Origin: Luteolibacter sp. Y139
Lineage (GTDB): Bacteria; Verrucomicrobiota; Verrucomicrobiia; Verrucomicrobiales; Akkermansiaceae
Assembly: GCF_038066715.1 (NCBI RefSeq)
Contig: NZ_JBBUKT010000001.1
Span: forward strand, 62,001-126,000
Direction: 5' to 3'
Length of the DNA: 64,000 nucleotides
This document shows positions 1 to 64,000 of this stretch, in pieces. The position numbers were made by a program, and so were the translations under genes. Each line of letters opens with the position of its first letter. Within the stretch, counting starts at the first letter, position 1. The notes beneath the pieces were generated by a model that was not told the DNA's origin, did no database searches, and saw only the letters and a program-made list of their open reading frames with translations.

Positions 1-283
1 ATGGGTCGGAGCTCTCGCCGCATGGGCAGCCGTGATGACCGCCTACGTCCGCGCCATGGGCGCCGCCCTCACCGGAGCCCACGATTTCTGCGGCCCCTGC
101 GCCAAGCCACACCGGATGGCCATCCTCACGGTCGGCGCGTTGAGCACCGCTACCGAGGCACTATGGAGGGAATCTGGCGCGGTCATGAAGGTGGCCATCG
201 TCGTCATCGCTGTCGGCACTTGCCTCACCATCTTGCGCCGCATCGCGCGTCTCGCAGCAAAGCTGAAGGAGGCCCGCCCATGA
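1..283 (+). CDS. CDP-alcohol phosphatidyltransferase family protein, C-terminal part
   Basis: Only the last ~93 residues are in the window; the 5' end lies upstream. The readable part contains AYVRAMGAALTG followed by DFCGPCAKPHRM, a pattern typical of the C-terminal half of CDP-diacylglycerol:alcohol phosphatidyltransferases, then hydrophobic stretches (GAVMKVAIVVIAVGTCLTIL) that fit membrane helices. The family swaps CMP of a CDP-lipid for an alcohol to make phospholipids in the inner membrane. The catalytic DGxxAR motif would lie upstream and cannot be checked. The stop overlaps the start of the next gene (ATGA), and the next two genes are an acyltransferase and cdsA, so a phospholipid operon is likely. 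Which alcohol is used cannot be told. Confidence 0.72.
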   Translation, partial: WVGALAAWAAVMTAYVRAMGAALTGAHDFCGPCAKPHRMAILTVGALSTATEALWRESGAVMKVAIVVIAVGTCLTILRRIARLAAKLKEARP

Positions 284-918
284 CCGGCATCGCGCTAGCC
301 TTCCTCGTCCGCCTCGCCACCGGCGTCCGCCTGCTCGGCGACATCCCCGAAGACGGCAAGCGCCGCATCTACTTCGCGAACCATTCCTCGCACCTCGACT
401 TCGTCGTCATCTGGGCCGCCCTTCCCGGACGCCAACGCGCCTGGACCCGCCCCGTCGCCGCTGCCGAATATTGGGAAAAGACCCCGCTCCGCCGCTGGCT
501 CTCCACCCACATCTTCAAGGCCGTCCTCATCCCCCGCGACCTCGCGCGGATGCGCTCCGAAGACCCGCTCGGAAAAATGTTAGAAGCCATTGATGCCAGA
601 GCCGACCTCATCGTCTTCCCCGAAGGCACGCGCAGTGACACTGGCGAAGTCGGCCCCTTCAAGCCCGGCCTCCACCACCTCGCCACCAAGCGCCCCGAGA
701 CCCTGCTCATCCCCGTCTTCCTCGAAAACCTCAGCCGCATCCTGCCAAAGGGTGAAGCACTGCCTCTCCCTCTCATGGGCCAGGCCATGTTCGGAGATCC
801 CCTGCCCGGCCCCGTCGAAGGCGAAAGCAAACACGACTTCCTCGAACGCGCCCGTGACGCAGTGATGCACCTCTCCCACGGCCACCTCATCCCCTCTCCT
901 CCCGATGAAGGATCCTGA
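280..918 (+). CDS. 1-acyl-sn-glycerol-3-phosphate acyltransferase (PlsC family)
   Basis: Protein of 212 residues. It carries the acyltransferase signature NHSSHLD (HX4D, near residue 30) and FPEGTRS (near residue 110), the catalytic and glycerol-phosphate-binding blocks of the PlsC/LPLAT family. It should acylate lysophosphatidate or a related lysolipid at the membrane, making phosphatidate for the CdsA encoded next. The start is the ATG inside the ATGA overlap with the upstream gene; the reading frame extends further upstream, but that part overlaps the phosphatidyltransferase in another frame and is not family-like. The 3' end overlaps cdsA by 14 bases, indicating translational coupling. 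The exact acyl acceptor is inferred from context. Confidence 0.88.
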   Translation: MTGIALAFLVRLATGVRLLGDIPEDGKRRIYFANHSSHLDFVVIWAALPGRQRAWTRPVAAAEYWEKTPLRRWLSTHIFKAVLIPRDLARMRSEDPLGKMLEAIDARADLIVFPEGTRSDTGEVGPFKPGLHHLATKRPETLLIPVFLENLSRILPKGEALPLPLMGQAMFGDPLPGPVEGESKHDFLERARDAVMHLSHGHLIPSPPDEGS

Positions 919-1903
919 ACTCCTCTACCTCGTTGGAGGCGTCGTGGGCATCCTGCTCATCGCCACCCTCGTCACCAAGATCCTCATCGGCAAATCCGGC
1001 GAGACTCCCACACTCGTGAACCTCCGCCAGCGCGTCAACGCGTGGTGGTGGATGATGCTCGTCTTCTGCTCCTCCCTCGCCCTCGGCCGCACCGGAGTCT
1101 TCGGCTTCTACGCGCTGCTGTCCTTCTTAGCGCTGCGCGAATTCATCACCCTCTCCCCCACCCCGCGCGGCGACCATCGCACGCTGACCTGGGTCTTCTT
1201 CCTCATCCTTCCCCTGCACTTCCTCTTCGCCGCAGCTCCTTGGTACGGGATGTTCCTGATCTGGATACCTGTTTATTCCTTCGCCTTCATCCCGATCCGC
1301 AGCGCGCTGGCAGGCGACACCGAGCGCTTCTTGGAACGCTCCGCTCGCATCCAGTGGGGTGTCATGACCTGCATCTACTTCCTCAGCTACCTGCCGATGC
1401 TGCTCTACTTGCCCATCCCGGGCTACGAGGGCCAGAATGCCAAGCTGCTGTTCTTCGTCGTGCTCGTCACCCAGATCAGCGATGTGATGCAGTACGTCTT
1501 CGGCAAGCTCTTCGGCAAAACCAAGGTCGCCCCGAAAGTCAGCCCCTCGAAAACCCGCGAAGGCCTCCTCTACGGCGGTGCCGCAGCCACCCTCATTGGC
1601 ACCTCACTCTGGTGGGCCACTCCCTTCACCCCCGCAGTCGCAGCAGGCATGTCCGCCATGCTCGTCGCCGCCGGCTTCTTCGGCGGGCTGGTCATGTCAG
1701 CCGTGAAGCGCTCCCTCGGCGCAAAGGACTGGGGCCGCGGCATCCCCGGCCACGGCGGCGTCCTCGATCGCCTAGACTCCCTCCTCTTCGCCGGCCCCCT
1801 CTTCTTCCACGTGATCGCCTACTACTTCGGGACAAACATGTACGACGCCTACAAGCAGCCCCAGTGGATGTACGACGCCATGCGCCTGTGGATTGGCCAC
1901 TGA
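905..1903 (+). CDS. cdsA: phosphatidate cytidylyltransferase
   Basis: Integral membrane protein of 332 residues with about eight hydrophobic segments. The C-terminal signature is clear: SAVKRSLGAKDWG then PGHGGVLDRLDS (residues ~260-290), the CDP-diglyceride synthetase motif whose acidic residues bind the metals. VSPSKTREG upstream of it is also conserved. It makes CDP-diacylglycerol from phosphatidate and CTP, the substrate of the phosphatidyltransferase at the window start; with the acyltransferase between them this is a compact phospholipid operon. Length is at the long end for the family because of an extra N-terminal membrane segment. The ATG at 905 overlaps the preceding gene. Confidence 0.93.
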   Translation: MKDPELLYLVGGVVGILLIATLVTKILIGKSGETPTLVNLRQRVNAWWWMMLVFCSSLALGRTGVFGFYALLSFLALREFITLSPTPRGDHRTLTWVFFLILPLHFLFAAAPWYGMFLIWIPVYSFAFIPIRSALAGDTERFLERSARIQWGVMTCIYFLSYLPMLLYLPIPGYEGQNAKLLFFVVLVTQISDVMQYVFGKLFGKTKVAPKVSPSKTREGLLYGGAAATLIGTSLWWATPFTPAVAAGMSAMLVAAGFFGGLVMSAVKRSLGAKDWGRGIPGHGGVLDRLDSLLFAGPLFFHVIAYYFGTNMYDAYKQPQWMYDAMRLWIGH

Positions 1904-1951
1904 CCTTGATAATCCTAGTCAGCGACCCACCTCCGGCTTACCCATACCCTC

Positions 1952-3100
1952 GTGCGACACGTCGCGGTCATCGTTGAAACCTCCACCCAGTACGGGCGAA
2001 ATCTGATTCGGGGCATCGCCCGTTTCGGCCGCCTCCACGACTGGCAGATCCACTTCGAATACCGCGGCAAAACCGCGGCCGAACCCGATTGGCTCGCCGA
2101 CTTCAAGGGCGATGGCGTCATCACCACCAGCCCGGACCAGCGGCATTCGCGCGCCCTTCGGAAACTGGGCATGCCGGTCTTCGACCTTCAGAGCACCTTG
2201 TTAGACCCCGCCGGCGAGCACCTCATCGTCGACAGCGATCACCGCGCCGTCGGCAAGATGGCCGCCGAGCACTTCATCGAAAAAGGCCACCGCCACTTCG
2301 CCTTCCTCGGCTACAGCGATCACAATGTCTCCCGCGAACGCGAGATCGGCTTCACCGAAGTCCTTGCCGCCCGTGGCCACAAGCCGCTCTGCCACCTCAC
2401 CCCGGAGCGTAAGGCCCGCAGTTTCGAGTCCCTTCAAAAGGGCGACCTCGCCTTCATCGAGTCGCTGCCAAAGCCCTGCGCACTGTTCTGCTGCTGGGAT
2501 GAAGTCGCCTTCCGCGCCGTCCAGTCCGCGATCGAACTCCAGATCGCCGTCCCCGAAGACCTCGCCGTGCTCGGCGTGGACAATGATCCCGTCTTCTCCA
2601 GCACCTCGCGCATCCCGCTTTCGAGCATCGACCCGGACATCATCCGCATGGGCTTCCTCGCCGCCTCATGGCTCGCGGAGCTAATGGCAGGAAAGGAGCT
2701 GAAACAGATCAAACTCGAACGCCTCGTGCCGCCGAAGGGTCTCGTGATCCGACAATCCACGGCACTTGATGCAATTGAAGACCCCGTCGTGCGGCGCTTC
2801 CTCGAGCTGCTTCGCCAACAGCGTCCCGGCCTTCTCAGCATCGAGGAACTCGCACGCGACTGCCACGTCTCGCGCCGTCTGTTAGAGCAACGCGTCAAGG
2901 CTGCCACCGGCAAGACACCACGCCAGTTGTTGAGCCAGACCTTGGTCGAAGGCATCCAGCGCTTCCTTTCGCAAACCGACTACACGCTGGCTCACATCGC
3001 GGACTTGCTCGGCTTCGAGCACGCGGAACGCTTGAGTCATCTTTTTCGCAGACAGACCGGCAAGACCCCCGGGGAATACCGTAAATCCACGGGAGTATAA
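1952..3100 (+). CDS. XylR-type transcriptional regulator (LacI-like sensor plus AraC-type HTH)
   Basis: Protein of 382 residues with two modules. Residues ~1-270 resemble a periplasmic-binding/LacI sugar-sensor domain (VAVIVETSTQYGRNLIRGIA; VDSDHRAVGKMAAEHFIEKG; LGVDNDPVFSS). Residues ~285-380 form an AraC-type DNA-binding domain with two helix-turn-helices (CHVSRRLLEQRV; HIADLLGFEHAERLSHLFRR; KTPGEYR). This is the XylR architecture, very common in Verrucomicrobiota, where it usually regulates carbohydrate use. The start is a GTG 48 bases after cdsA, with no good Shine-Dalgarno. No sugar gene adjoins it, so its regulon and ligand are unknown. Confidence 0.87.
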   Translation: MRHVAVIVETSTQYGRNLIRGIARFGRLHDWQIHFEYRGKTAAEPDWLADFKGDGVITTSPDQRHSRALRKLGMPVFDLQSTLLDPAGEHLIVDSDHRAVGKMAAEHFIEKGHRHFAFLGYSDHNVSREREIGFTEVLAARGHKPLCHLTPERKARSFESLQKGDLAFIESLPKPCALFCCWDEVAFRAVQSAIELQIAVPEDLAVLGVDNDPVFSSTSRIPLSSIDPDIIRMGFLAASWLAELMAGKELKQIKLERLVPPKGLVIRQSTALDAIEDPVVRRFLELLRQQRPGLLSIEELARDCHVSRRLLEQRVKAATGKTPRQLLSQTLVEGIQRFLSQTDYTLAHIADLLGFEHAERLSHLFRRQTGKTPGEYRKSTGV

Positions 3101-3243
3101 GGGTTTTAGCACCTTCGCAAAATCGCAAGGTGGGTTCCCGTCTTCATAATGCGGGTCCAGAAGTTCGGGGTTACGTTGGCGTCACCCGTTGGGAGCACCA
3201 CTTCCAGATCACGACCTCGTAAGACCTCGAACCAAATAAAGCC

Positions 3244-3315
3244 ATGTCCGTCCCTTCTGCCATCTCGTTCCCCGTGAACTCCGGCTCTACGCAACAAACC
3301 GGCATCCGCCGCTAA
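3244..3315 (+). CDS. possible 23-residue small protein or leader peptide
   Basis: A short frame opens with ATG at 3244 and stops with TAA at 3315, 24 bases before a strong intrinsic terminator. The peptide starts MSVPSAISFPVNSGSTQQ and ends TGIRR. No ribosome binding site is evident (AATAAAGCC precedes the ATG). It could be a real small gene, a leader peptide, or chance inside a non-coding RNA that ends at the same terminator. No known family is recognised. Confidence 0.25.
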   Translation: MSVPSAISFPVNSGSTQQTGIRR

Positions 3316-3338
3316 TACGGCCTGCCCTCCCGTTTTCC

Positions 3339-3377
3339 AACGCCGTTCCTTCCACCGAGGGAACGGCGTTTTCTTTT
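3339..3377 (+). terminator. intrinsic terminator in the intergenic region
   Basis: Perfect 11-base stem AACGCCGTTCC / GGAACGGCGTT with a 10-base loop, followed by TTCTTTT. It lies 239 bases after the XylR-type gene, so it either ends a long 3' UTR or terminates a separate short transcript from 3101-3338. Confidence 0.8.
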
Positions 3378-3397
3378 CCCCTCGAAGTGATCCACCA

Positions 3398-3500
3398 AAG
3401 TTCCTAAGCGATCTCCAATGTCCCGAAGGGACCTCGGAACTTAGCCGGTGGCGTGAGCCACCGGATGCGGATCAAAAGCTCACCCGCCCCGGTAGGGGCG
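3398..3500. repeat. cluster of short palindromes (REP-like array 1)
   Basis: This stretch of the 435-base gap 3101-3535 holds successive hairpins: GTCCC-GAA-GGGAC at 3420-3432, CCGGTGGC-GTGA-GCCACCGG at 3445-3464 and CGCCCC-GGTA-GGGGCG at 3485-3500. An outer pair AAGTTCC (3398-3404) and GGAACTT (3436-3442) encloses the first. Similar units recur at 9372-9482. Arrays like this resemble repetitive extragenic palindromes mobilised by REP-associated transposases; that mechanism is an inference, and no such transposase is in the window. Confidence 0.6.
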
Positions 3501-3535
3501 GCGCACTCGCGCGGCATCGGGTGAAACTTAACCCC

Positions 3536-4165
3536 TCAAGATCCAAGGAAAGGCTCCACCTCCAGGAAGTCCTGCCCATGGATGATCTCCGCCAGGATCG
3601 GCAAACCCGTCAGCTGCTCAATGATCCCCTTGTTCGTGATCGCCGCCGTATCCAGCTCATCCGCTAGGTGATTGATCACCAGCCCCGCGATCTCCAACCC
3701 ACGCGCACGAATCGCATCCACCGTCAGCAGCGTGTGGTTCAGCGCTCCAAGCCGATTGCCCACCACCACAATCACCGGCAACCCCAGATCCGTCGCGAAG
3801 TCCGCCATGTCATACCCCTCGGCCAGCGGAACGCGCCACCCACCCACACCTTCGACAACCACCTCCGCGTGACTCGCAATGAAATCCCTCGTCGCCATCA
3901 ACAGTGCGATCGGATCCACCGGCCGGTTCTCCAGCATCCCTGCCACCAGCGGAGCCACCGCCGCCTTCAGCCACACCGGATTCACCTGCTCCGGTTCCAA
4001 GCCACCCGACGCAGCCGCCAGCTGCACCGCATCATCGCGATCACCACAGCACACCGGCTTGAAGCCCGCCGCATCGATGCCTTCCGCACGCAGCGCCGCG
4101 ACCAGAAGAGAGGAGAAACGGGTCTTGCCCGCGCCGGTATCAGTGCCGGTGACAAAGTAGCTCAC
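3536..4165 (-). CDS. bioD: ATP-dependent dethiobiotin synthetase
   Basis: Protein of 209 residues. The P-loop is GTDTGAGKT directly after the start, followed by FKPVCCGDRDDA, VEGVGGWRVPL (binding region for the diamine substrate) and PVIVVVGNRLGALNHT, all BioD landmarks. It closes the ureido ring of dethiobiotin from diaminopelargonic acid, CO2 and ATP in the cytoplasm. I chose the GTG at 4165 because it puts SYFVTGTDTG at the N-terminus as in the family; the frame extends upstream, but those residues are not BioD-like. No other biotin gene is adjacent. The gene lies 31 bases after the small YbbR-like gene on the same strand. Confidence 0.9.
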   Translation of the reverse strand: MSYFVTGTDTGAGKTRFSSLLVAALRAEGIDAAGFKPVCCGDRDDAVQLAAASGGLEPEQVNPVWLKAAVAPLVAGMLENRPVDPIALLMATRDFIASHAEVVVEGVGGWRVPLAEGYDMADFATDLGLPVIVVVGNRLGALNHTLLTVDAIRARGLEIAGLVINHLADELDTAAITNKGIIEQLTGLPILAEIIHGQDFLEVEPFLGS

Positions 4166-4196
4166 GCCGCAGCGGTGCCCCCCCGCGGCGACACGG

Positions 4197-4364
4197 TCAA
4201 GGCGGATCCTCCTCAGGCACCAGCAAAGCCCGCGGCGGCTTGTCGCCCGGACCGAACAGCTCACCCTGTTCCCGCAGGTGCTCCCTAATCAGAAACCAGA
4301 TCGCGGTCGCCAGCAGCAGCGACACGATCTTGGGGATCAGGTTCTTTCGAAACGCCTTTCTCAT
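4197..4364 (-). CDS. minimal YbbR/CdaR-like single-pass membrane protein, overlapping cdaA
   Basis: Small protein of 55 residues: a basic N-terminus MRKAFRKNLIPKI, one hydrophobic helix SLLLATAIWFLI, then a polar tail rich in Pro and Glu. The N-terminus strongly resembles the membrane anchor of CdaR/YbbR proteins, which pair with CdaA, but all extracytoplasmic YbbR repeats are missing. It begins 80 bases inside the 3' end of cdaA in another frame. Either this is a true minimal CdaA partner, or cdaA and a longer cdaR have been altered here. No similar protein with an assigned function is known to me. Confidence 0.6.
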   Translation of the reverse strand: MRKAFRKNLIPKIVSLLLATAIWFLIREHLREQGELFGPGDKPPRALLVPEEDPP

Positions 4365-5127
4365 GATTGTTGTCGGTCGCGAGGAAGATCTCCGCCATCC
4401 GCGAACGGAACTTCTCCTCGCCCAGATTCCGCTCCAAGTGCCCGTCCATGCAGATGGAAATCGAGCCGGTTTCCTCGCTGACGATGATCGCCACGCAGTC
4501 GCTCTCCTCCGACACCCCGATCGCGGCACGGTGACGCAGGCCGATCGAGCGGTCCGCCAATTCGCGCTGGCTCACCGGAAACACGCATGCCGCGGCCGTC
4601 ACCTTCTTGTTCGAAATCACCATCCCGCCGTCATGCAGCGGCGTCTTCGGGAAAAACACCGTCATCGAAAGCTCCGGCGAGAAGTCCGCATTCAGCATCA
4701 CGCCCGTCTCCTCATACGGCTTCAGCGCGATGTCCCGCTGGATGGCAAACAGAGCCCCGATGCGCTTCTTTGACAGCGCCACCACCGAGTCCTCGAAGAT
4801 CTCCAGGAAGTCGAGCTGGCTCTTGTTTGAGAACGAGAACAGCCGGCTGCTCCCCAGCTTCGCCAGCGCATTGCGCAGCTCCGGCTGGAAAATGATCGGC
4901 ACCGCGAAGACCAGCAAGATCGCCGCCCGCGTCACCAACCACGAAATCACCGCGAACTCGAACAGCCGCAGCAGCAAGGTGATCGCCACCAGAATGACCA
5001 CGAGTCCCACCAGAATCCGCGCCCCTCGGGTCGCCCGGAAGGCCCGGAAAATCTGATAGATGGCGATCGCCAGGATCAAAATTTCGATCCCGTCGCGCCA
5101 ATGTAGCCTGACAAAGTCCCACACCAT
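4285..5127 (-). CDS. cdaA: diadenylate cyclase (c-di-AMP synthase)
   Basis: Protein of 280 residues. Two to three N-terminal membrane helices (residues ~10-90, e.g. GLVVILVAITLLLRLF) are followed by a DAC domain carrying the hallmark LHDGGMVI and GLRHRAAIG motifs (DGA/RHR class) and SEETGSISI. It condenses two ATP into cyclic di-AMP, a messenger for cell wall and potassium homeostasis. Length fits CdaA (~270 residues). The last ~28 residues (from NNHEKG on) are low-complexity charged sequence and coincide with the overlapping YbbR-like frame, so the true C-terminus may be shorter in function. There is no glmM or cdaR of normal size next to it. Confidence 0.93.
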   Translation of the reverse strand: MVWDFVRLHWRDGIEILILAIAIYQIFRAFRATRGARILVGLVVILVAITLLLRLFEFAVISWLVTRAAILLVFAVPIIFQPELRNALAKLGSSRLFSFSNKSQLDFLEIFEDSVVALSKKRIGALFAIQRDIALKPYEETGVMLNADFSPELSMTVFFPKTPLHDGGMVISNKKVTAAACVFPVSQRELADRSIGLRHRAAIGVSEESDCVAIIVSEETGSISICMDGHLERNLGEEKFRSRMAEIFLATDNNHEKGVSKEPDPQDRVAAAGDRDLVSD

Positions 5128-5201
5128 CCCGGTCGGGATACTACGCCGGGGCGCACCCCACTGTCATTTGCTTTTCCCCGCGAGGGGAAATCAGTGCCGG
5201 T

Positions 5202-5432
5202 TCACCAGCAGCCCGGCCCGTAATAAGGGCCGTAGTAGCCGCCATGGTAGTGGTGGTGGTCATTGTGCTCGCCGATGGCATAGCCCACGGCGGCGGCTCC
5301 GACTGCCATGGCCGTCGCGGCACCGGGATCGACCGTCTGCACCGGCCGGCCATAGGCGTCGTAGGTGGTCATGCAGGAAGTCCCGGCACAGGCGAGAATC
5401 AGGGCGGTGGCTTTGAGCGTGATCGCTTTCAT
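5202..5432 (-). CDS. small His/Gly/Tyr-rich lipoprotein
   Basis: Predicted 76 residues from the ATG at 5432: a signal peptide MKAITLKATALILAC with a plausible lipobox ILAC (a second Cys follows at AGTSC), the segment TTYDAYGRPVQTVDPG, a hydrophobic Ala/Gly stretch, and a tail GEHNDHHHYHGGYYGPYYG. The His-rich tail might bind metal, but that is a guess. It lies between folP and cdaA on the same strand. No named family recognised. Confidence 0.6.
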   Translation of the reverse strand: MKAITLKATALILACAGTSCMTTYDAYGRPVQTVDPGAATAMAVGAAAVGYAIGEHNDHHHYHGGYYGPYYGPGCW

Positions 5433-5470
5433 GAGTTCGTTCGCGGGATTGGACGAAACCATTCACCAAA

Positions 5471-6331
5471 TCATTCATCCGGAGAATGGGGGATTCCACG
5501 ATGCAGGATCGCCTCGGTCATCCGCAGCGCCTGCACGTTCGGCAGCACCTCGTGGACCCGGTGGATCATCACACCCGCCTCCCGCGCCCACGCCGTGATC
5601 GCCACCGTCGGCCACGACCGGTCCGCTAGGTCGGCACTCCCGAGAACTCGCCCGATAAAGGACTTCCTCGACACCCCGAGCAGCACCGGACGCCCTCCGG
5701 CCCCCAGCTCCGGCAAGGCCCGCAGCAGCGCCAGATTGTGCTCCACCGTCTTCCCGAAGCCGATTCCCGGATCGAAGCAGATCGTTTCTGGATCAAGCCC
5801 CGCAGCAATCAGCGCCGCCAGTCGCTCCTCGAAAAACGCCCGCACCTCCGCCACCACGTCATCGTAGTGGGGGGCCACCTGCATCGTCCGCGGATCGCCC
5901 TGCATGTGCATCACCACCACCCCACAGCCGGTTTTCACGCACAGCGGAGCCATCTCCGGATCCCCGGTCAGGCCACTCACGTCATTCACGATGTCAGCCC
6001 CCGCCTCCAGCGCCGCGGCAGCGACCGAAGCCTTCATGGTATCAATGGAAATCACCCCCTCCCACTCCTCCCGCAGCGCCGCGATCACCGGCGCGGTCCG
6101 CCCGATCTCCTCCGCTACCAGCACCTCCGCCGCCCCGGGACGGGTCGATTCCCCGCCGATGTCGATGATCTCCGCCCCCTCCGCGATCATCCGCCGCGCA
6201 TGCCCCAAGGCGGCGGCCACCCCGGCGTGCGTCCCCCCATCCGAAAAGGAGTCCGGAGTGACATTCAGGATGCCCATGACCCTTCCCCGCCGGCTCAGAT
6301 CCAGCCGCTTGCGTCCCGTTTTCCACCACAT
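5471..6331 (-). CDS. folP: dihydropteroate synthase
   Basis: Protein of 286 residues with the whole DHPS signature set: MGILNVTPDSFSDGG near the N-terminus, IDIGGESTRPGA, ISIDTMKA, NDVSG, VVMHMQGDPRTMQ, CFDPGIGFGKT and GVSRKSFIG (TIM-barrel phosphate/pterin site). It joins p-aminobenzoate to dihydropterin pyrophosphate in folate synthesis. I start at the ATG at 6331 (MWWKTGRKRLDL); an upstream frame extension to 6370 is possible but not conserved-looking. A second folate gene, the 5-formyltetrahydrofolate cyclo-ligase, lies at 15.6 kb. Divergent from the secreted paralogue pair to its right. Confidence 0.94.
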   Translation of the reverse strand: MWWKTGRKRLDLSRRGRVMGILNVTPDSFSDGGTHAGVAAALGHARRMIAEGAEIIDIGGESTRPGAAEVLVAEEIGRTAPVIAALREEWEGVISIDTMKASVAAAALEAGADIVNDVSGLTGDPEMAPLCVKTGCGVVVMHMQGDPRTMQVAPHYDDVVAEVRAFFEERLAALIAAGLDPETICFDPGIGFGKTVEHNLALLRALPELGAGGRPVLLGVSRKSFIGRVLGSADLADRSWPTVAITAWAREAGVMIHRVHEVLPNVQALRMTEAILHRGIPHSPDE

Positions 6332-6388
6332 GTCTGTTGGGAAATGGCCACTTGCAGCGCCTCCGGCCAAGCCCTAATGTCCGCCCCC

Positions 6389-6976
6389 ATGAACCTCAAA
6401 ACCCTCGTCGCCATCGCCGCCCTCTCGTGCGGCCTCGCCCACGCCGGCGTCCCGGGCCTAGAAGTGCAGGGCCCCTACGCCAGCGTGAAGACCAACAAGG
6501 ACGGCTCGCGCGAATACTTCGAGCGAACCCGCGACATGACCGTCATCACCAAAAAGACCGTCAGCCCGGAAGGCAAAGCCGTCCTCAAGACCGTCTACCG
6601 CCTCGATGACATGGGCAACCCGAAGACCTGCGACATCTTCGACGGCAAGGGCACCCGGCTCTTCAAATCCCGCTACGGCTACAGCCGGAAGCAGGGCCTC
6701 ACCTACGGGAAATTGGTCGAGGAACAAATGTTCGATGCCCGCGCGAAGCGCACCGACCCGAAGACCGGCGAAGAGATCCCCGTGCGCCGCTTCATCTACA
6801 CCTACGACGCGCAGGGAAACCGCAACGCACCCATCTCCATCACCACCATCCCCGGCAAGACCGCGGATGAAGTCTTCGGCCCCTCGGCCTTGGAGTATGA
6901 TCCCTTCGATGGCCAGAAGCCCGATCAGCAAGCCGTGCCAAAGGCCAATCCGCGCGCCAAGCCCGTCGGCAAATAA
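6389..6976 (+). CDS. exported protein of unknown function, paralogue A
   Basis: Protein of 195 residues starting with a signal peptide (MNLKTLVAIAALSCGLAHA). The body contains YRLDDMGNPKTCDIFDGKG, FKSRYGYSRK and KLVEEQMFDAR, then RFIYTYDAQGN. The next gene repeats this pattern (YRLSDKGSPLTCEIF, CRFGYSIK, KMVEAQVFDA, LVSTYDADG), so they are tandem paralogues. The repeated x-YD-xx-G turns recall YD/MORN-like beta hairpins, but I cannot assign a family. An in-frame ATG 12 bases upstream (6377) is an alternative start. Probably periplasmic. Confidence 0.7.
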   Translation: MNLKTLVAIAALSCGLAHAGVPGLEVQGPYASVKTNKDGSREYFERTRDMTVITKKTVSPEGKAVLKTVYRLDDMGNPKTCDIFDGKGTRLFKSRYGYSRKQGLTYGKLVEEQMFDARAKRTDPKTGEEIPVRRFIYTYDAQGNRNAPISITTIPGKTADEVFGPSALEYDPFDGQKPDQQAVPKANPRAKPVGK

Positions 6977-6991
6977 TCACCCCCACCCGCC

Positions 6992-7540
6992 ATGCGCTTT
7001 CCAAAGTGGCTTCCATGGACCCTCGGAATTGCTCTTCCCGTCGGCTATCTTGCGGTGACGACTCTCCGTTCCCCTAACCCGGAACCTGCTGCCGCTTCGC
7101 CACAGACCGCGGCTCCTGCACCCACTCTGGAAAAGGCAGCGCCGAAGCCGGAACGCAAACCCCGGGCGACTTCCGAGATGGTCTACGGATCAGGGAATGA
7201 TCTGCGGAAAGTGGTCTATCGCCTCAGCGACAAGGGAAGTCCGCTGACCTGCGAGATCTTCAATGCCGTGGGAGACCGCCTTCTCAAGTGCCGCTTCGGA
7301 TACTCGATCAAGCCCGGCCCACTCCAAGGCAAGATGGTTGAAGCTCAGGTCTTCGACGCCCAGAAAGCCACGGCTTCCAACTCGGGCAAAGACACCCCGC
7401 TCCAGCGCCTCGTCTCCACCTACGATGCGGACGGTGCCGCGCAGTTGCCGATCACCATCAACGTCGAGCCGACGGGCATCGCCACGAAACTTCGCGGCCC
7501 CGCCCTCGTCAGCTTCAATCCCTTGGTGGACGTCCGCTGA
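6992..7540 (+). CDS. membrane-anchored protein of unknown function, paralogue B
   Basis: Protein of 182 residues. A hydrophobic N-terminal segment (WTLGIALPVGYLAVTTL) acts as anchor or signal, followed by a Pro/Ala-rich linker (residues ~28-60). The C-terminal ~120 residues are homologous to the preceding gene: VVYRLSDKGSPLTCEIFN, CRFGYSIKPGPLQGKMVEA, TYDADGAAQLPITI. It lies only 15 bases downstream, so co-transcription is likely. The pair probably arose by tandem duplication, with B having swapped its cleavable signal for an anchor and linker. Function unknown. Confidence 0.68.
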   Translation: MRFPKWLPWTLGIALPVGYLAVTTLRSPNPEPAAASPQTAAPAPTLEKAAPKPERKPRATSEMVYGSGNDLRKVVYRLSDKGSPLTCEIFNAVGDRLLKCRFGYSIKPGPLQGKMVEAQVFDAQKATASNSGKDTPLQRLVSTYDADGAAQLPITINVEPTGIATKLRGPALVSFNPLVDVR

Positions 7541-7558
7541 TTCGCTTTTCACGTCTTC

Positions 7559-8818
7559 ATGCGTCCGCAAACTCTCCTGCCGTGGTTGCTCGGCGCGGCC
7601 ATTGGCACCGCAGGCTGGATGCAAGGCCTGCAATGGCGCAACTCTGCCAAAGCTGCCGAAGGCGACGACTCCAGCGGCAGGATCACCGCGCTTGAGAACG
7701 AGGTCGACCTGCTCAAGCGCGAGAACGAAAGCCTGCGCTCGCTCTCCCAAGGCGGCGGCGAGGTGAAGGTACCACAGGACCTGATCGATTTCGTCGAACA
7801 GTCGCTCGGCTTCGATTTCAAGAGTAACCCGCAGGTCCACCGCATCGCCGGTGAGGAATTGCAGGATCGCATCGCGGCTTCGATCGAGGCCCGTTACGGT
7901 CCGAACGAACTCGATTCGCGGCAGCAGGCGTGGACACTGATGGGCTTGCTCACCTCGGGCGACATCTTCTCCTCGCAGCTCGCAGCAACCAAGTCGGTCG
8001 GTGCCCGTTCGTGGTTCGATGAACAGAGCGGCGAAGGCTGGGTCACCGATCGTTTCGACCCGCAGGCCATACCCGATCAGGCCGCGCTGATCCGCACCCT
8101 GGCCCGCATTCTTCTCCATCAACAATACCCGCCTGCGCCCGGTTGGCCGGGCGACGAAGCGGCGATCTGCCGTGAGGCGCTGCATCACGGGGCAGCCATG
8201 GCGGTGGAGAATCGCTTTCTCGCACTCCAGGCACTCGGCATCGGTTTCACCGGCTTGAAGGACAATCCGGAGGCACGCGAGCTGATGGCGAGCTTGCCCC
8301 CCTTCGTCCGCGGCATCGCCACCTTCCCGTCTGCACTTGGCCTGCCACGAGCCGGGCGGCTGATGGACCAGGAGGAGCTCATGGGAGCCCTTCACAAGCC
8401 GCCCGCCATCACCGCCGACTTCTTTCCCGAGCACGAGGGCCTCCAGGCCTCGCCCGTCACCCTGCCTGAAACGCCAGGCAACGTTCTGTTAGAGGAAAGC
8501 GCCGGCATGCTGGGCCTGAAACTGTGGCTTGAACCACTCGGCGAAGAGTCCGCCAAACTCGCAGATGCATGGCGCGGCGACCGCTATCGCCTCCATGCCA
8601 CCAGCGACACTGACGTGCATCTCATTTGGGACATCCGCCTTGATTCGGAGAAGTCCGCCGACGCCTTCGCCACGGCCGCCGCCAAGCTCGTGTCATCCCT
8701 CGCCGGCACCGATCACCCGCCCGCCATCGGGACCGCGGTCACTACTCCCGAGGGACGCAAGCTCACCCTGCTCCGCCCCGCACCCGACACCGTCCGCTTG
8801 CTCAATCAGGTGCCATGA
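7559..8818 (+). CDS. single-pass membrane protein with coiled coil, unknown function
   Basis: Protein of 419 residues. Residues ~6-22 (LLPWLLGAAIGTAGWMQ) form an N-terminal membrane anchor, residues ~42-65 a heptad-rich coiled coil (ITALENEVDLLKRENESLR), and the remainder is a soluble, probably periplasmic, mostly helical domain with a Zn-protease-like size but no HExxH or other catalytic motif that I can see. It follows paralogue B by 18 bases and overlaps the next gene by ATGA, so it belongs to a four-gene set (6389-9255). The family is not recognised. Confidence 0.65.
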   Translation: MRPQTLLPWLLGAAIGTAGWMQGLQWRNSAKAAEGDDSSGRITALENEVDLLKRENESLRSLSQGGGEVKVPQDLIDFVEQSLGFDFKSNPQVHRIAGEELQDRIAASIEARYGPNELDSRQQAWTLMGLLTSGDIFSSQLAATKSVGARSWFDEQSGEGWVTDRFDPQAIPDQAALIRTLARILLHQQYPPAPGWPGDEAAICREALHHGAAMAVENRFLALQALGIGFTGLKDNPEARELMASLPPFVRGIATFPSALGLPRAGRLMDQEELMGALHKPPAITADFFPEHEGLQASPVTLPETPGNVLLEESAGMLGLKLWLEPLGEESAKLADAWRGDRYRLHATSDTDVHLIWDIRLDSEKSADAFATAAAKLVSSLAGTDHPPAIGTAVTTPEGRKLTLLRPAPDTVRLLNQVP

Positions 8819-9255
8819 TCGATGAGCCACCGCCGTTGCCGACTCCGGAGCCACCTCCCCTGCCCGAGCGGAAACAACGGCGCTGGCACTACGGCCTTCC
8901 CCTTGCAGCGATAGCAGCCCTCGTCGCCATCTACATCGGCCCCCTGCGAGTCGAGGTCTACATCACCGACGATGCCGGCCACGTCCCCGCGCCCTTTGAA
9001 GTCACCCTCCATTCCGCCAACTTCGACAAGAAGGTCATGGCGGAAAACGGCCGCATCAACCTCATCCGCGGCCTGTGGCGCGAAATCGAAGTCACCGATC
9101 GCTACTACGTTCGCAGTAGTTCCCCCGTCCGCGGCGGCAGCATGAAACTGGAGGTCGAGCGCAATAGCATCCTCAAGCTCAAGCAAGCCGCCACCGGCCA
9201 ACCCTCCGTCCCCCAACGCGGCGACCCGGACCCCAAAACCGACCGCGAGCGCTAA
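8815..9255 (+). CDS. small single-pass membrane protein, unknown function
   Basis: Protein of 146 residues. A proline-rich N-terminus (PPPLPTPEPPPLPERK) precedes a transmembrane helix (LPLAAIAALVAIYIGPL, residues ~28-45), then an extracytoplasmic beta-rich segment with VYITDDAGHVPAPFEVTL and a polar tail. The topology (Pro-rich cytoplasmic lead, one helix, outer domain) is plain, but no family is recognised. ATG overlaps the stop of the preceding gene (ATGA). It is the last gene before the second palindrome array. Confidence 0.65.
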   Translation: MIDEPPPLPTPEPPPLPERKQRRWHYGLPLAAIAALVAIYIGPLRVEVYITDDAGHVPAPFEVTLHSANFDKKVMAENGRINLIRGLWREIEVTDRYYVRSSSPVRGGSMKLEVERNSILKLKQAATGQPSVPQRGDPDPKTDRER

Positions 9256-9371
9256 ACATTGGGGACACCCCCACTGGGAGCGCGGAAGTGGAGCGCAGCG
9301 GAAGTGGTTCGGGCCATTTCGATTCCTCCAGACAATTCATTCCGCCCGAACGCCCCCTCACAGCCCTGCCT

Positions 9372-9482
9372 TTCGTCCCAAAGGGACGAATCACCCCTCT
9401 TCGTCCCAACGGGACGGCTCATAATAGCCCGGCACGAAGTGCCGGGTAAGCGCAGCACACCGCCCGCGTCCTGAAGGGACGC
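9372..9482. repeat. cluster of short palindromes (REP-like array 2)
   Basis: Most of the 363-base gap 9256-9618 is this array. Units: TTCGTCCC-AAA-GGGACGAA at 9372-9390, CGTCCC-AAC-GGGACG at 9402-9416, CCCGGCAC-GAA-GTGCCGGG at 9428-9446, and GCGTCC-TGAA-GGGACGC (one mismatch) at 9466-9482. The GTCCC/GGGAC core is shared with array 1 at 3420. A near-direct repeat of GCGGAAGTGG occurs just upstream (9284-9310). These look like mobile extragenic palindromes; the link to a transposase is inferred. Confidence 0.65.
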
Positions 9483-9562
9483 CTCATGCGGGGTGAGGCC
9501 CGAGCTCCCCCTCGTAAATCAGCGCCCCCACGACTGGACACCGTCGATCCAGCCTCCCTATC

Positions 9563-9600
9563 AAACAATAAACGCCCGCCTGCGTTTCCACAGGCGGGCG
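9563..9600 (-). terminator. intrinsic terminator of clpC operon
   Basis: Read on the minus strand: stem CGCCCGCCTG / CAGGCGGGCG with an 8-base loop, followed by TTTATTGTTTG. It lies 19 bases downstream of the clpC stop. Confidence 0.85.
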
Positions 9601-9618
9601 CTCGTTAGATGATTCCTA

Positions 9619-12147
9619 TCAGACCCCCGCGTTGTCCGGCTCGGCCTTCGTGCCGATGTTCTCGAACACCAGCTCTTCCTTGCCTTCGGGGCAGATGACC
9701 TTGGCGGTGTCGCCAGGCTTCACGTCGCCGCGCAGCAGGGCTTCGGCCAGCGGATCTTCCAGGTAGCGCTCCACCGCACGGCGCATCGGACGCGCACCGT
9801 AGGCCGGATCGTAACCCTTCTTGACCAGAAGGTCGCGGGCACTCGCTTCGAGTTGGATCGTGATGTCCTTCTCGCGCAGGCGCTTGACCAGCTTGTCGAT
9901 TTCGAGGTCCACGATCTGGTCGAGATCCTTCTTCTCGAGCATGTGGAAGACCACGAGGTCATCGAGGCGGTTGAGGAACTCCGGTTTGAAGTAGCGCTTC
10001 GACTCTTCAAGGATCTTGTCCTTCATGCCTTCGAAGTCGGCACCGTCTTCCGACATCGCACCGAACCCGAGCGAGGTCTGGCGTTTGATGCTGGAGGCAC
10101 CCACGTTCGAGGTGAGGATGATGATCGTGTTGCGGAAGTCGATCTTGCGACCCAGCGAGTCCGTGACCATGCCTTCTTCCAGGATCTGGAGCAGCAGGTT
10201 CATGACATCTGGGTGAGCCTTCTCGATTTCGTCGAAGAGCACCACGGAGTAAGGCCGGCGGCGGACCGCTTCGGAAAGCTGGCCACCTTCCTCATAGCCG
10301 ACGTATCCCGGAGGCGATCCGATCAGGCGGCTGGAGGTGAACTTCTCCATGTACTCGGACATGTCGATCTGGATGAGCGAATCCGGATCGCCGAACATGA
10401 ACTCGGCGAGGTTGCGGGCCAGGTAGGTCTTGCCGACACCGGTGGGGCCGAGGAATAGGAACGAACCGATCGGACGGCGCGGATCCTTGAGATCCGCACG
10501 CGAGCGGCGCAGGGCCTTCGAGATGGCTTTCACCGCCTCGTCCTGACCGATCACGCGACCTTCCAGCTCGCTCTCCATCTTCAGCAGCTTCTCGGCTTCC
10601 TTCTCCTCCATGCGGCGGAGCGGAACACCGGTCCACTTCGAGACCACGGCCATGATGTCCTCGTCACCGACTTCCACGACGGTTTCCTCGGACTTCGAGC
10701 GCCAGTTCTTCAGCGTCTCTTCGAGCGACTTCTTGATGTGCTTCTCCTTGTCGCGCAAGGAAGCGGCCTTCTCGAAATCCTGCTCGCCGATCGCACCGAT
10801 CTTCTCGCGGTTCACCTGTTCGATGTCCGCTTCCAGCTGCTTGATTTCCGGCGGGCGCGTCATCGTGCCGATGCGGGCGCGGGCGCCAGCTTCGTCGAGC
10901 ACGTCGATCGCCTTGTCCGGCAGGTAGCGGCCGGTGAGATAGCGCGAGGTGAGCTTCACCGAGGCCTCGACGGCTGCCGGCGTGAACTTCGCCTTGTGGT
11001 GCGCCTCGTACTTCTCCTGCAAGCCCTGCATGATCTTGATGGCGTCTTCCACGGAGGGCTCTTCCACCTTCACTTGCTGGAACCGGCGCTCAAGCGCGGC
11101 GTCCTTCTCGATGTACTTGCGGTACTCGTTGAGCGTCGTCGCACCCACCACCTGCAGTTCGGCACGGGAAAGCGCGGGCTTGATGATGTTGGACGCATCC
11201 ATCGCTCCTTCGGCCGAGCCAGCACCCACGATGGTGTGCAGCTCGTCGATGAACAGGATCACGTTCTTCACCTTGCGGATCTCGTCCATGACCGCCTTGA
11301 TGCGCTCCTCGAATTGGCCGCGGTACTTGGTGCCAGCCACCATCAACGCGAGGTCGAGGGTGATCACCTTCTTGTCGCGCAGGATTTCCGGAACATTGCC
11401 CGAAGCGATCTCCTGGGCGAGGCCTTCGACGATGGCAGTCTTGCCAACGCCGGCTTCACCGATGAGCACCGGGTTGTTCTTCGTGCGGCGGCACAGGATC
11501 TGAATGACGCGCTCGATTTCCGACTCACGGCCGATCACGGGATCGAGCTCATGGTCGCGGGCGAGCTTGGTCAGGTCGCGGCCGAAGGCACGCAGCGCCG
11601 GGGTCTTGGTCTTGCCCTCGGCTTCCGGCTCTTCGCCACCTTCCTGTCCTTCGTCTTCGAAGCTTTCGTCTTCCTCGTCGTCCGAGTCATCATCGTCGTC
11701 ATCCGGCGTGAAGTTCGGGTCGATCTCGGCAAGGATCTCGTTGCGCGTGCGCTGGATGTCCACATCCATGCGGCGCAGGACGCGGGCAGCCACACCTTCA
11801 CCTTCGCGGAGCAGGCCGAGCAGGATGTGCTCGGTGCCCACGTAGCTGTGGTTGAGCGCCTTCGCTTCCTTGTTGGCAAGCGCCAGCACCTTCTTCACGC
11901 GGGGCGTGTAGGGGATGCTTCCGGAGATCTTCTGGCCGGTGCCGGTTCCGACCTCCTTTTCGACTTCCATGCGGACGCTCTCAAGGTCGAGCCCCATGCG
12001 CTCCAGCACGTTGACCGCGACACCCTGACCCAGCTTGATGAGACCGAGCAGGAGATGCTCGGTACCCACGTAACTGTGGTTAAAGCGGTCGGCCTCCTTT
12101 CGTGCAAGGGCCAGCACCTGTTGGGCTCTGGGAGTGAAGTTATTCAT
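9619..12147 (-). CDS. clpC: ATP-dependent Clp protease ATPase subunit ClpC
   Basis: Protein of 842 residues with the full ClpC plan. Two Clp_N repeats (residues ~1-145, each with [14 protein letters not shown] or a close variant) precede a linker rich in Asp/Glu (~148-175). AAA-1 has Walker A GEAGVGKT and Walker B ILFIDE, a middle domain has a UVR-like segment ([20 protein letters not shown]), and AAA-2 has GPTGVGKT and [13 protein letters not shown]. The loop TSLGFG fits a ClpP-docking xGF motif. It unfolds substrates for ClpP in the cytoplasm. It overlaps mcsB by ATGA and is the last gene of mcsA-mcsB-clpC, so it probably degrades arginine-phosphorylated proteins. Confidence 0.96.
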
Positions 12148-13262
12148 AAAATTTCAGGGTCTGGGTCGGACTCGTCTTTCTTTCTCGTAGAACGAATATC
12201 AGGGGCTTCGAGGCTTTGCAACCGGCCGCGTACAATTTCGGCACGAATGGAGTCTCGCTCCTCTGGCGTCATCTTACGCCCGCTGTGTAGCTGGAGGTGT
12301 GCCGGTTGAATATCCATCAGCAGTGCGTCGCAGGTTTTCACCGTATCCTGGGGCAGAAAACCGAGGTCTCCGCCTAGTCGTAGCAAGGAAAGATGAGTCA
12401 GGGCCTCCTTGGAATCAATGATCCACGCATGCCGTAAAACCCCGTAGGCCCGGCCGATCTTATCGCTGACCATCGCCGGGTCATCCTCCAACAGCTTGTC
12501 ACGGGCATTGCGCTCATGTGTCGCAACTTGGGAAATAACGCGCTCCAGCCTGCGTAAAATTGTCTCTTCACTCTCGCCCAGCGTGGACTGGTTGGAGATC
12601 TGGAAAAGGTTCCCCAGCGACTCCGTCCCCTCGCCATACAGACCGCGGACGGCCAGCCCTATCTTGTTCACCGCCTGCAGCACCTGGCCGATCTGGTCGC
12701 TCAAAACCAGCGCCGGCAGATGCAGCATCGCCGAGGCCCGCAGGCCGGTCCCGAGATTCGTCGGGCAAGTCGTCAGGTAGCCGAGCTCGTGGTCGAAGGC
12801 CAGTTCGAGCGCGTTCTCTAACTCATCGTCGATCGCCGACAGCGACTCGAAAGCCCCCCGCAGCGACATCCCCGGCCGGATCGCCTGCATCCGCAGGTGA
12901 TCCTCTTCATTCAACATCAGGGCGATCGATTGCCGCCGCTCGATCACGGCCGCACTGCCTTCCCCACGGGCGGCGTGCTCGCGGCTGATCAGGTGACGCT
13001 CCACCAGCACCTGCTTCTGCACCGAGGTCAGGTCGTCGAGTTCCTGCGAAAAGGCGTCCTTCATGACCGACAGTCCTTCCACGGCCGGCCGCATGACTTC
13101 CAGCGCATGGCGCCGCTCCTCCTTCTTCGCCCATCCGGGAAAGGACTCGCCTCGCAGATTACGGGCGAGACGGATGCGGGACGTGAGCACGATGGCATTG
13201 TCAGCACCCTCGCCGGTCATCCAGTCGGCGGGGTTCTTGATCAGCGTGGTGAAGCGCATCAT
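12144..13262 (-). CDS. mcsB: protein arginine kinase McsB
   Basis: Protein of 372 residues resembling the phosphagen-kinase fold of McsB. It has TSRIRLARNL near residue 28, the catalytic loop CPTNLGTGLRAS (~165), RGLYGEGTESLGN and FQISNQSTLG, all close to the Firmicutes enzyme. The C-terminal RDSIRA matches the RDxxRA motif that binds phospho-arginine and controls oligomerisation. It phosphorylates arginines on misfolded proteins, marking them for ClpC/ClpP. ATGA overlaps on both sides join it to mcsA and clpC. The start is the first of two ATGs (MMRF). The gene uses a few more AT-rich codons than its neighbours. Confidence 0.93.
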   Translation of the reverse strand: MMRFTTLIKNPADWMTGEGADNAIVLTSRIRLARNLRGESFPGWAKKEERRHALEVMRPAVEGLSVMKDAFSQELDDLTSVQKQVLVERHLISREHAARGEGSAAVIERRQSIALMLNEEDHLRMQAIRPGMSLRGAFESLSAIDDELENALELAFDHELGYLTTCPTNLGTGLRASAMLHLPALVLSDQIGQVLQAVNKIGLAVRGLYGEGTESLGNLFQISNQSTLGESEETILRRLERVISQVATHERNARDKLLEDDPAMVSDKIGRAYGVLRHAWIIDSKEALTHLSLLRLGGDLGFLPQDTVKTCDALLMDIQPAHLQLHSGRKMTPEERDSIRAEIVRGRLQSLEAPDIRSTRKKDESDPDPEIL

Positions 13263-13795
13263 GGCAGTGAATCGTCAGTCGTTTGCTTGGCGGCCGCGGC
13301 GCGGATCTCGATCTGGCGGATCTCATCGCGCAGGCCGGCGGCTTCCTCGTAGTTCTCGGAAGTGATCGCCTGGTCGAGCTTCCCGCGGAGTTCCTCCAGT
13401 CGCTGGGTCCGCTCATGGAGCTCCATCATTCCGGCAGGCACCTTGCCGCAATGCTTCGGCCCCTTGTGCATGCCGCGGAGCATCTGGTTCACATCATCGC
13501 GGAAAGTGTTGTAGCAATCCGCGCAGCCGAAGCGGCGGATGCGGCGCAGGTCCTCCAGCGTGAATCCGCAGGTCGGGCACTTCCGCCCGCTCCCCGCCAC
13601 CGCCGGAGCCGCCGGAACCACCTTCCCAGGCGTCTTCCCGAGCAGCATTTCCGCCAGCGCGAAGCCGGTCGGGTCCGTGACTCCCTTCTCCTTGGCGCAG
13701 TCGTCGCAAAGGGTAATTTTCTTGATTTGCCCGCCCACCAGTTGGGTGAGGTGCACCTTTGCATGCTTGCCGCAGATGTCGCAGTCCATGAACAA
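13259..13795 (-). CDS. mcsA: McsA, zinc-finger activator of the arginine kinase
   Basis: Protein of 178 residues with two treble-clef-type zinc modules: CDICGKHAKV with LCDDCAKEKG (residues ~5-37), then KCPTCGFTL with CADCYNTF (~75-100). The C-terminal UVR motif is ITSENYEEAAGLRDEIR (~145-165). This is the McsA architecture; it activates McsB and bridges it to ClpC. Start MFMDCDICG; the second Met at codon 3 is an alternative. It is first in mcsA-mcsB-clpC and overlaps mcsB by ATGA. The ctsR repressor that heads this operon in Firmicutes is absent here; ilvE lies upstream instead. Confidence 0.92.
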   Translation of the reverse strand: MFMDCDICGKHAKVHLTQLVGGQIKKITLCDDCAKEKGVTDPTGFALAEMLLGKTPGKVVPAAPAVAGSGRKCPTCGFTLEDLRRIRRFGCADCYNTFRDDVNQMLRGMHKGPKHCGKVPAGMMELHERTQRLEELRGKLDQAITSENYEEAAGLRDEIRQIEIRAAAAKQTTDDSLP

Positions 13796-13935
13796 GGGAA
13801 AGCTACGAGTGCGAAGCCGGATTGCGAAAGGAAATCTCCCGGCACAAAGCCGATTTTCCCAGCAGCAAACCCGGCCTCCCTTCCTGTGAACCCGGAAAGG
13901 TCTCGCAAGTCCTCGCCACCCCCGAGAAAACGGGA

Positions 13936-13978
13936 ACTCCGCTAATTCCGGTATATAGGCATACCGGAATAGCGGAGT
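13936..13978 (-). terminator. long inverted repeat, probable ilvE terminator or mcsA operator
   Basis: ACTCCGCT-A-ATTCCGGTAT / ATACCGGAAT-AGCGGAGT around a 6-base loop: 18 paired bases with one bulged A. On the minus strand it starts 46 bases after the ilvE stop and is followed by TCCCGTTTTC, a weak U-tract, so it may terminate ilvE. It also lies about 140 bases upstream of mcsA, so a role as operator is possible. Confidence 0.5.
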
Positions 13979-14023
13979 AAAATTTGCAACGTCAACAAGG
14001 CTTCCAGAGCCTCTCTTCCAGCC

Positions 14024-14893
14024 TCAATCGATCGGCGTGCCAGTCGAGCCCGCCAGTTCCTTGAAGGCGGCGATGAAGCGCTTGGTGATCTCACCGGGCT
14101 TGCCGCCGCCGATCACACGGCGGTCGTACGCGACCACCGGAATCACCTCGGCAGCCGTGCCGGTGAGGAAGAACTCGTCCGCGATATAGAGGTCGTAGCG
14201 GGTCAGCGACTTCTCGACCTTCGGCACCCCGAGCTGGTCGGCCAGCTCCAGGATCACGCGGCGGGTCACGCCGTCGAGTGCGCCATCGCTCACCAGCGGG
14301 GTGTAGAGCACGCCGTCGCGCAGGATGAAAATGTTGTCGCCGGTGCACTCGGCCACGTAGCCCTGCTCATTGAGCATCACGGCCTCGAGGGCGTTCGCCT
14401 GGATCGCCTCCACCTTGGCCATGATGTTGTTCAGGTAGTTCAGCGACTTCACCTGCGGCATCAGCGCAGCCGGCGCCGGACGGCGGGTCGCACAGGTGAT
14501 CACCGACAAGCCGTTGTCGTAGTGCTCCTGCGGATAGAGGCTGATCGTCGAGGCAATGATGAACATGCTGGCTCGCTTGCAGAGGTAGGGATTCAAGCCA
14601 AGGCCACCCGAACCACGGGTCACCACCAGCCGGATATAGCCATCGTCGAGGCCGTTCGCCGCCACGGTCTCCACCACGAACTTGCAGACTTCCTCATGCG
14701 TCCACGGAATCTCGAGGACGATCGCGCGGGCGGATTCGAAGAGACGCTTGATATGCTCCTCCAGACGGAAGACCCGCCGGTTGTAGAAGCGGATGCCTTC
14801 GAAGACGCCATCGCCGTAAAGCAAGCCGTGATCAAACACGGACACCTTCGCTGCCGATTCGTCCACCAATTCGCCGTCGAGCCAGATTTTCAT
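14024..14893 (-). CDS. ilvE: branched-chain amino acid aminotransferase (class IV)
   Basis: Protein of 289 residues, the short class-IV fold type. Landmarks: FDHGLLYGDGVFEGIR near residue 25, SLNYLNNIMAKVEA with the PLP-binding Lys (~155), AVMLNEQGYVAECTGDNIF, and FLTGTAAEVIPV (~255). It transfers the amino group between glutamate and the 2-keto acids of Leu, Ile and Val. Start at the ATG at 14893 (MKIWLDGELV) as in homologues; the upstream frame is not conserved. The family also includes D-amino-acid and aminodeoxychorismate enzymes, but the N-terminal pattern fits IlvE best. Confidence 0.88.
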   Translation of the reverse strand: MKIWLDGELVDESAAKVSVFDHGLLYGDGVFEGIRFYNRRVFRLEEHIKRLFESARAIVLEIPWTHEEVCKFVVETVAANGLDDGYIRLVVTRGSGGLGLNPYLCKRASMFIIASTISLYPQEHYDNGLSVITCATRRPAPAALMPQVKSLNYLNNIMAKVEAIQANALEAVMLNEQGYVAECTGDNIFILRDGVLYTPLVSDGALDGVTRRVILELADQLGVPKVEKSLTRYDLYIADEFFLTGTAAEVIPVVAYDRRVIGGGKPGEITKRFIAAFKELAGSTGTPID

Positions 14894-14992
14894 GACAAAA
14901 GAGCGCGTAGAGTAGACCCGCGCGCCAAGCTGGCAAGCCCCTCGTGCGGGAGGTCGCGGCATCACCGCACACCCGCCTCCGGAGTGAAAATC

Positions 14993-15580
14993 CTACGGCC
15001 GCCCCTCTTCAGCAGGCTCCTTCGCCTGCTTTTTCACATCCGTCAGCACCGACCAATCCACTCCGCCCTGATCCAGTCGCTGCAATTCACTCGCGTAAAC
15101 CGCATCGTCATTCTTCGGGTCCATCTCCGCTGAGAGCTCCGTGAATACCTTCGCGAGCAGCAGATTCTCCGCCCCGCCCTGCTCCTTCAGCACCTGCGAG
15201 CGCGTGAAAAACAACCCGGCAAGCACCTCCGGGCGATAGTTGTCCGGTTCCGCCTCCGGCACCACGCCGTGCGAAAGCTGGAAATTCAACACCAATGCCT
15301 TGCGATTGCGTGAGGAGAGGTGCAGGGACAGCGCCAAAAGCCGTCGTGCCTCGTTCAGCGAAGCCGCACTGGCCTTCGCCGCCGCCACCCGGTTCGAAGC
15401 ATACCCAGCCAGATTGGTAGCGTATTCCTCACGCTCCCGCTCGATCATCCCGAGCTTGTCGGAAAACACGCCCGCACCCACCACCGGCGGCTTCCAATCA
15501 AACTTCGCCTTCTCTTCCGCCGCCCCGATAGCAACGGAGACAGCGAGGAAACAGGCGACGACTTGCCAGCGGAGATTCAC
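14993..15580 (-). CDS. exported protein of unknown function
   Basis: About 195 residues if started at the GTG at 15580, giving a signal peptide VNLRWQVVACFLAVSVAIGAA. The mature part begins EEKAKFDWKPP and is alpha-helical, with RVAAAKASAASLNEARRLLALSLH and AENLLLAKVFTELSAEMDP, which resembles TPR-like helical pairs without a clear repeat count. Divergent from the cyclo-ligase gene 30 bases away. No named family recognised. Confidence 0.6.
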   Translation of the reverse strand: MNLRWQVVACFLAVSVAIGAAEEKAKFDWKPPVVGAGVFSDKLGMIEREREEYATNLAGYASNRVAAAKASAASLNEARRLLALSLHLSSRNRKALVLNFQLSHGVVPEAEPDNYRPEVLAGLFFTRSQVLKEQGGAENLLLAKVFTELSAEMDPKNDDAVYASELQRLDQGGVDWSVLTDVKKQAKEPAEEGRP

Positions 15581-15610
15581 GACGGCTAGGTTTCTGCTCC
15601 AGCCCGCCCA

Positions 15611-16189
15611 ATGCAAGTGACAACTCCCGCCAAGCCCGCCCTGCGCCGTGTCCTGCGCGCCAATCGCCCGGACTTGGGGTCTCAAATGGAGCAATCCACC
15701 GCCATCCGCAGTCACCTCGCCCGCTGGCTCGCCGACCAACCGGCCAAAACCATCGCCGCCTTCGTCGCCATCCCCGGCGAGCCCCTACTGCTGCCCCTGT
15801 TGGCCGAGTTGCCGGACCGCCGATGGGTCCTACCCCGTATCACCGGGGAAACCATGACCTTCCATCAGGTCGAAACCTCACTGCCGAGACTCCACCCCGG
15901 GCCCTTTGGTATCCCCGAGCCGATGCCCGACTCTCCGGTCGTCCCTATCGAGGAAATCGAACTCTTCCTCTGCCCCGGCATGGCCTTTACCCAGAGCGGC
16001 AAACGCCTCGGCCGCGGCAAAGGCTACTATGACCGGGCCCTGGCGGTCTCACATTCGGAATCACTGCGCGTCGGCGTCTGCTTCCGCGAGCAAGTCCTTC
16101 CGGAGTTGCCAACTGACTCGCATGACTTGCCGATGCATTTCCTGACGACTCCGGGCGGGATGATCGACTGCAGCGAACGCCCGGCATGA
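15611..16189 (+). CDS. 5-formyltetrahydrofolate cyclo-ligase
   Basis: Protein of 192 residues. The key motif is GRGKGYYDRAL (residues ~136-146), the ATP/phosphate-binding signature of the 5-FTHF cyclo-ligase (MTHFS/YgfA) family, preceded by LFLCPGMAFTQSGKRLG. Near the N-terminus, AFVAIPGEP lies in the substrate region. It converts 5-formyltetrahydrofolate and ATP into 5,10-methenyltetrahydrofolate, recycling a folate dead end. Length is standard. It shares a short divergent promoter region with the exported-protein gene on its left. Confidence 0.9.
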   Translation: MQVTTPAKPALRRVLRANRPDLGSQMEQSTAIRSHLARWLADQPAKTIAAFVAIPGEPLLLPLLAELPDRRWVLPRITGETMTFHQVETSLPRLHPGPFGIPEPMPDSPVVPIEEIELFLCPGMAFTQSGKRLGRGKGYYDRALAVSHSESLRVGVCFREQVLPELPTDSHDLPMHFLTTPGGMIDCSERPA

Positions 16190-16205
16190 TCGGTGCGGCA
16201 TTCCT

Positions 16206-16490
16206 TCAATCGCCGCCGTTCCGCTTGAACCAAAGCCACGACCGCAACCCGAGCACGAAGGCAACCGACGCAAACAACAGTCCGCCCAACGGGAAGTAGA
16301 CCCAACCGTTCTTCTCGGCGAGGCGCGCGGACAACACGGTGACGCCGAAGAAAAACGCGCTGAGGATAAAAAAGGTCCGCGGCGGGGCTGGCGGCTCGAC
16401 CACCACCAGCGATTGCCCGCATTCACAGAACTTCGCCGCACGGCCGTGGCGCATTCCGCAGTTCGGGCAGATGATGTCCCTCTCCTGCAT
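16206..16490 (-). CDS. zinc-ribbon membrane protein, unknown function
   Basis: Protein of 94 residues. An N-terminal zinc ribbon ICPNCGMRHGRAAKFCECG (Cys at ~8, 11, 22, 24) precedes two membrane helices (FFILSAFFFGVTVLSARL and FPLGGLLFASVAFVLGL) and a basic tail. The architecture is common in bacteria, but the function is unknown. It converges with the cyclo-ligase gene; the 16-base gap leaves no room for a separate terminator. To its right, 16491-16681 holds no gene I can support. Confidence 0.65.
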   Translation of the reverse strand: MQERDIICPNCGMRHGRAAKFCECGQSLVVVEPPAPPRTFFILSAFFFGVTVLSARLAEKNGWVYFPLGGLLFASVAFVLGLRSWLWFKRNGGD

Positions 16491-16681
16491 GATTCAGGCT
16501 TTCAGACGCACGACTTTCGGTCAAGAGGCCGGGACGTGGCGTCCTAACAGGCAGCCAGCCGCTTGCTCGTTTACACACGGCTCTCCGAGCCCTCCGGATT
16601 ATGGGGGTCCGCTTTTCACTTCGGGTTCCGTTCGGCGAAGCGAGCCACTCCTGAGTTTTTCAGGCAGCCTTTCAAGCATTC

Positions 16682-18115
16682 CTAGGAAACCGCTCCCAGT
16701 CCCGGCCCGGTGAGCTGCGCCGTCGCCAGCTTGCCATCCCGCGTATCGAAGAGCCCCGGGAACCGCTCCGTCCACCCCGCATTCGCCGCCGGCACATACT
16801 GCCTGGCATTCGACTCGATCGTCGAAAGCCCCGCGAAATGGGAAGCAATCCCCGCCGAGTGCACCAGCGAAGCCCCCGGACACGTCAGATCCTGCACACA
16901 GAGAAACATCTCATACTTGCGACCCGCCGCCGCCATCAGCACCGCATGGGACTGCCCCTTGCACGCCTTCAGACAGGCACCGGTGTAGCCCATCTCGCGC
17001 GCCAGCAACAATGCCTCCAAATCCGTAAGCGATTCATCGATCACCACCGGCCGCAACTTCGCCGCCTTGTGCATGTGGTTCCCCGAGTCAGCCTTCAAGT
17101 CGCGGCGCGTCGGCTGTTCTAGATAAAGGATGCTCTCGAATCCCTTCGGCGCGCGCTCCTTCACCTTCGCCAGAAACTCGAGCACATAGTCCACATTCGC
17201 ACAGGCCTCGTTGAAATCACAGCAATACGCCCACTCGACATCAGGCCGCGTCTCCCGGGCCACCCGATCAATCGACACCGTCCGCTCGATGTCCCACTCC
17301 AGGTTGCCGCCCTGCAGCTTGATCTTGATCCGCTGCAGGCCATCCCGGCGGATCCACTCCGCGAGCGTCTCCGGCATGCCATCATTCACCCGCTCCTTCA
17401 GTTCCGACTCCACCACCGCATCCAGCCCGCCGACCGAGTGGAACAGCCACACCCAGTCGCGCGGCTTCTCGGTCACATGAGCCTGCAGCGAGTCGCCCTT
17501 GAAATCTGCACCGAGGTACCGCGACAGGTCATGCCCGATCAGTTCCGGCGTGTAAGTCTTGTAGCAATTCAGCCCCAGCGATTTCCCGAAGGCGTCATGC
17601 AGCGCCGCATCAAAGGCACTCGCCACCACCTGCGTGCACAGCTTCGGAATTGGCGTCTCCAGCTTCAGCTCCTGCGAAACATCGGCCGCCGCCTTCAAAT
17701 ACTCCGGCTCCAACTGATGGTTGATCTCGATCGGATGCGCGGATTCGGTGAACGCCCGCGTGATCGCCGCGATCTTCGGCACCAGCGCCTTCATCGCCTG
17801 AAGTGTTTCATCATAGGGAATCGTCTTCGAGGGAAACGACCAAACATTGCCCATCGGCATCGACCCGAAGCCCTTGGTCACCTTGCCCGAGGGCGAAACA
17901 ACTTCCACCGTCACATTCAGCAAGGTCACCCGGTCCACCGCAGTGCCACCGAACTTGTAAGGCATGCGGTATTTGAATTCCTCAAAGGCAAACTCCACCT
18001 GCCCCACCCGGACACCCACCGGCAGCTTGACCACGATGCCCGGCACCTGCGCCGACGCGATCCCTGTCGCACAGAGGGCCGACGACTTCAGAAAGGTACG
18101 ACGAGAGGAGACCAT
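16682..18115 (-). CDS. Tat-exported enolase-superfamily protein (mandelate racemase/muconate-lactonising type)
   Basis: Protein of 477 residues. A twin-arginine signal [13 protein letters not shown] opens it. The C-terminal half is an enolase-type barrel: [12 protein letters not shown] (candidate KxK base), [10 protein letters not shown] and [10 protein letters not shown] (metal-ligand Asp and Glu), [10 protein letters not shown] (third ligand region), and [11 protein letters not shown] (opposite-face Lys). These are acid/sugar-acid racemases, dehydratases or cycloisomerases. Such barrels are usually cytoplasmic, so a Tat-exported form suggests a periplasmic role, perhaps on plant or algal sugar acids. 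The substrate cannot be predicted. It starts 50 bases after the ketosynthase-like gene, and may form a transcript with it. Confidence 0.75.
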
Positions 18116-18164
18116 GCTCCTTTCTCAACCGCTAACTACCCGGACGGCGAGCGCATTCCACGCC

Positions 18165-19181
18165 TCAACGCCCCAATCGACACGCTGCCGCCTGCTCATT
18201 GCCGCCCAAGGTGACTACCAGCGCCTCGTTCGCGTCACCGCGGCGAAGCCTCTCCACCGCAGCCACCAGCTGATGTCCCGCCGAAGCCCCGAAGCAATCG
18301 CCAAGCACCGGCTTCACCGAAAATCGCGGACCAGCCCACGCCCTGAATGCCTCATTCTCCGGCGCGTCGAAACTCGCTACGCCACTGCGGCTATCTGCCA
18401 ACAAGGTGCGACCGTCATCACTCGCTTCAGCCGCGAAGGCGGCTTCCTTCAACGCCGCCACACGGTCCACGCCGCCGCCTAACAAAACCGGATCCGGAAT
18501 CGAAAGCAGCTGCGGACCTTCGCCTCCCATTTCCAAATACAGCGCGGCTGCACCTTCGGACGGAATCGCATTGCCCGAGTAAAGACGCAGGCCTTCCGAA
18601 CTCAGCCAATCGATCTCCTCAGGGGCAACGACCAGCACCCCATCGCAATCCCCACGCAGCAACCACTCCGTCGCGATCTCCAGCGCCGTATAAACCTCCG
18701 CACCATCACCGAGGATCGTGTCGTTCGGCGAGGTCGAATTGAAGAGCGCCGAAAGGTGACTGGAGGGCGCGTTGAAAACCGTCTCCGGGAAAAGGATCGG
18801 ACTCGCCACCGAAGGATCCGCCAGCACCTCGCCGAAGAAGCGGTTCGAGTAATTCACGCAGCCATTGAACAGCGCACAAACCACTCCCAGCCGGATCTCA
18901 CCCGAAGCCGCCTTTGCCACACGCTCCGCACCCAGCGCCTCCATTGCCGCCGCAGCCGCGAATTTCGAAACCGGACTCACCCGCCGCAACCGCGGACTCT
19001 TCGGCAAGGTCGACGGCGCCGCCGGCACCCGCAGCACAGGCGTGCTCACCGGCTCGCCCTGCTTCCGCTCGCGAACCAGCTCGGAAAGCTCCGGCCGTGC
19101 ACCAGAATCCAGCGCCTCCATCATCGCAGGCACGCCCCAACCCGCCGAACTCACAGCGCCAGTGCCGGTGATGCGAATCAC
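18165..19181 (-). CDS. ketosynthase-like protein without the active-site Cys (chain-length-factor-like)
   Basis: Protein of 338 residues with a thiolase-fold KS pattern (MIRITGTGAVSSAGWG; FGASAGHQLVAAVERL; VVTLGGNEQAA). At the nucleophilic elbow, where the partner gene reads NACASG, this one reads NAPSSH, so the Cys is lost. KS-like subunits lacking Cys act as chain-length factors for a catalytic partner (as in type II polyketide and aryl-polyene systems). It overlaps the upstream ketosynthase gene by ATGA, which fits a heterodimer. The protein is shorter than a full KS (~410). No product can be named from the sequence. Confidence 0.72.
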   Translation of the reverse strand: MIRITGTGAVSSAGWGVPAMMEALDSGARPELSELVRERKQGEPVSTPVLRVPAAPSTLPKSPRLRRVSPVSKFAAAAAMEALGAERVAKAASGEIRLGVVCALFNGCVNYSNRFFGEVLADPSVASPILFPETVFNAPSSHLSALFNSTSPNDTILGDGAEVYTALEIATEWLLRGDCDGVLVVAPEEIDWLSSEGLRLYSGNAIPSEGAAALYLEMGGEGPQLLSIPDPVLLGGGVDRVAALKEAAFAAEASDDGRTLLADSRSGVASFDAPENEAFRAWAGPRFSVKPVLGDCFGASAGHQLVAAVERLRRGDANEALVVTLGGNEQAAACRLGR

Positions 19182-20419
19182 GACAGCACCTCCTTTTGGA
19201 AGATCAGCGTGGCATTCGCACCGCCGAAGCCGAAGGAATTCGTGAGCACGGTATTCACCACCGCCTCCCGCGGTTGTTGAACAAGGTCGAATTCCACCAC
19301 CGGATCAATCTCGCGGACATTCAAGCTGGCAGGCAAAAACTGGTCACGCAGCGCAAGCAGGCAAATCACCGACTCCACCGAACCAGCACCGCCTAACAAG
19401 TGACCGATCGCCGACTTGGTCGACGAGACCTTGATCTTGGAAACCGCATCCCCCGCCCAGCGCGAGATCGCACGCGCCTCAGCCACATCATTGAGCGGCG
19501 TGCCGGTGCCGTGGGAATTGATGTAATCAATCTGCTCCGGCTCCAGCCCCGCGGCACGCGTCGCCTTCTCCATCGTCGTCAGCGCCGCATCGCCTTCAGG
19601 ATGCGGCTGCGTGAGATGGTGAATGTCGGTCGCCGCGGCATACGAAAGCACCCGTGCAAAAATGTTAGCCCGCCGTGCCTTCGCCGCTTCCAGCGACTCG
19701 ACCACGACGAAGCCCGCGCCTTCACCAAGCGCCAAACCATCTCGCGCCGCATCAAAAGGCCGCGGGATACCACTCGGCGAAAGCGCCTGCAGCGAATCGA
19801 AACCCGCGAAAACCAGCTGGCACAGCGCATCATACCCACCCGCCAGCACCCGCTCCGCCTTGCCCTCGGAAACCATCTGAAACGCATGCCCGATCGCATT
19901 CGCCCCCGATGCACACGCATTCGAGACAATGCGCAGCGGCCCGCGAACTCCGAGCGCGCGCATCATCTCCATCATCTGGAACTGCGGCTGATAGGTCTCC
20001 ACCCGCGTGAGCTGCCCCCGCTTCGATTTCCCCTCGATCGCCTGAAGATAGTACCGCTCGCCCACCGGCATCGCCGCAGCGGACGTGCCGATCACCACCG
20101 GCATCTCGCCGCCCGACAAACCGGCCGCATCCAATGCCTCACGAGCCGCAAGCCAAGCCATCCGGCTCCCGCGATCCATCCGCTGCCACGCCTTCCGCGA
20201 AACACCGGGCGCACTGTTAGGCAGGTCGACCTGCCCGGCCGTGCCCACCCGTTGCCGCGAGACATCAAACAGATCCACCGGGCGGAATGCAGTCCGCCCC
20301 GCGCGAAAGCCTGCCGAGTTCTCCGCCAGATCCGCGCCCATCGGCGTCAAGATCCCGGCACCGGTGATGGCGACGGGACGCAGTGCGGAAACTGGGGGTT
20401 GATCGGCTCGGAATGCCAC
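19178..20419 (-). CDS. beta-ketoacyl-ACP synthase (FabF/ApeO-like)
   Basis: Protein of 413 residues with a complete Cys-His-His triad: NACASGANAIG (Cys ~170), INSHGTGTPLND (His ~310), and KSAIGHLLGGAG (His ~345), plus NSFGFGGANA near the end. It condenses malonyl-ACP onto an acyl-ACP. Best start is the GTG at 20419, which gives ~14 residues before RPVAITGAG. A Cys-less partner follows with an ATGA overlap; such KS/CLF pairs are typical of polyene and polyketide pathways rather than housekeeping FabF. A hairpin (20419-20448) lies right at its start codon. Confidence 0.88.
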   Translation of the reverse strand: MAFRADQPPVSALRPVAITGAGILTPMGADLAENSAGFRAGRTAFRPVDLFDVSRQRVGTAGQVDLPNSAPGVSRKAWQRMDRGSRMAWLAAREALDAAGLSGGEMPVVIGTSAAAMPVGERYYLQAIEGKSKRGQLTRVETYQPQFQMMEMMRALGVRGPLRIVSNACASGANAIGHAFQMVSEGKAERVLAGGYDALCQLVFAGFDSLQALSPSGIPRPFDAARDGLALGEGAGFVVVESLEAAKARRANIFARVLSYAAATDIHHLTQPHPEGDAALTTMEKATRAAGLEPEQIDYINSHGTGTPLNDVAEARAISRWAGDAVSKIKVSSTKSAIGHLLGGAGSVESVICLLALRDQFLPASLNVREIDPVVEFDLVQQPREAVVNTVLTNSFGFGGANATLIFQKEVLS

Positions 20420-20448
20420 CGGCGGCAGCTAGGCAAGAGCGCCGCCGG
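20419..20448 (-). other. inverted repeat at the ketosynthase start codon
   Basis: CCGGCGGC / GCCGCCGG, 8 perfect pairs around a 14-base loop. On the minus strand the 3' arm runs into the GTG start of the ketosynthase gene. It may sequester the start or be part of the boundary after the RND gene; there is no U-tract, so it is not a standard terminator. Confidence 0.4.
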
Positions 20449-20472
20449 TTGTCAAACCCCGCGGGCCCTTCC

Positions 20473-23400
20473 TTAGCCCGCGCTCGGTGCCAGCTCTCCG
20501 GAAACTTCTTCCTCATCAATCTCCTCGTGAGCCTGATGTTTCCCCGCAATAATCGAGTAGAAAGCCGGCACCACGAACAGCGTGAAAAGGGTCCCCACGA
20601 TCATCCCGGTCACCAGCACGATCCCGATGCTGTTCCGCGATTCCGCACCCGCACCGGTCACGAAGATCAGCGGAGCATGCCCGAAGACCGTCGCCGCCGT
20701 CGTCATCAGAACCGGCCGCAAACGGGTCTGCGCAGCCTCCTTCAGCGCCGCGACCTTCTCCAATCCCTTCGCCTGAAGCTCATTCGCGAACTCCACGATC
20801 AAGATCCCGTTCTTCGCAATCAGACCCACCAGGGTGATGAGACCCACCTGCGAGTAGATGTTGATCGTCGTGAAGCCCATGAACGTGAACGCCAGCGCTC
20901 CGGAAATCGCGAGCGGCACCGAACCGAGCAGGATGATCAACGGATCACGGAAGCTGTGGAATTGCGCCGCCAGCACCAGATAGATCAGCACCACCGCAAA
21001 GCCGAGCGTCACCACCAGCGCCGACCCTTCCTTTCGGATCTGCCGGGACTCGCCGCCGTAATCCAGCGTGACACCCGGAGCGATCGCCTTCCGCGCCGCG
21101 CCCTCAAGCACACTAAGACCGGCCTCCTTGGTGATCCCGGGCTTCACACCGCCGAAGATCTTCACCGCATTCCGCTGCTGGAAGCGGTTCAAGGTTCGCG
21201 GCGAAGTAGTGGCCTCGACACTCGTGAAAGTCGAAACCGGAACCAGCCCGCCATCCGGAGTCTTGATCTTGAGATCAAGCAACGGACCCACCGCCGCACG
21301 GTCGCTGTCACCGAGCTGAGGGATCACCTTGTAGCTGCGGTCGAAGTAGTTGAAGCGATTCACATAGGCACCGCCAAGCAAGGTGCCCAGTTCCTGCCCC
21401 ACACCGGCAAGGTCGAGCCCAAGGTCAGCCAGGCGCTCGCGATCAATCATCACTTTCGCCTCGGGCCGATCGATCTTCAGGTCGGTATCGACGTAGAGGA
21501 ATTTCCCGCTCTGGAAACCAGCCCCTATGATCTGCTGGGCGACCGGAAGCAACTCCTGAACAGGTCCATCCGTCTGAAGAACCATCTCCACATCATACTG
21601 CCCCGGTGTCGGCAGCGAGGGATCCAAACGCGGGAACACCCGCAATCCAGGCACCTGCGAAACCGCACCAAAGACCTGCCCGTAGATTTCTTCCGAAGTC
21701 CGGTCACGCTCGTCCCACGGCTTCATCGCCATCCCGCCAAATCCACCCCAACCCGCCGTGAGCGACCACATGAAGCGGGTCTCCGGGAACGCGGTGATCT
21801 TCTTCACAAGCTCCTGCGAATCACGATTCGCAGCCTCGATGGTCGAGTCCGGCGACGTGTCCAGGAAAAGGCTGATGTGGCTCTGGTCTTCCACCGGAGC
21901 CAATTCGCTCTCCGACATCTTGTAGAACGGCCACGCCGCAAGCATGATGACGACAGCCAGGCCAAGGATCACCCAGCGAATGCTCAAAGCGCCATCCAGC
22001 GCCACCGAGTAGGCCGCCTTCACGCGATCGAAGGCACGATTGACCAGACGCGTGAGGAATCCTTCCTGCCCCGTCTTGTGAATGAAGCGCGAGCTCATCA
22101 CCGGCGAAAGCGTCAGCGCCACGAAACCCGAAACGATCACCGCCGCCGCCAGCGTGATGGCAAATTCAAGGAACAGCGACCCGGTAAGCCCGCCCTGGAA
22201 ACCGATGGGAGCATAGACCGTCGCCAGCGTGATCGTCATCGCGATGATCGGCCCCTTGAGCTCCCGCGCTCCCAGTAAGGCTGCCTGAATGCGCGATTTC
22301 CCTTCCCGCACGTGGCGCTCGATGTTTTCCACCACCACAATCGCGTCGTCCACCACCAGACCGACGGAAAGCACCACCGCGAGAATGGTCAGCAGGTTCA
22401 GGCTGAAACCACAGGCCAGCATGATCGCCGCCGTGCCGATCAATGAAATCGGCATGGCAATCAAGGGCACCAGCGCGGTGCGGATAGAACCCATGAAAAC
22501 GAACACCGCGAGACCCACGATCAGGATCGTCTCGCCCAGCGTCTTGCTGATCTCCTTCAGCGCCTCGCGCATGAACATCGTCCCGTCATAGGCGAGGTTC
22601 ATTTCGATGTCCTCCGGCAGCGTCGGACGGATAACGTTCATTTCCTCTTCAAGCGCTTTGGCGACATCGATCTCGTTCGATCCCACCAATGGCCAAATCC
22701 CCAGATACACACCCTCCTTTTCACTGTGCTTCGCGATCAGGTCGGGCTCTTCCGAACCGAGCTCCACCTTCGCGACATCCGTCAGGCGAACGATCGCGCC
22801 GTCGCGCTCGACCACGATCAGCTTCTCGAAATCATCCGTGGACCGCAGGTCCGTATTCGCGAGCAGGTTGACCTCCACGAGGTTGCCCTTGGTCCGTCCC
22901 ACCGCAGCCAAATAGTTGTTCCGCCGCAGCGCGGAGTGAACATCGCCCGGCGTCAGATTCAGCGCGGCCAAACGGTCGGGATCGATCCAGATCCGCATCG
23001 CGATTTGCCGTCCACCTTCGATCGTCACCCGCTGGATCCCCGGCAGCGTCGCAAACTGCGGCTGAAGCGAGCGCGACAACCAGTCGGTCACCGCTGAGAC
23101 ACTCCGCTTATTGGACGTGAAGCTCAGATAAAAGGTCGCGTAGGGCCGGTCCGCGCGCTGGATCTCCACCATCGGCGGCTCCGCATCCGGCGGCAGCTCC
23201 GCACGGACCTGCTGGAGCCGGGCGCTGATCTCGGCCAGCGCCGCGGTGGTGTTGTGGTTCAGCTTGAGATGCACGGTCACCGTGCTGACGCCGGCACGAC
23301 TGCTGGACTCCACATGATCGACACCGCCGATCTGCGACGCGACACGCTCGATCGGCGTCGTCAGGAAGCCGCGGACCGTCTCGGCACTCGCCCCGTAGTA

Positions 23401-23556
23401 AAGCGTGGTGATGAGCACCGACGAGCTTTCCAGCTTCGGGAACTGCTGCACCGGCAGCGAGCCGATCGCACGCCAACCCACGAGAACGATCACGAGGTTG
23501 ACCACGATGGCGAGCACCGGGTGTTTGATGAAAATATCGGTGAAGGAGCGACGCAT
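20473..23556 (-). CDS. RND-family efflux transporter, inner membrane pump
   Basis: Protein of 1027 residues, the size of AcrB-like pumps. The N-terminal helix is HPVLAIVVNLVIVLVGW, and a large periplasmic loop follows. Transmembrane segment 4 holds GLVVDDAIVVVENI with the paired Asp of the proton relay; a second set of helices follows (e.g. GLITLVGLIAKNGILIVEFANEL). This is the HAE-1-like class that pairs with an adaptor and an outer-membrane channel. Cargo is unknown. It lies 21 bases after the adaptor gene and is the last gene of the tetR-adaptor-pump operon. No outer-membrane TolC is encoded here. Confidence 0.93.
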   Translation of the reverse strand: MRRSFTDIFIKHPVLAIVVNLVIVLVGWRAIGSLPVQQFPKLESSSVLITTLYYGASAETVRGFLTTPIERVASQIGGVDHVESSSRAGVSTVTVHLKLNHNTTAALAEISARLQQVRAELPPDAEPPMVEIQRADRPYATFYLSFTSNKRSVSAVTDWLSRSLQPQFATLPGIQRVTIEGGRQIAMRIWIDPDRLAALNLTPGDVHSALRRNNYLAAVGRTKGNLVEVNLLANTDLRSTDDFEKLIVVERDGAIVRLTDVAKVELGSEEPDLIAKHSEKEGVYLGIWPLVGSNEIDVAKALEEEMNVIRPTLPEDIEMNLAYDGTMFMREALKEISKTLGETILIVGLAVFVFMGSIRTALVPLIAMPISLIGTAAIMLACGFSLNLLTILAVVLSVGLVVDDAIVVVENIERHVREGKSRIQAALLGARELKGPIIAMTITLATVYAPIGFQGGLTGSLFLEFAITLAAAVIVSGFVALTLSPVMSSRFIHKTGQEGFLTRLVNRAFDRVKAAYSVALDGALSIRWVILGLAVVIMLAAWPFYKMSESELAPVEDQSHISLFLDTSPDSTIEAANRDSQELVKKITAFPETRFMWSLTAGWGGFGGMAMKPWDERDRTSEEIYGQVFGAVSQVPGLRVFPRLDPSLPTPGQYDVEMVLQTDGPVQELLPVAQQIIGAGFQSGKFLYVDTDLKIDRPEAKVMIDRERLADLGLDLAGVGQELGTLLGGAYVNRFNYFDRSYKVIPQLGDSDRAAVGPLLDLKIKTPDGGLVPVSTFTSVEATTSPRTLNRFQQRNAVKIFGGVKPGITKEAGLSVLEGAARKAIAPGVTLDYGGESRQIRKEGSALVVTLGFAVVLIYLVLAAQFHSFRDPLIILLGSVPLAISGALAFTFMGFTTINIYSQVGLITLVGLIAKNGILIVEFANELQAKGLEKVAALKEAAQTRLRPVLMTTAATVFGHAPLIFVTGAGAESRNSIGIVLVTGMIVGTLFTLFVVPAFYSIIAGKHQAHEEIDEEEVSGELAPSAG

Positions 23557-23577
23557 GGCCCGGGTGGGGAAAGAGCT

Positions 23578-24681
23578 TTAGTGAGCCTGTGGCGGGGCTT
23601 GGCCGGCATCGGCGACGAGCACGCCATCGCGAAGCTTGAAGGAGCCGGAAGCGGCAACGGGCTCGCCCGCGGTTAGACCGCTCTCGACAATGACTTCGTC
23701 ACCCAGCACCGCACCGCCTTTCACCATCCGTATGGCGGCGCGCGGCTTGCCGTCTTTGCCTGGAACCACCACAAAAACATGATCACCTTCAGGCCCGCGG
23801 CGCATCGCACTCACGGGGATGGCGACCACCTTGCGCGGCCCACCCACGGGCACGTTCACCTGCACCGAAGCGCCAGGCGACGGCAGCAGCTTGGCGTCCG
23901 CAACCTTCGCGCGGATGTTCGCATTGCGGGTGGCGCGATCGATTCGGGAATCGAGAGCGATGATGGTGGCACTCACCGGCGTATCCTTGTTTGCACCAAT
24001 GACCTCGACCGTGTCGCCTTCGTGTAAAACCTCAGCCACGCTTTGAGTGACGGTGAAATCGACATGCGCGGCCTCGTCCACGCCCTGTAGCGTCGTAAGC
24101 ACCGTGCCCTCCTCCAGGTATTGGCCTGGGTGCAGATCCGACAAGCCGATGCGGACCCGGAAGGGCGCGTGGATCACCTTGCGAGCAATCATCGCCTTCG
24201 TTCGCTCCATCTGGGCCAATATCACATCGTGCTCGGCCTTGGCTTGATCCAGATCCTTCTTCGAGCTCGCGCTGCTGGAAGCCAGCGATTCCACACGGTG
24301 CAGCGTGGCATCAGCCAGCGCCGCCTGAGCCTCCTGCGCTTTCAATTCGGCCTCCTCCACCGAGACATCCATCGCGACCAGCTCGGCTCCCGCATCGACC
24401 ACCTTGCCGGGTGTCAGGTCGACGCGTGCCACGGTCCCGGCGAGCTCGTTCTTCAAGGTCACCGACCGCAGCGCGAGCACGGTGCCGACAGCCGTGGTCG
24501 TCCGGCGATGCTCAATCTCCCGAGCTGGCTTAACAATCACCGCCTCCATCGGCTCCGGCATCATTGCCGCCTCGTCAGCCGCTTTCTTCTGGTCCGCTTT
24601 TTTCCAAGCAGCCAAGCCGATGCCCGTCCCCGCCACGATGGCGATGAGCACCAGCGATCCAATCCATTGCGATGCCTTCAT
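23578..24681 (-). CDS. RND efflux adaptor (periplasmic membrane-fusion protein)
   Basis: Protein of 367 residues. N-terminal anchor WIGSLVLIAIVAGTGIGLA. The lipoyl-like halves lie on either side of a helical hairpin: GTVARVDLTPGKVVDAGA, then LKAQEAQAALADATLHRVE and AKAEHDVILAQMERTKAMI, then LSDLHPGQYLEEGT. A beta-barrel and membrane-proximal part follow. These are HlyD/AcrA-family features; the protein joins the inner pump to an outer channel. ATGA overlap with tetR upstream and 21 bases to the pump downstream show one operon. Confidence 0.9.
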   Translation of the reverse strand: MKASQWIGSLVLIAIVAGTGIGLAAWKKADQKKAADEAAMMPEPMEAVIVKPAREIEHRRTTTAVGTVLALRSVTLKNELAGTVARVDLTPGKVVDAGAELVAMDVSVEEAELKAQEAQAALADATLHRVESLASSSASSKKDLDQAKAEHDVILAQMERTKAMIARKVIHAPFRVRIGLSDLHPGQYLEEGTVLTTLQGVDEAAHVDFTVTQSVAEVLHEGDTVEVIGANKDTPVSATIIALDSRIDRATRNANIRAKVADAKLLPSPGASVQVNVPVGGPRKVVAIPVSAMRRGPEGDHVFVVVPGKDGKPRAAIRMVKGGAVLGDEVIVESGLTAGEPVAASGSFKLRDGVLVADAGQAPPQAH

Positions 24682-25289
24682 GGTTCCTGATGAGTCGTCG
24701 TTTCAGATCCTGTTTTCTTGGAAGATTCGATGGACTGGGCGAGCGCCCGCTCCAGCACCCCTCGCATCCGGTCGAGGTCCTCCTGGCTCACCGGCCGCAA
24801 CCGCAGCACCCAATAAAGCCATAGTCCGTCGATCGCCGTCGCCAGGGTCTCGGCGACCCCATCCGGCAATCCATCCGCCTGCAAATAACCGTAAAGCTCC
24901 TGATAAGCCTCCTGCATCGGCGCCACCAAACCCGGATTCTGCGCCAACGCGGCAAACACGGAAGAATAGCTGCGCCGAAGCTCCTCCGTCCACGACTGGG
25001 CGTCCGTAAAACACCCTTGTAAAAGCCCCCGCACCATCCGCCCCGGCCCGGGCGAGGCATTCTCGTAGGCCGACGTGAAATGAAGCCGCCATCCATCCGC
25101 CGCCCGCCGGACCATCCCCTCGATCAGCTGGTCCTTGTTCGTGAAATAGTGCAGCAGGCCACCCTTGCTGACCCCGGCTTCGGCCGCCACGGCATCAAAG
25201 GTCAGCCGCGAAACGCCCTCCCGTGCCGCCACCGTTTCCGCCGCGTCGAGCAGTTGGTCCCTGAGGGACGATGAAGTGAGTTTTCCCAT
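24678..25289 (-). CDS. TetR-family transcriptional repressor of the RND operon
   Basis: Protein of 203 residues from the ATG at 25289 (MGKLTSSSLRDQLLDAA). The N-terminal helix-turn-helix is DAVAAEAGVSKGGLLHYFTNKDQLIE (residues ~30-55), the standard TetR pattern; the C-terminal part is a helical ligand-binding domain. Two palindromes of the same sequence lie 17-53 bases upstream and are very likely its operators, so it represses its own operon (tetR, adaptor, pump). The inducer might be the pathway product or a toxic compound exported by the pump. Overlaps the adaptor gene by ATGA. Confidence 0.9.
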   Translation of the reverse strand: MGKLTSSSLRDQLLDAAETVAAREGVSRLTFDAVAAEAGVSKGGLLHYFTNKDQLIEGMVRRAADGWRLHFTSAYENASPGPGRMVRGLLQGCFTDAQSWTEELRRSYSSVFAALAQNPGLVAPMQEAYQELYGYLQADGLPDGVAETLATAIDGLWLYWVLRLRPVSQEDLDRMRGVLERALAQSIESSKKTGSETTTHQEP

Positions 25290-25305
25290 GCCGCGCCGCA
25301 ACCAA

Positions 25306-25342
25306 ACCGTCCAGACGGTCGGAGTCAAACCGTCTGGACGGT
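25306..25342 (-). promoter_or_regulatory. twin palindromic operators of the TetR regulator
   Basis: ACCGTCCAGACGGT (25306-25319) and its exact reverse complement ACCGTCTGGACGGT (25329-25342), with arms ACCGTC/GACGGT and a 23-base centre-to-centre distance. A TTGACT hexamer on the minus strand lies between them and could be a -35 box. The position directly before the tetR start is the usual one for autoregulation. Confidence 0.75.
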
Positions 25343-25580
25343 CGGACTCGATTTTCCCTGTCATGCAAATCATTCCACCCCTTCGACGAACGAGGCGGGC
25401 CAGACGTGACAGAACCGCGTCGATTCTTGCCTGCCGCTGGGTGCGCGGAGCCTCTGGCCCGCAGAATGAGCCCTCAAAATCCGCCGTTTCCCAATGATCC
25501 GCCAAATCAACGAGCCAGGTTTCCCCGATCTCAGGAAATGGTGCTGCCGGGTTCGCTTCCGCGGGCCAAAGACTCCGCTC

Positions 25581-26033
25581 TCAAGCATCTTCCGCCAAGC
25601 GGCGTATCACCTCGTTCCGTTCCTCCAACAGCCGCCGCATGTATCGCTCCAGAAAGAGCACATCCGCCAAACGCCCTAGCACACCAAGCGGTGCAGTGTA
25701 GTCGAAGACATCCGTCATCCGCGTCCCACTCGGAATCTCCTCAAAGTGGTGATCGTGGACAAATCCAGCGAACGCCCCCGAAATCATCGAGTCCCGGAAG
25801 TGGACCGGCTTCGTCATCGCATCGATACGACTGGCGAGCCGCTGCCGCACGCCGAAATGGGTCGCCTCCCACGTCACCGTCTCCCCCGCCTCGATCAGCC
25901 CCGAAGTCCGCCCCGCAACCGCCTTCTCACCGTGCCTCGTCTGGCTCTCCTGATGGACATCGATGCTCCGCGCGAAATCGAACACCCTTTCGATCGGTGC
26001 GGCGATGTCAGTAACGATTTCAATCCGGGGCAC
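25581..26033 (-). CDS. SRPBCC/START-like ligand-binding protein
   Basis: About 150 residues from a GTG at 26033 (VPRIEIVTDIAAPIERVFDFARSID), the typical start of SRPBCC (polyketide cyclase/dehydrase) proteins. Central strands include FRDSMISGAFAGFVHDHHFEEI, and the C-terminal helix is RYMRRLLEERNEVIRRL. Family members bind hydrophobic ligands in a deep pocket; in polyketide loci they act as cyclases or aromatases. The frame stays open to an ATG at 26108, which would add a Cys-rich lead (ELPGEKCQVPCGACLSGCC); this longer form is possible. It is divergent from the degenerate ligase gene. Function is inferred. Confidence 0.65.
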   Translation of the reverse strand: MPRIEIVTDIAAPIERVFDFARSIDVHQESQTRHGEKAVAGRTSGLIEAGETVTWEATHFGVRQRLASRIDAMTKPVHFRDSMISGAFAGFVHDHHFEEIPSGTRMTDVFDYTAPLGVLGRLADVLFLERYMRRLLEERNEVIRRLAEDA

Positions 26034-26123
26034 ACCCGGAGTTTGGAGGCAACAACCGCTCAGGCAAGCCCCACAAGGAACTTGGCACTTTTCACCCGGA
26101 AGCTCCATCCCTAGGCAGACCGA

Positions 26124-27359
26124 GTGCTATTCTCCCGCTGGCTGCAAACCCTCGACCAATCAAGCGACCGGATCGCTCTGATCGATGGAGCGGAGCACAT
26201 TACCTTTTCAGATCTCCACAAGCGCTTAACCCGGTTGCCGAAAGCGAACGGACCTGTGATCGCGCAAGGATCCGCCGTCGATATCGCGCTCGCCGCTTTG
26301 CGTGGTTGGCGCGATGGACAGCCGGTCCTCCCGTTGGAAAAAGGAGCTGCCATCCCGGAGCTACCCGCGTCATTTCCCGAAGGCACGGCGCACTTGAAGC
26401 TAACCCCGGGCATCGAAGGAAAACCCCGCGCCGTATTCTTTTCCGCGGAACAGATCGCAGCCGACGCCGACCGCCTCGCCGCAGCGATGCACCTGCACCA
26501 TGAGGTGCCGAACCTGGCCGCAGCATCGCTCACGCACTCCTACGGCTTCTCCAGCATCATCCTGCCCCTGCTGCTGCACGGCGTGCCAGTGCACGTCGTG
26601 GAAGTGCCCTTCCCGAAAATCATGGCTGATGCCATCGCGCAGCACGATGGCGTGGTGCTGCCGGGAGTCCCCTCGATGTGGAAGGCATGGCATCGCTCGG
26701 GGATCCTGCGCGAGGCCAAGATCGCGCTCGCCGTCTCAGCCGGCGCACCACTGTCGCTCGAACTGGAATGCTCGGTCTTCAACGACTGCGGCCTGAAGCT
26801 CCACAATTTCTACGGAGCCAGCGAATGTGGCGGGATCTCCTACGACACCAGCGAGACACCACGGGAAAGCGCCGCCGATCTCGGCACGCCCTTGCCCGGA
26901 GTCAGCGTGAAGGTTTGCGAGTCAGGGCGCTTCCTCATCGGGAGCACCTCGGTCGCACTCGGCTACGAGTCGAAACGCGAAAGCGAGATCCTCGGCAATG
27001 GCAGCTTTCTCACCCAGGACTTCGGACGCATTGAAGACGGACGCATGATGTTAGAAAGCAGCGGCGCGGAATCCATCAACGTCGCCGGCCGCAAGATCGG
27101 CCCGGCAAAAATCGAGGCCGCCCTCATGGCCAGCGGTCTGGTGATGAGAGCCCGCGCCTTCGGCGTCCCCAGCCACGATCCCGAGCGCGTCGAAGAAGTC
27201 ACCGCCATGGTGGAACTGAAATCCGGCACGCTCGAGCAACTCCGCCAGCGCATGACCGAAGTCCTCGCCGGCTGGGAAATGCCTCGCCATTGGGAGACGG
27301 CCGCGGACGATTCCCTGTGGACGCTTTCCCGCGCCGACCTTAAAAGGCGGCACTCATGA
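26124..27359 (+). CDS. degenerate acyl-activating (AMP-binding) enzyme
   Basis: Protein of 411 residues; GTG start. It keeps the later ANL-family motifs: FYGASECGGISYDTS (A5), GTPLPGV (A6-like) and GAESINVAGRKIGPAKIE (A8). But the N-terminal P-loop (SSGTTGxxKG) is replaced by LTPGIEGKPRAV, and at the end where SGKLKR would carry the catalytic Lys it reads SRADLKR. It may therefore be a transferase-like or carrier-binding relic rather than an adenylating enzyme. It is shorter than usual (~480-550). The lipoprotein gene follows with an ATGA overlap. The intact relative lies at 54.8 kb. Confidence 0.72.
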   Translation: MLFSRWLQTLDQSSDRIALIDGAEHITFSDLHKRLTRLPKANGPVIAQGSAVDIALAALRGWRDGQPVLPLEKGAAIPELPASFPEGTAHLKLTPGIEGKPRAVFFSAEQIAADADRLAAAMHLHHEVPNLAAASLTHSYGFSSIILPLLLHGVPVHVVEVPFPKIMADAIAQHDGVVLPGVPSMWKAWHRSGILREAKIALAVSAGAPLSLELECSVFNDCGLKLHNFYGASECGGISYDTSETPRESAADLGTPLPGVSVKVCESGRFLIGSTSVALGYESKRESEILGNGSFLTQDFGRIEDGRMMLESSGAESINVAGRKIGPAKIEAALMASGLVMRARAFGVPSHDPERVEEVTAMVELKSGTLEQLRQRMTEVLAGWEMPRHWETAADDSLWTLSRADLKRRHS

Positions 27360-28258
27360 TTCCCACATGGACTCGCCGGAACTGGATCGGATTGTCCGGC
27401 TTCGCCCTGCTCGGATGCCAAGAGCGCAAGGCACCAACTGCTACGAAGCCAACGCCAATCCCGGCCACACGGAAACTTTTCGCCGGCCCATTCTCCGTCA
27501 ATGTTCCCGATGACTGGGCCAAAACGGCCGTGATCAAGCAGGTGCCCATGCATCCGCTTTACACCGCGGAGGAGTGGAAGCAGACGCAAACGGACCAACA
27601 GTTCATTCTCAAGCCAAGCTATTACAACCGTCCGCTTCACTGGGCCATCCGCCTGCCAGCTGCCACGCCGAGCGGCATCCCCATCGAACCCGAGAACGCC
27701 GACGATGACTCGGAGGCAGCCCAGATCCTGATTCACAAGGCGGACGAGTGGGGATCAATCATGACGGACGGCACTGTAGGCCGGGAGAAGCCCGACAAAT
27801 CACTCGGCACTCTTCGGAAGCAGATCGATGAGGCCGCCACAGGCGATGGCGATGTGAGTTCGCCCGCCTTTGTGGATGGGAGCGCTGGCTTTCCGACCTT
27901 GAAGAAGCGCCTTGAGTTTGATGGAGGTCACGGAATTCGGACCGTCACGCAATGGTTGTTCGAAAACGACCTCATGAGAAAGGGACGCCTTCACTACCTT
28001 TTTGTCGGCATGTCGGACGACAACACCTGCCAAATCATCGCCACCTTCCCGATCACATTACCCGGCTTGCCGGATGACTCACCTGACGCCGAACACTTGG
28101 GCCGAAGCTCAAGGCGCGAGGAAGATCTCTCCCAAAACTTCGAAGCCTACTGCACCGAGGCCGAAGCGTGGCTTGCCACGCACGCCGCGGAGATTACTCC
28201 GGGCTTGCAGACCTTGGACGACATGATCCGAAGCCTCGTCGTCCGCCGCTGGGAGTGA
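27356..28258 (+). CDS. lipoprotein of unknown function
   Basis: Protein of 300 residues. Signal with lipobox GFALLGC (Cys at residue ~21), preceded by the RR-containing WTRRNWIG, then a Pro/Thr-rich linker. The mature domain contains LFAGPFSVNVPDDWAK, KPSYYNRPLHWAIRLP and QWLFENDLMRKGRLHYLFVG. It overlaps the ligase-like gene by ATGA, so they are co-translated. Codon use includes a few rare AT-ending choices. No family recognised; location is likely the periplasmic face of a membrane. Confidence 0.62.
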   Translation: MIPTWTRRNWIGLSGFALLGCQERKAPTATKPTPIPATRKLFAGPFSVNVPDDWAKTAVIKQVPMHPLYTAEEWKQTQTDQQFILKPSYYNRPLHWAIRLPAATPSGIPIEPENADDDSEAAQILIHKADEWGSIMTDGTVGREKPDKSLGTLRKQIDEAATGDGDVSSPAFVDGSAGFPTLKKRLEFDGGHGIRTVTQWLFENDLMRKGRLHYLFVGMSDDNTCQIIATFPITLPGLPDDSPDAEHLGRSSRREEDLSQNFEAYCTEAEAWLATHAAEITPGLQTLDDMIRSLVVRRWE

Positions 28259-28264
28259 AGCCGC

Positions 28265-28693
28265 TCAGGAAGCGCTCTCCTGCCCGCTGAGCATGATCTT
28301 CGCCGAGGCAAGCGGCCGGTCACCCACACTGACCTCACCCGACACTTGGATCATCCCACCAAGACGCCCCTCGACCTCGGCCTTCAGCGTCAACGTTTCC
28401 CCCGGCTTGGCCACTCCCAGAATCTTCGCCCCACGCACCCCGGTCAGCAGCAGATTCTCCAAAGGCGGAATCGCCGGATCACTCTGCGCCACCACCCCGC
28501 CGAGCTGCGCAATCGCCTCGATCAGGATCACCCCGGGCATCAGCGGATTCCCCGGAAAGTGCCCGGCGAGAAAGCCCTCGTCACCCCGCACTAGGTAGCT
28601 GGCAGTCGCGGATTTCCCCGGATCGAGCGTTTCGATCGCATCGACGAAGCGGAATTCCGGCCCGTGGGGCAGCGCAGCGAGAGGATCTTGCAT
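28265..28693 (-). CDS. FabZ-like 3-hydroxyacyl-ACP dehydratase
   Basis: Protein of 142 residues from the ATG at 28693 (MQDPLAALPHG). The hot-dog fold active site is GHFPGNPLMPGVILIEAIAQ (His and Glu, residues ~50-70), the FabZ signature. FabZ dehydrates 3-hydroxyacyl-ACP to the trans-2-enoyl form. It lies inside the block with the ketosynthase pair, the ligase-like gene and an acyltransferase, and is divergent from the latter; housekeeping fabZ usually sits in an lpxA/lpxD context, which is not seen here. A pathway-specific role is likely. Confidence 0.85.
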   Translation of the reverse strand: MQDPLAALPHGPEFRFVDAIETLDPGKSATASYLVRGDEGFLAGHFPGNPLMPGVILIEAIAQLGGVVAQSDPAIPPLENLLLTGVRGAKILGVAKPGETLTLKAEVEGRLGGMIQVSGEVSVGDRPLASAKIMLSGQESAS

Positions 28694-28809
28694 CGCTGCG
28701 ATCCATCCCCTCCCCAGCCGCCCTGACAAGCCCCGAGAGGCTCTAACACTACGGAAATTTCCATCGACCGTGTGGATTCAAACACGTTAGACTCGCCGCG
28801 CTGTTGTCC

Positions 28810-29646
28810 ATGCCCTCCTTGGAAAGCCAAACTCTCCCCCGGCCCGATTCCGCGGCCGCGCAAGCGCGCCGCTGGTGGCGCTGGCCATGGGAAATGGCGG
28901 CCACGCTCGGAGGCATCGCCTACTGGGGCATCTTCGGGCTGCTCTTCACCGCGATCTCGATTCCCCTGATCATCCTGCTCCCCTGCGCCACCGCGAAAAA
29001 GCTCGGCCGCAGCATGCTGCACCGGGCCTTCCGGGTTTTCGTGGCCTACCTGCGGGCCACCGATCTGGTCTACGCCGACTTGAGCTCGCTCGATGCCCTG
29101 GAGGAGGAAAAGCAGCCCGTCATCATCGCGCCGAACCACACCTCCCTGTGGGACGCCGTCTTTGTGATTTCCAAGCTCCCGCAGCCGATCTGCATCATGA
29201 AGGAGGCGATCCTGAAGAATCCCTTCCTCGGCGGCGGCGCCCGGCTGGCCGGCTACATCCCCAATGGATCCTCCTCCCGGATGGTGAAAGACGCTGCCGG
29301 GGCGCTCCAGAAGGGCGGGCAGCTCCTCCTTTTCCCCGAGGGCACCCGCACCCGCCGCGAAGCCCGCTGGATCAATCCCCTGCGCGGCGGCTGCGCCCTG
29401 ATCGCCCGGAAAGCCGGCGTCGCCGTCCGCCCGGTTTTCATCCGCAGCAATACCCGCTTCCTCGAAAAAGGCTGGCCGCTCTGGCAAAAGCCGGAATTCC
29501 CCATCCGCATCAGCATTGAGCTCGGCGAACCGGTCCTGCCGGGGGAAAACGAGACCGCACACGAGTTCACCAAGCGGCTCGAGGGGATCTACGAGCAGAA
29601 TCTTTCCCGCGCCCACAAGCTGCGGCGGCAGGTGGAAGCGGGCTGA
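28810..29646 (+). CDS. lysophospholipid/acyl acyltransferase (PlsC-like, LPLAT)
   Basis: Protein of 278 residues from the ATG at 28810 (a TTG two codons upstream is possible). Hydrophobic N-terminal segment AYWGIFGLLFTAISIPLIILL, then the acyltransferase motifs NHTSLWD (HX4D, ~110) and FPEGTRTRREA (~175). It transfers an acyl chain from ACP or CoA to a lipid or glycolipid. The first LPLAT at 280 belongs to the phospholipid operon, so this second one may attach a special acyl or polyene chain. No domain beyond LPLAT is seen. Confidence 0.85.
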   Translation: MPSLESQTLPRPDSAAAQARRWWRWPWEMAATLGGIAYWGIFGLLFTAISIPLIILLPCATAKKLGRSMLHRAFRVFVAYLRATDLVYADLSSLDALEEEKQPVIIAPNHTSLWDAVFVISKLPQPICIMKEAILKNPFLGGGARLAGYIPNGSSSRMVKDAAGALQKGGQLLLFPEGTRTRREARWINPLRGGCALIARKAGVAVRPVFIRSNTRFLEKGWPLWQKPEFPIRISIELGEPVLPGENETAHEFTKRLEGIYEQNLSRAHKLRRQVEAG

Positions 29647-29750
29647 CGCGGAAGGAATTCCGAATTCCGCTTGTGACGCGGGTCCGCCCTCCCCTACGTT
29701 CCGCCCGCCGCGCGGGAAGCCCTCCTACCTTTTGCGGCAGTATCGCGCCC

Positions 29751-30890
29751 ATGAAAGCCATTCTTGCCCTGGAAGACGGCCGCCTTTTCGAAGGCCGTGC
29801 CTTCGGAGCCTCCGGAACGACCACCGGGGAAATCTGCTTTAATACCTCGATGACGGGCTACCAGGAGGTCATCACCGACCCCTCCTACCGCGGTCAAATC
29901 GTCTCGATGACCTACCCGCAGATCGGAAACTACGGGATCAATCCGGAAGACGCCGAGTCGTCCGCTCCACACGTCCGCGGCTTCGTGATCGGCGAACTTT
30001 CGCCCGTCGCCTCGAACTGGCGCTCGCGGATGACCCTGCCCGACTACTTCTCGGAGCACGGTGTGCTGGGCATCGAGCACGTCGACACCCGCGCCCTGAC
30101 CAAGCACCTGCGCTCCCGCGGTGCCATGCGCGCCTGCCTGACCACCCAGCTTTCCAGCGAGGAAGCCATCTCCACCGCCCGGAAGTCCCCTTCCATGGAA
30201 GGCATGGACTACGTGCAGGAAGTCTCCACCCCGAGCGATTACCTCTGGGATTCCGAGTCACGTCGCTTCACCCTGCCGAATGCCCTGACCGGCCATCTCG
30301 ACACCTACTTCGAGCTGCCCCCGATCAAGCATCGCATCGTCGCCTTCGACTTCGGCATCAAGTGGAACATCCTCCGCCGCCTGCGCCAGGCCGGCTTCGA
30401 GGTGGACGTGGTGAATTCCCGCACCACCGCCGAAGCGGTCCTGGCCAAAAACCCGGACGGCATCTTCCTCTCGAACGGCCCGGGCGACCCGGCCGCCCTC
30501 GGCTACATCCACGAGGAAATCAAGAAGCTCATCGGCAAGAAGCCCGTCTTCGGCATCTGCCTCGGCAATCAGATCCTCGGCCACGTCTTCGGCGGCAAGA
30601 CCTACAAGCTGAAGTTCGGCCACCGCGGTGGCAACCAGCCGGTCAAGGACCTGCGCAGCGGACGGATCTCCATCACCTCGCAGAACCACGGCTTCGCCGT
30701 CGATCCCGACTCGCTGCCGTCGAACGCGGAAGTCACTCACATCAATCTGAACGACGACACCGTCGAAGGCATCCGCCACAAGGACATGCCCGTGTTCTCC
30801 GTCCAGTATCACCCGGAAGCCGCCCCCGGCCCGCACGACGCGACCTACTTCTTCGAAGAATTCGCCTCCCTCATCGACTCCACCAAATAG
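29751..30890 (+). CDS. carA: carbamoyl-phosphate synthase small subunit (glutaminase)
   Basis: Protein of 379 residues. N-terminal CarA domain: TSMTGYQEVITDPSY and YPQIGNYGINPED. C-terminal class I glutaminase: FLSNGPGDPA, the nucleophile in GICLGNQILG (Cys, with Asn where His is common), and VQYHPEA with the His/Glu of the triad. It gives ammonia from glutamine to CarB for arginine and pyrimidine synthesis. Start MKAILALEDG at 29751 rather than the upstream in-frame codons, which are not conserved. carB is not in the window. purA follows 44 bases later. Confidence 0.95.
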   Translation: MKAILALEDGRLFEGRAFGASGTTTGEICFNTSMTGYQEVITDPSYRGQIVSMTYPQIGNYGINPEDAESSAPHVRGFVIGELSPVASNWRSRMTLPDYFSEHGVLGIEHVDTRALTKHLRSRGAMRACLTTQLSSEEAISTARKSPSMEGMDYVQEVSTPSDYLWDSESRRFTLPNALTGHLDTYFELPPIKHRIVAFDFGIKWNILRRLRQAGFEVDVVNSRTTAEAVLAKNPDGIFLSNGPGDPAALGYIHEEIKKLIGKKPVFGICLGNQILGHVFGGKTYKLKFGHRGGNQPVKDLRSGRISITSQNHGFAVDPDSLPSNAEVTHINLNDDTVEGIRHKDMPVFSVQYHPEAAPGPHDATYFFEEFASLIDSTK

Positions 30891-30899
30891 CTTCTACCA

Positions 30900-30927
30900 C
30901 TGATCACCGATCACTGATCACTGATCA
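30900..30927. repeat. four-copy heptamer tandem repeat between carA and purA
   Basis: CTGATCA-CCGATCA-CTGATCA-CTGATCA: a 7-base unit in four copies, one base changed in the second. It lies 7 bases before the purA ATG, in the position expected for a ribosome binding site; no AGGAGG-like sequence is seen there. Confidence 0.6.
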
Positions 30928-30934
30928 CTTCCGA

Positions 30935-32203
30935 ATGAACACCATCGTCACCGGTCTCCAGTGGGGAGACGAAGGCAAAGGCAAGATCGTCGATTACCTC
31001 ACCGAGTCCGCTGACGTCGTCGTCCGCGGCCAAGGCGGCAACAATGCCGGCCACACGGTCATCGCCCGTGGCACGAAGTACATCCTGCACCTGCTCCCCT
31101 CCGGCATCCTCTGGGACGGCAAGATCAACATCATCGGCAACGGCGTCGTCGTCGACCCGGTCGGCCTTGTCGCGGAAATCGAGCGCGTCGAAGGCCAGGG
31201 CGTCTCCATCACCCCGGACAAGCTCCTCATTTCCGACCGCGCACACGTCGTGCTTCCGCTGCACAAGGAACTCGATGCCGCCCGCGAAGCCGCCCTCGGC
31301 GATCGCAAGATCGGCACCACCAAGCGCGGCATCGGCCCGGCCTATGCCGACAAGATCAACCGCAACGGACTGCGCATCGCCGACCTGCTCGATGAGGCTT
31401 ACTTCCGCGAAATGGTCGCGCACCGCACCGCCGACGCGAACGAGGTGCTCGCCAAGTTCGGCCTGCCCACCTTCAACGCCGAGGAACAAGCCGACGAAGT
31501 GCTCGCCGCCTTCGCCCGCCTGAAGCCACACGTGAGCAATACCATTCCGGTGCTCCACAAGGCGTGGAAGGCAGGAAAGATCATCCTCTTCGAAGGTGCC
31601 CAGGGCTCGCTGCTCGATATCGACTTCGGCACCTATCCCTTCGTCACCTCGTCGAATACCACCTCCGGCGGCTCCTGCACCGGCACCGGCCTCCCGCCGA
31701 CATCGATCCAGCAGGTCATCGGCGTCTGCAAGGCCTACACAACTCGAGTCGGTTCCGGTCCCTTCCCGACCGCCGATGAAGGCTTGTCGCAGTATCTGCA
31801 CGATCTTGGCCGCGAATTCGGCGCCACCACCGGCCGCCCGCGCGGTTGCGGCTGGCTGGATGCCGTCCTGCTCCGCCACGGCTGCATGGTCAATGGCGCC
31901 ACCGGCCTCGCGGTCACCAACCTCGACGGCCTCGACAACTACGCCACGCTCCAGATCTGCACCGGCTACGACATCGATGGCATCATCCACGAGCTCCCGC
32001 CGGCCGATCGCCACGCCTGGGACCGCGCCGTGGCCGTTTACGAAGAGCTTCCCGGCTGGCAGCAGGACACCACCGCCTGCACCGATTTCATCGACCTGCC
32101 GGCAAACGCGAAGGCCTACCTCAAGCGCCTCAGCGAACTCTGCGACACGCCCGTGAAATTCGTCGGCGTCGGCCCGGACCGTGCTCAAACGTTAGTCGTC
32201 TGA
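30935..32203 (+). CDS. purA: adenylosuccinate synthetase
   Basis: Protein of 422 residues. N-terminal GLQWGDEGKGKIVDYL and GNNAGHTV (IMP/GTP site), GTTKRGIGPAY, FEGAQGSLLDIDFGTYP, and GRPRGCGWLDAV are the full PurA signature. It makes adenylosuccinate from IMP, aspartate and GTP, the first committed AMP step. It follows carA closely; both are nucleotide genes, so co-expression is plausible. The heptamer repeat in its 5' leader is unusual. Confidence 0.96.
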   Translation: MNTIVTGLQWGDEGKGKIVDYLTESADVVVRGQGGNNAGHTVIARGTKYILHLLPSGILWDGKINIIGNGVVVDPVGLVAEIERVEGQGVSITPDKLLISDRAHVVLPLHKELDAAREAALGDRKIGTTKRGIGPAYADKINRNGLRIADLLDEAYFREMVAHRTADANEVLAKFGLPTFNAEEQADEVLAAFARLKPHVSNTIPVLHKAWKAGKIILFEGAQGSLLDIDFGTYPFVTSSNTTSGGSCTGTGLPPTSIQQVIGVCKAYTTRVGSGPFPTADEGLSQYLHDLGREFGATTGRPRGCGWLDAVLLRHGCMVNGATGLAVTNLDGLDNYATLQICTGYDIDGIIHELPPADRHAWDRAVAVYEELPGWQQDTTACTDFIDLPANAKAYLKRLSELCDTPVKFVGVGPDRAQTLVV

Positions 32204-32258
32204 AATTCACTACCGCTTCATGCAATCCGCGTCCCCCCTCCCTAGCTTCGGCCGCGAC

Positions 32259-32966
32259 ATGAATGACTCCTCCATTCCCCGGCACATTGCCATCATCATG
32301 GATGGCAATGGTCGCTGGGCGAAAGAGCGAGGCAAGCCCCGCATCTCCGGCCACCGCGCCGGCGCCGAGTCCGTGCGCGAATGTGTGGAAGGCTGCAAGC
32401 AACTCGGCGTCGAGTATCTCACACTCTACGCCTTCTCCTCCGAGAACTGGAATCGCCCCGCCGCCGAAATCACGGCGCTGATGGCGTTGCTAGAGCGCTT
32501 CCTCGAAGAAAAGGCCGGGGAGCTGATGAAGCAAAACGTCAAGCTGACCGCCATCGGCCACCTTGAGCGCTTGCCGGATCGCACTCGCCGCAAGCTCAAC
32601 AAGGCAATCGAGCGCACCTCGGGAAACACCTCGCTGACTCTCATTCTCGCGCTCTCCTACGGTGCCCGCGAAGAAATTGTCGAAGCCGCCCGCTCCCTGG
32701 CCGTCGACGCCGCCGCGGGAAAAATCGACCCCGCACAGATCGACAACGCCACCTTCGCCTCGCGGCTCTACACTGCGGACATCCCGGACCCGGACCTCCT
32801 GATCCGCACCTCCGGCGAGCTGCGCGTTTCGAATTTCCTGCTCTGGCAGATCAGCTACGCGGAGATCGTCATCTTCAAGAAATTCTGGCCCGACTTCCAT
32901 CAGGCCGATCTCAATGAAGCGGTGCAGGAATACGCCCGCCGCCACCGCCGCTTCGGCGGACTCTGA
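32259..32966 (+). CDS. uppS: undecaprenyl diphosphate synthase (cis-prenyltransferase)
   Basis: Protein of 235 residues from the ATG at 32259 (MNDSSIPRHIAIIMDGNGRW); an in-frame ATG at 32220 adds 13 residues. Motifs: IAIIMDGNGRWAK (catalytic Asp and Gly-Asn), GHRAGAESVRE, YLTLYAFSSENWNRP, and DLLIRTSGELRVSNFLLWQ with the later Arg and Ser residues. It makes C55 undecaprenyl diphosphate, the cell-wall lipid carrier. In many bacteria it precedes cdsA; here cdsA is 30 kb away. Confidence 0.95.
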   Translation: MNDSSIPRHIAIIMDGNGRWAKERGKPRISGHRAGAESVRECVEGCKQLGVEYLTLYAFSSENWNRPAAEITALMALLERFLEEKAGELMKQNVKLTAIGHLERLPDRTRRKLNKAIERTSGNTSLTLILALSYGAREEIVEAARSLAVDAAAGKIDPAQIDNATFASRLYTADIPDPDLLIRTSGELRVSNFLLWQISYAEIVIFKKFWPDFHQADLNEAVQEYARRHRRFGGL

Positions 32967-33043
32967 GACTCGCGCGGCCATTTGGGTCATCCGTGAAATT
33001 TCCTGTCTGATTTCGGGACGGGCTTCACAGATGATTTCATACG

Positions 33044-34606
33044 ATGTCCGAAGTGTCCGATGCCGAGCTGCTCTCGAAGTGGCTGAAGCACCAATCCGAA
33101 GAAGCGTTCCGCGCGCTGACGGCGAGGTATGCCGGACTCGTTTTCATGGCCGCACGGCAGACCTGCCGGAATGAGGCGCTGGCAGCGGACGCAGCCCAGC
33201 TGACCTTCATCACCCTCGCCCGCAAGGGAGCTTCCTTGTCAGGCAGAGCCACCCTCGCAGGCTGGCTGCACCGGACGGCCGTCTTCCACTCCAGGAACGC
33301 CCTTCAATCGCAGCGGAGTGAATCACGGAAGCGGGACGAATTTGAAACCCACTTCCGGAGCATGACACCCGATCCCTCTGGAGAGACATGGGAAGAAATC
33401 GAACCCCTGCTCGCCGAAGCACTCGATGCACTGCCGGGCAAGGACCGCGATGCGCTTTTGCTCCGCTACTATCGGCGGCTGAGCCTGAAAGAGATTGCCG
33501 AAGTCCAGACGATCAGCGCCGCCGCCGCGCAGAAACGGGTGGACCGGGCGATTGAACGGCTACGACGCCAATTTACCCTTCGCGGATGCGTGGCGGGCAG
33601 TGGCTTGGGCGCGGCCCTTGCACACGGCCTGGGCGGCATCCCCTCCGTTCCATCGGCCACCGTCGCGTCATTGACGAAACAGTCGATCGCCGCCGCTGCG
33701 TCCGCGGCAATGCCTTCGCTTCTGAGTCTTCTCCTTTCTCTCTTCGCCATGAAAAAAGCCCTCGTGATCCTGTCGGCAATTCTTCTCCTCGCAGTGGTCG
33801 GAACTTTGGCGCTCCGGGCAAAACCGGCGACTCCCCCTTCAACACCGGTCAACATCGCGAGCCAACCTGCGAGTGACGCCAGATCTCGCCTGCGCCCGGT
33901 CGGCGTCGACGCTCAAGCCGCCAATCCAGCCGCCGCCGAACAGGAGCGGTTGAAGAAACTCTATGGGGAAGAGCAGTGGCGCGTCTCGACCCGGACCGCG
34001 GAAGATGTCGTGGCATGCGTGCAAGCGATCCGCAGCATGGTCGACCCCCAGCTCTCCAAGTTGAAGCCTGACGAAAGCTTGGGAAGCATGGCCCTCATGA
34101 AAATCACCGGGCCGGATGCCCTTCCTCCCGACAAATTGGCGGAGGTACAGCAGCTCTCTCTCGATTACACGAAGCGGAGGTGGGAGGAATCACGACAAGC
34201 CTTGGACCGCTTCAATCGCGCCCCAGCTCCGTTGCTGGAACTGCTCCTCGCATCGGATGCGTGTGCCTCCGGCAAGATGTCGCTGGAAGACTATGAGAAG
34301 CTGCGCAACGGCAACCCTGACTTCGAAGCAGTGGCGATTCCCGTCGACCTCGTAAACCGGAACATCAACGCCGACTTTGGACAACCACTCAAGGATCCCG
34401 CTTTCGTTGAGGCTCTTGGAAGTCACCTCAACGAGCTCGGGCGAACCCGGCTGGACGAGATCGCCCGGGAACGTGCTTCTGCCAAACCCGTATCCACCTC
34501 GACCTTCGACCTCCTGCCACCCACCCGTTTGGAAAACCTCGCCGCGCAGGCAAAAGGTGCCCGGCAGATCATCGAGTCGCTCGTGGAGTCAGGGGAGATG
34601 AAGTAG
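33044..34606 (+). CDS. ECF sigma factor fused to a membrane-anchored extracytoplasmic domain
   Basis: Protein of 520 residues. Region 2 lies at ~1-75 (DAELLSKWLKHQSEEAFRAL; DAAQLTFITLARKG), region 4 at ~120-170 (LDALPGKDRDALLLRYYRR; LSLKEIAEVQTISAAAAQKR). A low-complexity Ala/Ser-rich linker leads to a hydrophobic helix KKALVILSAILLLAVVGTLAL (~237-257), and then ~260 residues of charged sequence follow without family resemblance. This puts the DNA-binding part in the cytoplasm and the tail outside, so the protein could sense an envelope signal directly. An in-frame ATG at codon 236 (33749) starts a signal-peptide-like stretch, so a second, separate product is also possible. Confidence 0.72.
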   Translation: MSEVSDAELLSKWLKHQSEEAFRALTARYAGLVFMAARQTCRNEALAADAAQLTFITLARKGASLSGRATLAGWLHRTAVFHSRNALQSQRSESRKRDEFETHFRSMTPDPSGETWEEIEPLLAEALDALPGKDRDALLLRYYRRLSLKEIAEVQTISAAAAQKRVDRAIERLRRQFTLRGCVAGSGLGAALAHGLGGIPSVPSATVASLTKQSIAAAASAAMPSLLSLLLSLFAMKKALVILSAILLLAVVGTLALRAKPATPPSTPVNIASQPASDARSRLRPVGVDAQAANPAAAEQERLKKLYGEEQWRVSTRTAEDVVACVQAIRSMVDPQLSKLKPDESLGSMALMKITGPDALPPDKLAEVQQLSLDYTKRRWEESRQALDRFNRAPAPLLELLLASDACASGKMSLEDYEKLRNGNPDFEAVAIPVDLVNRNINADFGQPLKDPAFVEALGSHLNELGRTRLDEIARERASAKPVSTSTFDLLPPTRLENLAAQAKGARQIIESLVESGEMK

Positions 34607-34611
34607 CCCTG

Positions 34612-36708
34612 CTACTCTGGCAACGAGAAGGCCACATAAGCATCACCGCTTTTCGTCCCCATCTTCCCACCACCACAGGCGACCACCACGTACTGCCGCC
34701 CTCCCACCGAGTAGGTCGCAGGTGTCGCGTAGCCACCGGCTGGCAGCTTGGCTTTCCAAAGCTCTTGTCCGGTGCGGCGGTCGAACGCCCGGATGTGCTC
34801 GTCCCTGCTGGCAGCGATGAATACCAAGCCGCCGGCAGTGATGACCGGTCCGCCATAGTTCTCAGTGCCGGTCTTGGGAATGCCTTTGGCGGTCAGTTCG
34901 GGATACTCACCGAGTGGAACCGACCACTTGTAGTCGCCGGTATTCAAGTCAATGGCATTGAGCGTGCCCCACGGCGGTTTGACCGCGGGATAGCCCTGCG
35001 GGTCCAGGAAGCGATTGTAGCCGGTAGTCGTGTAAGGCGAAACGGCGGGGCTCCCATCGCCTCCCGGCTCGGTCTTGCGCGCAGGGTCGTTCACCTCCTC
35101 GCCAAAGAGGAAATCCGCGAGCTGCTGGCGCTGCGCTTCACTCAGGAAGGCGAAGGCCGGCATCACCTTCCGACCGGTCTGAAGAAGGGAAACCACGTCC
35201 GGCTTCTTCAGCCGCTGGGACACGTCTGTTAGATTCGGGACGTTCTGGGCAGGGTTGCCCTTGCGATCCACACCGTGGCAGGCGGCGCAGAGCTGGGTGT
35301 AGAATGTTTCGCCAGTGGTCGCGGCCGCATTTCCTTTCGCAGGCACCATGGTGAGAATCCACGGCATCTCGTTGGCATTGACGTAGAGAACACCATCGGG
35401 ATCAGCCGCCGCTCCACCCCACTCCGCCCCGCCGTCGAAGCCGGGAAAGATGATCGTCCCCTGCTCGCTCGGCGGCGTGAAGGGAGCATGCGGCTTCAGC
35501 TTCTCGAAACGTTCCAAGACGACGTGATGCGCCTCCGGCGAAACATCGGTAACGAGGTCCTTGCTGAAAACTTGCCGTGCAAACGGTGCCGGCTTCGAAG
35601 GAAGCGGCTGCGTCGGCCATGCCGACTCCCCCGCAAGATCGGAAGGCAGCACCGGCTTTTCCTCGATCGGAAACAGCGGCTCACCCGTCACTCGATCGAA
35701 GACAAAAACATGCCCCGACTTCGTGACCTGCGCCACCGCATCGATGCGCCGGCCATCTCGCGTGATCGTGAGCAAATTCGGCGGCGCGGGCAGATCGCGA
35801 TCCCACAGGTCGTGATGGACGAACTGGAAATGCCAGACGCGCTTGCCGGTATTGGCATCGAGCGCGAGCAGGCAATTCGCGTAAAGATTCTGACCAATGC
35901 GATCCCCTCCCCAGAAATCGAAGGCCGCAGAACCGGTCGGACAAAAAACCAGCCCGCGCGCTTCATCCACGGCGAAGCCGGTCCAGACATTCGCTCCGCC
36001 CAGCCGGCGGGAGGCATCGGGCGGCCACGTCTCACTACCCGGCTCGCCGGGCTGCGGGATCGTGTCGAACCTCCAGACCAATTCACCGGTGCGGACATTG
36101 TAGGCACGGATCGGTCCCGGCGCGGCAGGCCCTGGCCCCTCCCCGAGCCGCATGCCCATGATCAGGAGATCGCGATAAATCACCCCCGGAGTATTCGCGG
36201 TGAGGTAGAGGTTCCCCGCCTCGCGCCCCAGACCCTCCTTCAGATCGACGCTGCCGCCCTTTCCGAAAGAGGAGATCCGCTTTCCGCTGCGCAGGTCGAT
36301 CGCATGCAGGTAGCGGTCATTCGCATAGAGGATCCGAGCATCATCACCCGTGCCCCACTGAACAACACCGCGATTCACCCCACTCTTCGCCAATCCTTCC
36401 TTCGCCGGATCGAACCGCCACTTTTCCATCCCGCTCGCAGCATCGAGGGCGACCAGTTGGAAATCAGGCGAGGTGCCGTAGAGCACGCCGTCAATCACCA
36501 GCGGGTTGCATTGGATCTGCGAGCGGTTCTCTGCATCAGCTCCGCCGGCGTGATAGGTCCAGGCAGGCTGAAGCTTCGAAACATTCTCCGGCGTGATCTG
36601 GGCGAGCGCGGAATAGTGGCTGCTCGTCTTGTCCCCCAGATAGGCAGGCCAATCGGTGTCGGCGCCCTTTGCGGCAGCCAGCATGAGAAGAAGAGCGAAT
36701 GACTTCAT
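34612..36708 (-). CDS. PQQ-dependent dehydrogenase with an inserted cytochrome c domain
   Basis: Protein of 698 residues: signal peptide MKSFALLLMLAAAKGA, then a quinoprotein beta-propeller (DWPAYLGDKTSSHYSAL; ITPENVSKLQPAWTYHAGG; repeated W-x-F blade motifs such as GMEKWRF and GELVWRF). Near residue 470 a heme c motif LCAACHG (CxxCH) lies within an inserted domain ending around residue 530, after which propeller blades resume (LNTGDYKWSVPLG; TGQELWKAKLP). It should oxidise an alcohol, aldehyde or sugar in the periplasm and pass electrons through its own heme. The substrate is unknown. Tail-to-tail with the sigma fusion, divergent from the beta-helix gene. Confidence 0.87.
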   Translation of the reverse strand: MKSFALLLMLAAAKGADTDWPAYLGDKTSSHYSALAQITPENVSKLQPAWTYHAGGADAENRSQIQCNPLVIDGVLYGTSPDFQLVALDAASGMEKWRFDPAKEGLAKSGVNRGVVQWGTGDDARILYANDRYLHAIDLRSGKRISSFGKGGSVDLKEGLGREAGNLYLTANTPGVIYRDLLIMGMRLGEGPGPAAPGPIRAYNVRTGELVWRFDTIPQPGEPGSETWPPDASRRLGGANVWTGFAVDEARGLVFCPTGSAAFDFWGGDRIGQNLYANCLLALDANTGKRVWHFQFVHHDLWDRDLPAPPNLLTITRDGRRIDAVAQVTKSGHVFVFDRVTGEPLFPIEEKPVLPSDLAGESAWPTQPLPSKPAPFARQVFSKDLVTDVSPEAHHVVLERFEKLKPHAPFTPPSEQGTIIFPGFDGGAEWGGAAADPDGVLYVNANEMPWILTMVPAKGNAAATTGETFYTQLCAACHGVDRKGNPAQNVPNLTDVSQRLKKPDVVSLLQTGRKVMPAFAFLSEAQRQQLADFLFGEEVNDPARKTEPGGDGSPAVSPYTTTGYNRFLDPQGYPAVKPPWGTLNAIDLNTGDYKWSVPLGEYPELTAKGIPKTGTENYGGPVITAGGLVFIAASRDEHIRAFDRRTGQELWKAKLPAGGYATPATYSVGGRQYVVVACGGGKMGTKSGDAYVAFSLPE

Positions 36709-36770
36709 GAAAAGCGGGGTGCTCCGATTACGTGAGCGACTCCCTGATTTCTCTGATGAAATCGCAGCCG

Positions 36771-36814
36771 GACAATCATTGTCGCGTTCCTCCGCCTCCT
36801 CAGACAAAAATGTC
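36771..36814. promoter_or_regulatory. paired GACA/TGTC inverted repeats in a divergent promoter region
   Basis: GACAAT-C-ATTGTC at 36771-36783 and GACA-AAAA-TGTC at 36803-36814 share GACA...TGTC arms and lie between two divergent starts (36708 and 36885). The region around 36,805-36,860 is AT-rich, unlike the genome average, so it may contain the promoters. The regulator is unknown. Confidence 0.4.
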
Positions 36815-36884
36815 CGCTTAAGTTGTTTTTGGTGAGAATTTTTCTGGTTTCAACCCAAGACTCGCACTTTTCCTGATCCCATTC

Positions 36885-39278
36885 ATGCGACGCCGCTTCG
36901 TGATCGCCATCGCCAGCTTGCACGCTCTGACAGTCCCTGTTCTCGCCGCGGACCTGTACGTTTCGCCGCTGGGCAATGACCGCCAGCCGGGAACGACAGA
37001 GGGTCCGTTGGTGTCCTTGACCGCAGCTCGCGATGCTGCACGCCGCATCGTCGGCAAGGAAGCCGTCACCATCCACGTGGCGGATGGTATTTACTACCTC
37101 CCCGAAGCCCTCGTCCTCACTGCCGCTGACTCGGGAACTCCGGCATTTCCGGTGACCTGGAAAGCGGAGCATGAAGGCAAAGCCGTCCTCAGCGGCGGCA
37201 GCAAGCTCGCCCTCCAGTGGCAGCCTTATCGCGATGGCATCTGGCAAGCGACCACACCCGCCGGATTGTCGATCGACCAGCTCTTCATCGACGGCACCCG
37301 CCAGCGCATGGCCCGCTATCCGAACTACGATCCGGCCAAGCCCACCGCCGCCTACCAAGGCTTCGCCGCCGATGCCATCTCGAAGGAACGCGCCGCACAC
37401 TGGGCGGATCCCGCCGGTGGCTACATCCACGCCATGCATGTGGCTCGATGGGGAGGCTATCACTACCGCATCACCGGCAAGAAAGCCGACGGCACGCTAC
37501 AGTATGAGGGAGGCTGGCAGAATAACCGGCAGATGGGCATGCACGCCCAACAGCGAATGGTGGAAAACATCTTCGAGGAGCTTGATGCACCCGGCGAGTG
37601 GTTCCACAACGCGAAGACCAACACCCTCTACTACTTCCCCGAGGCTGGGCGGAATCCCAGCGACGCCAACGTCGAGATCGTCCGGCTCAGCCATCTGGTA
37701 GACGTCCGCGGCACCGCCGCCGACCCAGTGCGCCACCTCACCTTCCAAGGTTTCGTCATCCGCCATGCCGCCCGCACTTTCATGGAGAACCGCGAGCCGC
37801 TGCTCCGCTCCGACTGGACCATCTATCGCGGTGGAGCGTTCACCCTGACCGGCACCGAGAACGTCGCTATCCTCGACTGCGAGTTCGATCAGCCAGGCGG
37901 CAACGCGATCTTCTTCAACCAATACCACCGCCGCGCCCTGGTGAAGGGCTGCCACATCCATGACACCGGGGCGAGTGGCGTCTGCTTCGTCGGGGATCCT
38001 GCGGCCGTTCGCGATCCGCTTTTTGAATACAGCCAGACCCAGGACCTCACGAAGATCGACACAACGCCGGGGCCCAAGACCGATAACTACCCCGCCGATT
38101 GCGCGGTCGAGGACTGCTTGATCCACGGCATCGGCCGCGTCGAACGCCAGCCCGCCGGCGTCCAGATCTCAATGTCATCCCGCATCTCGTTGCGCGACCT
38201 TTCGATCTACGACTGCGCCCGGGCCGGCATCAATATCGGCGACGGCTGCTGGGGAGGCCACCTCATCGAATATTGCGATGTTTTCGACACCGTCCTCGAA
38301 ACCCACGACCACGGCTCCTTCAACTCCTGGGGCCGCGACCGCTACTGGACCTCGAACCACCGCGGCATCTCCCAGCCACAGGTCGAGAAGAACCCGAAGC
38401 TCCCTTACCTCGATGCCGTCGAAACCACCGTCATCCGCGACTCGCGCTGGCGCTGCGACCACGGCTGGGACATCGACCTCGATGACGGGTCCTCGAACTA
38501 CGAGATCTATCGTAATTTGCTCCTCGCCGGCGGCCTCAAGTTCCGCGAGGGCTACGGCCGGAAGGCGCACGACAACGTCATCGTCAACAACGGCCTCCAC
38601 CCTCACGTCTGGTTCACCCACAGCGGCGACTCCGTCACGGGAAACGTGCTGATGAAACCCCACGCCGAAATCGGCATGCCGGAAGGCTGGGCCGCCGCAT
38701 TCAACAGGAACTTCTTCACCTTCCCAGCCCTCCTCGGCGCCTCCCGAAAACAGGGAGGTGATGCGGACTCGATCGCCATCGCCCCGGACTTCGTCGATGC
38801 CGTGAAGGCAGACTTCCGCCTCAAGGAAAACTCTCCCGCACTCAAAGCCGGCTTCACGAACTTCCCGATGGACCAATTCGGCGTGAAGAAGCCGTCGCTC
38901 AAAACCATCGCCAAAACACCGGCGATCCCTGCGCTCAAGTCCGCGGGCGAAACGCCAGCTTCTGGTGAAACCATCCCCCAATATTGGCTCGGAGCCCTTC
39001 TCCACTCTCTGGCAGGCGAGGAATTTTCTGCCTTCGGAACGGCTCGCGAGGATGGCGGCGTGCAGTTGGCCCAAGTTCCACAAAATTCACCTGCCGCGAA
39101 AGCCGGCCTCCAAGAGAACGACCTCATCCAAGGAGTGAACGGAAGGAAGGTCACCAAAGCCGCCGATCTTTTCGCCGCCCTGAACGGAACCGGCGACCAA
39201 GCACCAAAGATATTCCTGATCCGGAACCAGAAGCCAGTGACGCTCACGATTTCCAGAGTGACACCCCAGTCGCCATGA
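36885..39278 (+). CDS. exported right-handed beta-helix protein with C-terminal PDZ domain
   Basis: Protein of 797 residues. Signal peptide to ~21 (VLAA), then ADLYVSPLGNDRQPGT, a start common in polysaccharide-acting parallel beta-helix proteins. Repeated turns run through ~250-620 (e.g. LTFQGFVIRHAARTF; ENVAILDCEFDQPGGNAIFF; ALVKGCHIHDTGASGV). A PDZ-like domain ends it (~700-797: VQLAQVPQNSPAAKAGLQENDLIQ). The beta-helix suggests a lyase or glycosidase acting on polysaccharide, though no catalytic residues can be assigned. PDZ fusions here may tether or scaffold. It is next to a PQQ dehydrogenase, perhaps part of sugar use. Confidence 0.78.
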   Translation: MRRRFVIAIASLHALTVPVLAADLYVSPLGNDRQPGTTEGPLVSLTAARDAARRIVGKEAVTIHVADGIYYLPEALVLTAADSGTPAFPVTWKAEHEGKAVLSGGSKLALQWQPYRDGIWQATTPAGLSIDQLFIDGTRQRMARYPNYDPAKPTAAYQGFAADAISKERAAHWADPAGGYIHAMHVARWGGYHYRITGKKADGTLQYEGGWQNNRQMGMHAQQRMVENIFEELDAPGEWFHNAKTNTLYYFPEAGRNPSDANVEIVRLSHLVDVRGTAADPVRHLTFQGFVIRHAARTFMENREPLLRSDWTIYRGGAFTLTGTENVAILDCEFDQPGGNAIFFNQYHRRALVKGCHIHDTGASGVCFVGDPAAVRDPLFEYSQTQDLTKIDTTPGPKTDNYPADCAVEDCLIHGIGRVERQPAGVQISMSSRISLRDLSIYDCARAGINIGDGCWGGHLIEYCDVFDTVLETHDHGSFNSWGRDRYWTSNHRGISQPQVEKNPKLPYLDAVETTVIRDSRWRCDHGWDIDLDDGSSNYEIYRNLLLAGGLKFREGYGRKAHDNVIVNNGLHPHVWFTHSGDSVTGNVLMKPHAEIGMPEGWAAAFNRNFFTFPALLGASRKQGGDADSIAIAPDFVDAVKADFRLKENSPALKAGFTNFPMDQFGVKKPSLKTIAKTPAIPALKSAGETPASGETIPQYWLGALLHSLAGEEFSAFGTAREDGGVQLAQVPQNSPAAKAGLQENDLIQGVNGRKVTKAADLFAALNGTGDQAPKIFLIRNQKPVTLTISRVTPQSP

Positions 39279-39318
39279 ATCGCGCCGTCTAAAAGCAGGC
39301 TGCACGATGACCCCTAGG

Positions 39319-39338
39319 CGAGGTGAGCACCTCGTTTT
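39319..39338 (+). terminator. intrinsic terminator after the beta-helix gene
   Basis: CGAGGTG-AG-CACCTCG, a 7-base stem with a 2-base loop, followed by TTTTCATT, 40 bases after the stop at 39278. The loop is short, so the outer pairs may be fewer in practice. Confidence 0.6.
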
Positions 39339-39768
39339 CATTGGGCACCCCGGCTCCCATGAACCGGCGAAATGCCCCCGCGGAATTGTCACATGCGGGG
39401 AATTGTGAGGGGTGCGGAGGTACACAGGATGCTCCCCGGAAAGCGGAGCCGCCCTGGATTCCATCCGGCAAAACCGGACAGAATCACCCGGCGATCTCCG
39501 TAATTCCAATCTCCCCTCCAGGGTGGCCTACGCCCCGCCCGACCGAATAGGCGGGCGGGGCGGGGGCGGCCCGACTTCTTGGGCGCGGCTCGATTTTTTT
39601 TGTCGAAAGCCGCCGGTTTCATTCGCAAATGGCCGAATTCGGAGCTGCCCTCCCTCCAAAGAGGGATCGCTCCGAACCATTTCGACCTCGATTTTCCCCT
39701 TCTGACGGAGTAGGGTTCCTACCACATTCGTGGTAGTTTGAGGCTTGACGTCGCAATTTCATGCACCA
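39339..39768 (+). promoter_or_regulatory. long upstream region of the pre-pilin-type gene, with palindrome and -35-like box
   Basis: No gene is evident here. The right end has a palindrome CTACCAC-ATTC-GTGGTAG (39719-39736) directly before TTGACG (39745-39750), a good -35-like hexamer; the -10 position (about 39768-39773, AATGTT) is only a partial match. A GC-rich run with GGGGCGG repeats lies at ~39534-39580. The palindrome is a candidate operator for the gene at 39769. Confidence 0.5.
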
Positions 39769-42700
39769 ATGTTTGGCATTGTGAATACAGGAAACCCAAA
39801 AACCCTGAAACCCAGCTTTTTCACTTGGGATTTCGCACGAACTAAACCGCGTCGGAAGTTACGACGTAATGACGATGTGCCCGTAAAACCCCACTTCCGT
39901 ATTACAACTCGCCGGAAAAAACCGGCCCGAGGCTTCGCGCTCGTGGTTTCGCTGTCCCTGATGGTCCTCATCACGGTGTTGGCGACAGGCCTGCTCGGCT
40001 TGGCTTCGATTGAATTGCGCAAGAGTTCCTCCACGGACGCCCGTGCCGCGGCGTCTGCCAATGCGCGCCTCGGCTTGATGCTTGCGCTCGGCCAGCTGCA
40101 AAAGACCCTCGGCGATGACCGCCGGGTGACGGCGGACTCGTCGATTCTGAGCAGCACCGTCCCTCAGCCTAACTTGGTAGGGGCATGGCAATCCTCCTCT
40201 ACGGGCCTTCTCTCCAATCCCTCAGGATCGGTAGGCGCCCAGGCCTACGACAAGCCCAGCAAATTCAAGGGCTGGCTCGTCGCGGATCCAGAGCCCAAGC
40301 GCACGCTCGACCAGAAGATGGCGGAGTCGGCCCCCGAGGCCAACGGGGTGAAAATCTTCAGGGCGGACTCGGATGGATTTGAAATCGAAGTTCCACGCGT
40401 TCCCACGACCGATGGAGCCTATTCGTGGGCGGTCTCCCAAGAGGGCACGCGCGCCAAGATCAATGTCGGCGGTCCCGAGAACAGCAAGCGGAACCCGAAC
40501 GACGACATCATCGCGCAAGCTCGCCCGAATCTCGCCCTTTCTCATAATTACAAGCAGCCGGAAGGCGATTGGGATTCACGCACCGGACGCGTTCTTTCCG
40601 TATCCCAATCGAAGCTGGATGAGACCCTTGCCGGCACCGATCTCTCGGGCACTGCTTCCCACGACTACACCGCCCACTCGATGGGCCTGATCACCAATGC
40701 CGTGAGAGGAGGCCTGAAGGTCGATCTCAATCTCGGCTTCGAAATGTCCGACACGGACTTCGCCAAGGACACTTTCTCTGCCGGCTATCCGAACCCCTTC
40801 CGCGCCGCAGCCGCCGAATTCACCGGCGTCCAGAGCAGCTACCGCGGCCAGCGCCCTCTCTTCAAGCCCCTCTATAGCAGTGCCACACACACCGCGAGAT
40901 TGGATAATTTCGACGCCGCCAAGGTACTGTTCGACTATCCGGGTTCAGGCGTTCCCACGTTCGATCTGCTCCGGAAGTTCTACCGGATCCCCTACCATCT
41001 TTACACCACGTCGGGAGACGGGCTCACCGTCTTCGAGCGCCCGTTTGATCACATCGCCTTCGCCAAGACCGCCACAGTCCCGAGCGGCTTGTTCCGCACT
41101 CCGTGGAATACGCCGAATGCCACCACCACCCAAGGAAGCATCCGCCCGGTCGTGGACCGCGTCATGTTCCTGCTCAGCACCGGCCTGACCGCAGCTTCCG
41201 AGCCGTGCGTGGTGATCACTCCGGTGGTCACGCTTTGGAATCCCTACAACGTCGCACTCGAGATCGAGGGTGCCGTCGCCTACCCATGGCTGGACGTTCC
41301 TTTTGCCTTCGCTTACCGCCTTTACAACCCCGACGGGACCGAAGCCAAAAAGTACGAAATCGGCGCATCCACCCTTCTCGGCCGGCAACTCAAGTCGGTG
41401 GGTCACGGACGCAGCGTCGATCCCTACCTCTATGCCGCGATCACTTCGAATGGCTCGAGGATTTCCGGGACCCCCGCGCCGATCCGGTTCCAGCCGGGTG
41501 AAGTCCGGGTTTTCACGCCGGCGAGTTCCGCACGCCAGACCTTCACTCCCGTCGATTACTCAAGCCCTTCGGCCCAGGTCAGCATCACGGGAATTACCAC
41601 CTATCTCCGCCCGGTCGCGAGCTTGAGTGATTTCTCTACCAAGGGCGGCCTGGAAGTGAAGCTCACGACCGAGAAAATGGCTGCCACACAAACGGCGGAC
41701 ATGACCTTCACCATCGTGACCGGTGAAGACTACCCCTGCTTCATTTCGGTGGAGGATGCCACCCGGGCCAAGGGGACTACCGCCACCACCGGCACCCGTG
41801 GCCAGGCCATCATGGATGTGCTCCAGCGCTACTACGGCCAGTCTGGCGAGTTCGGCCAGACTAGCGCTGGCCGGAGCAGCGGCTTCAAGAGCACCAAGCA
41901 AAGCTATGCCGTGCTGCAAAAGGAGCCTGCACCTTTCGCCGCTCTGGAATTCTATCACCGCTACGCCAAGACCGGCCAGGACCAGTCCGCCGACTTGGTC
42001 TACACCGGGAATCCCCGCCAGCCGTGGATGTCGTCCTACATGACCAATGCGACCTTCCCGAGCGGCCCGCAGTACAAGCTGCGCGTCCGCGGCCCGCTCA
42101 CCACCTTCGGCAATTTGCTTGAAGTGGAAAATGGCTCCGGCGGGCGCCGGGCTTTCTATGGGCCTTCCAACACGGCCAAGGATGGCAAGTCGAAGCTGCC
42201 CTTCTTCGAAATCCCACGCGCTCCGATGCTCTCGCTCGCGGAATTTCAGAATGCTGACCTCACCTTCACCCCCTTCGGACCGGCCAACCAGTTCGCAAAC
42301 AGCTGGGCCAGCGCCTACATTGCGCGGAATAAAGTCGGGATTGCAAACACAGCGGGGGCAGACCCCAAACCAACGATCTATGACACCGCATTCCTGGCCA
42401 ATGAGGCCTTATGGGACGGCTTCTTCTTCAGCGGCGCCGCACCTGTCATCGAGCCCACCTCTGGCAGCGGCAGCGCCAACGTCTGGACCAAGCCCAATGC
42501 GCCCCGCCGCCAGCTGTCGGATGTCCTGGAGAAGTTCGTCAACGATCCCCAGCAGAATCCCTTGCGCAATCCTCGCATGCGTCTCGTGAAGGGCGACCGT
42601 ACCGAGACCGACCTGATCCGGGATCTCGAGCAACCCGAAGGCTGCATGAAGATCGCCGCCCACCTCATGGTGGACGGGGCTTTCAACATCAACTCGACGA

Positions 42701-43404
42701 GCGTTGAGGCGTGGACCGCACTCCTCTCCGGACTTCGCGGCAGCAAATTTGCCGTGGATTCTGGCAGCGCGCCGGCGTCCTCATCCAATCCCTTCCCTCG
42801 CTTCCACTACCCGAGCGGTGCCGAGAATGATGACTGGAATGGCTTCAAGACCCTGACCGATGCTCAGATCAAGACCCTCGCCCAGAACATCGTCCATGAG
42901 GTGGAAGTCCGCGGACCGTTCCTTTCGCTGGCCGAATTCGTGAACCGCCGCGTCTCTACCGATCCATCAGGCCTCAAGGGTGCCATCCAGACGGCGATCG
43001 ACAATACCACGATCAACCAGGCAGCAGGATACGACACCATTGGAGCTACAGCCCTCGCCCTTTATCCCATCACGTCCAAGAGCAATATCAGCCCGCTCAA
43101 AACCGGCGTCGGCATCCCCGGCTACCTGACCCAGGCGGATGTGCTCCAGTCGCTGGCTCCCGTCATCACCCCTCGCTCGGATACCTTCACGATTCGTGGC
43201 TATGGTGAGGCCCACGATTCCGCGGGGAAAATCATCGCCACCGCCACCTGCGAAGCCGTCGTCCAGCGCTATGCTGATTTCGTCGACACCAAAGACGATG
43301 CCTATACCCCTGTGGCGAATCTCAACCCCGTCAATGCGAAGTTCGGCAGGCGCTTCAAGGTCGTTTCTTTCCGCTATCTTTCGGTGGAGGAAATGCGAAG
43401 CTGA
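39769..43404 (+). CDS. large pre-pilin-type protein (Verru_Chthon cassette protein A-like)
   Basis: Protein of ~1211 residues. A basic stretch RRKKPARG precedes a class-III-like prepilin helix FALVVSLSLMVLITVLATGLLGLA, then IELRKSSSTDARAAASANARLGLMLALGQLQ. The bulk is a giant beta-rich extracellular part, ending with FTIRGYGEAHDSAGKII. Size, N-terminal pattern and the FTIRGYG end fit the Verru_Chthon cassette A family, whose partners B, C and D are small pseudopilins; none of them is adjacent. The start is uncertain: ATG 39769 leaves a 50-residue leader, while GTG 39877 (VPVKPHFRITT) would leave a shorter one. Function of the family is not established. Confidence 0.68.
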   Translation: MFGIVNTGNPKTLKPSFFTWDFARTKPRRKLRRNDDVPVKPHFRITTRRKKPARGFALVVSLSLMVLITVLATGLLGLASIELRKSSSTDARAAASANARLGLMLALGQLQKTLGDDRRVTADSSILSSTVPQPNLVGAWQSSSTGLLSNPSGSVGAQAYDKPSKFKGWLVADPEPKRTLDQKMAESAPEANGVKIFRADSDGFEIEVPRVPTTDGAYSWAVSQEGTRAKINVGGPENSKRNPNDDIIAQARPNLALSHNYKQPEGDWDSRTGRVLSVSQSKLDETLAGTDLSGTASHDYTAHSMGLITNAVRGGLKVDLNLGFEMSDTDFAKDTFSAGYPNPFRAAAAEFTGVQSSYRGQRPLFKPLYSSATHTARLDNFDAAKVLFDYPGSGVPTFDLLRKFYRIPYHLYTTSGDGLTVFERPFDHIAFAKTATVPSGLFRTPWNTPNATTTQGSIRPVVDRVMFLLSTGLTAASEPCVVITPVVTLWNPYNVALEIEGAVAYPWLDVPFAFAYRLYNPDGTEAKKYEIGASTLLGRQLKSVGHGRSVDPYLYAAITSNGSRISGTPAPIRFQPGEVRVFTPASSARQTFTPVDYSSPSAQVSITGITTYLRPVASLSDFSTKGGLEVKLTTEKMAATQTADMTFTIVTGEDYPCFISVEDATRAKGTTATTGTRGQAIMDVLQRYYGQSGEFGQTSAGRSSGFKSTKQSYAVLQKEPAPFAALEFYHRYAKTGQDQSADLVYTGNPRQPWMSSYMTNATFPSGPQYKLRVRGPLTTFGNLLEVENGSGGRRAFYGPSNTAKDGKSKLPFFEIPRAPMLSLAEFQNADLTFTPFGPANQFANSWASAYIARNKVGIANTAGADPKPTIYDTAFLANEALWDGFFFSGAAPVIEPTSGSGSANVWTKPNAPRRQLSDVLEKFVNDPQQNPLRNPRMRLVKGDRTETDLIRDLEQPEGCMKIAAHLMVDGAFNINSTSVEAWTALLSGLRGSKFAVDSGSAPASSSNPFPRFHYPSGAENDDWNGFKTLTDAQIKTLAQNIVHEVEVRGPFLSLAEFVNRRVSTDPSGLKGAIQTAIDNTTINQAAGYDTIGATALALYPITSKSNISPLKTGVGIPGYLTQADVLQSLAPVITPRSDTFTIRGYGEAHDSAGKIIATATCEAVVQRYADFVDTKDDAYTPVANLNPVNAKFGRRFKVVSFRYLSVEEMRS

Positions 43405-43458
43405 GCGGGCGCCGCATGAGGTATCACGCGCTGCATGCGGCACCACTTCACGAGTCCT

Positions 43459-44175
43459 ATGAAATTCCATCTGCCCTTGCTGGGATCCGTCTTCCTGTTC
43501 CTCAGCCAGTCCCTCCATGGTTTGCCTCTCCGGGTGCTGGCTTGGGATGAAACCATTGCCGCACGCAAGCTGGCGATTTCCAATGGCAAGGATGCGACAG
43601 AACTCAAGGACCTCCACCCTCTCAGCCGGTCTCCCAAGATCAATGTGACCGGCGGCGATACGCCCCCGATGCTGCAGGCGCTCGATAAGACGGACGCCAA
43701 GGGTGCGCCTGCCTCGGATCCCATCCGCATCCCGGCAAATGTGACACATCCACTCGCCTTGCTGATGCCGGACCCGAAGGCCGCCACCGGCATCCGCACC
43801 GTGGTTCTGGAAGACGATCCGGCGGGCTTCCAGTGGGGGACGATCCGGATGATCAATGCCACCGGCAAGGAACTCCTCTTCAAGGCCGAAACGAAAGTCA
43901 GCGTCTTGGCCGCCGGATGGACCCCTGTCGATATTTCACTTGGCGGCAAACGGCGCAACATGGAGGTCCTGCTTGCGCTGAAGGAACAGCCCAAGCAACC
44001 CCTCTTCTCTGCAATTTGGGAATACCGGGACGATCAACGCCAGCTGGTCTTCGTGATTCCGAACAAGGACGCCGGAGAGTCACCCGTGGATTTCAAGGTG
44101 ATCCTGGAAGACAAGGCCGACGAGGATGCCGCGAAGCAGAACGCCGCACAGCAAGGCGGCGCGAAGCCAAACTGA
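43459..44175 (+). CDS. exported protein of unknown function beside the pre-pilin-type gene
   Basis: Protein of 238 residues from the ATG at 43459: signal peptide MKFHLPLLGSVFLFLSQSLHG, then LPLRVLAWDETIAARKLAI and beta-strand-rich sequence (GIRTVVLEDDPAGFQWGTIRM; EVLLALKEQPKQPLFSAIWEY), ending in a charged low-complexity tail. It lies 54 bases after the giant protein, probably in the same transcript, and may be a partner or assembly factor. No family recognised. An in-frame ATG 24 bases upstream is an alternative start. Confidence 0.62.
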   Translation: MKFHLPLLGSVFLFLSQSLHGLPLRVLAWDETIAARKLAISNGKDATELKDLHPLSRSPKINVTGGDTPPMLQALDKTDAKGAPASDPIRIPANVTHPLALLMPDPKAATGIRTVVLEDDPAGFQWGTIRMINATGKELLFKAETKVSVLAAGWTPVDISLGGKRRNMEVLLALKEQPKQPLFSAIWEYRDDQRQLVFVIPNKDAGESPVDFKVILEDKADEDAAKQNAAQQGGAKPN

Positions 44176-44312
44176 CAGCTCCGCCGGACACCTCCGCGGG
44201 TTGATCATTTTCCGCGATCTCATGGCCGCATCTGGTCAATTCCTTGCGGATTCGACCCATTTCTGACGATTGGATTGAACCGGGCGGGGCGCAGGCGTTT
44301 GATACGCTCGCC

Positions 44313-46148
<1,836 letters not shown>

Positions 46149-46203
46149 CGGACGGGACCGCCTTGCAAGCCGCCGCCAATCGAGCCGGTGGCCGGGCCTT
46201 GTC

Positions 46204-46236
46204 GCGGGAGACTGCTTGATCCAAGCTGTCTCCCGC
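46204..46236 (+). other. strong hairpin just upstream of the G8-FGE gene
   Basis: GCGGGAGAC-T-GCTT-GATCC-AAGC-T-GTCTCCCGC: 13 paired bases with one T/T mismatch and a 5-base loop. It is 14 bases before the ATG at 46250 and 55 bases after pckG. There is no U-tract, so it is not a standard terminator; a 5' UTR element or Rho-independent pause is possible. Confidence 0.5.
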
Positions 46237-46249
46237 CCTTAGTCCCGCC

Positions 46250-49222
46250 ATGAAGCTCACGAGCGCCCTGCTGACCCTGCTTTGGTTCGCCACTCATGGC
46301 CACGCGGCCGAAATCCGCAGTGTCGGCGATGGCCCGTGGTCTGCGGCTGCTACCTGGGAAAATGGCAAACAGCCGGCCGCGGGCGATATCGTCCTGGTCC
46401 GCGCCGGGCACCACGTGAACTACGACGTTTCCAGTAGCACGGTGATCCGCGCCGTGCACGTCGCTGGTACCCTCGCCTTCTCGCGCGAAACGGATACCCT
46501 GCTCTGCACCGGCCTCATCCGCTTGGCCGCTGGCGAAGAGTGCAAGGAAGAGGGCTTCGAATGCCACGCCCCTTCCCCCGACTACACGGTCCAGGGCGAG
46601 CGACCGGCCTTGGAAGTCGGCACGCCGGAAGCACCGATCCCCGCCGATCACAAGGCGGTGATCCGCCTCACCTACATCCCCGGCATGGATCCGGAGTCCT
46701 TCCCCGCCATCATGTCCTGTGGCGGCCGTATGGATTTCCACGGCGCGCCCCTGAACCACTCGTGGGTCAAGCTCGGCAGCAGCGCCGGCCGCGGCTCCCG
46801 TGAGATCGAGCTGGCTGAGCCGGTCACCGGCTGGCGCGCGGGAGACAAGGTCGTCTTCCCCGCTACCGGCATGACCGAATTCTATCAGGTGGAGAATGGA
46901 CGCCGGGTCATCCCTCCGCTCCTGAAAGACTCTGAAACCGAGGAAGCCGAAATCCTCGGCGTCGACCGCCGCGGCCTCCTGGTGAAGGAGCCTCTGAAGT
47001 ACAAGCACGAAGCCCTCGGAAAATTCCGCGGCGAAATCGCGAACCTCAGCCGCAACGTCGTCGTCGAATCCGCCGACCCACAGGGCGTGCGCGGTCACAC
47101 CGTCTACCATCGCGGCTCGGCCGGTTCGATCAGCTACGCGGAGTTCCGCCATCTTGGGAAGAAGGACGTCCTTGGCCGCTACCCCATCCACTTCCACCTT
47201 TGCGCGGACACCATGCGCGGCAGCTCCGTGATCGGCGCCAGCGTGTGGGACAGCGAGAACCGATGGGTCACCATCCACGGCTCGAATTACATCCTCGTGA
47301 AAGACTGCGTCGGCTACCGCAGCATCGGCCACGGCTATTTCTTCGAAGACGGCACCGAGGTGAACAACGTCCTCGACCACAACCTCGCTGTACAGGCGTT
47401 GATGGGCAAGCCGCTGCCGCTTCAAGTTCTCCCCTTCGACACCAATGACGCAGCCGGCTTCTGGTGGGCCAACTGCCTGAATGCCTTCACCCGCAATGTC
47501 TCCGCGGACTGCGGCAAATTCGGCTACCGCTTCCAGATGGTGAAGACGCCGGAGTTCAATCCGCGACTCACCGTGCTGATGCCCGAAGGCCGCCGCCGTC
47601 CCGTCGATGTACGGACGCTGCCCTTCATCCGCTTTGATCAGAATGAGGCCCACAGCCAGCGCCGTTTCGCCTTCAATCTAGGCGGCTTCCATGGCCAAAG
47701 CGAAACCGAGGATCTCGACCGCGATGGCAATGTCATCGACCGCAGCGCTTACCTCGGCGGCGATGTCGCCGGCGTGGGCCCGGACTACAAGCATCCCTTC
47801 CGCATCAAGGACTACCTCGTCTGGGCCTCACACTGGGGCTTCCACACCACCGCGCCCAACGTCCAGATCCAGGGCTTCACCGCCCACGATGTGAACTACG
47901 TCTTCTGGCGCTCGAATTTCGCCGGCCACGACTACAACGGCGTCGACGCCACCGACATCCACGTCTCCACCTTCTTCAATGGCTTCGGCGTCGCTCCCAC
48001 TCGCGAGGAACAGCTTCGCTATGTGGACCCAAAGGATGACAGCCCGCCAGTCACCCTCGTCACCCGCGTTGAGTGGCTTGATGGCGGCCGAGTGCGTGTT
48101 TCCGGCGTGGCAGTGGACGATGACCAGATCACCGAAGTTCGCGTGAATGGCGAAGCAGCCACACTCGAACCGGGCCCCACCAATGAGTGGTCCCACGTCT
48201 TGCTCGCCAATGGCAACGAAGTGGAACTCACCGCCTCTTCCACAGACGCCAGCGGCAACCGCGAGGCTCTTCCTCAGCACATGATCCTCTCGCGCACCGG
48301 TGCGGGTCAAAAACTGCTCCCTAGCGCCCTCACCCCACCAGCTTCTGCACCAGCGACCCCCGCGATGGTTCCCAGCTACGGAGCTACTCGCGTCGCCGAG
48401 ACTCGCGAGGAAACCGTGGACCCTGCCAGCCTTCCTTGGCCACTCTGGGACGGCAAGGAAAGCGTGGCCGACTACGCCGCTCGCAATCACCTCGACGCCA
48501 CTCGCAGCGTCAATCTCGGCGGACGCACCTTGGAACTCGTGCTCGTTCCCGCTGGCAGCTTCCTCATGGGCGCAGCCCCCGCAGAGACGGGAGCCGATGG
48601 TGACGAGACCCCACGCCACCGCGTGGTGATTTCCCGTCCGTTCTACCTGGGCAAATACGAGCTAACGCAAGCCCAGTACGAAGCGGTCATCGGCAAGAAT
48701 CCCAGCTATTTCCCTTCTCCGGAAAAACCGGTGGAACAGGTAAGCTGGTTGGACGCCCAAGGCTTCCTCACGAAAGCCGGCCAAGGCCTGCGGCTTCCGA
48801 CCGAAGCCGAGTGGGAATTTGCCTGCCGCGCTGGCAGCGAAAGCGCCTATCCGAATGGCGACACCCCGGCCAAGCTCAGCGAATGCGGCTGGTGGGGCCA
48901 CTCCTCGGGCGAAGGCAAATATGGCAACGCACCCTCCGGCACCACCGAGGTCGGCAAGCTCGCGCCAAACCGCTTCGACCTGCACGACATGCACGGGAAC
49001 GTCTACGAATGGTGCGCCGACATCTACTCGCCCGACTACTACCGCCAGTCCCCGGCGCTTGATCCCACCGGGCCCGCCACCGGCGACGAACGCGTGCTGC
49101 GCGGCGGCTGTTGGGAAGCGGATGCTTCCAAATCCCGTTCTGCAAATCGCAATGGTTTCAGCCCGAAAAGCCGCGGCTACCTGTTAGGCTTCCGCGTCGC
49201 GATGCCCATCGGCAAACCATGA
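46250..49222 (+). CDS. exported G8-domain / beta-helix / FGE-fold fusion protein
   Basis: Protein of 990 residues; signal peptide to ~20 (THGHAAEI). A G8 domain follows (WSAAATWENGKQPAAGDIV; VRAGHHVNYDV). A parallel beta-helix region spans ~200-600 with GRYPIHFHLC near 309, a motif seen in CEMIP/TMEM2-type G8 proteins. After an Ig-like segment (~605-690), a formylglycine-generating-enzyme-type domain begins near 760 (LVPAGSFLMG; RLPTEAEWEFACRAGS; NVYEWCADIYS; RGGCWEADASKSRSANR; GFRVA). The catalytic Cys expected before RSANR is Lys-Ser here, so this domain is likely binding or structural. The protein may act on extracellular polysaccharide. A rare fusion. Confidence 0.85.
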   Translation: MKLTSALLTLLWFATHGHAAEIRSVGDGPWSAAATWENGKQPAAGDIVLVRAGHHVNYDVSSSTVIRAVHVAGTLAFSRETDTLLCTGLIRLAAGEECKEEGFECHAPSPDYTVQGERPALEVGTPEAPIPADHKAVIRLTYIPGMDPESFPAIMSCGGRMDFHGAPLNHSWVKLGSSAGRGSREIELAEPVTGWRAGDKVVFPATGMTEFYQVENGRRVIPPLLKDSETEEAEILGVDRRGLLVKEPLKYKHEALGKFRGEIANLSRNVVVESADPQGVRGHTVYHRGSAGSISYAEFRHLGKKDVLGRYPIHFHLCADTMRGSSVIGASVWDSENRWVTIHGSNYILVKDCVGYRSIGHGYFFEDGTEVNNVLDHNLAVQALMGKPLPLQVLPFDTNDAAGFWWANCLNAFTRNVSADCGKFGYRFQMVKTPEFNPRLTVLMPEGRRRPVDVRTLPFIRFDQNEAHSQRRFAFNLGGFHGQSETEDLDRDGNVIDRSAYLGGDVAGVGPDYKHPFRIKDYLVWASHWGFHTTAPNVQIQGFTAHDVNYVFWRSNFAGHDYNGVDATDIHVSTFFNGFGVAPTREEQLRYVDPKDDSPPVTLVTRVEWLDGGRVRVSGVAVDDDQITEVRVNGEAATLEPGPTNEWSHVLLANGNEVELTASSTDASGNREALPQHMILSRTGAGQKLLPSALTPPASAPATPAMVPSYGATRVAETREETVDPASLPWPLWDGKESVADYAARNHLDATRSVNLGGRTLELVLVPAGSFLMGAAPAETGADGDETPRHRVVISRPFYLGKYELTQAQYEAVIGKNPSYFPSPEKPVEQVSWLDAQGFLTKAGQGLRLPTEAEWEFACRAGSESAYPNGDTPAKLSECGWWGHSSGEGKYGNAPSGTTEVGKLAPNRFDLHDMHGNVYEWCADIYSPDYYRQSPALDPTGPATGDERVLRGGCWEADASKSRSANRNGFSPKSRGYLLGFRVAMPIGKP

Positions 49223-49262
49223 AATCCGCCGCCGGTGCGCGGCGGCAAAATTTCGTCTAAGA

Positions 49263-49281
49263 AACGAATCCCAGATTCGTT
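49263..49281. promoter_or_regulatory. inverted repeat upstream of the TonB receptor gene
   Basis: AACGAATC-CCA-GATTCGTT, 8-base perfect arms, 69 bases before the receptor ATG at 49351. It could be an operator; it does not look like a Fur box. A GCCGCC / GGCGGC stem at ~49228-49244 just upstream may end the previous transcript. Confidence 0.4.
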
Positions 49282-49350
49282 CGGTGATGATCGGCCCTTC
49301 AGGACCCGGGAGGCTCCTGCTCGCCCTGATGGACCGGCATCTATCCAGCC

Positions 49351-51576
49351 ATGAATCCCGCCAACCGGATCGTCCCCATCGCGCTTGCCCTCGCAGCTCT
49401 TCCTCCACTCCACGCCCAGGAATCCGCCACGCCGCAGGATCCTAACAAAAAGAAGGAGAATGCCACTCCTGTTTCAAACTCCCCGTCCGTCCTCACGGAC
49501 CTTGTCGTTCAGGGACAGAGCCCGCAGGGAGCCTACGGTGCCCCTGCTGAAACCCAGGTCACCGGCCTTCCGGCTCCCATCAAGGAGCTGCCATTGACGG
49601 TGAATACACTGAGTGAGCAATTCATCGCTGATACCTCCGCCCGCCGCATCCGCGACCTCATCGGCTACGTGCCGGGCGTAAGCGCCTCCGACGATAGCGG
49701 AGCCACCGGCGACCTGGTGAATATCCGCGGCTTCAATTTCATCTACCAGTCCTACATCAATGGCATGCGCAACCGCGTGTCCTACGATGCTTCGCGCCGC
49801 TTCGCGAACATCGACCGCATCGAGATCTTCAAGGGTCCAGGCGGCGTGGAATTCGGCACCGGCGATCCGGGCGGCTTCGTGAACTACGTCACCAAGAAGC
49901 CCGAGGCGGTCCAATCAACCGAGATCGGCGCGGAGGCCGGCAGCTACGATTACGTGCACGCTTACATGGACTCCACCGGTCCGCTTGTAAACGCGCTGCA
50001 GGGCGATCACGGCGAAGGGGTCTACTACCGCATGATCGTCTCCGGTGACTCGGCGAATTCCTTCCGCGACTGCTTCAGCACCGAGGGCTACCAGGTCGCC
50101 CCATCGATCCTTTGGAAGTATGCGGAGGACAGCTCGCTCCTCTTCGAGTTCGACTACCAGTACCGCGATCAGCCCTACGACCGCGGCATCATGTACATCG
50201 AGGGTGCCGGCTTTAAGGACAACTTCACGCCGATCAATACGAGCTACCATGAGCCGACGGACTACTTCATGAATCACAACACGCGGTCCTCGCTCTATTG
50301 GACGCATAAGGTGAACGACAACGTCACCCTGCGCATGAATGGCGAGATCGATACCAACCGCGGCATGGGCACCGGCGTCCGGAATCCCTTCACCTTCCTG
50401 CTCTACGGAGCTGGCAACGAGTGGAATGGCAATCCGACCCTGAACCGCACCACCCAGGACTTCGACTCCGAGATGTGGGCCTACAACCTCAAGCCCGAGG
50501 TGCTGCTGAACTTCGAGACCGGCTCGGTCAAGCATACCGGCCTCTTCGGCATCAATTACGTCAACACGGACACCAAGCGCCGCTCGATGGATCGCTACGA
50601 CCTGCGTCCGATTGACTTCCGCCTGCCCGTGCACGGCCAGCCGCCGATCCTCCATCCGCCGTTGGCACCCCGCAATTTCCGCTTGGAAGAAGAGCTCGAA
50701 GAGTTCGGCGTCTACTACCAGCACAAGGCGGACATCGGCGAGCGCTTCCACCTGCTCGGCGGCGTGCGCTGGGATTGGTACCAGGACGAGCTGGCCACCA
50801 CAACCAATGTGCTGCTCCGTCCGCTGCCACCGCTCTCAGGCTACTCGGATGAAGACTACAGCGGCCGCCTCGGCGCCGTGGTGGACATCACCGACAATGT
50901 TTCGCTCTTCGCCGGCGTCAGCAATTCCTTCCAGCCACAGACCGGCCAGCTCGCCAGCGGCGAGAGCCCCGATCCACTTGAAGCCACTTCCATCGAAGGC
51001 GGCATCAAGGCGAACTTCTGCGACAACCGCCTGCAAACGACGCTCTCGATCTATCAGACCGAGCGCAAAAACATGCTGGAGCTCGACCCGACCGACCCGA
51101 ATGAAGTCTTCGTCATTCCGCTCGGCACCGTGACCATCAGCGGCGTGGAATTCGAAGCCACCGGCAAGCTCACCGACGAGCTCGATATCATGGGCGGCTT
51201 CGCTTTCATGGACAGCGAGATCTCGGACACCCTGGATCCCAGCACCCGTGGCAAGAACTTCTACAACGTCCCCGACTTCCAGGCCGGCGTACGCCTCCGC
51301 TACGATACCAGCGCGTGGCTGCTGAAGGGACTGAGCCTCGGCGCCGGCTGTGTCTACGTCGGCGAGCGCAATGGCGATGCGACCAATAGCTTCCAGCTCC
51401 CCGACTACGTCCGCTTCGATGCCGGCGTCTACTACGACTGGCGTAACTGGAGCTTCAAGCTCACCTGCGAGAACCTCGCCGACGAGACCTACTACCTGGC
51501 CAGCCAGGGCTCCGCTGACATCATCCAGCCGGGCTCGCCGCGCCTCGTCACGCTCGGTGCTTCCATGAAGTTCTGA
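49351..51576 (+). CDS. TonB-dependent outer-membrane receptor (siderophore type)
   Basis: Protein of 741 residues. Signal peptide to ~22 (PPLHAQES), a TonB-box-like DLVVQGQSP, plug domain (~75-190: LPLTVNTLSEQFI; VPGVSASDDSG; LVNIRGFNF; RIEIFKGPGGVEFGTGDPGGFVNYVTKKP), then a 22-strand barrel with alternating Tyr/Phe strands, ending at GASMKF with the terminal Phe. The plug motifs resemble FhuA/FecA siderophore receptors. No siderophore genes are nearby; a sugar ligand is possible, given the neighbouring exported glycosidase. It is flanked by terminators, so probably monocistronic. Confidence 0.93.
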   Translation: MNPANRIVPIALALAALPPLHAQESATPQDPNKKKENATPVSNSPSVLTDLVVQGQSPQGAYGAPAETQVTGLPAPIKELPLTVNTLSEQFIADTSARRIRDLIGYVPGVSASDDSGATGDLVNIRGFNFIYQSYINGMRNRVSYDASRRFANIDRIEIFKGPGGVEFGTGDPGGFVNYVTKKPEAVQSTEIGAEAGSYDYVHAYMDSTGPLVNALQGDHGEGVYYRMIVSGDSANSFRDCFSTEGYQVAPSILWKYAEDSSLLFEFDYQYRDQPYDRGIMYIEGAGFKDNFTPINTSYHEPTDYFMNHNTRSSLYWTHKVNDNVTLRMNGEIDTNRGMGTGVRNPFTFLLYGAGNEWNGNPTLNRTTQDFDSEMWAYNLKPEVLLNFETGSVKHTGLFGINYVNTDTKRRSMDRYDLRPIDFRLPVHGQPPILHPPLAPRNFRLEEELEEFGVYYQHKADIGERFHLLGGVRWDWYQDELATTTNVLLRPLPPLSGYSDEDYSGRLGAVVDITDNVSLFAGVSNSFQPQTGQLASGESPDPLEATSIEGGIKANFCDNRLQTTLSIYQTERKNMLELDPTDPNEVFVIPLGTVTISGVEFEATGKLTDELDIMGGFAFMDSEISDTLDPSTRGKNFYNVPDFQAGVRLRYDTSAWLLKGLSLGAGCVYVGERNGDATNSFQLPDYVRFDAGVYYDWRNWSFKLTCENLADETYYLASQGSADIIQPGSPRLVTLGASMKF

Positions 51577-51602
51577 TCCACGCTTTTCCCCTGCCCTGCG
51601 TG

Positions 51603-51643
51603 GCCCGGCTGGTGCTTCCCTAGCGCCAGCCGGGCTTTTCGTT
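51603..51643 (+). terminator. intrinsic terminator after the TonB receptor gene
   Basis: GCCCGGCTGGTGC / GCGCCAGCCGGGC stem (one mismatch) around an eight-base loop TTCCCTAG, then TTTTCGTTT. It lies 27 bases after the stop. Confidence 0.85.
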
Positions 51644-51720
51644 TGGTTCCCTCCAGTCCCGCTTCATTTCCTCGATATTCCCACAAGACATTGTCGAGCG
51701 GCGGGCGTTGAAATGGGAGC

Positions 51721-53163
51721 ATGATCGCGCGATGGATTCCCCTGCTGCTCCTTGCCATGACCGGGCGCCTTGTTGCAGAGCCTTCGCCGGTCACCATCGA
51801 TCCCGCCGCCAAGCAAGGCACATGGGACGGCTGGGGCACCTCGCTCTGTTGGTGGGCGGCAGTATTCGGCGACCGCACGGATCTCGCTGACGCGATGTTC
51901 ACCACGAAGACGGTGCAGGTGGAAAACGAGCAATTGCCCGGCTTGGGATTGAACATCGTCCGCTACAACGCCGGAGCCTCCGCGTGGCGGAAGATCGGCG
52001 AGCGCGAGATGAAGAAATCAAGGATCATCCAGCGCCACCGCCAGATGGAAGGCTTCTGGCTGGACGACCGCAGCAGCGATCCGGCCTCGGACAGTTGGGA
52101 TTGGTCAGTCGATGCCAAGCAGCGGAACATGCTGAAGCTGGCGAAGGAGCGCGGCGTCACCCACTTCGAGCTCTTCTCGAACTCGCCGATGTGGTGGATG
52201 ACCCGCAATGACAACCCCTCCGGCGGGCCGAAGCCAAGCGACGACAACCTGTCGCCCCAACAAGAGCGGAATTTCGCGATCTACCTCGCGGCGGTGGCCC
52301 GCGAGGCAAAGGACGATTGGGGCATCTCGTTCACCAGCGTGTCTCCCTTCAATGAACCGGTCTCCGACTGGTGGTTCGCCGACTGCAAACAGGAAGGCTG
52401 CCACGTTTCTCCGCCCCAACAGGCTCGCGTGCTGCCTCTGCTCCGCGAGCAGTTGGACAAGCAGGGCTTGAAATCACTGCCGATCTCCGCCTCGGAGGAA
52501 ACCTACTACGATCACGCGATTTCGACCTGGCAGAGCTTCGACGCAAAGACCCGCAGCTTGATCGGCCAAGTGAATGTCCACGGCTATCAGGAAGCGAAGG
52601 GCGACCGCGCCAAGCTGTATCGGCTGGTCCACCAGGAGGGAGGCAAGCGCCTGTGGAACTCCGAGTATGGCGATGGCGATCCCTCCGGCCTCCAGATGGC
52701 CCGCAATCTCCACCGCGACCTCGCGACGCTGAAGCCAACCTCGTGGTCCTACTGGCAGCCGATCGATGGCGGCGGCTGGGGCCTGATCTCGGGCGACCTG
52801 CCGCGCGGACGCCTCCGCCGGGTGAATCCGAAGTGGCACGTGCTGGCCCACTACACCCGCAATATCCCGCCCGGCTCCACCATCCTGACGACCGGCGAGG
52901 AAAGCATCGTGGCATCCTTCCAGGAAAAGCGCGGACGGCTGGTGATCGTCTCCCTGAATGACGGGGACACGGAACGGGAGCGGCAGATCGATCTTTCCCG
53001 CTTCAAGGGTAGCAGGCTAACAGCCACCGGCTGGGTCACCGAGCCTCAGGGATCCAGCCGTTACCAGGCATTGGAAAATGTGGCGACCCAGGGAAAACAA
53101 GTGACCCTCCGCCAACCGAAGAAGTCCGTGGAAACGGTGGTGGTGGATGGTTTGAGCGGATAG
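51721..53163 (+). CDS. exported glycoside hydrolase, GH30-like (endo-galactanase/glucosidase type)
   Basis: Protein of 480 residues. Signal peptide to ~20 (RLVAEPSP). GH30 features: GWGTSLCWWAAVFG near the N-terminus, FELFSNSPMWWMTRN, the acid/base in SPFNEPVSDWWF (~212), and the nucleophile in LWNSEYGDGD (~316), with YWQPIDGGGWGLI just after. A beta-sandwich end (SIVASFQEKRGRLVIVSLNDG) fits the family. It should cleave beta-1,6-linked galactan or glucan outside the cell. Preceded by a good GGGAG site. It follows the TonB receptor, so the two may form a sugar-uptake unit. Confidence 0.87.
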   Translation: MIARWIPLLLLAMTGRLVAEPSPVTIDPAAKQGTWDGWGTSLCWWAAVFGDRTDLADAMFTTKTVQVENEQLPGLGLNIVRYNAGASAWRKIGEREMKKSRIIQRHRQMEGFWLDDRSSDPASDSWDWSVDAKQRNMLKLAKERGVTHFELFSNSPMWWMTRNDNPSGGPKPSDDNLSPQQERNFAIYLAAVAREAKDDWGISFTSVSPFNEPVSDWWFADCKQEGCHVSPPQQARVLPLLREQLDKQGLKSLPISASEETYYDHAISTWQSFDAKTRSLIGQVNVHGYQEAKGDRAKLYRLVHQEGGKRLWNSEYGDGDPSGLQMARNLHRDLATLKPTSWSYWQPIDGGGWGLISGDLPRGRLRRVNPKWHVLAHYTRNIPPGSTILTTGEESIVASFQEKRGRLVIVSLNDGDTERERQIDLSRFKGSRLTATGWVTEPQGSSRYQALENVATQGKQVTLRQPKKSVETVVVDGLSG

Positions 53164-53276
53164 ACCGGTGCCCGTCCGGGCGCAAAATGCGCCGGGCCAC
53201 CCAGCGGCAATCTCTTCCGTGCCCGCAATCCCGGAGTTGATCGACCGGCGGTCCGCCCTATTCTCCCCCTCGCCGC

Positions 53277-53519
53277 ATGGAAAACGAGCTGACCCACCTC
53301 ATCGCCACCGAGATCCTCGACACGGACCACGCGCTCACGCCCCAAAGCGATTTGTTCGCGGCCGGGCTTGATTCGATGGGCATCATGCAGCTCCTGCTAG
53401 CCATCGAGGACCGCTTCGGCGTGCCGATCGATCCCGCCGACCTGTCGCGCGACAACTTCTCCACCGCGGAAAAAATCGCCGCTCTGGTCGCGGAGAAAAA
53501 AGAGGCTGCCAATCGCTGA
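53277..53519 (+). CDS. acyl carrier protein
   Basis: Protein of 80 residues. The phosphopantetheine attachment site is GLDSMGIMQLLLAIED, with the Ser of the DSM motif near residue 37. Acidic helices and length fit ACPs. It is the first gene of a three-gene set (ACP, condensation-like, ligase) with the next gene starting directly after its stop. It probably carries an acyl or aryl group activated by the downstream ligase. It is not the housekeeping acpP, since no fab genes adjoin it. Confidence 0.9.
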   Translation: MENELTHLIATEILDTDHALTPQSDLFAAGLDSMGIMQLLLAIEDRFGVPIDPADLSRDNFSTAEKIAALVAEKKEAANR

Positions 53520-54827
53520 ATGCCGGAGTCCGTCCAAACTCTCCCGCCGCTCGCCGCCACCCCCGCCGACGGTTTCCTATTCGGCCTGGAGAGCCTGATG
53601 CGCCGCAGCCGCCAAGGGCTCCACTTGGCCGCGACCGTCATCGAGTGCGAGGGCAAGCCCGACCTCGCCGCCCTGCGAAATGCGGCAGAGGTGCTGGGAC
53701 ATCGCTATCCCATCGTTCATGCCCGCATCGCCCGCGGTGGTGATTTCATCGCCCGCTGGCGGCTCGACGAAGTGACGCCAGCGGCAATCCCGCTGGAAGT
53801 CCATGAGACTCCCGAGCTGCATGATTTCATCGAGACTCAGCTCAATTCCCATAAGCCGGACATCCGCACCGCCGGAGCGAACCTGCGTTTCCATGTGGTG
53901 ATCACCTCACCGTCCACCTGGGCGCTCGTGCTCATCTGGAGCCACTCGCTGCATGATGCCGTGGGCATCGACAAGCTGCTTCTGGAGATCGCCTCACCCG
54001 GTGACGACCGCACTCCACGCAGTGGAGGCAATGACTCCCCCGCCCCGGCCCCACCGATGTCGGAGCTCTACAAGCAGGCCCTGCCCATGATCGAGGAGAT
54101 GCGGACCTTCCCCCAGTGGCGGGTTCGCTCCCTGCACCGGAAAGGCGTCCGCCCCGGGGAAAGCCGGGTGCAAGTGGTCAAGTTCGACCGCGAAGCCACC
54201 GCTTTGATCCGAACAAAGATGGCCGCCACGGCCGGTGAGCTACTACTCCTTCCGTACTTCGCCAGCATCGCTGCTCGGGCGGCGCAGTCGGTGATTGCGG
54301 CACGGCATCCCGACGAGCAAGTTCCAGTACTGCTCTCCCTGCCTGTCCAGCTCAAGGGAGACCGCCCTCTGTTCCAGAACCACCTCGGAGTCTACACGCT
54401 GTTGCTGACCGCCGGGGAGCTCGCCGAACTGAAACCGGCGACGCGCGCACTCTACCGCAAGTATGCCGACTTCATGCGCCGCAAGCTGCCCGCCGCGATG
54501 GACGCGCTCATGCGGATGATGGAGCGCTGCCCCTCCCGCTTCTACAATTTCCCGGTCTTCACGTATCTGAAAGGCGAGCTGTGCACGCTGTTCCACTCGC
54601 ACACCGGTGGCTTCGCGCCGGGGCTGGCGGAAATGCACGGCAGCCGCGTGACCAATGGCTACCACGTCCCCTCGGTATGCTCGCCGCCGGGCATCGGGAT
54701 CTTCTTCTCGGAGTTCGCGGGGCAGCTCTCGATGACACTGTCGTGGAAGGACGGCTGCCTTTCGCCCTTGGAGCTGGAGCTGCTGAAGCAGACACTCGCC
54801 GAAGACCTCGGAGCGCCCGTGCCGTGA
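53520..54827 (+). CDS. condensation/acyltransferase-fold protein (HxxxD type)
   Basis: Protein of 435 residues. A probable HxxxD catalytic motif lies at SHSLHDAVGIDKLLL (~140), where NRPS condensation and WS/DGAT acyltransferases have HHxxxDG; the second His and Gly differ. Other hints are the size and LLSLPVQLKGDRPLFQNHLG near the middle (a WS/DGAT/condensation-like bridge). Between an ACP and an AMP ligase, it likely moves the carrier-bound acyl group onto an alcohol or amine. The stop overlaps the next GTG start (GTGA). The acceptor is unknown. Confidence 0.7.
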   Translation: MPESVQTLPPLAATPADGFLFGLESLMRRSRQGLHLAATVIECEGKPDLAALRNAAEVLGHRYPIVHARIARGGDFIARWRLDEVTPAAIPLEVHETPELHDFIETQLNSHKPDIRTAGANLRFHVVITSPSTWALVLIWSHSLHDAVGIDKLLLEIASPGDDRTPRSGGNDSPAPAPPMSELYKQALPMIEEMRTFPQWRVRSLHRKGVRPGESRVQVVKFDREATALIRTKMAATAGELLLLPYFASIAARAAQSVIAARHPDEQVPVLLSLPVQLKGDRPLFQNHLGVYTLLLTAGELAELKPATRALYRKYADFMRRKLPAAMDALMRMMERCPSRFYNFPVFTYLKGELCTLFHSHTGGFAPGLAEMHGSRVTNGYHVPSVCSPPGIGIFFSEFAGQLSMTLSWKDGCLSPLELELLKQTLAEDLGAPVP

Positions 54828-56254
54828 ACCTGATCGAAGAAATCGCCCGCCGTCATGATCCCGCAACGCTGGCCGTCGTCAGCGGCGAGCGTCGCCTGAC
54901 CTACGGCGATCTCTTTCGCTGCGCTCGCGAAATCGGCGCGCAGATTCCTACCATCGGACGGATTCCGCGCATCGGCCTGCAATGCCCGAATGGCGTCTCC
55001 TACATCGTGCTGTCGATGGGCGTCCTGTTGGCCGGTGGCTGCCTGGTGCCCTTGGCCGAAGAACTGACCGCTGCCGAGCGCACCGAAATCGCGACAACTA
55101 CCGCCCTCGACTTCATCTTGGCCGCCGACGAATTGCCGTGGCACGGCACGGAGGAGACCCTGCTCTCCTCGGAAAGCGATGGCACGCCGTGGAAGCTGCT
55201 CCGTTCCGCTGATCTAACACCTGCTTTCCCTGAGGACGGCTTCCAAGCCCTCAATCCCGCCTTCATCCGCTTCAGCTCCGGCACCACCGGCACCAGCAAG
55301 GGCGTGGTCCTCTCCCACGAAACCCTGCTCGCCCGCATCACCGCGGCGAATGAAGGGCTGCAAATCGGCCCGGCGGACCGCGTGCTCTGGATGCTGCCGA
55401 TGGCCCATCACTTCGCCGTTTCGATCGTGCTCTATCTCCACTTCGGTGCCACCACCGTGCTGGAGCACTCCGCGATGCGTGAAGACATCCTCACCACCGC
55501 GGAAAAGCATCAAGCGACAGTCATCTACGGCTCGCCCTTCCACTTCGGGATGCTGTCCGGCGACAAGGGGGGCTTCCTCTGGCCGTCGCTTCGGCTCGCC
55601 GTCGCCACGGCAGCGGCTTTGCCGGAGGTCACGGCAAAGGCCTTTGAGCAGCGCTTCGGCAAACCGCTCCACCAAGGACTCGGCATCATCGAAGTCGGGC
55701 TCTCCGTTCTCAACCTCGACGCCGCCAGCGAAAAGCCAACCTCCCTCGGCAAGCCGCTGCCTGCCTACGAGGTCGAGCTGCGCGACGACGAGTTCCACGT
55801 CCGCGGCCCCGGCCTGTTAGACGCCTACCTCGTCCCTTGGAATCCCTCGCCTCTCGACGACGGCTGGTTCGCCAGCGGCGACCTCGTGCAACGCGATGAA
55901 GACGGCCACCTATTCCTCATGGGCCGCAAGAAGTCGGTCATCAACGTCGCCGGTATGAAAGTCTTCCCGGAAGAAGTGGAGCGAGTCCTCAACGACCACC
56001 CCGCCGTGACCCGCAGCCGCGTCTTCGGCCGCGAACACCCGCAGATGGGCCAAGTCCCGGTCGCCGAAATCATCCCCACCGACCCCGCCCTTCCGCCCAA
56101 GCCGATCGAACTTCAGCGCCACTGCAAGGCCCTCCTCTCCGCCTACAAGGTGCCCATGGTCTTCAGGATGGTCGAGTCGCTCCCTCTCACCGCGTCCGGC
56201 AAGCTAAAACGCGTACCCAGCGACCCCGGGAGCGCCGGTCTCCAGACCGGCTGA
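54824..56254 (+). CDS. acyl/aryl-activating AMP ligase (ANL family)
   Basis: Protein of 476 residues; GTG start in a GTGA overlap. It has all core motifs: SSGTTGTSKGVVL (P-loop A3, ~150), GLGIIEVGLSV (A5), GWFASGDLVQRDEDG (A7), GRKKSVINVAGMKVFPEEVE (A8) and LPLTASGKLKR with the catalytic Lys (A10). It activates a carboxylic acid to its adenylate and passes it to the ACP two genes upstream or to CoA. Size and motif order suggest a fatty-acyl or aryl-CoA/ACP ligase. This is the intact counterpart of the degenerate enzyme at 26.1 kb. Confidence 0.88.
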   Translation: MNLIEEIARRHDPATLAVVSGERRLTYGDLFRCAREIGAQIPTIGRIPRIGLQCPNGVSYIVLSMGVLLAGGCLVPLAEELTAAERTEIATTTALDFILAADELPWHGTEETLLSSESDGTPWKLLRSADLTPAFPEDGFQALNPAFIRFSSGTTGTSKGVVLSHETLLARITAANEGLQIGPADRVLWMLPMAHHFAVSIVLYLHFGATTVLEHSAMREDILTTAEKHQATVIYGSPFHFGMLSGDKGGFLWPSLRLAVATAAALPEVTAKAFEQRFGKPLHQGLGIIEVGLSVLNLDAASEKPTSLGKPLPAYEVELRDDEFHVRGPGLLDAYLVPWNPSPLDDGWFASGDLVQRDEDGHLFLMGRKKSVINVAGMKVFPEEVERVLNDHPAVTRSRVFGREHPQMGQVPVAEIIPTDPALPPKPIELQRHCKALLSAYKVPMVFRMVESLPLTASGKLKRVPSDPGSAGLQTG

Positions 56255-56279
56255 ATGGTCCCCGGGTGCCCCCGCACCT

Positions 56280-57119
56280 TCAAGGATCCGCATAGCTGCT
56301 GCTCGCCCGCGACGAGGTCGCCCACTGCTTGCTGCCATCGCGACCGACGACTTCCACCGCGTCGATCTCGTTCCAGCCCGGCACGCGGGCCGTATCCATA
56401 TACACCTTCACCGAGCGCGCACGAATGCTCTCCCCCACGGGAAAGGCCGAGGAAACCAACTCATCGGAGGCCGAAGGTTCCATGGAGCCCTCCCAGATCG
56501 TCGCCTCGCGACCGTTGGAAAGCATCGCCACCACCTTGCTGATCGCACCGGGATTGTGGCTTTCGACCACGTTGATCTGCTGGAGATCGACGAAACGGTC
56601 GTAGTCCAGTTGCAGCCATTCCTCGCCTCCGTCCGGAGCCTTCGAGGCCCAGGCCGAGGGAATGTCTCCAGGCTGGCCGGTATCAGGAGCCCCCGCCGCC
56701 TGCTCATGCCCCCAGCGTCGCTTCTCGCCGCCGGTCCAGTGTTCGACCGCTACATTTCCGGAGGGAACCAAGGCCGTATCCACAGACCGGATTCCTAAAG
56801 CTCCCGAAATCCCATCGACCGCACCTCCCGGAGAGAGGCGCTGCTGCTGGCTGGCCTGGATCTGCTGTCTCAAATCCGCCACCTCGGCCCGGGCATTTGC
56901 CAGATCCTCCGCCATCCTGGGCTCCGGTGCTTTCGCACGGGGAGAAGCCGCTATCGGACTGCGCACCACTGGACCTCCGCTCCCCGGTTGGCGGGTGGCA
57001 GCCGAGACCGCCCGGCGCTCCGCCGCTTTCAGGCGTCCCTCCAGCTCCACGACACGCAGCGCAAGCGCCCCCGTCACAAGCAGGACCCCGGCAGTCAAAA
57101 GAATCGGCAGCTTCTTCAT
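56280..57119 (-). CDS. membrane-anchored coiled-coil protein with a discoidin-like C-terminal domain
   Basis: Protein of 279 residues from the ATG at 57119 (MKKLPILLTAG). N-terminal helix ILLTAGVLLVTGALAL, a coiled-coil segment (VVELEGRLKAAERR; AEDLANARAEVADLRQQIQ), a linker, then a beta-sandwich-like end: GNVAVEHWTGGEKRRWGHEQ, EEWLQLDYDRFVDLQQINVVES and ARVPGWNEIDAVEVVG. That last part resembles F5/8 type C (discoidin) carbohydrate-binding domains. It converges with the ligase gene. Role unknown; perhaps binds sugar on the cell surface. Confidence 0.68.
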   Translation of the reverse strand: MKKLPILLTAGVLLVTGALALRVVELEGRLKAAERRAVSAATRQPGSGGPVVRSPIAASPRAKAPEPRMAEDLANARAEVADLRQQIQASQQQRLSPGGAVDGISGALGIRSVDTALVPSGNVAVEHWTGGEKRRWGHEQAAGAPDTGQPGDIPSAWASKAPDGGEEWLQLDYDRFVDLQQINVVESHNPGAISKVVAMLSNGREATIWEGSMEPSASDELVSSAFPVGESIRARSVKVYMDTARVPGWNEIDAVEVVGRDGSKQWATSSRASSSYADP

Positions 57120-57332
57120 GGGCACAAAAAGGGTTGAAGCGAACGAAGGCAGGGCCTTCTGGAATCTGACACGCCAATCGGTCGCTTCTTAGTCACTCGC
57201 GGGTAAATTTTCCAGCATCCATCCGCTGCGGGGGCGATTCCGGGGAAATCCGGCCAAATCCGCCCGGGAAAGCCCCATCCCATGCTACTTTTGCCTTGCC
57301 AAGCCGGGGTCGACCCCTAGTTTCGCCGCCCC

Positions 57333-57545
57333 ATGCCACGCGTCTCAGGAAAAGCAAAGACTCGAAAGGCTGTTGCCAAGCGTTTCAAGGTGACAGGAAC
57401 CGGTAAGGTTCTGCGCCGGAAACAAGGTGCCCGGCACTTGCTCCAATGCAAGAGCCGCAAGCGGAAGCGGAATCTCACTCATTCCGCCCTTGTCTCCGAT
57501 GCTGACATCAAGAACGTGAAGGAAAACCTTCCGTTCTCACGCTGA
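57333..57545 (+). CDS. rpmI: 50S ribosomal protein L35
   Basis: Protein of 70 residues, very basic: KAKTRKAVAKRFKVTGTGKV then RRKQGARHLLQCKSRKRKR are the L35 pattern. It belongs to the large subunit. rplT follows 131 bases later. The usual infC is not directly upstream; 57120-57332 holds no gene I can support. Confidence 0.95.
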   Translation: MPRVSGKAKTRKAVAKRFKVTGTGKVLRRKQGARHLLQCKSRKRKRNLTHSALVSDADIKNVKENLPFSR

Positions 57546-57676
57546 AGCAACAAACCGCGCCCCCGTCCGCGCCTCGGACGGCCTCCATCGTAGCCTGACC
57601 CGCGAGGGTACCACCGGACAAGCGAGACTACGGGAGGAAAGAATAACCAACGGCCTGTCCGACCAGAAAACAGAAA
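57546..57676 (+). other. structured spacer between rpmI and rplT
   Basis: Contains CCGTCCG-CGCCT-CGGACGG (57563-57581) and a longer-range pair CGTAG (about 57589) with CTACG (about 57634), enclosing several purine-rich loops. In some bacteria L20 represses rpmI/rplT by binding a leader structure, so this is a candidate L20 target. Structure only; no match to a known motif. Confidence 0.35.
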
Positions 57677-58054
57677 ATGCCACGCGCCACCAACAGCCCG
57701 GCTTCACGTGCCCGCCGCAAGCGGGTGCTGCTCCGTGCCAAGGGCTTCCGCGGATTCCGCTCGAAGCTCTTCCGTTACGCCAAGGACGCCGTCCGCAAGG
57801 CGATGACCTATGAGTACCGTGACCGTAAGAAGCGTAAGGGCCAGTTCCGCCGCTTGTGGATCCAGCGCATCAGCGCTGCCGTCCGCAACGAGGGCCTGAC
57901 CTACTCGCGCTTTATCGAAGGTCTCGTTGCCGCAGGGATCGAAGCCGACCGCAAGATCCTCGCCGACCTCGCCGTCAAGGACGCAGCCGCGTTCTCCGCG
58001 ATCGTCGCCCAGGCCAAGGCTGCCCTCGACAAGAAGGCCGCTCCTGCCGCCTGA
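57677..58054 (+). CDS. rplT: 50S ribosomal protein L20
   Basis: Protein of 125 residues. [29 protein letters not shown] and [21 protein letters not shown] are the L20 signature, with a short C-terminal tail (KKAAPAA). It binds 23S rRNA early in assembly and often regulates its own operon. The ATG follows GAAAACAGAAA, without a clear Shine-Dalgarno. A terminator follows the gene. Confidence 0.97.
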
Positions 58055-58074
58055 GTTTAAAACAACTCATTCCA

Positions 58075-58110
58075 AAAACGCCGCCCGGCCCCGTGCCGTG
58101 CGGCGTTTTT
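58075..58110 (+). terminator. intrinsic terminator after rplT
   Basis: AAAACGCCGC / GCGGCGTTTT, 10-base stem with a GC-rich 15-base loop, ending in TTTTTCGTTT, 20 bases after the rplT stop. It also overlaps the approach to the minus-strand gene ending at 58115. Confidence 0.85.
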
Positions 58111-58114
58111 CGTT

Positions 58115-59122
58115 TCAACGCGGTGCATTGAATTCCCTCCCGAGCGTCTCCCAATCATCCCCACTCATCTCCCACTCCGAATAAACGGAAACCCCGGCAT
58201 AGGACGGCGGGACACCATCTTCCAATGCCGCATGAATGCCCGACAAGGCGTTCACCAGATTCTCCACCCGCGGGTCGTGGTAGCCGGTGCCCCCGTCGTC
58301 ATAAGCCGGCACGCCGAGCAAAACCTCCTTCCCCTCCGACCACGCGAGCACCTCGCCGGCCCAGTCCACCATCAGCTTGCGGTACAGCTTCTCCCGGGTC
58401 AGTCCGGTGTCGTAGAGCATCGGCACCAGCTGGTCGCTGCGCTTGGCGACCTCCCGGAAATAGGCCTCCCCCCAATGAACGTCCGGAAAAGGATGCCAGC
58501 GCGTCGGCGGCGGATAGGCCGCCACCGAGAGGATCTTGCCTGCCGGCATCGCCTTCCGGAGCTCCTCTAGCAGCAGCAGATAGGATGGATCGCCATCCGG
58601 CATCGGCTCGATGTTCACATGCAGCCCCGCGAGCCGCGGATGCCTGCCGAGGAGCTGGACCGAGCTTTCGACAAACCGGCCACGCCACGCAGCCGACGCT
58701 GGATCTGCTGACTCATCCCTCACCCCACCGATCCACGGCATCACCCGGAGACCGTCGAGCCCCGTGAGGAAACGCTCCGTCTGCTCATCATCCACGGCAG
58801 AGATCGTCCCGTCCGACTGACACGGGCAGAGATGGGGGAAAACATCCCGGATCCCGTGCCGGGCGAGCTTCTCCCGCAGCTCCCCAATTTTCCCCTCGCT
58901 GCGGAAATTCGCCCGATCCCGGCCGTTCCGCTCGAACCAATCGTCATCCCCCATCCACCCGTGCTGGAGCCACATCCCATTGCGGCGGAGGTCATGCCGG
59001 CCATCCGTAACCCGTTCACCGGGCGACCAGCACAGGTAGCCCAGCCCGAAAATCCCCAGAACGGCCGCCAAAAGCACCAGAGTCCGCCACGGAGGGCGCT
59101 TGAGCCGTTGCCACAAAGTCAT
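58115..59122 (-). CDS. membrane-anchored TIM-barrel protein, GH18-like
   Basis: Protein of 335 residues. N-terminal helix LVLLAAVLGIFGLGYL, then a barrel whose strand 4 region reads RLAGLHVNIEPMPDGD, similar to the GH18-type DxxDxDxE strand, where the last Glu is the acid. Further strands include ILSVAAYPPPTRW, QLVPMLYDTGL and EVLLGVPAYDDGG. It fits glycosidase family 18 relatives, but the catalytic Asp pattern is only partly present (N-I-E rather than D-x-E), so activity is uncertain. Cell-envelope location is likely. Confidence 0.65.
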   Translation of the reverse strand: MTLWQRLKRPPWRTLVLLAAVLGIFGLGYLCWSPGERVTDGRHDLRRNGMWLQHGWMGDDDWFERNGRDRANFRSEGKIGELREKLARHGIRDVFPHLCPCQSDGTISAVDDEQTERFLTGLDGLRVMPWIGGVRDESADPASAAWRGRFVESSVQLLGRHPRLAGLHVNIEPMPDGDPSYLLLLEELRKAMPAGKILSVAAYPPPTRWHPFPDVHWGEAYFREVAKRSDQLVPMLYDTGLTREKLYRKLMVDWAGEVLAWSEGKEVLLGVPAYDDGGTGYHDPRVENLVNALSGIHAALEDGVPPSYAGVSVYSEWEMSGDDWETLGREFNAPR

Positions 59123-59171
59123 GGGGAGGATCTAGCAGCGGTCTAACCGGCAGACAAGAAAGCCGCAGCCC

Positions 59172-59990
59172 TCAACATAGCCGCACCATGTCCTTCACGA
59201 ACTGCCCCCACAGGAACATCAGGCCGCGGAAGGAGTATTCGAAATGCCCGTTGCCCGTCTGGCGGATAATCCCCGCCTCGAGGTTGTAGCGGATCTGGAA
59301 TTTCATCTCATCCTCGATCGCGTGCTCGATCTCGTCCGGGTCCGGCATCAGCAGCGAATCCACCGGCACCCTCACCCGCTTCAGGAACTCGTGATGGTCC
59401 CGGAGGATGTGATGGAAGCAGTTCCGCTCGCACGGGACGTGGTTCCAGCGCATCTGCGGCGGGCATTTCAGCGTCGGCGAAAACGGAAAATTCGTGGTCC
59501 TCCAAATCCCGCCGTCCCCGTCGCGGGAGGTCACCGAGATGAAGGCAAAGGCCACATCTCCCTGCTCGCAGAGGCACACCGCACCGACGGCCCTCTCCTC
59601 CGGGTGCCAAAACAGCCGGAAATACTGCTTCATCCCGCCCCACTCCCAGCCGCAATCGTCAACATGCTCGAAACCAGCATCTTCCATCGCCCCCGCGGCT
59701 TCCACGGCATTCGGAAAAAACGATGGATCCGGCACTTGGCGGCTGCACAGCCGGTTTTCCAGCGGCAGCCGCATCCGCCGGATCCGGGTCAGCAGCTCCA
59801 CCCACGGCAGGAAAAACCAAAGCGCCACCCCGGCTAGCCCCCACCACAGGCAATCCGTCAGGTAGTAAAACCCCATGAAACTGGCGCCTAGGAAGACCAG
59901 CGCACCGAGCTTTCGCCACACCGCCCGGCGCGCCGATCGCAATCCGACGGCGAGGACAAACAGTCCGAGGACGATGAGGCAGGAACGCAT
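59172..59990 (-). CDS. membrane protein of unknown function
   Basis: Protein of 272 residues from the ATG at 59990 (MRSCLIVLGLFVLAVGL). Two or three N-terminal helices (LIVLGLFVLAVGL; LGALVFLGASFMGFYYL; LWWGLAGVALWFFL) precede a soluble domain with HVDDCGWEWGGMKQYFRLFWH, GAVCLCEQGDVAFAFISVTS and FEYSFRGLMFLWGQFV. No family recognised. The gap 59991-60135 after it holds no gene. Confidence 0.62.
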   Translation of the reverse strand: MRSCLIVLGLFVLAVGLRSARRAVWRKLGALVFLGASFMGFYYLTDCLWWGLAGVALWFFLPWVELLTRIRRMRLPLENRLCSRQVPDPSFFPNAVEAAGAMEDAGFEHVDDCGWEWGGMKQYFRLFWHPEERAVGAVCLCEQGDVAFAFISVTSRDGDGGIWRTTNFPFSPTLKCPPQMRWNHVPCERNCFHHILRDHHEFLKRVRVPVDSLLMPDPDEIEHAIEDEMKFQIRYNLEAGIIRQTGNGHFEYSFRGLMFLWGQFVKDMVRLC

Positions 59991-60135
59991 GAATGGGTGA
60001 GAAGGGAGGGCGGAAACCAAGCCTCCCTCTCCGCCACGTCAAGGAGGACCTCGCGGGATGCGTGATTGCCGACCCGAACTTGTCCGCGTGATCGCGGCGG
60101 CTGTCCAGAGATTCGTAACGTGATATCCGGATAAG

Positions 60136-60166
60136 AAAAAGCCGCCCCGGTCACCGGAGCGGCTTT
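60136..60166 (-). terminator. intrinsic terminator of the PEP-CTERM gene
   Basis: AAAAAGCCGCCCCGG / CCGGAGCGGCTTTT hairpin with loop TCA. On the minus strand it is followed by TTCTTA, about 35 bases after the stop at 60202. Its AT-flanked arms could also serve the opposite direction. Confidence 0.7.
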
Positions 60167-60201
60167 TCTCATGAGTCAGCAGAAGGGCCGGAAAGGGAAA
60201 A

Positions 60202-60969
60202 TCAGCGCACCCGGCGGCGGCGCAGCAGGCCGAGCATCCCCAGCGAGCCGAGCATCGCGGCAGCCGGTTCCGGGACGATGGTGAAAGCGGTGGTGGAGAG
60301 GTTCCCGAATGCCACCCCGTCGTCGTTGGTGGTCCAGTTGGCGGCGTTCACGATCGCCGCCTTGTACTGGTCGATCGTCATGCCGGTGCGGGCACCGATG
60401 AATTGACCGTTGTCGATGTCGGCGAAGCCGATGTTCAGGCCCAGGCTGTTGATGACCGAGGGCAAGGCGGAGTCGTTGGTCCCCGTCGCAGTGGTCGCCC
60501 AGCCGGTGGCTCCAGCGAAGTCGAGGCCGAAGAGCAGCGTCCCGGAGTAGGTGCTACCCGGCATGGTGGTGTCGCTCGCACCCGGGAAGGCCGTCGTGCC
60601 GACGAAGACCTGATCGCCCGAGGCCGACAGACCGTTCAGGCGACCGGTCACGGTGCCGATGTTCGCCGTGCCGTTGGGTTGGGCATCCGTCGAACCAATC
60701 ACGATCACAGTGCCTGCGGTGATGCCACCCGTGGGAGCGGTCCAGGTCATTCGATCCTCGGAGTCACGCATGGTGCCATCCGAGAAGTAGCCGGAGTCGG
60801 TGAAGTAGATCGACTCGCCGGCGTTGACCGTCGTCCAGACGACGAAGGCAACGCTGTCGGTCGCATCGGCGCGGAAGCCGATGACGGAAAGGTCGCCCGC
60901 CACCAAGGCGGCGTGGGCGGAGGACGCCAGCAGCGAAAGGCAGCCGGCCGAGAGGAGGAGATTCTTCAT
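60202..60969 (-). CDS. PEP-CTERM sorting-domain protein
   Basis: Protein of 255 residues from the ATG at 60969. Signal peptide MKNLLLSAGCLSLLASSAHA. The C-terminus is VPEPAAAMLGSLGMLGLLRRRRVR: the PEP motif, a hydrophobic helix and a run of Arg, recognised by exosortase in the periplasm. The body (GDLSVIGFRADATDSVAFV; DSGYFSDGTMRDSEDRMTW) is beta-rich. It should be processed and anchored or released on the cell surface, often as part of exopolysaccharide-linked matrix. No exosortase is in the window. Confidence 0.85.
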   Translation of the reverse strand: MKNLLLSAGCLSLLASSAHAALVAGDLSVIGFRADATDSVAFVVWTTVNAGESIYFTDSGYFSDGTMRDSEDRMTWTAPTGGITAGTVIVIGSTDAQPNGTANIGTVTGRLNGLSASGDQVFVGTTAFPGASDTTMPGSTYSGTLLFGLDFAGATGWATTATGTNDSALPSVINSLGLNIGFADIDNGQFIGARTGMTIDQYKAAIVNAANWTTNDDGVAFGNLSTTAFTIVPEPAAAMLGSLGMLGLLRRRRVR

Positions 60970-61077
60970 GCGGGGAGTTTTGGAAAAGCCGCGGTGAATC
61001 TGCTGCCCCCGCTCTAACATCGGAACGCGTGAATGGTGACAAAAGCTCCACACCTCTCCCGCCGTCGAAACGCGAAA

Positions 61078-61108
61078 CGGCCCCGGTGGATCGAGTCCAC
61101 CGGGGCCG
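61078..61108 (-). terminator. hairpin downstream of the Calx-beta/phytase-like gene
   Basis: CGGCCCCGGTGGA / TCCACCGGGGCCG around a five-base loop, a very stable 13-base stem. On the minus strand it is followed by TTTCG, so it may be a terminator, though the U-tract is short. Confidence 0.55.
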
Positions 61109-61142
61109 AATGATTCAGCGGTAAATGCCGCTCCTGAAGACC

Positions 61143-64000
61143 TCAGGGAGCATGCGTCACATCCATGCGGAAGAACTTCTTCTGGCCCGCATCGATGGTC
61201 AGGCGCCAGACGTAGAACATCGCGTCATTGGTGATGCCCGGGGTAAGGCGACCGTCACCCTTGCTGACCACGTTGCCAGCCGCATTGAGCATCTGCACAT
61301 CGGACGATTCGAAGTCGTTGTCGTTCCCCACGAAGAGGAAGAAGTCGTTGGCGGCCGGGGTCGAAAGATCCGGCACCAGCGCCATGCCTTCGATCTTCTC
61401 GTTCAGCGTGTTGGCGTTCGCGGGAATGGTCGTGTTCAAGCCGAACTTGGCGAGATCCGTCGGTTCGAGCATGTTGATGACTTCCCCGGTGGCAGCCGCT
61501 TTGATCTCGGGACGAAGCACGCCGCCCGGGCTGATCTGATCGGTGACACCATCGTACTGGCCGAGGATGTTGGTGGCCGAGGCGAAATCAACAAGCTGCA
61601 CCGACTTGAAGGTGATCGCCGTCGAGTTCAGCTTGCCCAAGCCATTGGCATCGCGCGGCAGCATCAGGAATGAGCTGTTGCTGAGAGCGACGATCTCCGA
61701 CTGGGCCGCGGTTCCGTCCAGTGCCGAAGGAGCGGCATTCGGATTCAGGTCGATCTGCGGCAGCTTCACGACATATTCGCCGATGATCTGCGGATTCTCG
61801 CGGTTCGGACCCACGATGTTGTAGACGAACAGACGGGCATTGTTCCGTGTCTGCTGCTGGGCACCATTGGTATCCTGGACCGTGGCACTTTGCAGCATGG
61901 CGAACAGGAGCGTGCCATCCGGCGAGACGGACATGCCTTCCAGGCCCTGGTTGTTCCGGCGGCCGGTGGTCGGAGCAGTGACCGAGTCGAAGTTCGGCGT
62001 GCCGGCTGGACGGAACGGCTGGGCCGCACCGGGAAGCTGGGTCATGCCGGTGATCTTCTTCGTCGCGTCAAAGCGGACGATGTAGGTACCATACTCGTCC
62101 GAGAAGTAACCGGAACCATCCGGGAACAGATACACCGCCTCGGAATCGATGCAGAGCAGGTCTTCCTGCGCACCGCCCGGGCCGTTCGCGGCCTGCACGG
62201 TGCCAACCGTCTGACCGAACAAGGTCTTGTTGCCGGTCGGGCTCGGATTCAGGCCCGTGGTGAATTTCACCGTTGCACCATCCTGATAGGTGAACTTCGT
62301 CGAGTCCACGTAGGTCATCTGGACCTGGTTCTGCGGAACCGGGCCAGCGCCATAGTACGGAGCGAACGTGAAGTCCACCTTGTGCAGGCGGGCGGCGTAG
62401 TTGGAGGTGCCGTCGCCATGGCCGCGGTCCGGAAGCACGTTGAAGGTGCCGTTGAAGTGACCATCGTTGAAGCCCCAGTTGGTGATGATCACACCGGACG
62501 ACGCGCCCTGCGTTTCACCGAACTTGTCCACGTTCTCACCGCTCAGGCGGCCGACACCGACGAGGCCTTCATTCACCACGCGCACGCCACCCAGCGATGC
62601 ACCCGCCGGGTCCGCTGCATTCGGAGCGAGGTAGGTCGACGATGGGCTCGGAGCCGACGGGCCGGTGCCGGGCAGATTGTAGGTGAGCGCGATTTCGTCA
62701 CCATTCACCACCGAGCTGGCCAGCGTGTAGTCCAAGCCGGGCAGCGCCGGGGTCCAGGCGTCGAGATCACTGGAGGTCTGCAGCGAACCGGCGACGCCAT
62801 AAGCATTGTTGAGGAGCGTGTAGCCGAGCTGCAGCGCACCACCATTGGAGGTGACCTGCGGCAGGTTCGAGTAATCTCCGGCGTTGTTCGGGTTCAGGTT
62901 GAAGAAGTACTCCATCCCGTCGCTCAGGCCATCGTTGTCAGAGTCGAGGTCGAAGCCGAGCGAGGTGTAGCCATTCGAGGCCAGCCATGCCGGGAAGCTA
63001 CCCGAGTTGTTGATGATGGTGCCGGGCGAACCGGTCTCCAGGTTGTTCGCGGAACGGAAGCCACCGTGGGTTCCGATCACACTCAGCGTCGAGATCGCCG
63101 GAAGCGGCAGGTTGATGGTGCCCAGACCAGCCTGGTTGTCGAACGTGGTGCTCGCGGAGGCGGTCGACGATCCGAAGCTGACACCGGCGACCCGGTTGCC
63201 TGCGGAATCGAAGACATTCACGGCATCGCCGCTGCCGCTCAGGCCCGCACCGGAGCCACCGTAGGCACCGATGAGAACGCCGGCAGGAGGAGTGGCCGAG
63301 CCGAACCATGCGGTCGAGAAATTGGCCTTGATCGTGGCATCGGTGGTGCCGTCAGCGATGCCTTCAAAGAAGATCGCCGACTTGCCGGCCGGGATGGAGG
63401 TCACTCCGCGAAGCACCAGCTTGCCGGTGCCATTCGAGCTGTCATCCATCTGCCAGCCCGAGATGTTCACGGCGGTGGAGCCGGTGTTAGTCACTTCGAA
63501 CCAGTCGGCACCGTAGGAAGCACTGCTTCCGTTCGGGTGCACCTCGGTGATGAAGATCGTGCTCGGGACGATGCCGAGCGTGAAATTCACGCTCAGATCC
63601 GGAGTCAGGCCGACTGCGGTATCATCCACGTTCACGGTGACGGCGTAGCTCGCCTTGGTCGCATAGCTCAGCGAGGTGCCAGCCTTGAGATACAGGGCGC
63701 CGCCCGTGATCTCGAAGAAGCTGGCATCCGCACCGGCCAAGCTCAGGTCGTTGGTGCCGTGGCCGTCGTCCGTGACCACGATGTCCGCCACCTTGATCGG
63801 GCTGGAGGTGCTGGTGGAATCCTTCAATACCGTGACGGTGTTGTTGAGTGCCACCAAGGTCGGAGGCGAGTTGGCCACATCGTTATCCCCGATGGTAACC
63901 GTCGCGCTGCCAGGCGAACCGACATCGTAGCTGCCGGTGTCATTCAAGTTCAGAACCACCGTTTCGGCTCCTTCCACGCTGCTGTCGTCCACCGGTGTGA
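61143..64000 (-). CDS. large exported protein: Calx-beta, cadherin-like, lamin-tail and phytase-like domains (5' end outside window)
   Basis: At least 952 residues; the start lies beyond 64000. From the N-side: the end of a Calx-beta repeat (VEGAETVVLNLNDTGSYDV; SATVTIGDND), a cadherin-like stretch (ITGGALYLKAGTSLSYATK), a lamin-tail domain (FITEVHPNGSSASYGADWFEV; WQMDDSSNGTGKLVL), a linker with a DxDxDG repeat (DLDSDNDGLSDGMEYFF), and a phytase-like esterase domain (LPDRGHGDGTSNY; NQGLEGMSVSPDGTLLFAML; KIEGMALVPD). These suggest a cell-surface calcium-binding, phosphate-releasing protein. No C-terminal sorting motif is seen. Confidence 0.82.
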   Translation of the reverse strand, partial: TPVDDSSVEGAETVVLNLNDTGSYDVGSPGSATVTIGDNDVANSPPTLVALNNTVTVLKDSTSTSSPIKVADIVVTDDGHGTNDLSLAGADASFFEITGGALYLKAGTSLSYATKASYAVTVNVDDTAVGLTPDLSVNFTLGIVPSTIFITEVHPNGSSASYGADWFEVTNTGSTAVNISGWQMDDSSNGTGKLVLRGVTSIPAGKSAIFFEGIADGTTDATIKANFSTAWFGSATPPAGVLIGAYGGSGAGLSGSGDAVNVFDSAGNRVAGVSFGSSTASASTTFDNQAGLGTINLPLPAISTLSVIGTHGGFRSANNLETGSPGTIINNSGSFPAWLASNGYTSLGFDLDSDNDGLSDGMEYFFNLNPNNAGDYSNLPQVTSNGGALQLGYTLLNNAYGVAGSLQTSSDLDAWTPALPGLDYTLASSVVNGDEIALTYNLPGTGPSAPSPSSTYLAPNAADPAGASLGGVRVVNEGLVGVGRLSGENVDKFGETQGASSGVIITNWGFNDGHFNGTFNVLPDRGHGDGTSNYAARLHKVDFTFAPYYGAGPVPQNQVQMTYVDSTKFTYQDGATVKFTTGLNPSPTGNKTLFGQTVGTVQAANGPGGAQEDLLCIDSEAVYLFPDGSGYFSDEYGTYIVRFDATKKITGMTQLPGAAQPFRPAGTPNFDSVTAPTTGRRNNQGLEGMSVSPDGTLLFAMLQSATVQDTNGAQQQTRNNARLFVYNIVGPNRENPQIIGEYVVKLPQIDLNPNAAPSALDGTAAQSEIVALSNSSFLMLPRDANGLGKLNSTAITFKSVQLVDFASATNILGQYDGVTDQISPGGVLRPEIKAAATGEVINMLEPTDLAKFGLNTTIPANANTLNEKIEGMALVPDLSTPAANDFFLFVGNDNDFESSDVQMLNAAGNVVSKGDGRLTPGITNDAMFYVWRLTIDAGQKKFFRMDVTHAP

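Follow-up and report, generated by a model that had tools for sequence, protein, structure and literature searches.

The block at positions 18,165 to 29,646 of the window, i.e. of the whole 64,000-nucleotide stretch of DNA that was analysed, is probably the core of an aryl-polyene-type (xanthomonadin/arcuflavin/APE-like) type II polyketide synthase (PKS) pathway, the genes of which are scattered around the chromosome and in which a degenerate ligase (ANL1) has been kept alongside an intact one (LIG2). The KS, CLF, TetR, MFP, RND, SRPBCC, ANL, FabZ-like dehydratase and acyltransferase genes that a sequence-only reading of this DNA had named in the block are all intact open reading frames, and the ACP-condensation-ligase module that it had placed at 53.3-56.3 kb also exists. 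The genes of these two regions are as follows.

18,165-19,181, minus strand: CLF, a KS-like partner without the catalytic Cys/His/His, with a conserved FPETVFNAPSSH motif
19,178-20,419, minus strand: catalytic ketosynthase KS (C169, H303, H340) of a Verrucomicrobiota clade, partner of CLF
20,473-23,556, minus strand: AcrB-type RND permease, probably not part of the core; it separates ANL from KS as a lineage-specific insertion
23,578-24,681, minus strand: RND periplasmic adaptor (MFP)
24,678-25,505, minus strand: TetR-family regulator, true start probably internal
25,581-26,108, minus strand: SRPBCC protein
26,124-27,359, plus strand: ANL1, a two-domain ANL-fold pseudo-ligase without P-loop, motif-8 Arg or motif-10 Lys
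27,356-28,258, plus strand: lipoprotein-like open reading frame, no family assigned
28,265-28,729, minus strand: FabZ/FabA-type hot-dog dehydratase (DH)
28,804-29,646, plus strand: PlsC-type acyltransferase, 32% to E. coli ApeD
53,277-53,519, plus strand: ACP2, the carrier protein that goes with LIG2, with a GLDSMG site
53,520-54,827, plus strand: COND, a stand-alone condensation/PapA5-fold acyltransferase, HxxxD
54,860-56,254, plus strand: LIG2, an intact ANL ligase (SSGTTG, GR, GK), start approximate; its orthologue in the G130 cluster (below) is the second ligase there

The lipoprotein-like gene was absent from the earlier gene list; its homologue adjoins ANL1 in Luteolibacter marinus too (45%).

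The ketosynthase pair

In an alignment of 20 sequences the three catalytic residues of KS were invariant, whereas in CLF all three are gone, with Gly at the aligned position of the Cys and Asp at that of the last His. The two proteins, whose reading frames overlap by 4 bases, have complementary active-site states, i.e. a catalytic KS is paired with a non-catalytic partner. Within the order CLF is present in 68 of 142 genomes, usually in one copy, and its best relative in the PDB is entry 9s5h, for which a literature search found no publication. The sequence-only reading had proposed checking by phylogeny whether KS is a housekeeping FabF. This was ruled out, as KS forms a clade apart from FabF in the KS/CLF tree (support 100/99) and the genome has its own, distinct FabF at C13:113 kb. 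A second KS of the same genome, at C2:22 kb, was rejected as a partner; it is only ~26% identical and has an L,D-transpeptidase/HAD gene as its neighbour.

Dispersed genes and their distribution in relatives

Three relatives (G130, G148 and G040) carry the same KS-CLF within one cluster resembling xanthomonadin, arcuflavin and aryl-polyene clusters. In G130 (L145/L052) a single stretch holds glycosyltransferase (GT), methyltransferase, deacetylase, LpxL-like, halogenase-like FAD, MMPL, LolA, DH and ANL1 genes, together with KS, CLF, ketoreductase (KR), ACP, LPG-TM, FAD, LIG2-type ligase, FAD and ACP2-type ACP genes. The G148 and G040 clusters resemble it, and that of G040 also holds a chorismatase. 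In the window's genome (G000, of the Luteolibacter/Haloferula lineage, with contigs including C1, C2 and C13) the orthologues of the G130 cluster sit in separate mini-operons and the pathway genes occupy at least six places, including the following.

C1:755 kb (KR at C1:755.5-756.2 kb): KR and ACP, the orthologues of which follow CLF in relatives
C1:475 kb: glycosyltransferase, methyltransferase, deacetylase and LpxL-like acyltransferase
C1:928 kb and C2:714 kb: FAD enzymes

The KR is 62-67% identical to the KR directly downstream of CLF in relatives; the earlier statement that there is no ketoreductase therefore holds for the 11.5 kb block but is wrong genome-wide. The orthology of the FAD enzymes is based on 47-52% identity amid several paralogues. 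Neither an MMPL nor a LolA partner could be confirmed in the window's genome: the best MMPL match has 30% identity and another gene context, and two MMPL genes, at C2:210 kb and at C2:515 kb, were rejected as pathway partners, having no supporting neighbours. The same gene scatter is seen in the closed chromosomes of G101, G124 and G104.

The sequence-only reading had pictured a compact 11.5 kb pathway without ketoreduction, the product of which is exported by the RND pump. All of the genes are indeed adjacent both in the window and in the sister genome G118. However, the genome has a KR orthologue at another place, and the ACP that partners this KR is present in every CLF-bearing family genome. 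In addition, RND/MFP genes lie between ANL and KS in the closest relatives only and are absent from most KS-CLF loci, and among the fetched loci the sole other occurrence of the SRPBCC gene is in G118. The RND, TetR and SRPBCC genes appear to have been inserted locally, and since the RND pump is confined to the closest relatives it was rejected as a dedicated core exporter. The compact pathway is largely refuted, and we regard it as very improbable.

The phylogenetic profiles point instead to a dispersed pathway. Over 117 family genomes CLF is present in 21, and the ACP and LpxL-like genes are each present in 22, i.e. in the 21 genomes with CLF plus G173. The co-occurrence in relatives that the sequence-only reading had suggested looking for is thus found even between unlinked genes, although the genomes concerned cluster phylogenetically and represent only about two independent joint changes within the family. 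It could be argued that the block is a chance neighbourhood of fatty-acid-type genes without a common pathway, as it contains a lineage-specific efflux insertion and is flanked by the housekeeping genes carA-purA-uppS. Yet KS, CLF and ANL1 lie next to one another in several families of the order, and the unlinked parts have one phylogenetic profile in common; for KS, CLF, ANL1, KR, ACP and the LpxL-like gene we consider this explanation refuted, with next to no probability remaining.

The suggestion that the block and the module at 53-56 kb form one divided pathway is well supported. LIG2 and ACP2 orthologues are located inside the KS-CLF cluster of G130, the COND-bearing genomes are a subset of the CLF-bearing genomes, and CLF is present in 42 of the 43 genomes with LIG2. 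A condensation fold is supported for COND by structure prediction, its identity having come from the fold; no NCBI or Pfam name was matched.

Comparison with known pathways

The likeness to aryl-polyene clusters proposed in the sequence-only reading is borne out by the gene set of the relatives with consolidated clusters and by comparison with the E. coli ape and arcuflavin genes. The arcuflavin clusters of Azoarcus sp. BH72 carry the same gene list as found here and are themselves already split into separate clusters (PMC3949708). Common to the xanthomonadin/arcuflavin systems of Xanthomonas and Azoarcus and the genes described here are KS, KR, dehydratase, AMP-ligase, ACP, glycosyltransferase, phospholipid-type acyltransferases, methyltransferase, polysaccharide deacetylase and a halogenase-like enzyme, together with LolA and an exporter (here in G130) and a chorismatase (here in G040) (PMC3949708). 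In contrast to those systems, the window's genome spreads the genes over at least six places, and its ancestral ligase is degenerate and has been joined by a second ligase-ACP pair and a condensation-fold protein.

The ape cluster of E. coli CFT073 (NC_004431, 1143.7-1158.3 kb; PMC8253772) likewise has KS and CLF, KR, DH, ligase, two ACPs, a PlsC-type acyltransferase and a methyltransferase. The two-domain ApeJ of E. coli corresponds to the GT/LpxL pair, in which GT is 42% identical to the ApeJ N-domain and the LpxL-like profile matches the C-domain at 4.7e-15; counterparts of both ApeJ (GT2 and LpxL-like) and ApeD (PlsC-type) are therefore found, unlinked but co-occurring. The systems differ in that ApeH is intact whereas ANL1 is degenerate, and in that KS and CLF here belong to a distinct clade. 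The branch joining KS to ApeO is weakly supported (83/34) and CLF is not close to ApeC, although the placement of ApeC was given no weight because of its very long branch (5.5). DH is not close to ApeI/ApeP; it has homologues at 51-89% identity in most of the 19 loci matched and, unlike E. coli, matches the FabA/FabZ families only and not the ApeI/ApeP Pfam families. No second KS (ApeR) or ApeK thioesterase was found near the block.

Flexirubin clusters of Bacteroidota share the aryl-polyene half, and KR matches the FlxB model, though its 203 bits fall short of the 340-bit cut-off. Dialkylresorcinol clusters had also been named as a likeness; no DarA/DarB genes were recognised in the annotated KS-CLF flanks. 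For the yellow-colonied Oceaniferula flavus (Verrucomicrobiota) an aryl polyene cluster has been predicted by antiSMASH (PMC9865893), which in the available part of that source is a software prediction with no account of gene content, scatter or ligase loss. A literature search found nothing linking Luteolibacter or Prosthecobacter with an aryl polyene or flexirubin.

These comparisons bear on the product. KS-CLF might make something other than an aryl compound, e.g. a polyunsaturated fatty-acyl chain or a resorcinol-type lipid, with the aryl-polyene likeness due only to shared envelope-lipid tailoring and transport genes; the FabZ-type dehydratase and the weak affinity of KS to ApeO are consistent with this, as is the finding of no chorismatase (an aromatic starter enzyme) at the loci fetched from the window's genome. 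However, the full gene list fits xanthomonadin/arcuflavin clusters, the chorismatase of G040 lies inside its cluster, and the halogenase-like FAD enzymes and methyltransferase suit head-group tailoring. We therefore consider a non-aryl product unlikely, though far less so than the compact pathway.

In the aryl-polyene-type pathway that we infer, LIG2 would load an (aryl) acid onto ACP2 as the starter, and KS-CLF would condense it with malonyl units borne by the other ACP, the one encoded at C1:755 kb. Acting together with KS-CLF and the dedicated ACPs, the FabZ-like DH and the unlinked KR would then convert each beta-keto unit to a double bond; without an enoyl reductase step, a polyene would result. 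The FAD enzymes and methyltransferase would modify the head group or chain, and the glycosyltransferase and the LpxL-like and PlsC-type acyltransferases (possibly also COND) would fix the polyene to a membrane anchor.

The degenerate ligase

ANL1 lacks all three features expected of an active ANL ligase: the P-loop TSGSTG is replaced by TPGIEG, the motif-8 GR by ESS, and the lysine of the motif-10 GK is missing. It is thus predicted to be inactive, as the sequence-only reading had suspected. In the ANL1 tree 41 degenerate and 21 intact sequences separate at a single branch, and the split persists when the motif columns are removed, which indicates that the motifs were lost once, in one clade. 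This clade is under purifying selection (dN/dS 0.17-0.28 against close relatives). LIG2 was found in all 25 of the genomes checked that have a degenerate ANL1, compared with 2 of 9 with an intact one.

ANL1 is probably the ancestral starter ligase of this type of KS-CLF cluster, the catalysis of which would have been lost once in the window's clade, after or along with acquisition of LIG2-ACP2, with the protein retained as a non-adenylating partner. More tentatively, and with rather less than even probability, ANL1 could be a dedicated non-adenylating subunit of KS-CLF (e.g. for carrier docking, starter handing or gating) that has been selected across two families since the second ligase-ACP pair took over activation; the type II PKS would then contain a pseudo-ligase.

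Cluster-finding software presumes that the genes of a pathway are adjacent. Here a pathway of ~15-18 genes would be split into scattered mini-operons, closed genomes included, and yet retained or lost as a unit; it would therefore be misread as incomplete, as happened with the ketoreductase. A ligase that lost its catalytic residues on one occasion and still stands beside KS-CLF would also offer a clean system for studying the role of a pseudo-ligase in a polyketide synthase.

The ketosynthase block and its neighbours

The genes that the sequence-only reading assigned to an 11.5 kb lipid or polyene block were all confirmed as intact open reading frames, in an assembly of 7.1 Mb that is 97% complete. 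The genes for the ketosynthase (KS) and its Cys-less KS-like partner (CLF) overlap by 4 bases; Cys169, His303 and His340 are retained in the KS, and all three catalytic residues (Cys/His/His) are absent from the CLF. The dehydratase of the block resembles FabZ/FabA, and its acyltransferase resembles PlsC. The KS is not a housekeeping FabF: in a tree of 46 sequences the Verrucomicrobiota KS proteins form a single clade (support 100/99) that excludes both E. coli FabF and the FabF of the window's own genome (C13:113 kb; C numbers are contigs of this genome, G000, and the window is C1:62001-126000).

CLF was found in 68 of the 142 genomes of the order searched, usually in single copy, and was missing from one genus of small genomes, probably Akkermansia. 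Its named relatives are Luteolibacter and Haloferula, which places the window's genome in the Luteolibacter/Haloferula lineage of Verrucomicrobiales, and the best 80 of 301 matches in GTDB contigs were all from Verrucomicrobiota. The closest solved structure is PDB 9s5h (chains B and C), which has the FPxTVxNAPAS motif in common with CLF. In ten genomes KS and CLF are fused as one protein of 770-850 residues (fetched loci L183-L187, L190, L194, L198 and L199 of family f4, genus g15, and L047:8376-10715 of G024); natural fusions of type II KS-CLF pairs seem to be unusual. A lone divergent KS-like gene (L001:8153-10341; C2:20-22 kb) adjoins the gene for an L,D-transpeptidase-HAD fusion protein.

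ANL1, an ANL-fold protein (26124-27359, +), KS and CLF lie side by side in most relatives, with ANL1 divergent; ANL1 was not found beside KS in G064 and G101. Only the window (20473-25505, -, with TetR), G118 and L094 have RND/MFP genes directly separating ANL1 from KS, and among the fetched loci the SRPBCC gene (25581-26108, -) is confined to the window and G118. The RND operon is best read as an insertion. The site of the block is conserved, as carA-purA-uppS adjoin its acyltransferase end both in the window (29673-32966) and in G124 (L041). Elsewhere in the phylum, in a different branch, KS-CLF has as a recurrent neighbour a gene for a HydE/PylB-like radical SAM protein (L124:6024-7046; homologues in L131, L139, L142, L148, L151, L153, L163 and L170), sometimes with a UbiE-like methyltransferase gene, which possibly provides another tailoring step or starter.

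The degenerate ligase

The suggestion that the ligase looks inactive is supported by its motifs: TSGSTG, the motif-8 GR and the motif-10 GK, all present in intact ANL1 proteins, are lost from the window ANL1 and its clade, which keep the NFYGASE-type motif, the motif-7 Asp and the INVAGRK-type motif. One branch of the tree divides 41 degenerate from 21 intact sequences, with or without the motif columns. With a dN/dS of 0.17-0.28 in comparisons with its three closest relatives, ANL1 is not a decaying pseudogene. Its model (pLDDT 90.5) has a complete two-domain ANL fold and superposes better on the MenE complex 5x8f, EntE-EntB and similar structures (TM ~0.8) than on ATP-bound MatB (~0.67), a pose that hints at a carrier-loading arrangement, although domain poses in models carry little weight. 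The intact ligase LIG2 occurs in 25/25 checked genomes with degenerate ANL1 and in 2/9 with intact ANL1 (G047 and G004); the Fisher value of 6.7e-6 reflects one evolutionary association rather than 25, because the motif loss happened once.

Dispersed pathway genes

Consolidated clusters occur in G130 (L052/L145), G148 (L200) and G040 (L046/L130). That of G130 comprises glycosyltransferase (GT), methyltransferase (MT), polysaccharide deacetylase, LpxL-like acyltransferase, halogenase-like FAD enzyme, MMPL and dehydratase genes; ANL1, KS, CLF, ketoreductase (KR), ACP, LPG_synthase_TM protein and LolA; and a second FAD enzyme, second ligase, third FAD enzyme and second ACP. The G040 cluster has an extra FkbO/Hyg5-type chorismatase gene. 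KR and ACP come immediately after CLF in other families, as well as in some of the outlying genera of the window's own. In the window's genome the corresponding genes are scattered:

Dispersed pathway genes of G000
(a) window 18-29 kb: KS, CLF, ANL1, dehydratase, acyltransferase
(b) window 53.3-56.3 kb: ACP2 (53277-53519, +), condensation-type protein COND (53520-54827, +), LIG2 (54860-56254, +)
(c) C1:472-476 kb: GT, MT, deacetylase, LpxL-like; gene order as in G130
(d) C1:753-756 kb: KR, ACP, LPG_synthase_TM, patatin
(e) C1:928 kb: FAD enzyme (48%)
(f) C2:714 kb: FAD enzyme (52%)
(g) C13:4-5 kb: FAD enzyme and ACP2-type ACP

LIG2 and ACP2 are 44.5% and 47% identical to the second ligase and an ACP of G130, and the genes of (d) match the post-CLF genes of relatives (KR 62-67%, ACP 58-65% identity). 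Misassembly does not account for the scatter, because single-contig genomes show the same dispersal: in G101 CLF lies at 1.55, ACP at 0.99, LpxL-like at 1.64 and LIG2 at 4.03 Mb, and G124 and G104 are similar.

Among 117 family genomes CLF occurs in 21, and ACP and the LpxL-like gene in 22 each, namely the same 21 and G173. Because related genomes are not independent samples, the Fisher p of 2.8e-22 exaggerates the association; within the family about two joint changes are clear, the genes being absent from G127 in genus g1 and present in G220 in g8. COND occurs in 13 of the 117, every one CLF-positive, and LIG2 in 43 of the 142 genomes of the order, of which 42 have CLF. A pathway-type FAD enzyme adjoins LIG2 in G064 and G101, and patatin adjoins ACP2 in G110 and G124. 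This co-occurrence and these common neighbours support the proposal of one divided pathway that includes the 53 kb module. In fold the COND model (pLDDT 79) resembles condensation domains and PapA5 and, given its HxxxD motif, COND could esterify an ACP-bound acyl group.

A GH30-type glycosidase gene (51721-53163), also present in G118 (81%), adjoins the ACP2-COND-LIG2 module. The genome also has a separate modular PKS/NRPS-like locus (C13:78-90 kb) with a 3020-residue open frame containing a KS and several ACPs, and several tryptophan-halogenase-family genes, some in tandem (C14:130-136 kb, C12:170-173 kb, C3:710 kb and C1:967 kb).

Relation to aryl-polyene systems

Arcuflavin, a xanthomonadin-type aryl polyene of Azoarcus, is encoded by genes that are themselves in separate clusters, and the gene list is the same as in the consolidated clusters of relatives (PMC3949708). 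In comparison with the E. coli APE system, the GT shares 42% identity with the first ApeJ domain over 240 residues, the profile of the LpxL-like proteins matches the second ApeJ domain (4.7e-15), and the window acyltransferase is 32% identical to ApeD; however, ApeO and ApeC are only distantly related to the window KS and CLF, and the window dehydratase falls outside the ApeI/ApeP families. The pathway appears to work like an aryl-polyene pathway, and we do not claim strict membership of the E. coli type. The original observation holds and its interpretation was half right, the divided pathway standing, the ketoreductase lying elsewhere in the genome and the RND operon probably not belonging to the core. 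The window block is part of an aryl-polyene-type pathway whose genes are scattered and which has kept a pseudo-ligase; its product, its starter and the role of ANL1 are inferences.
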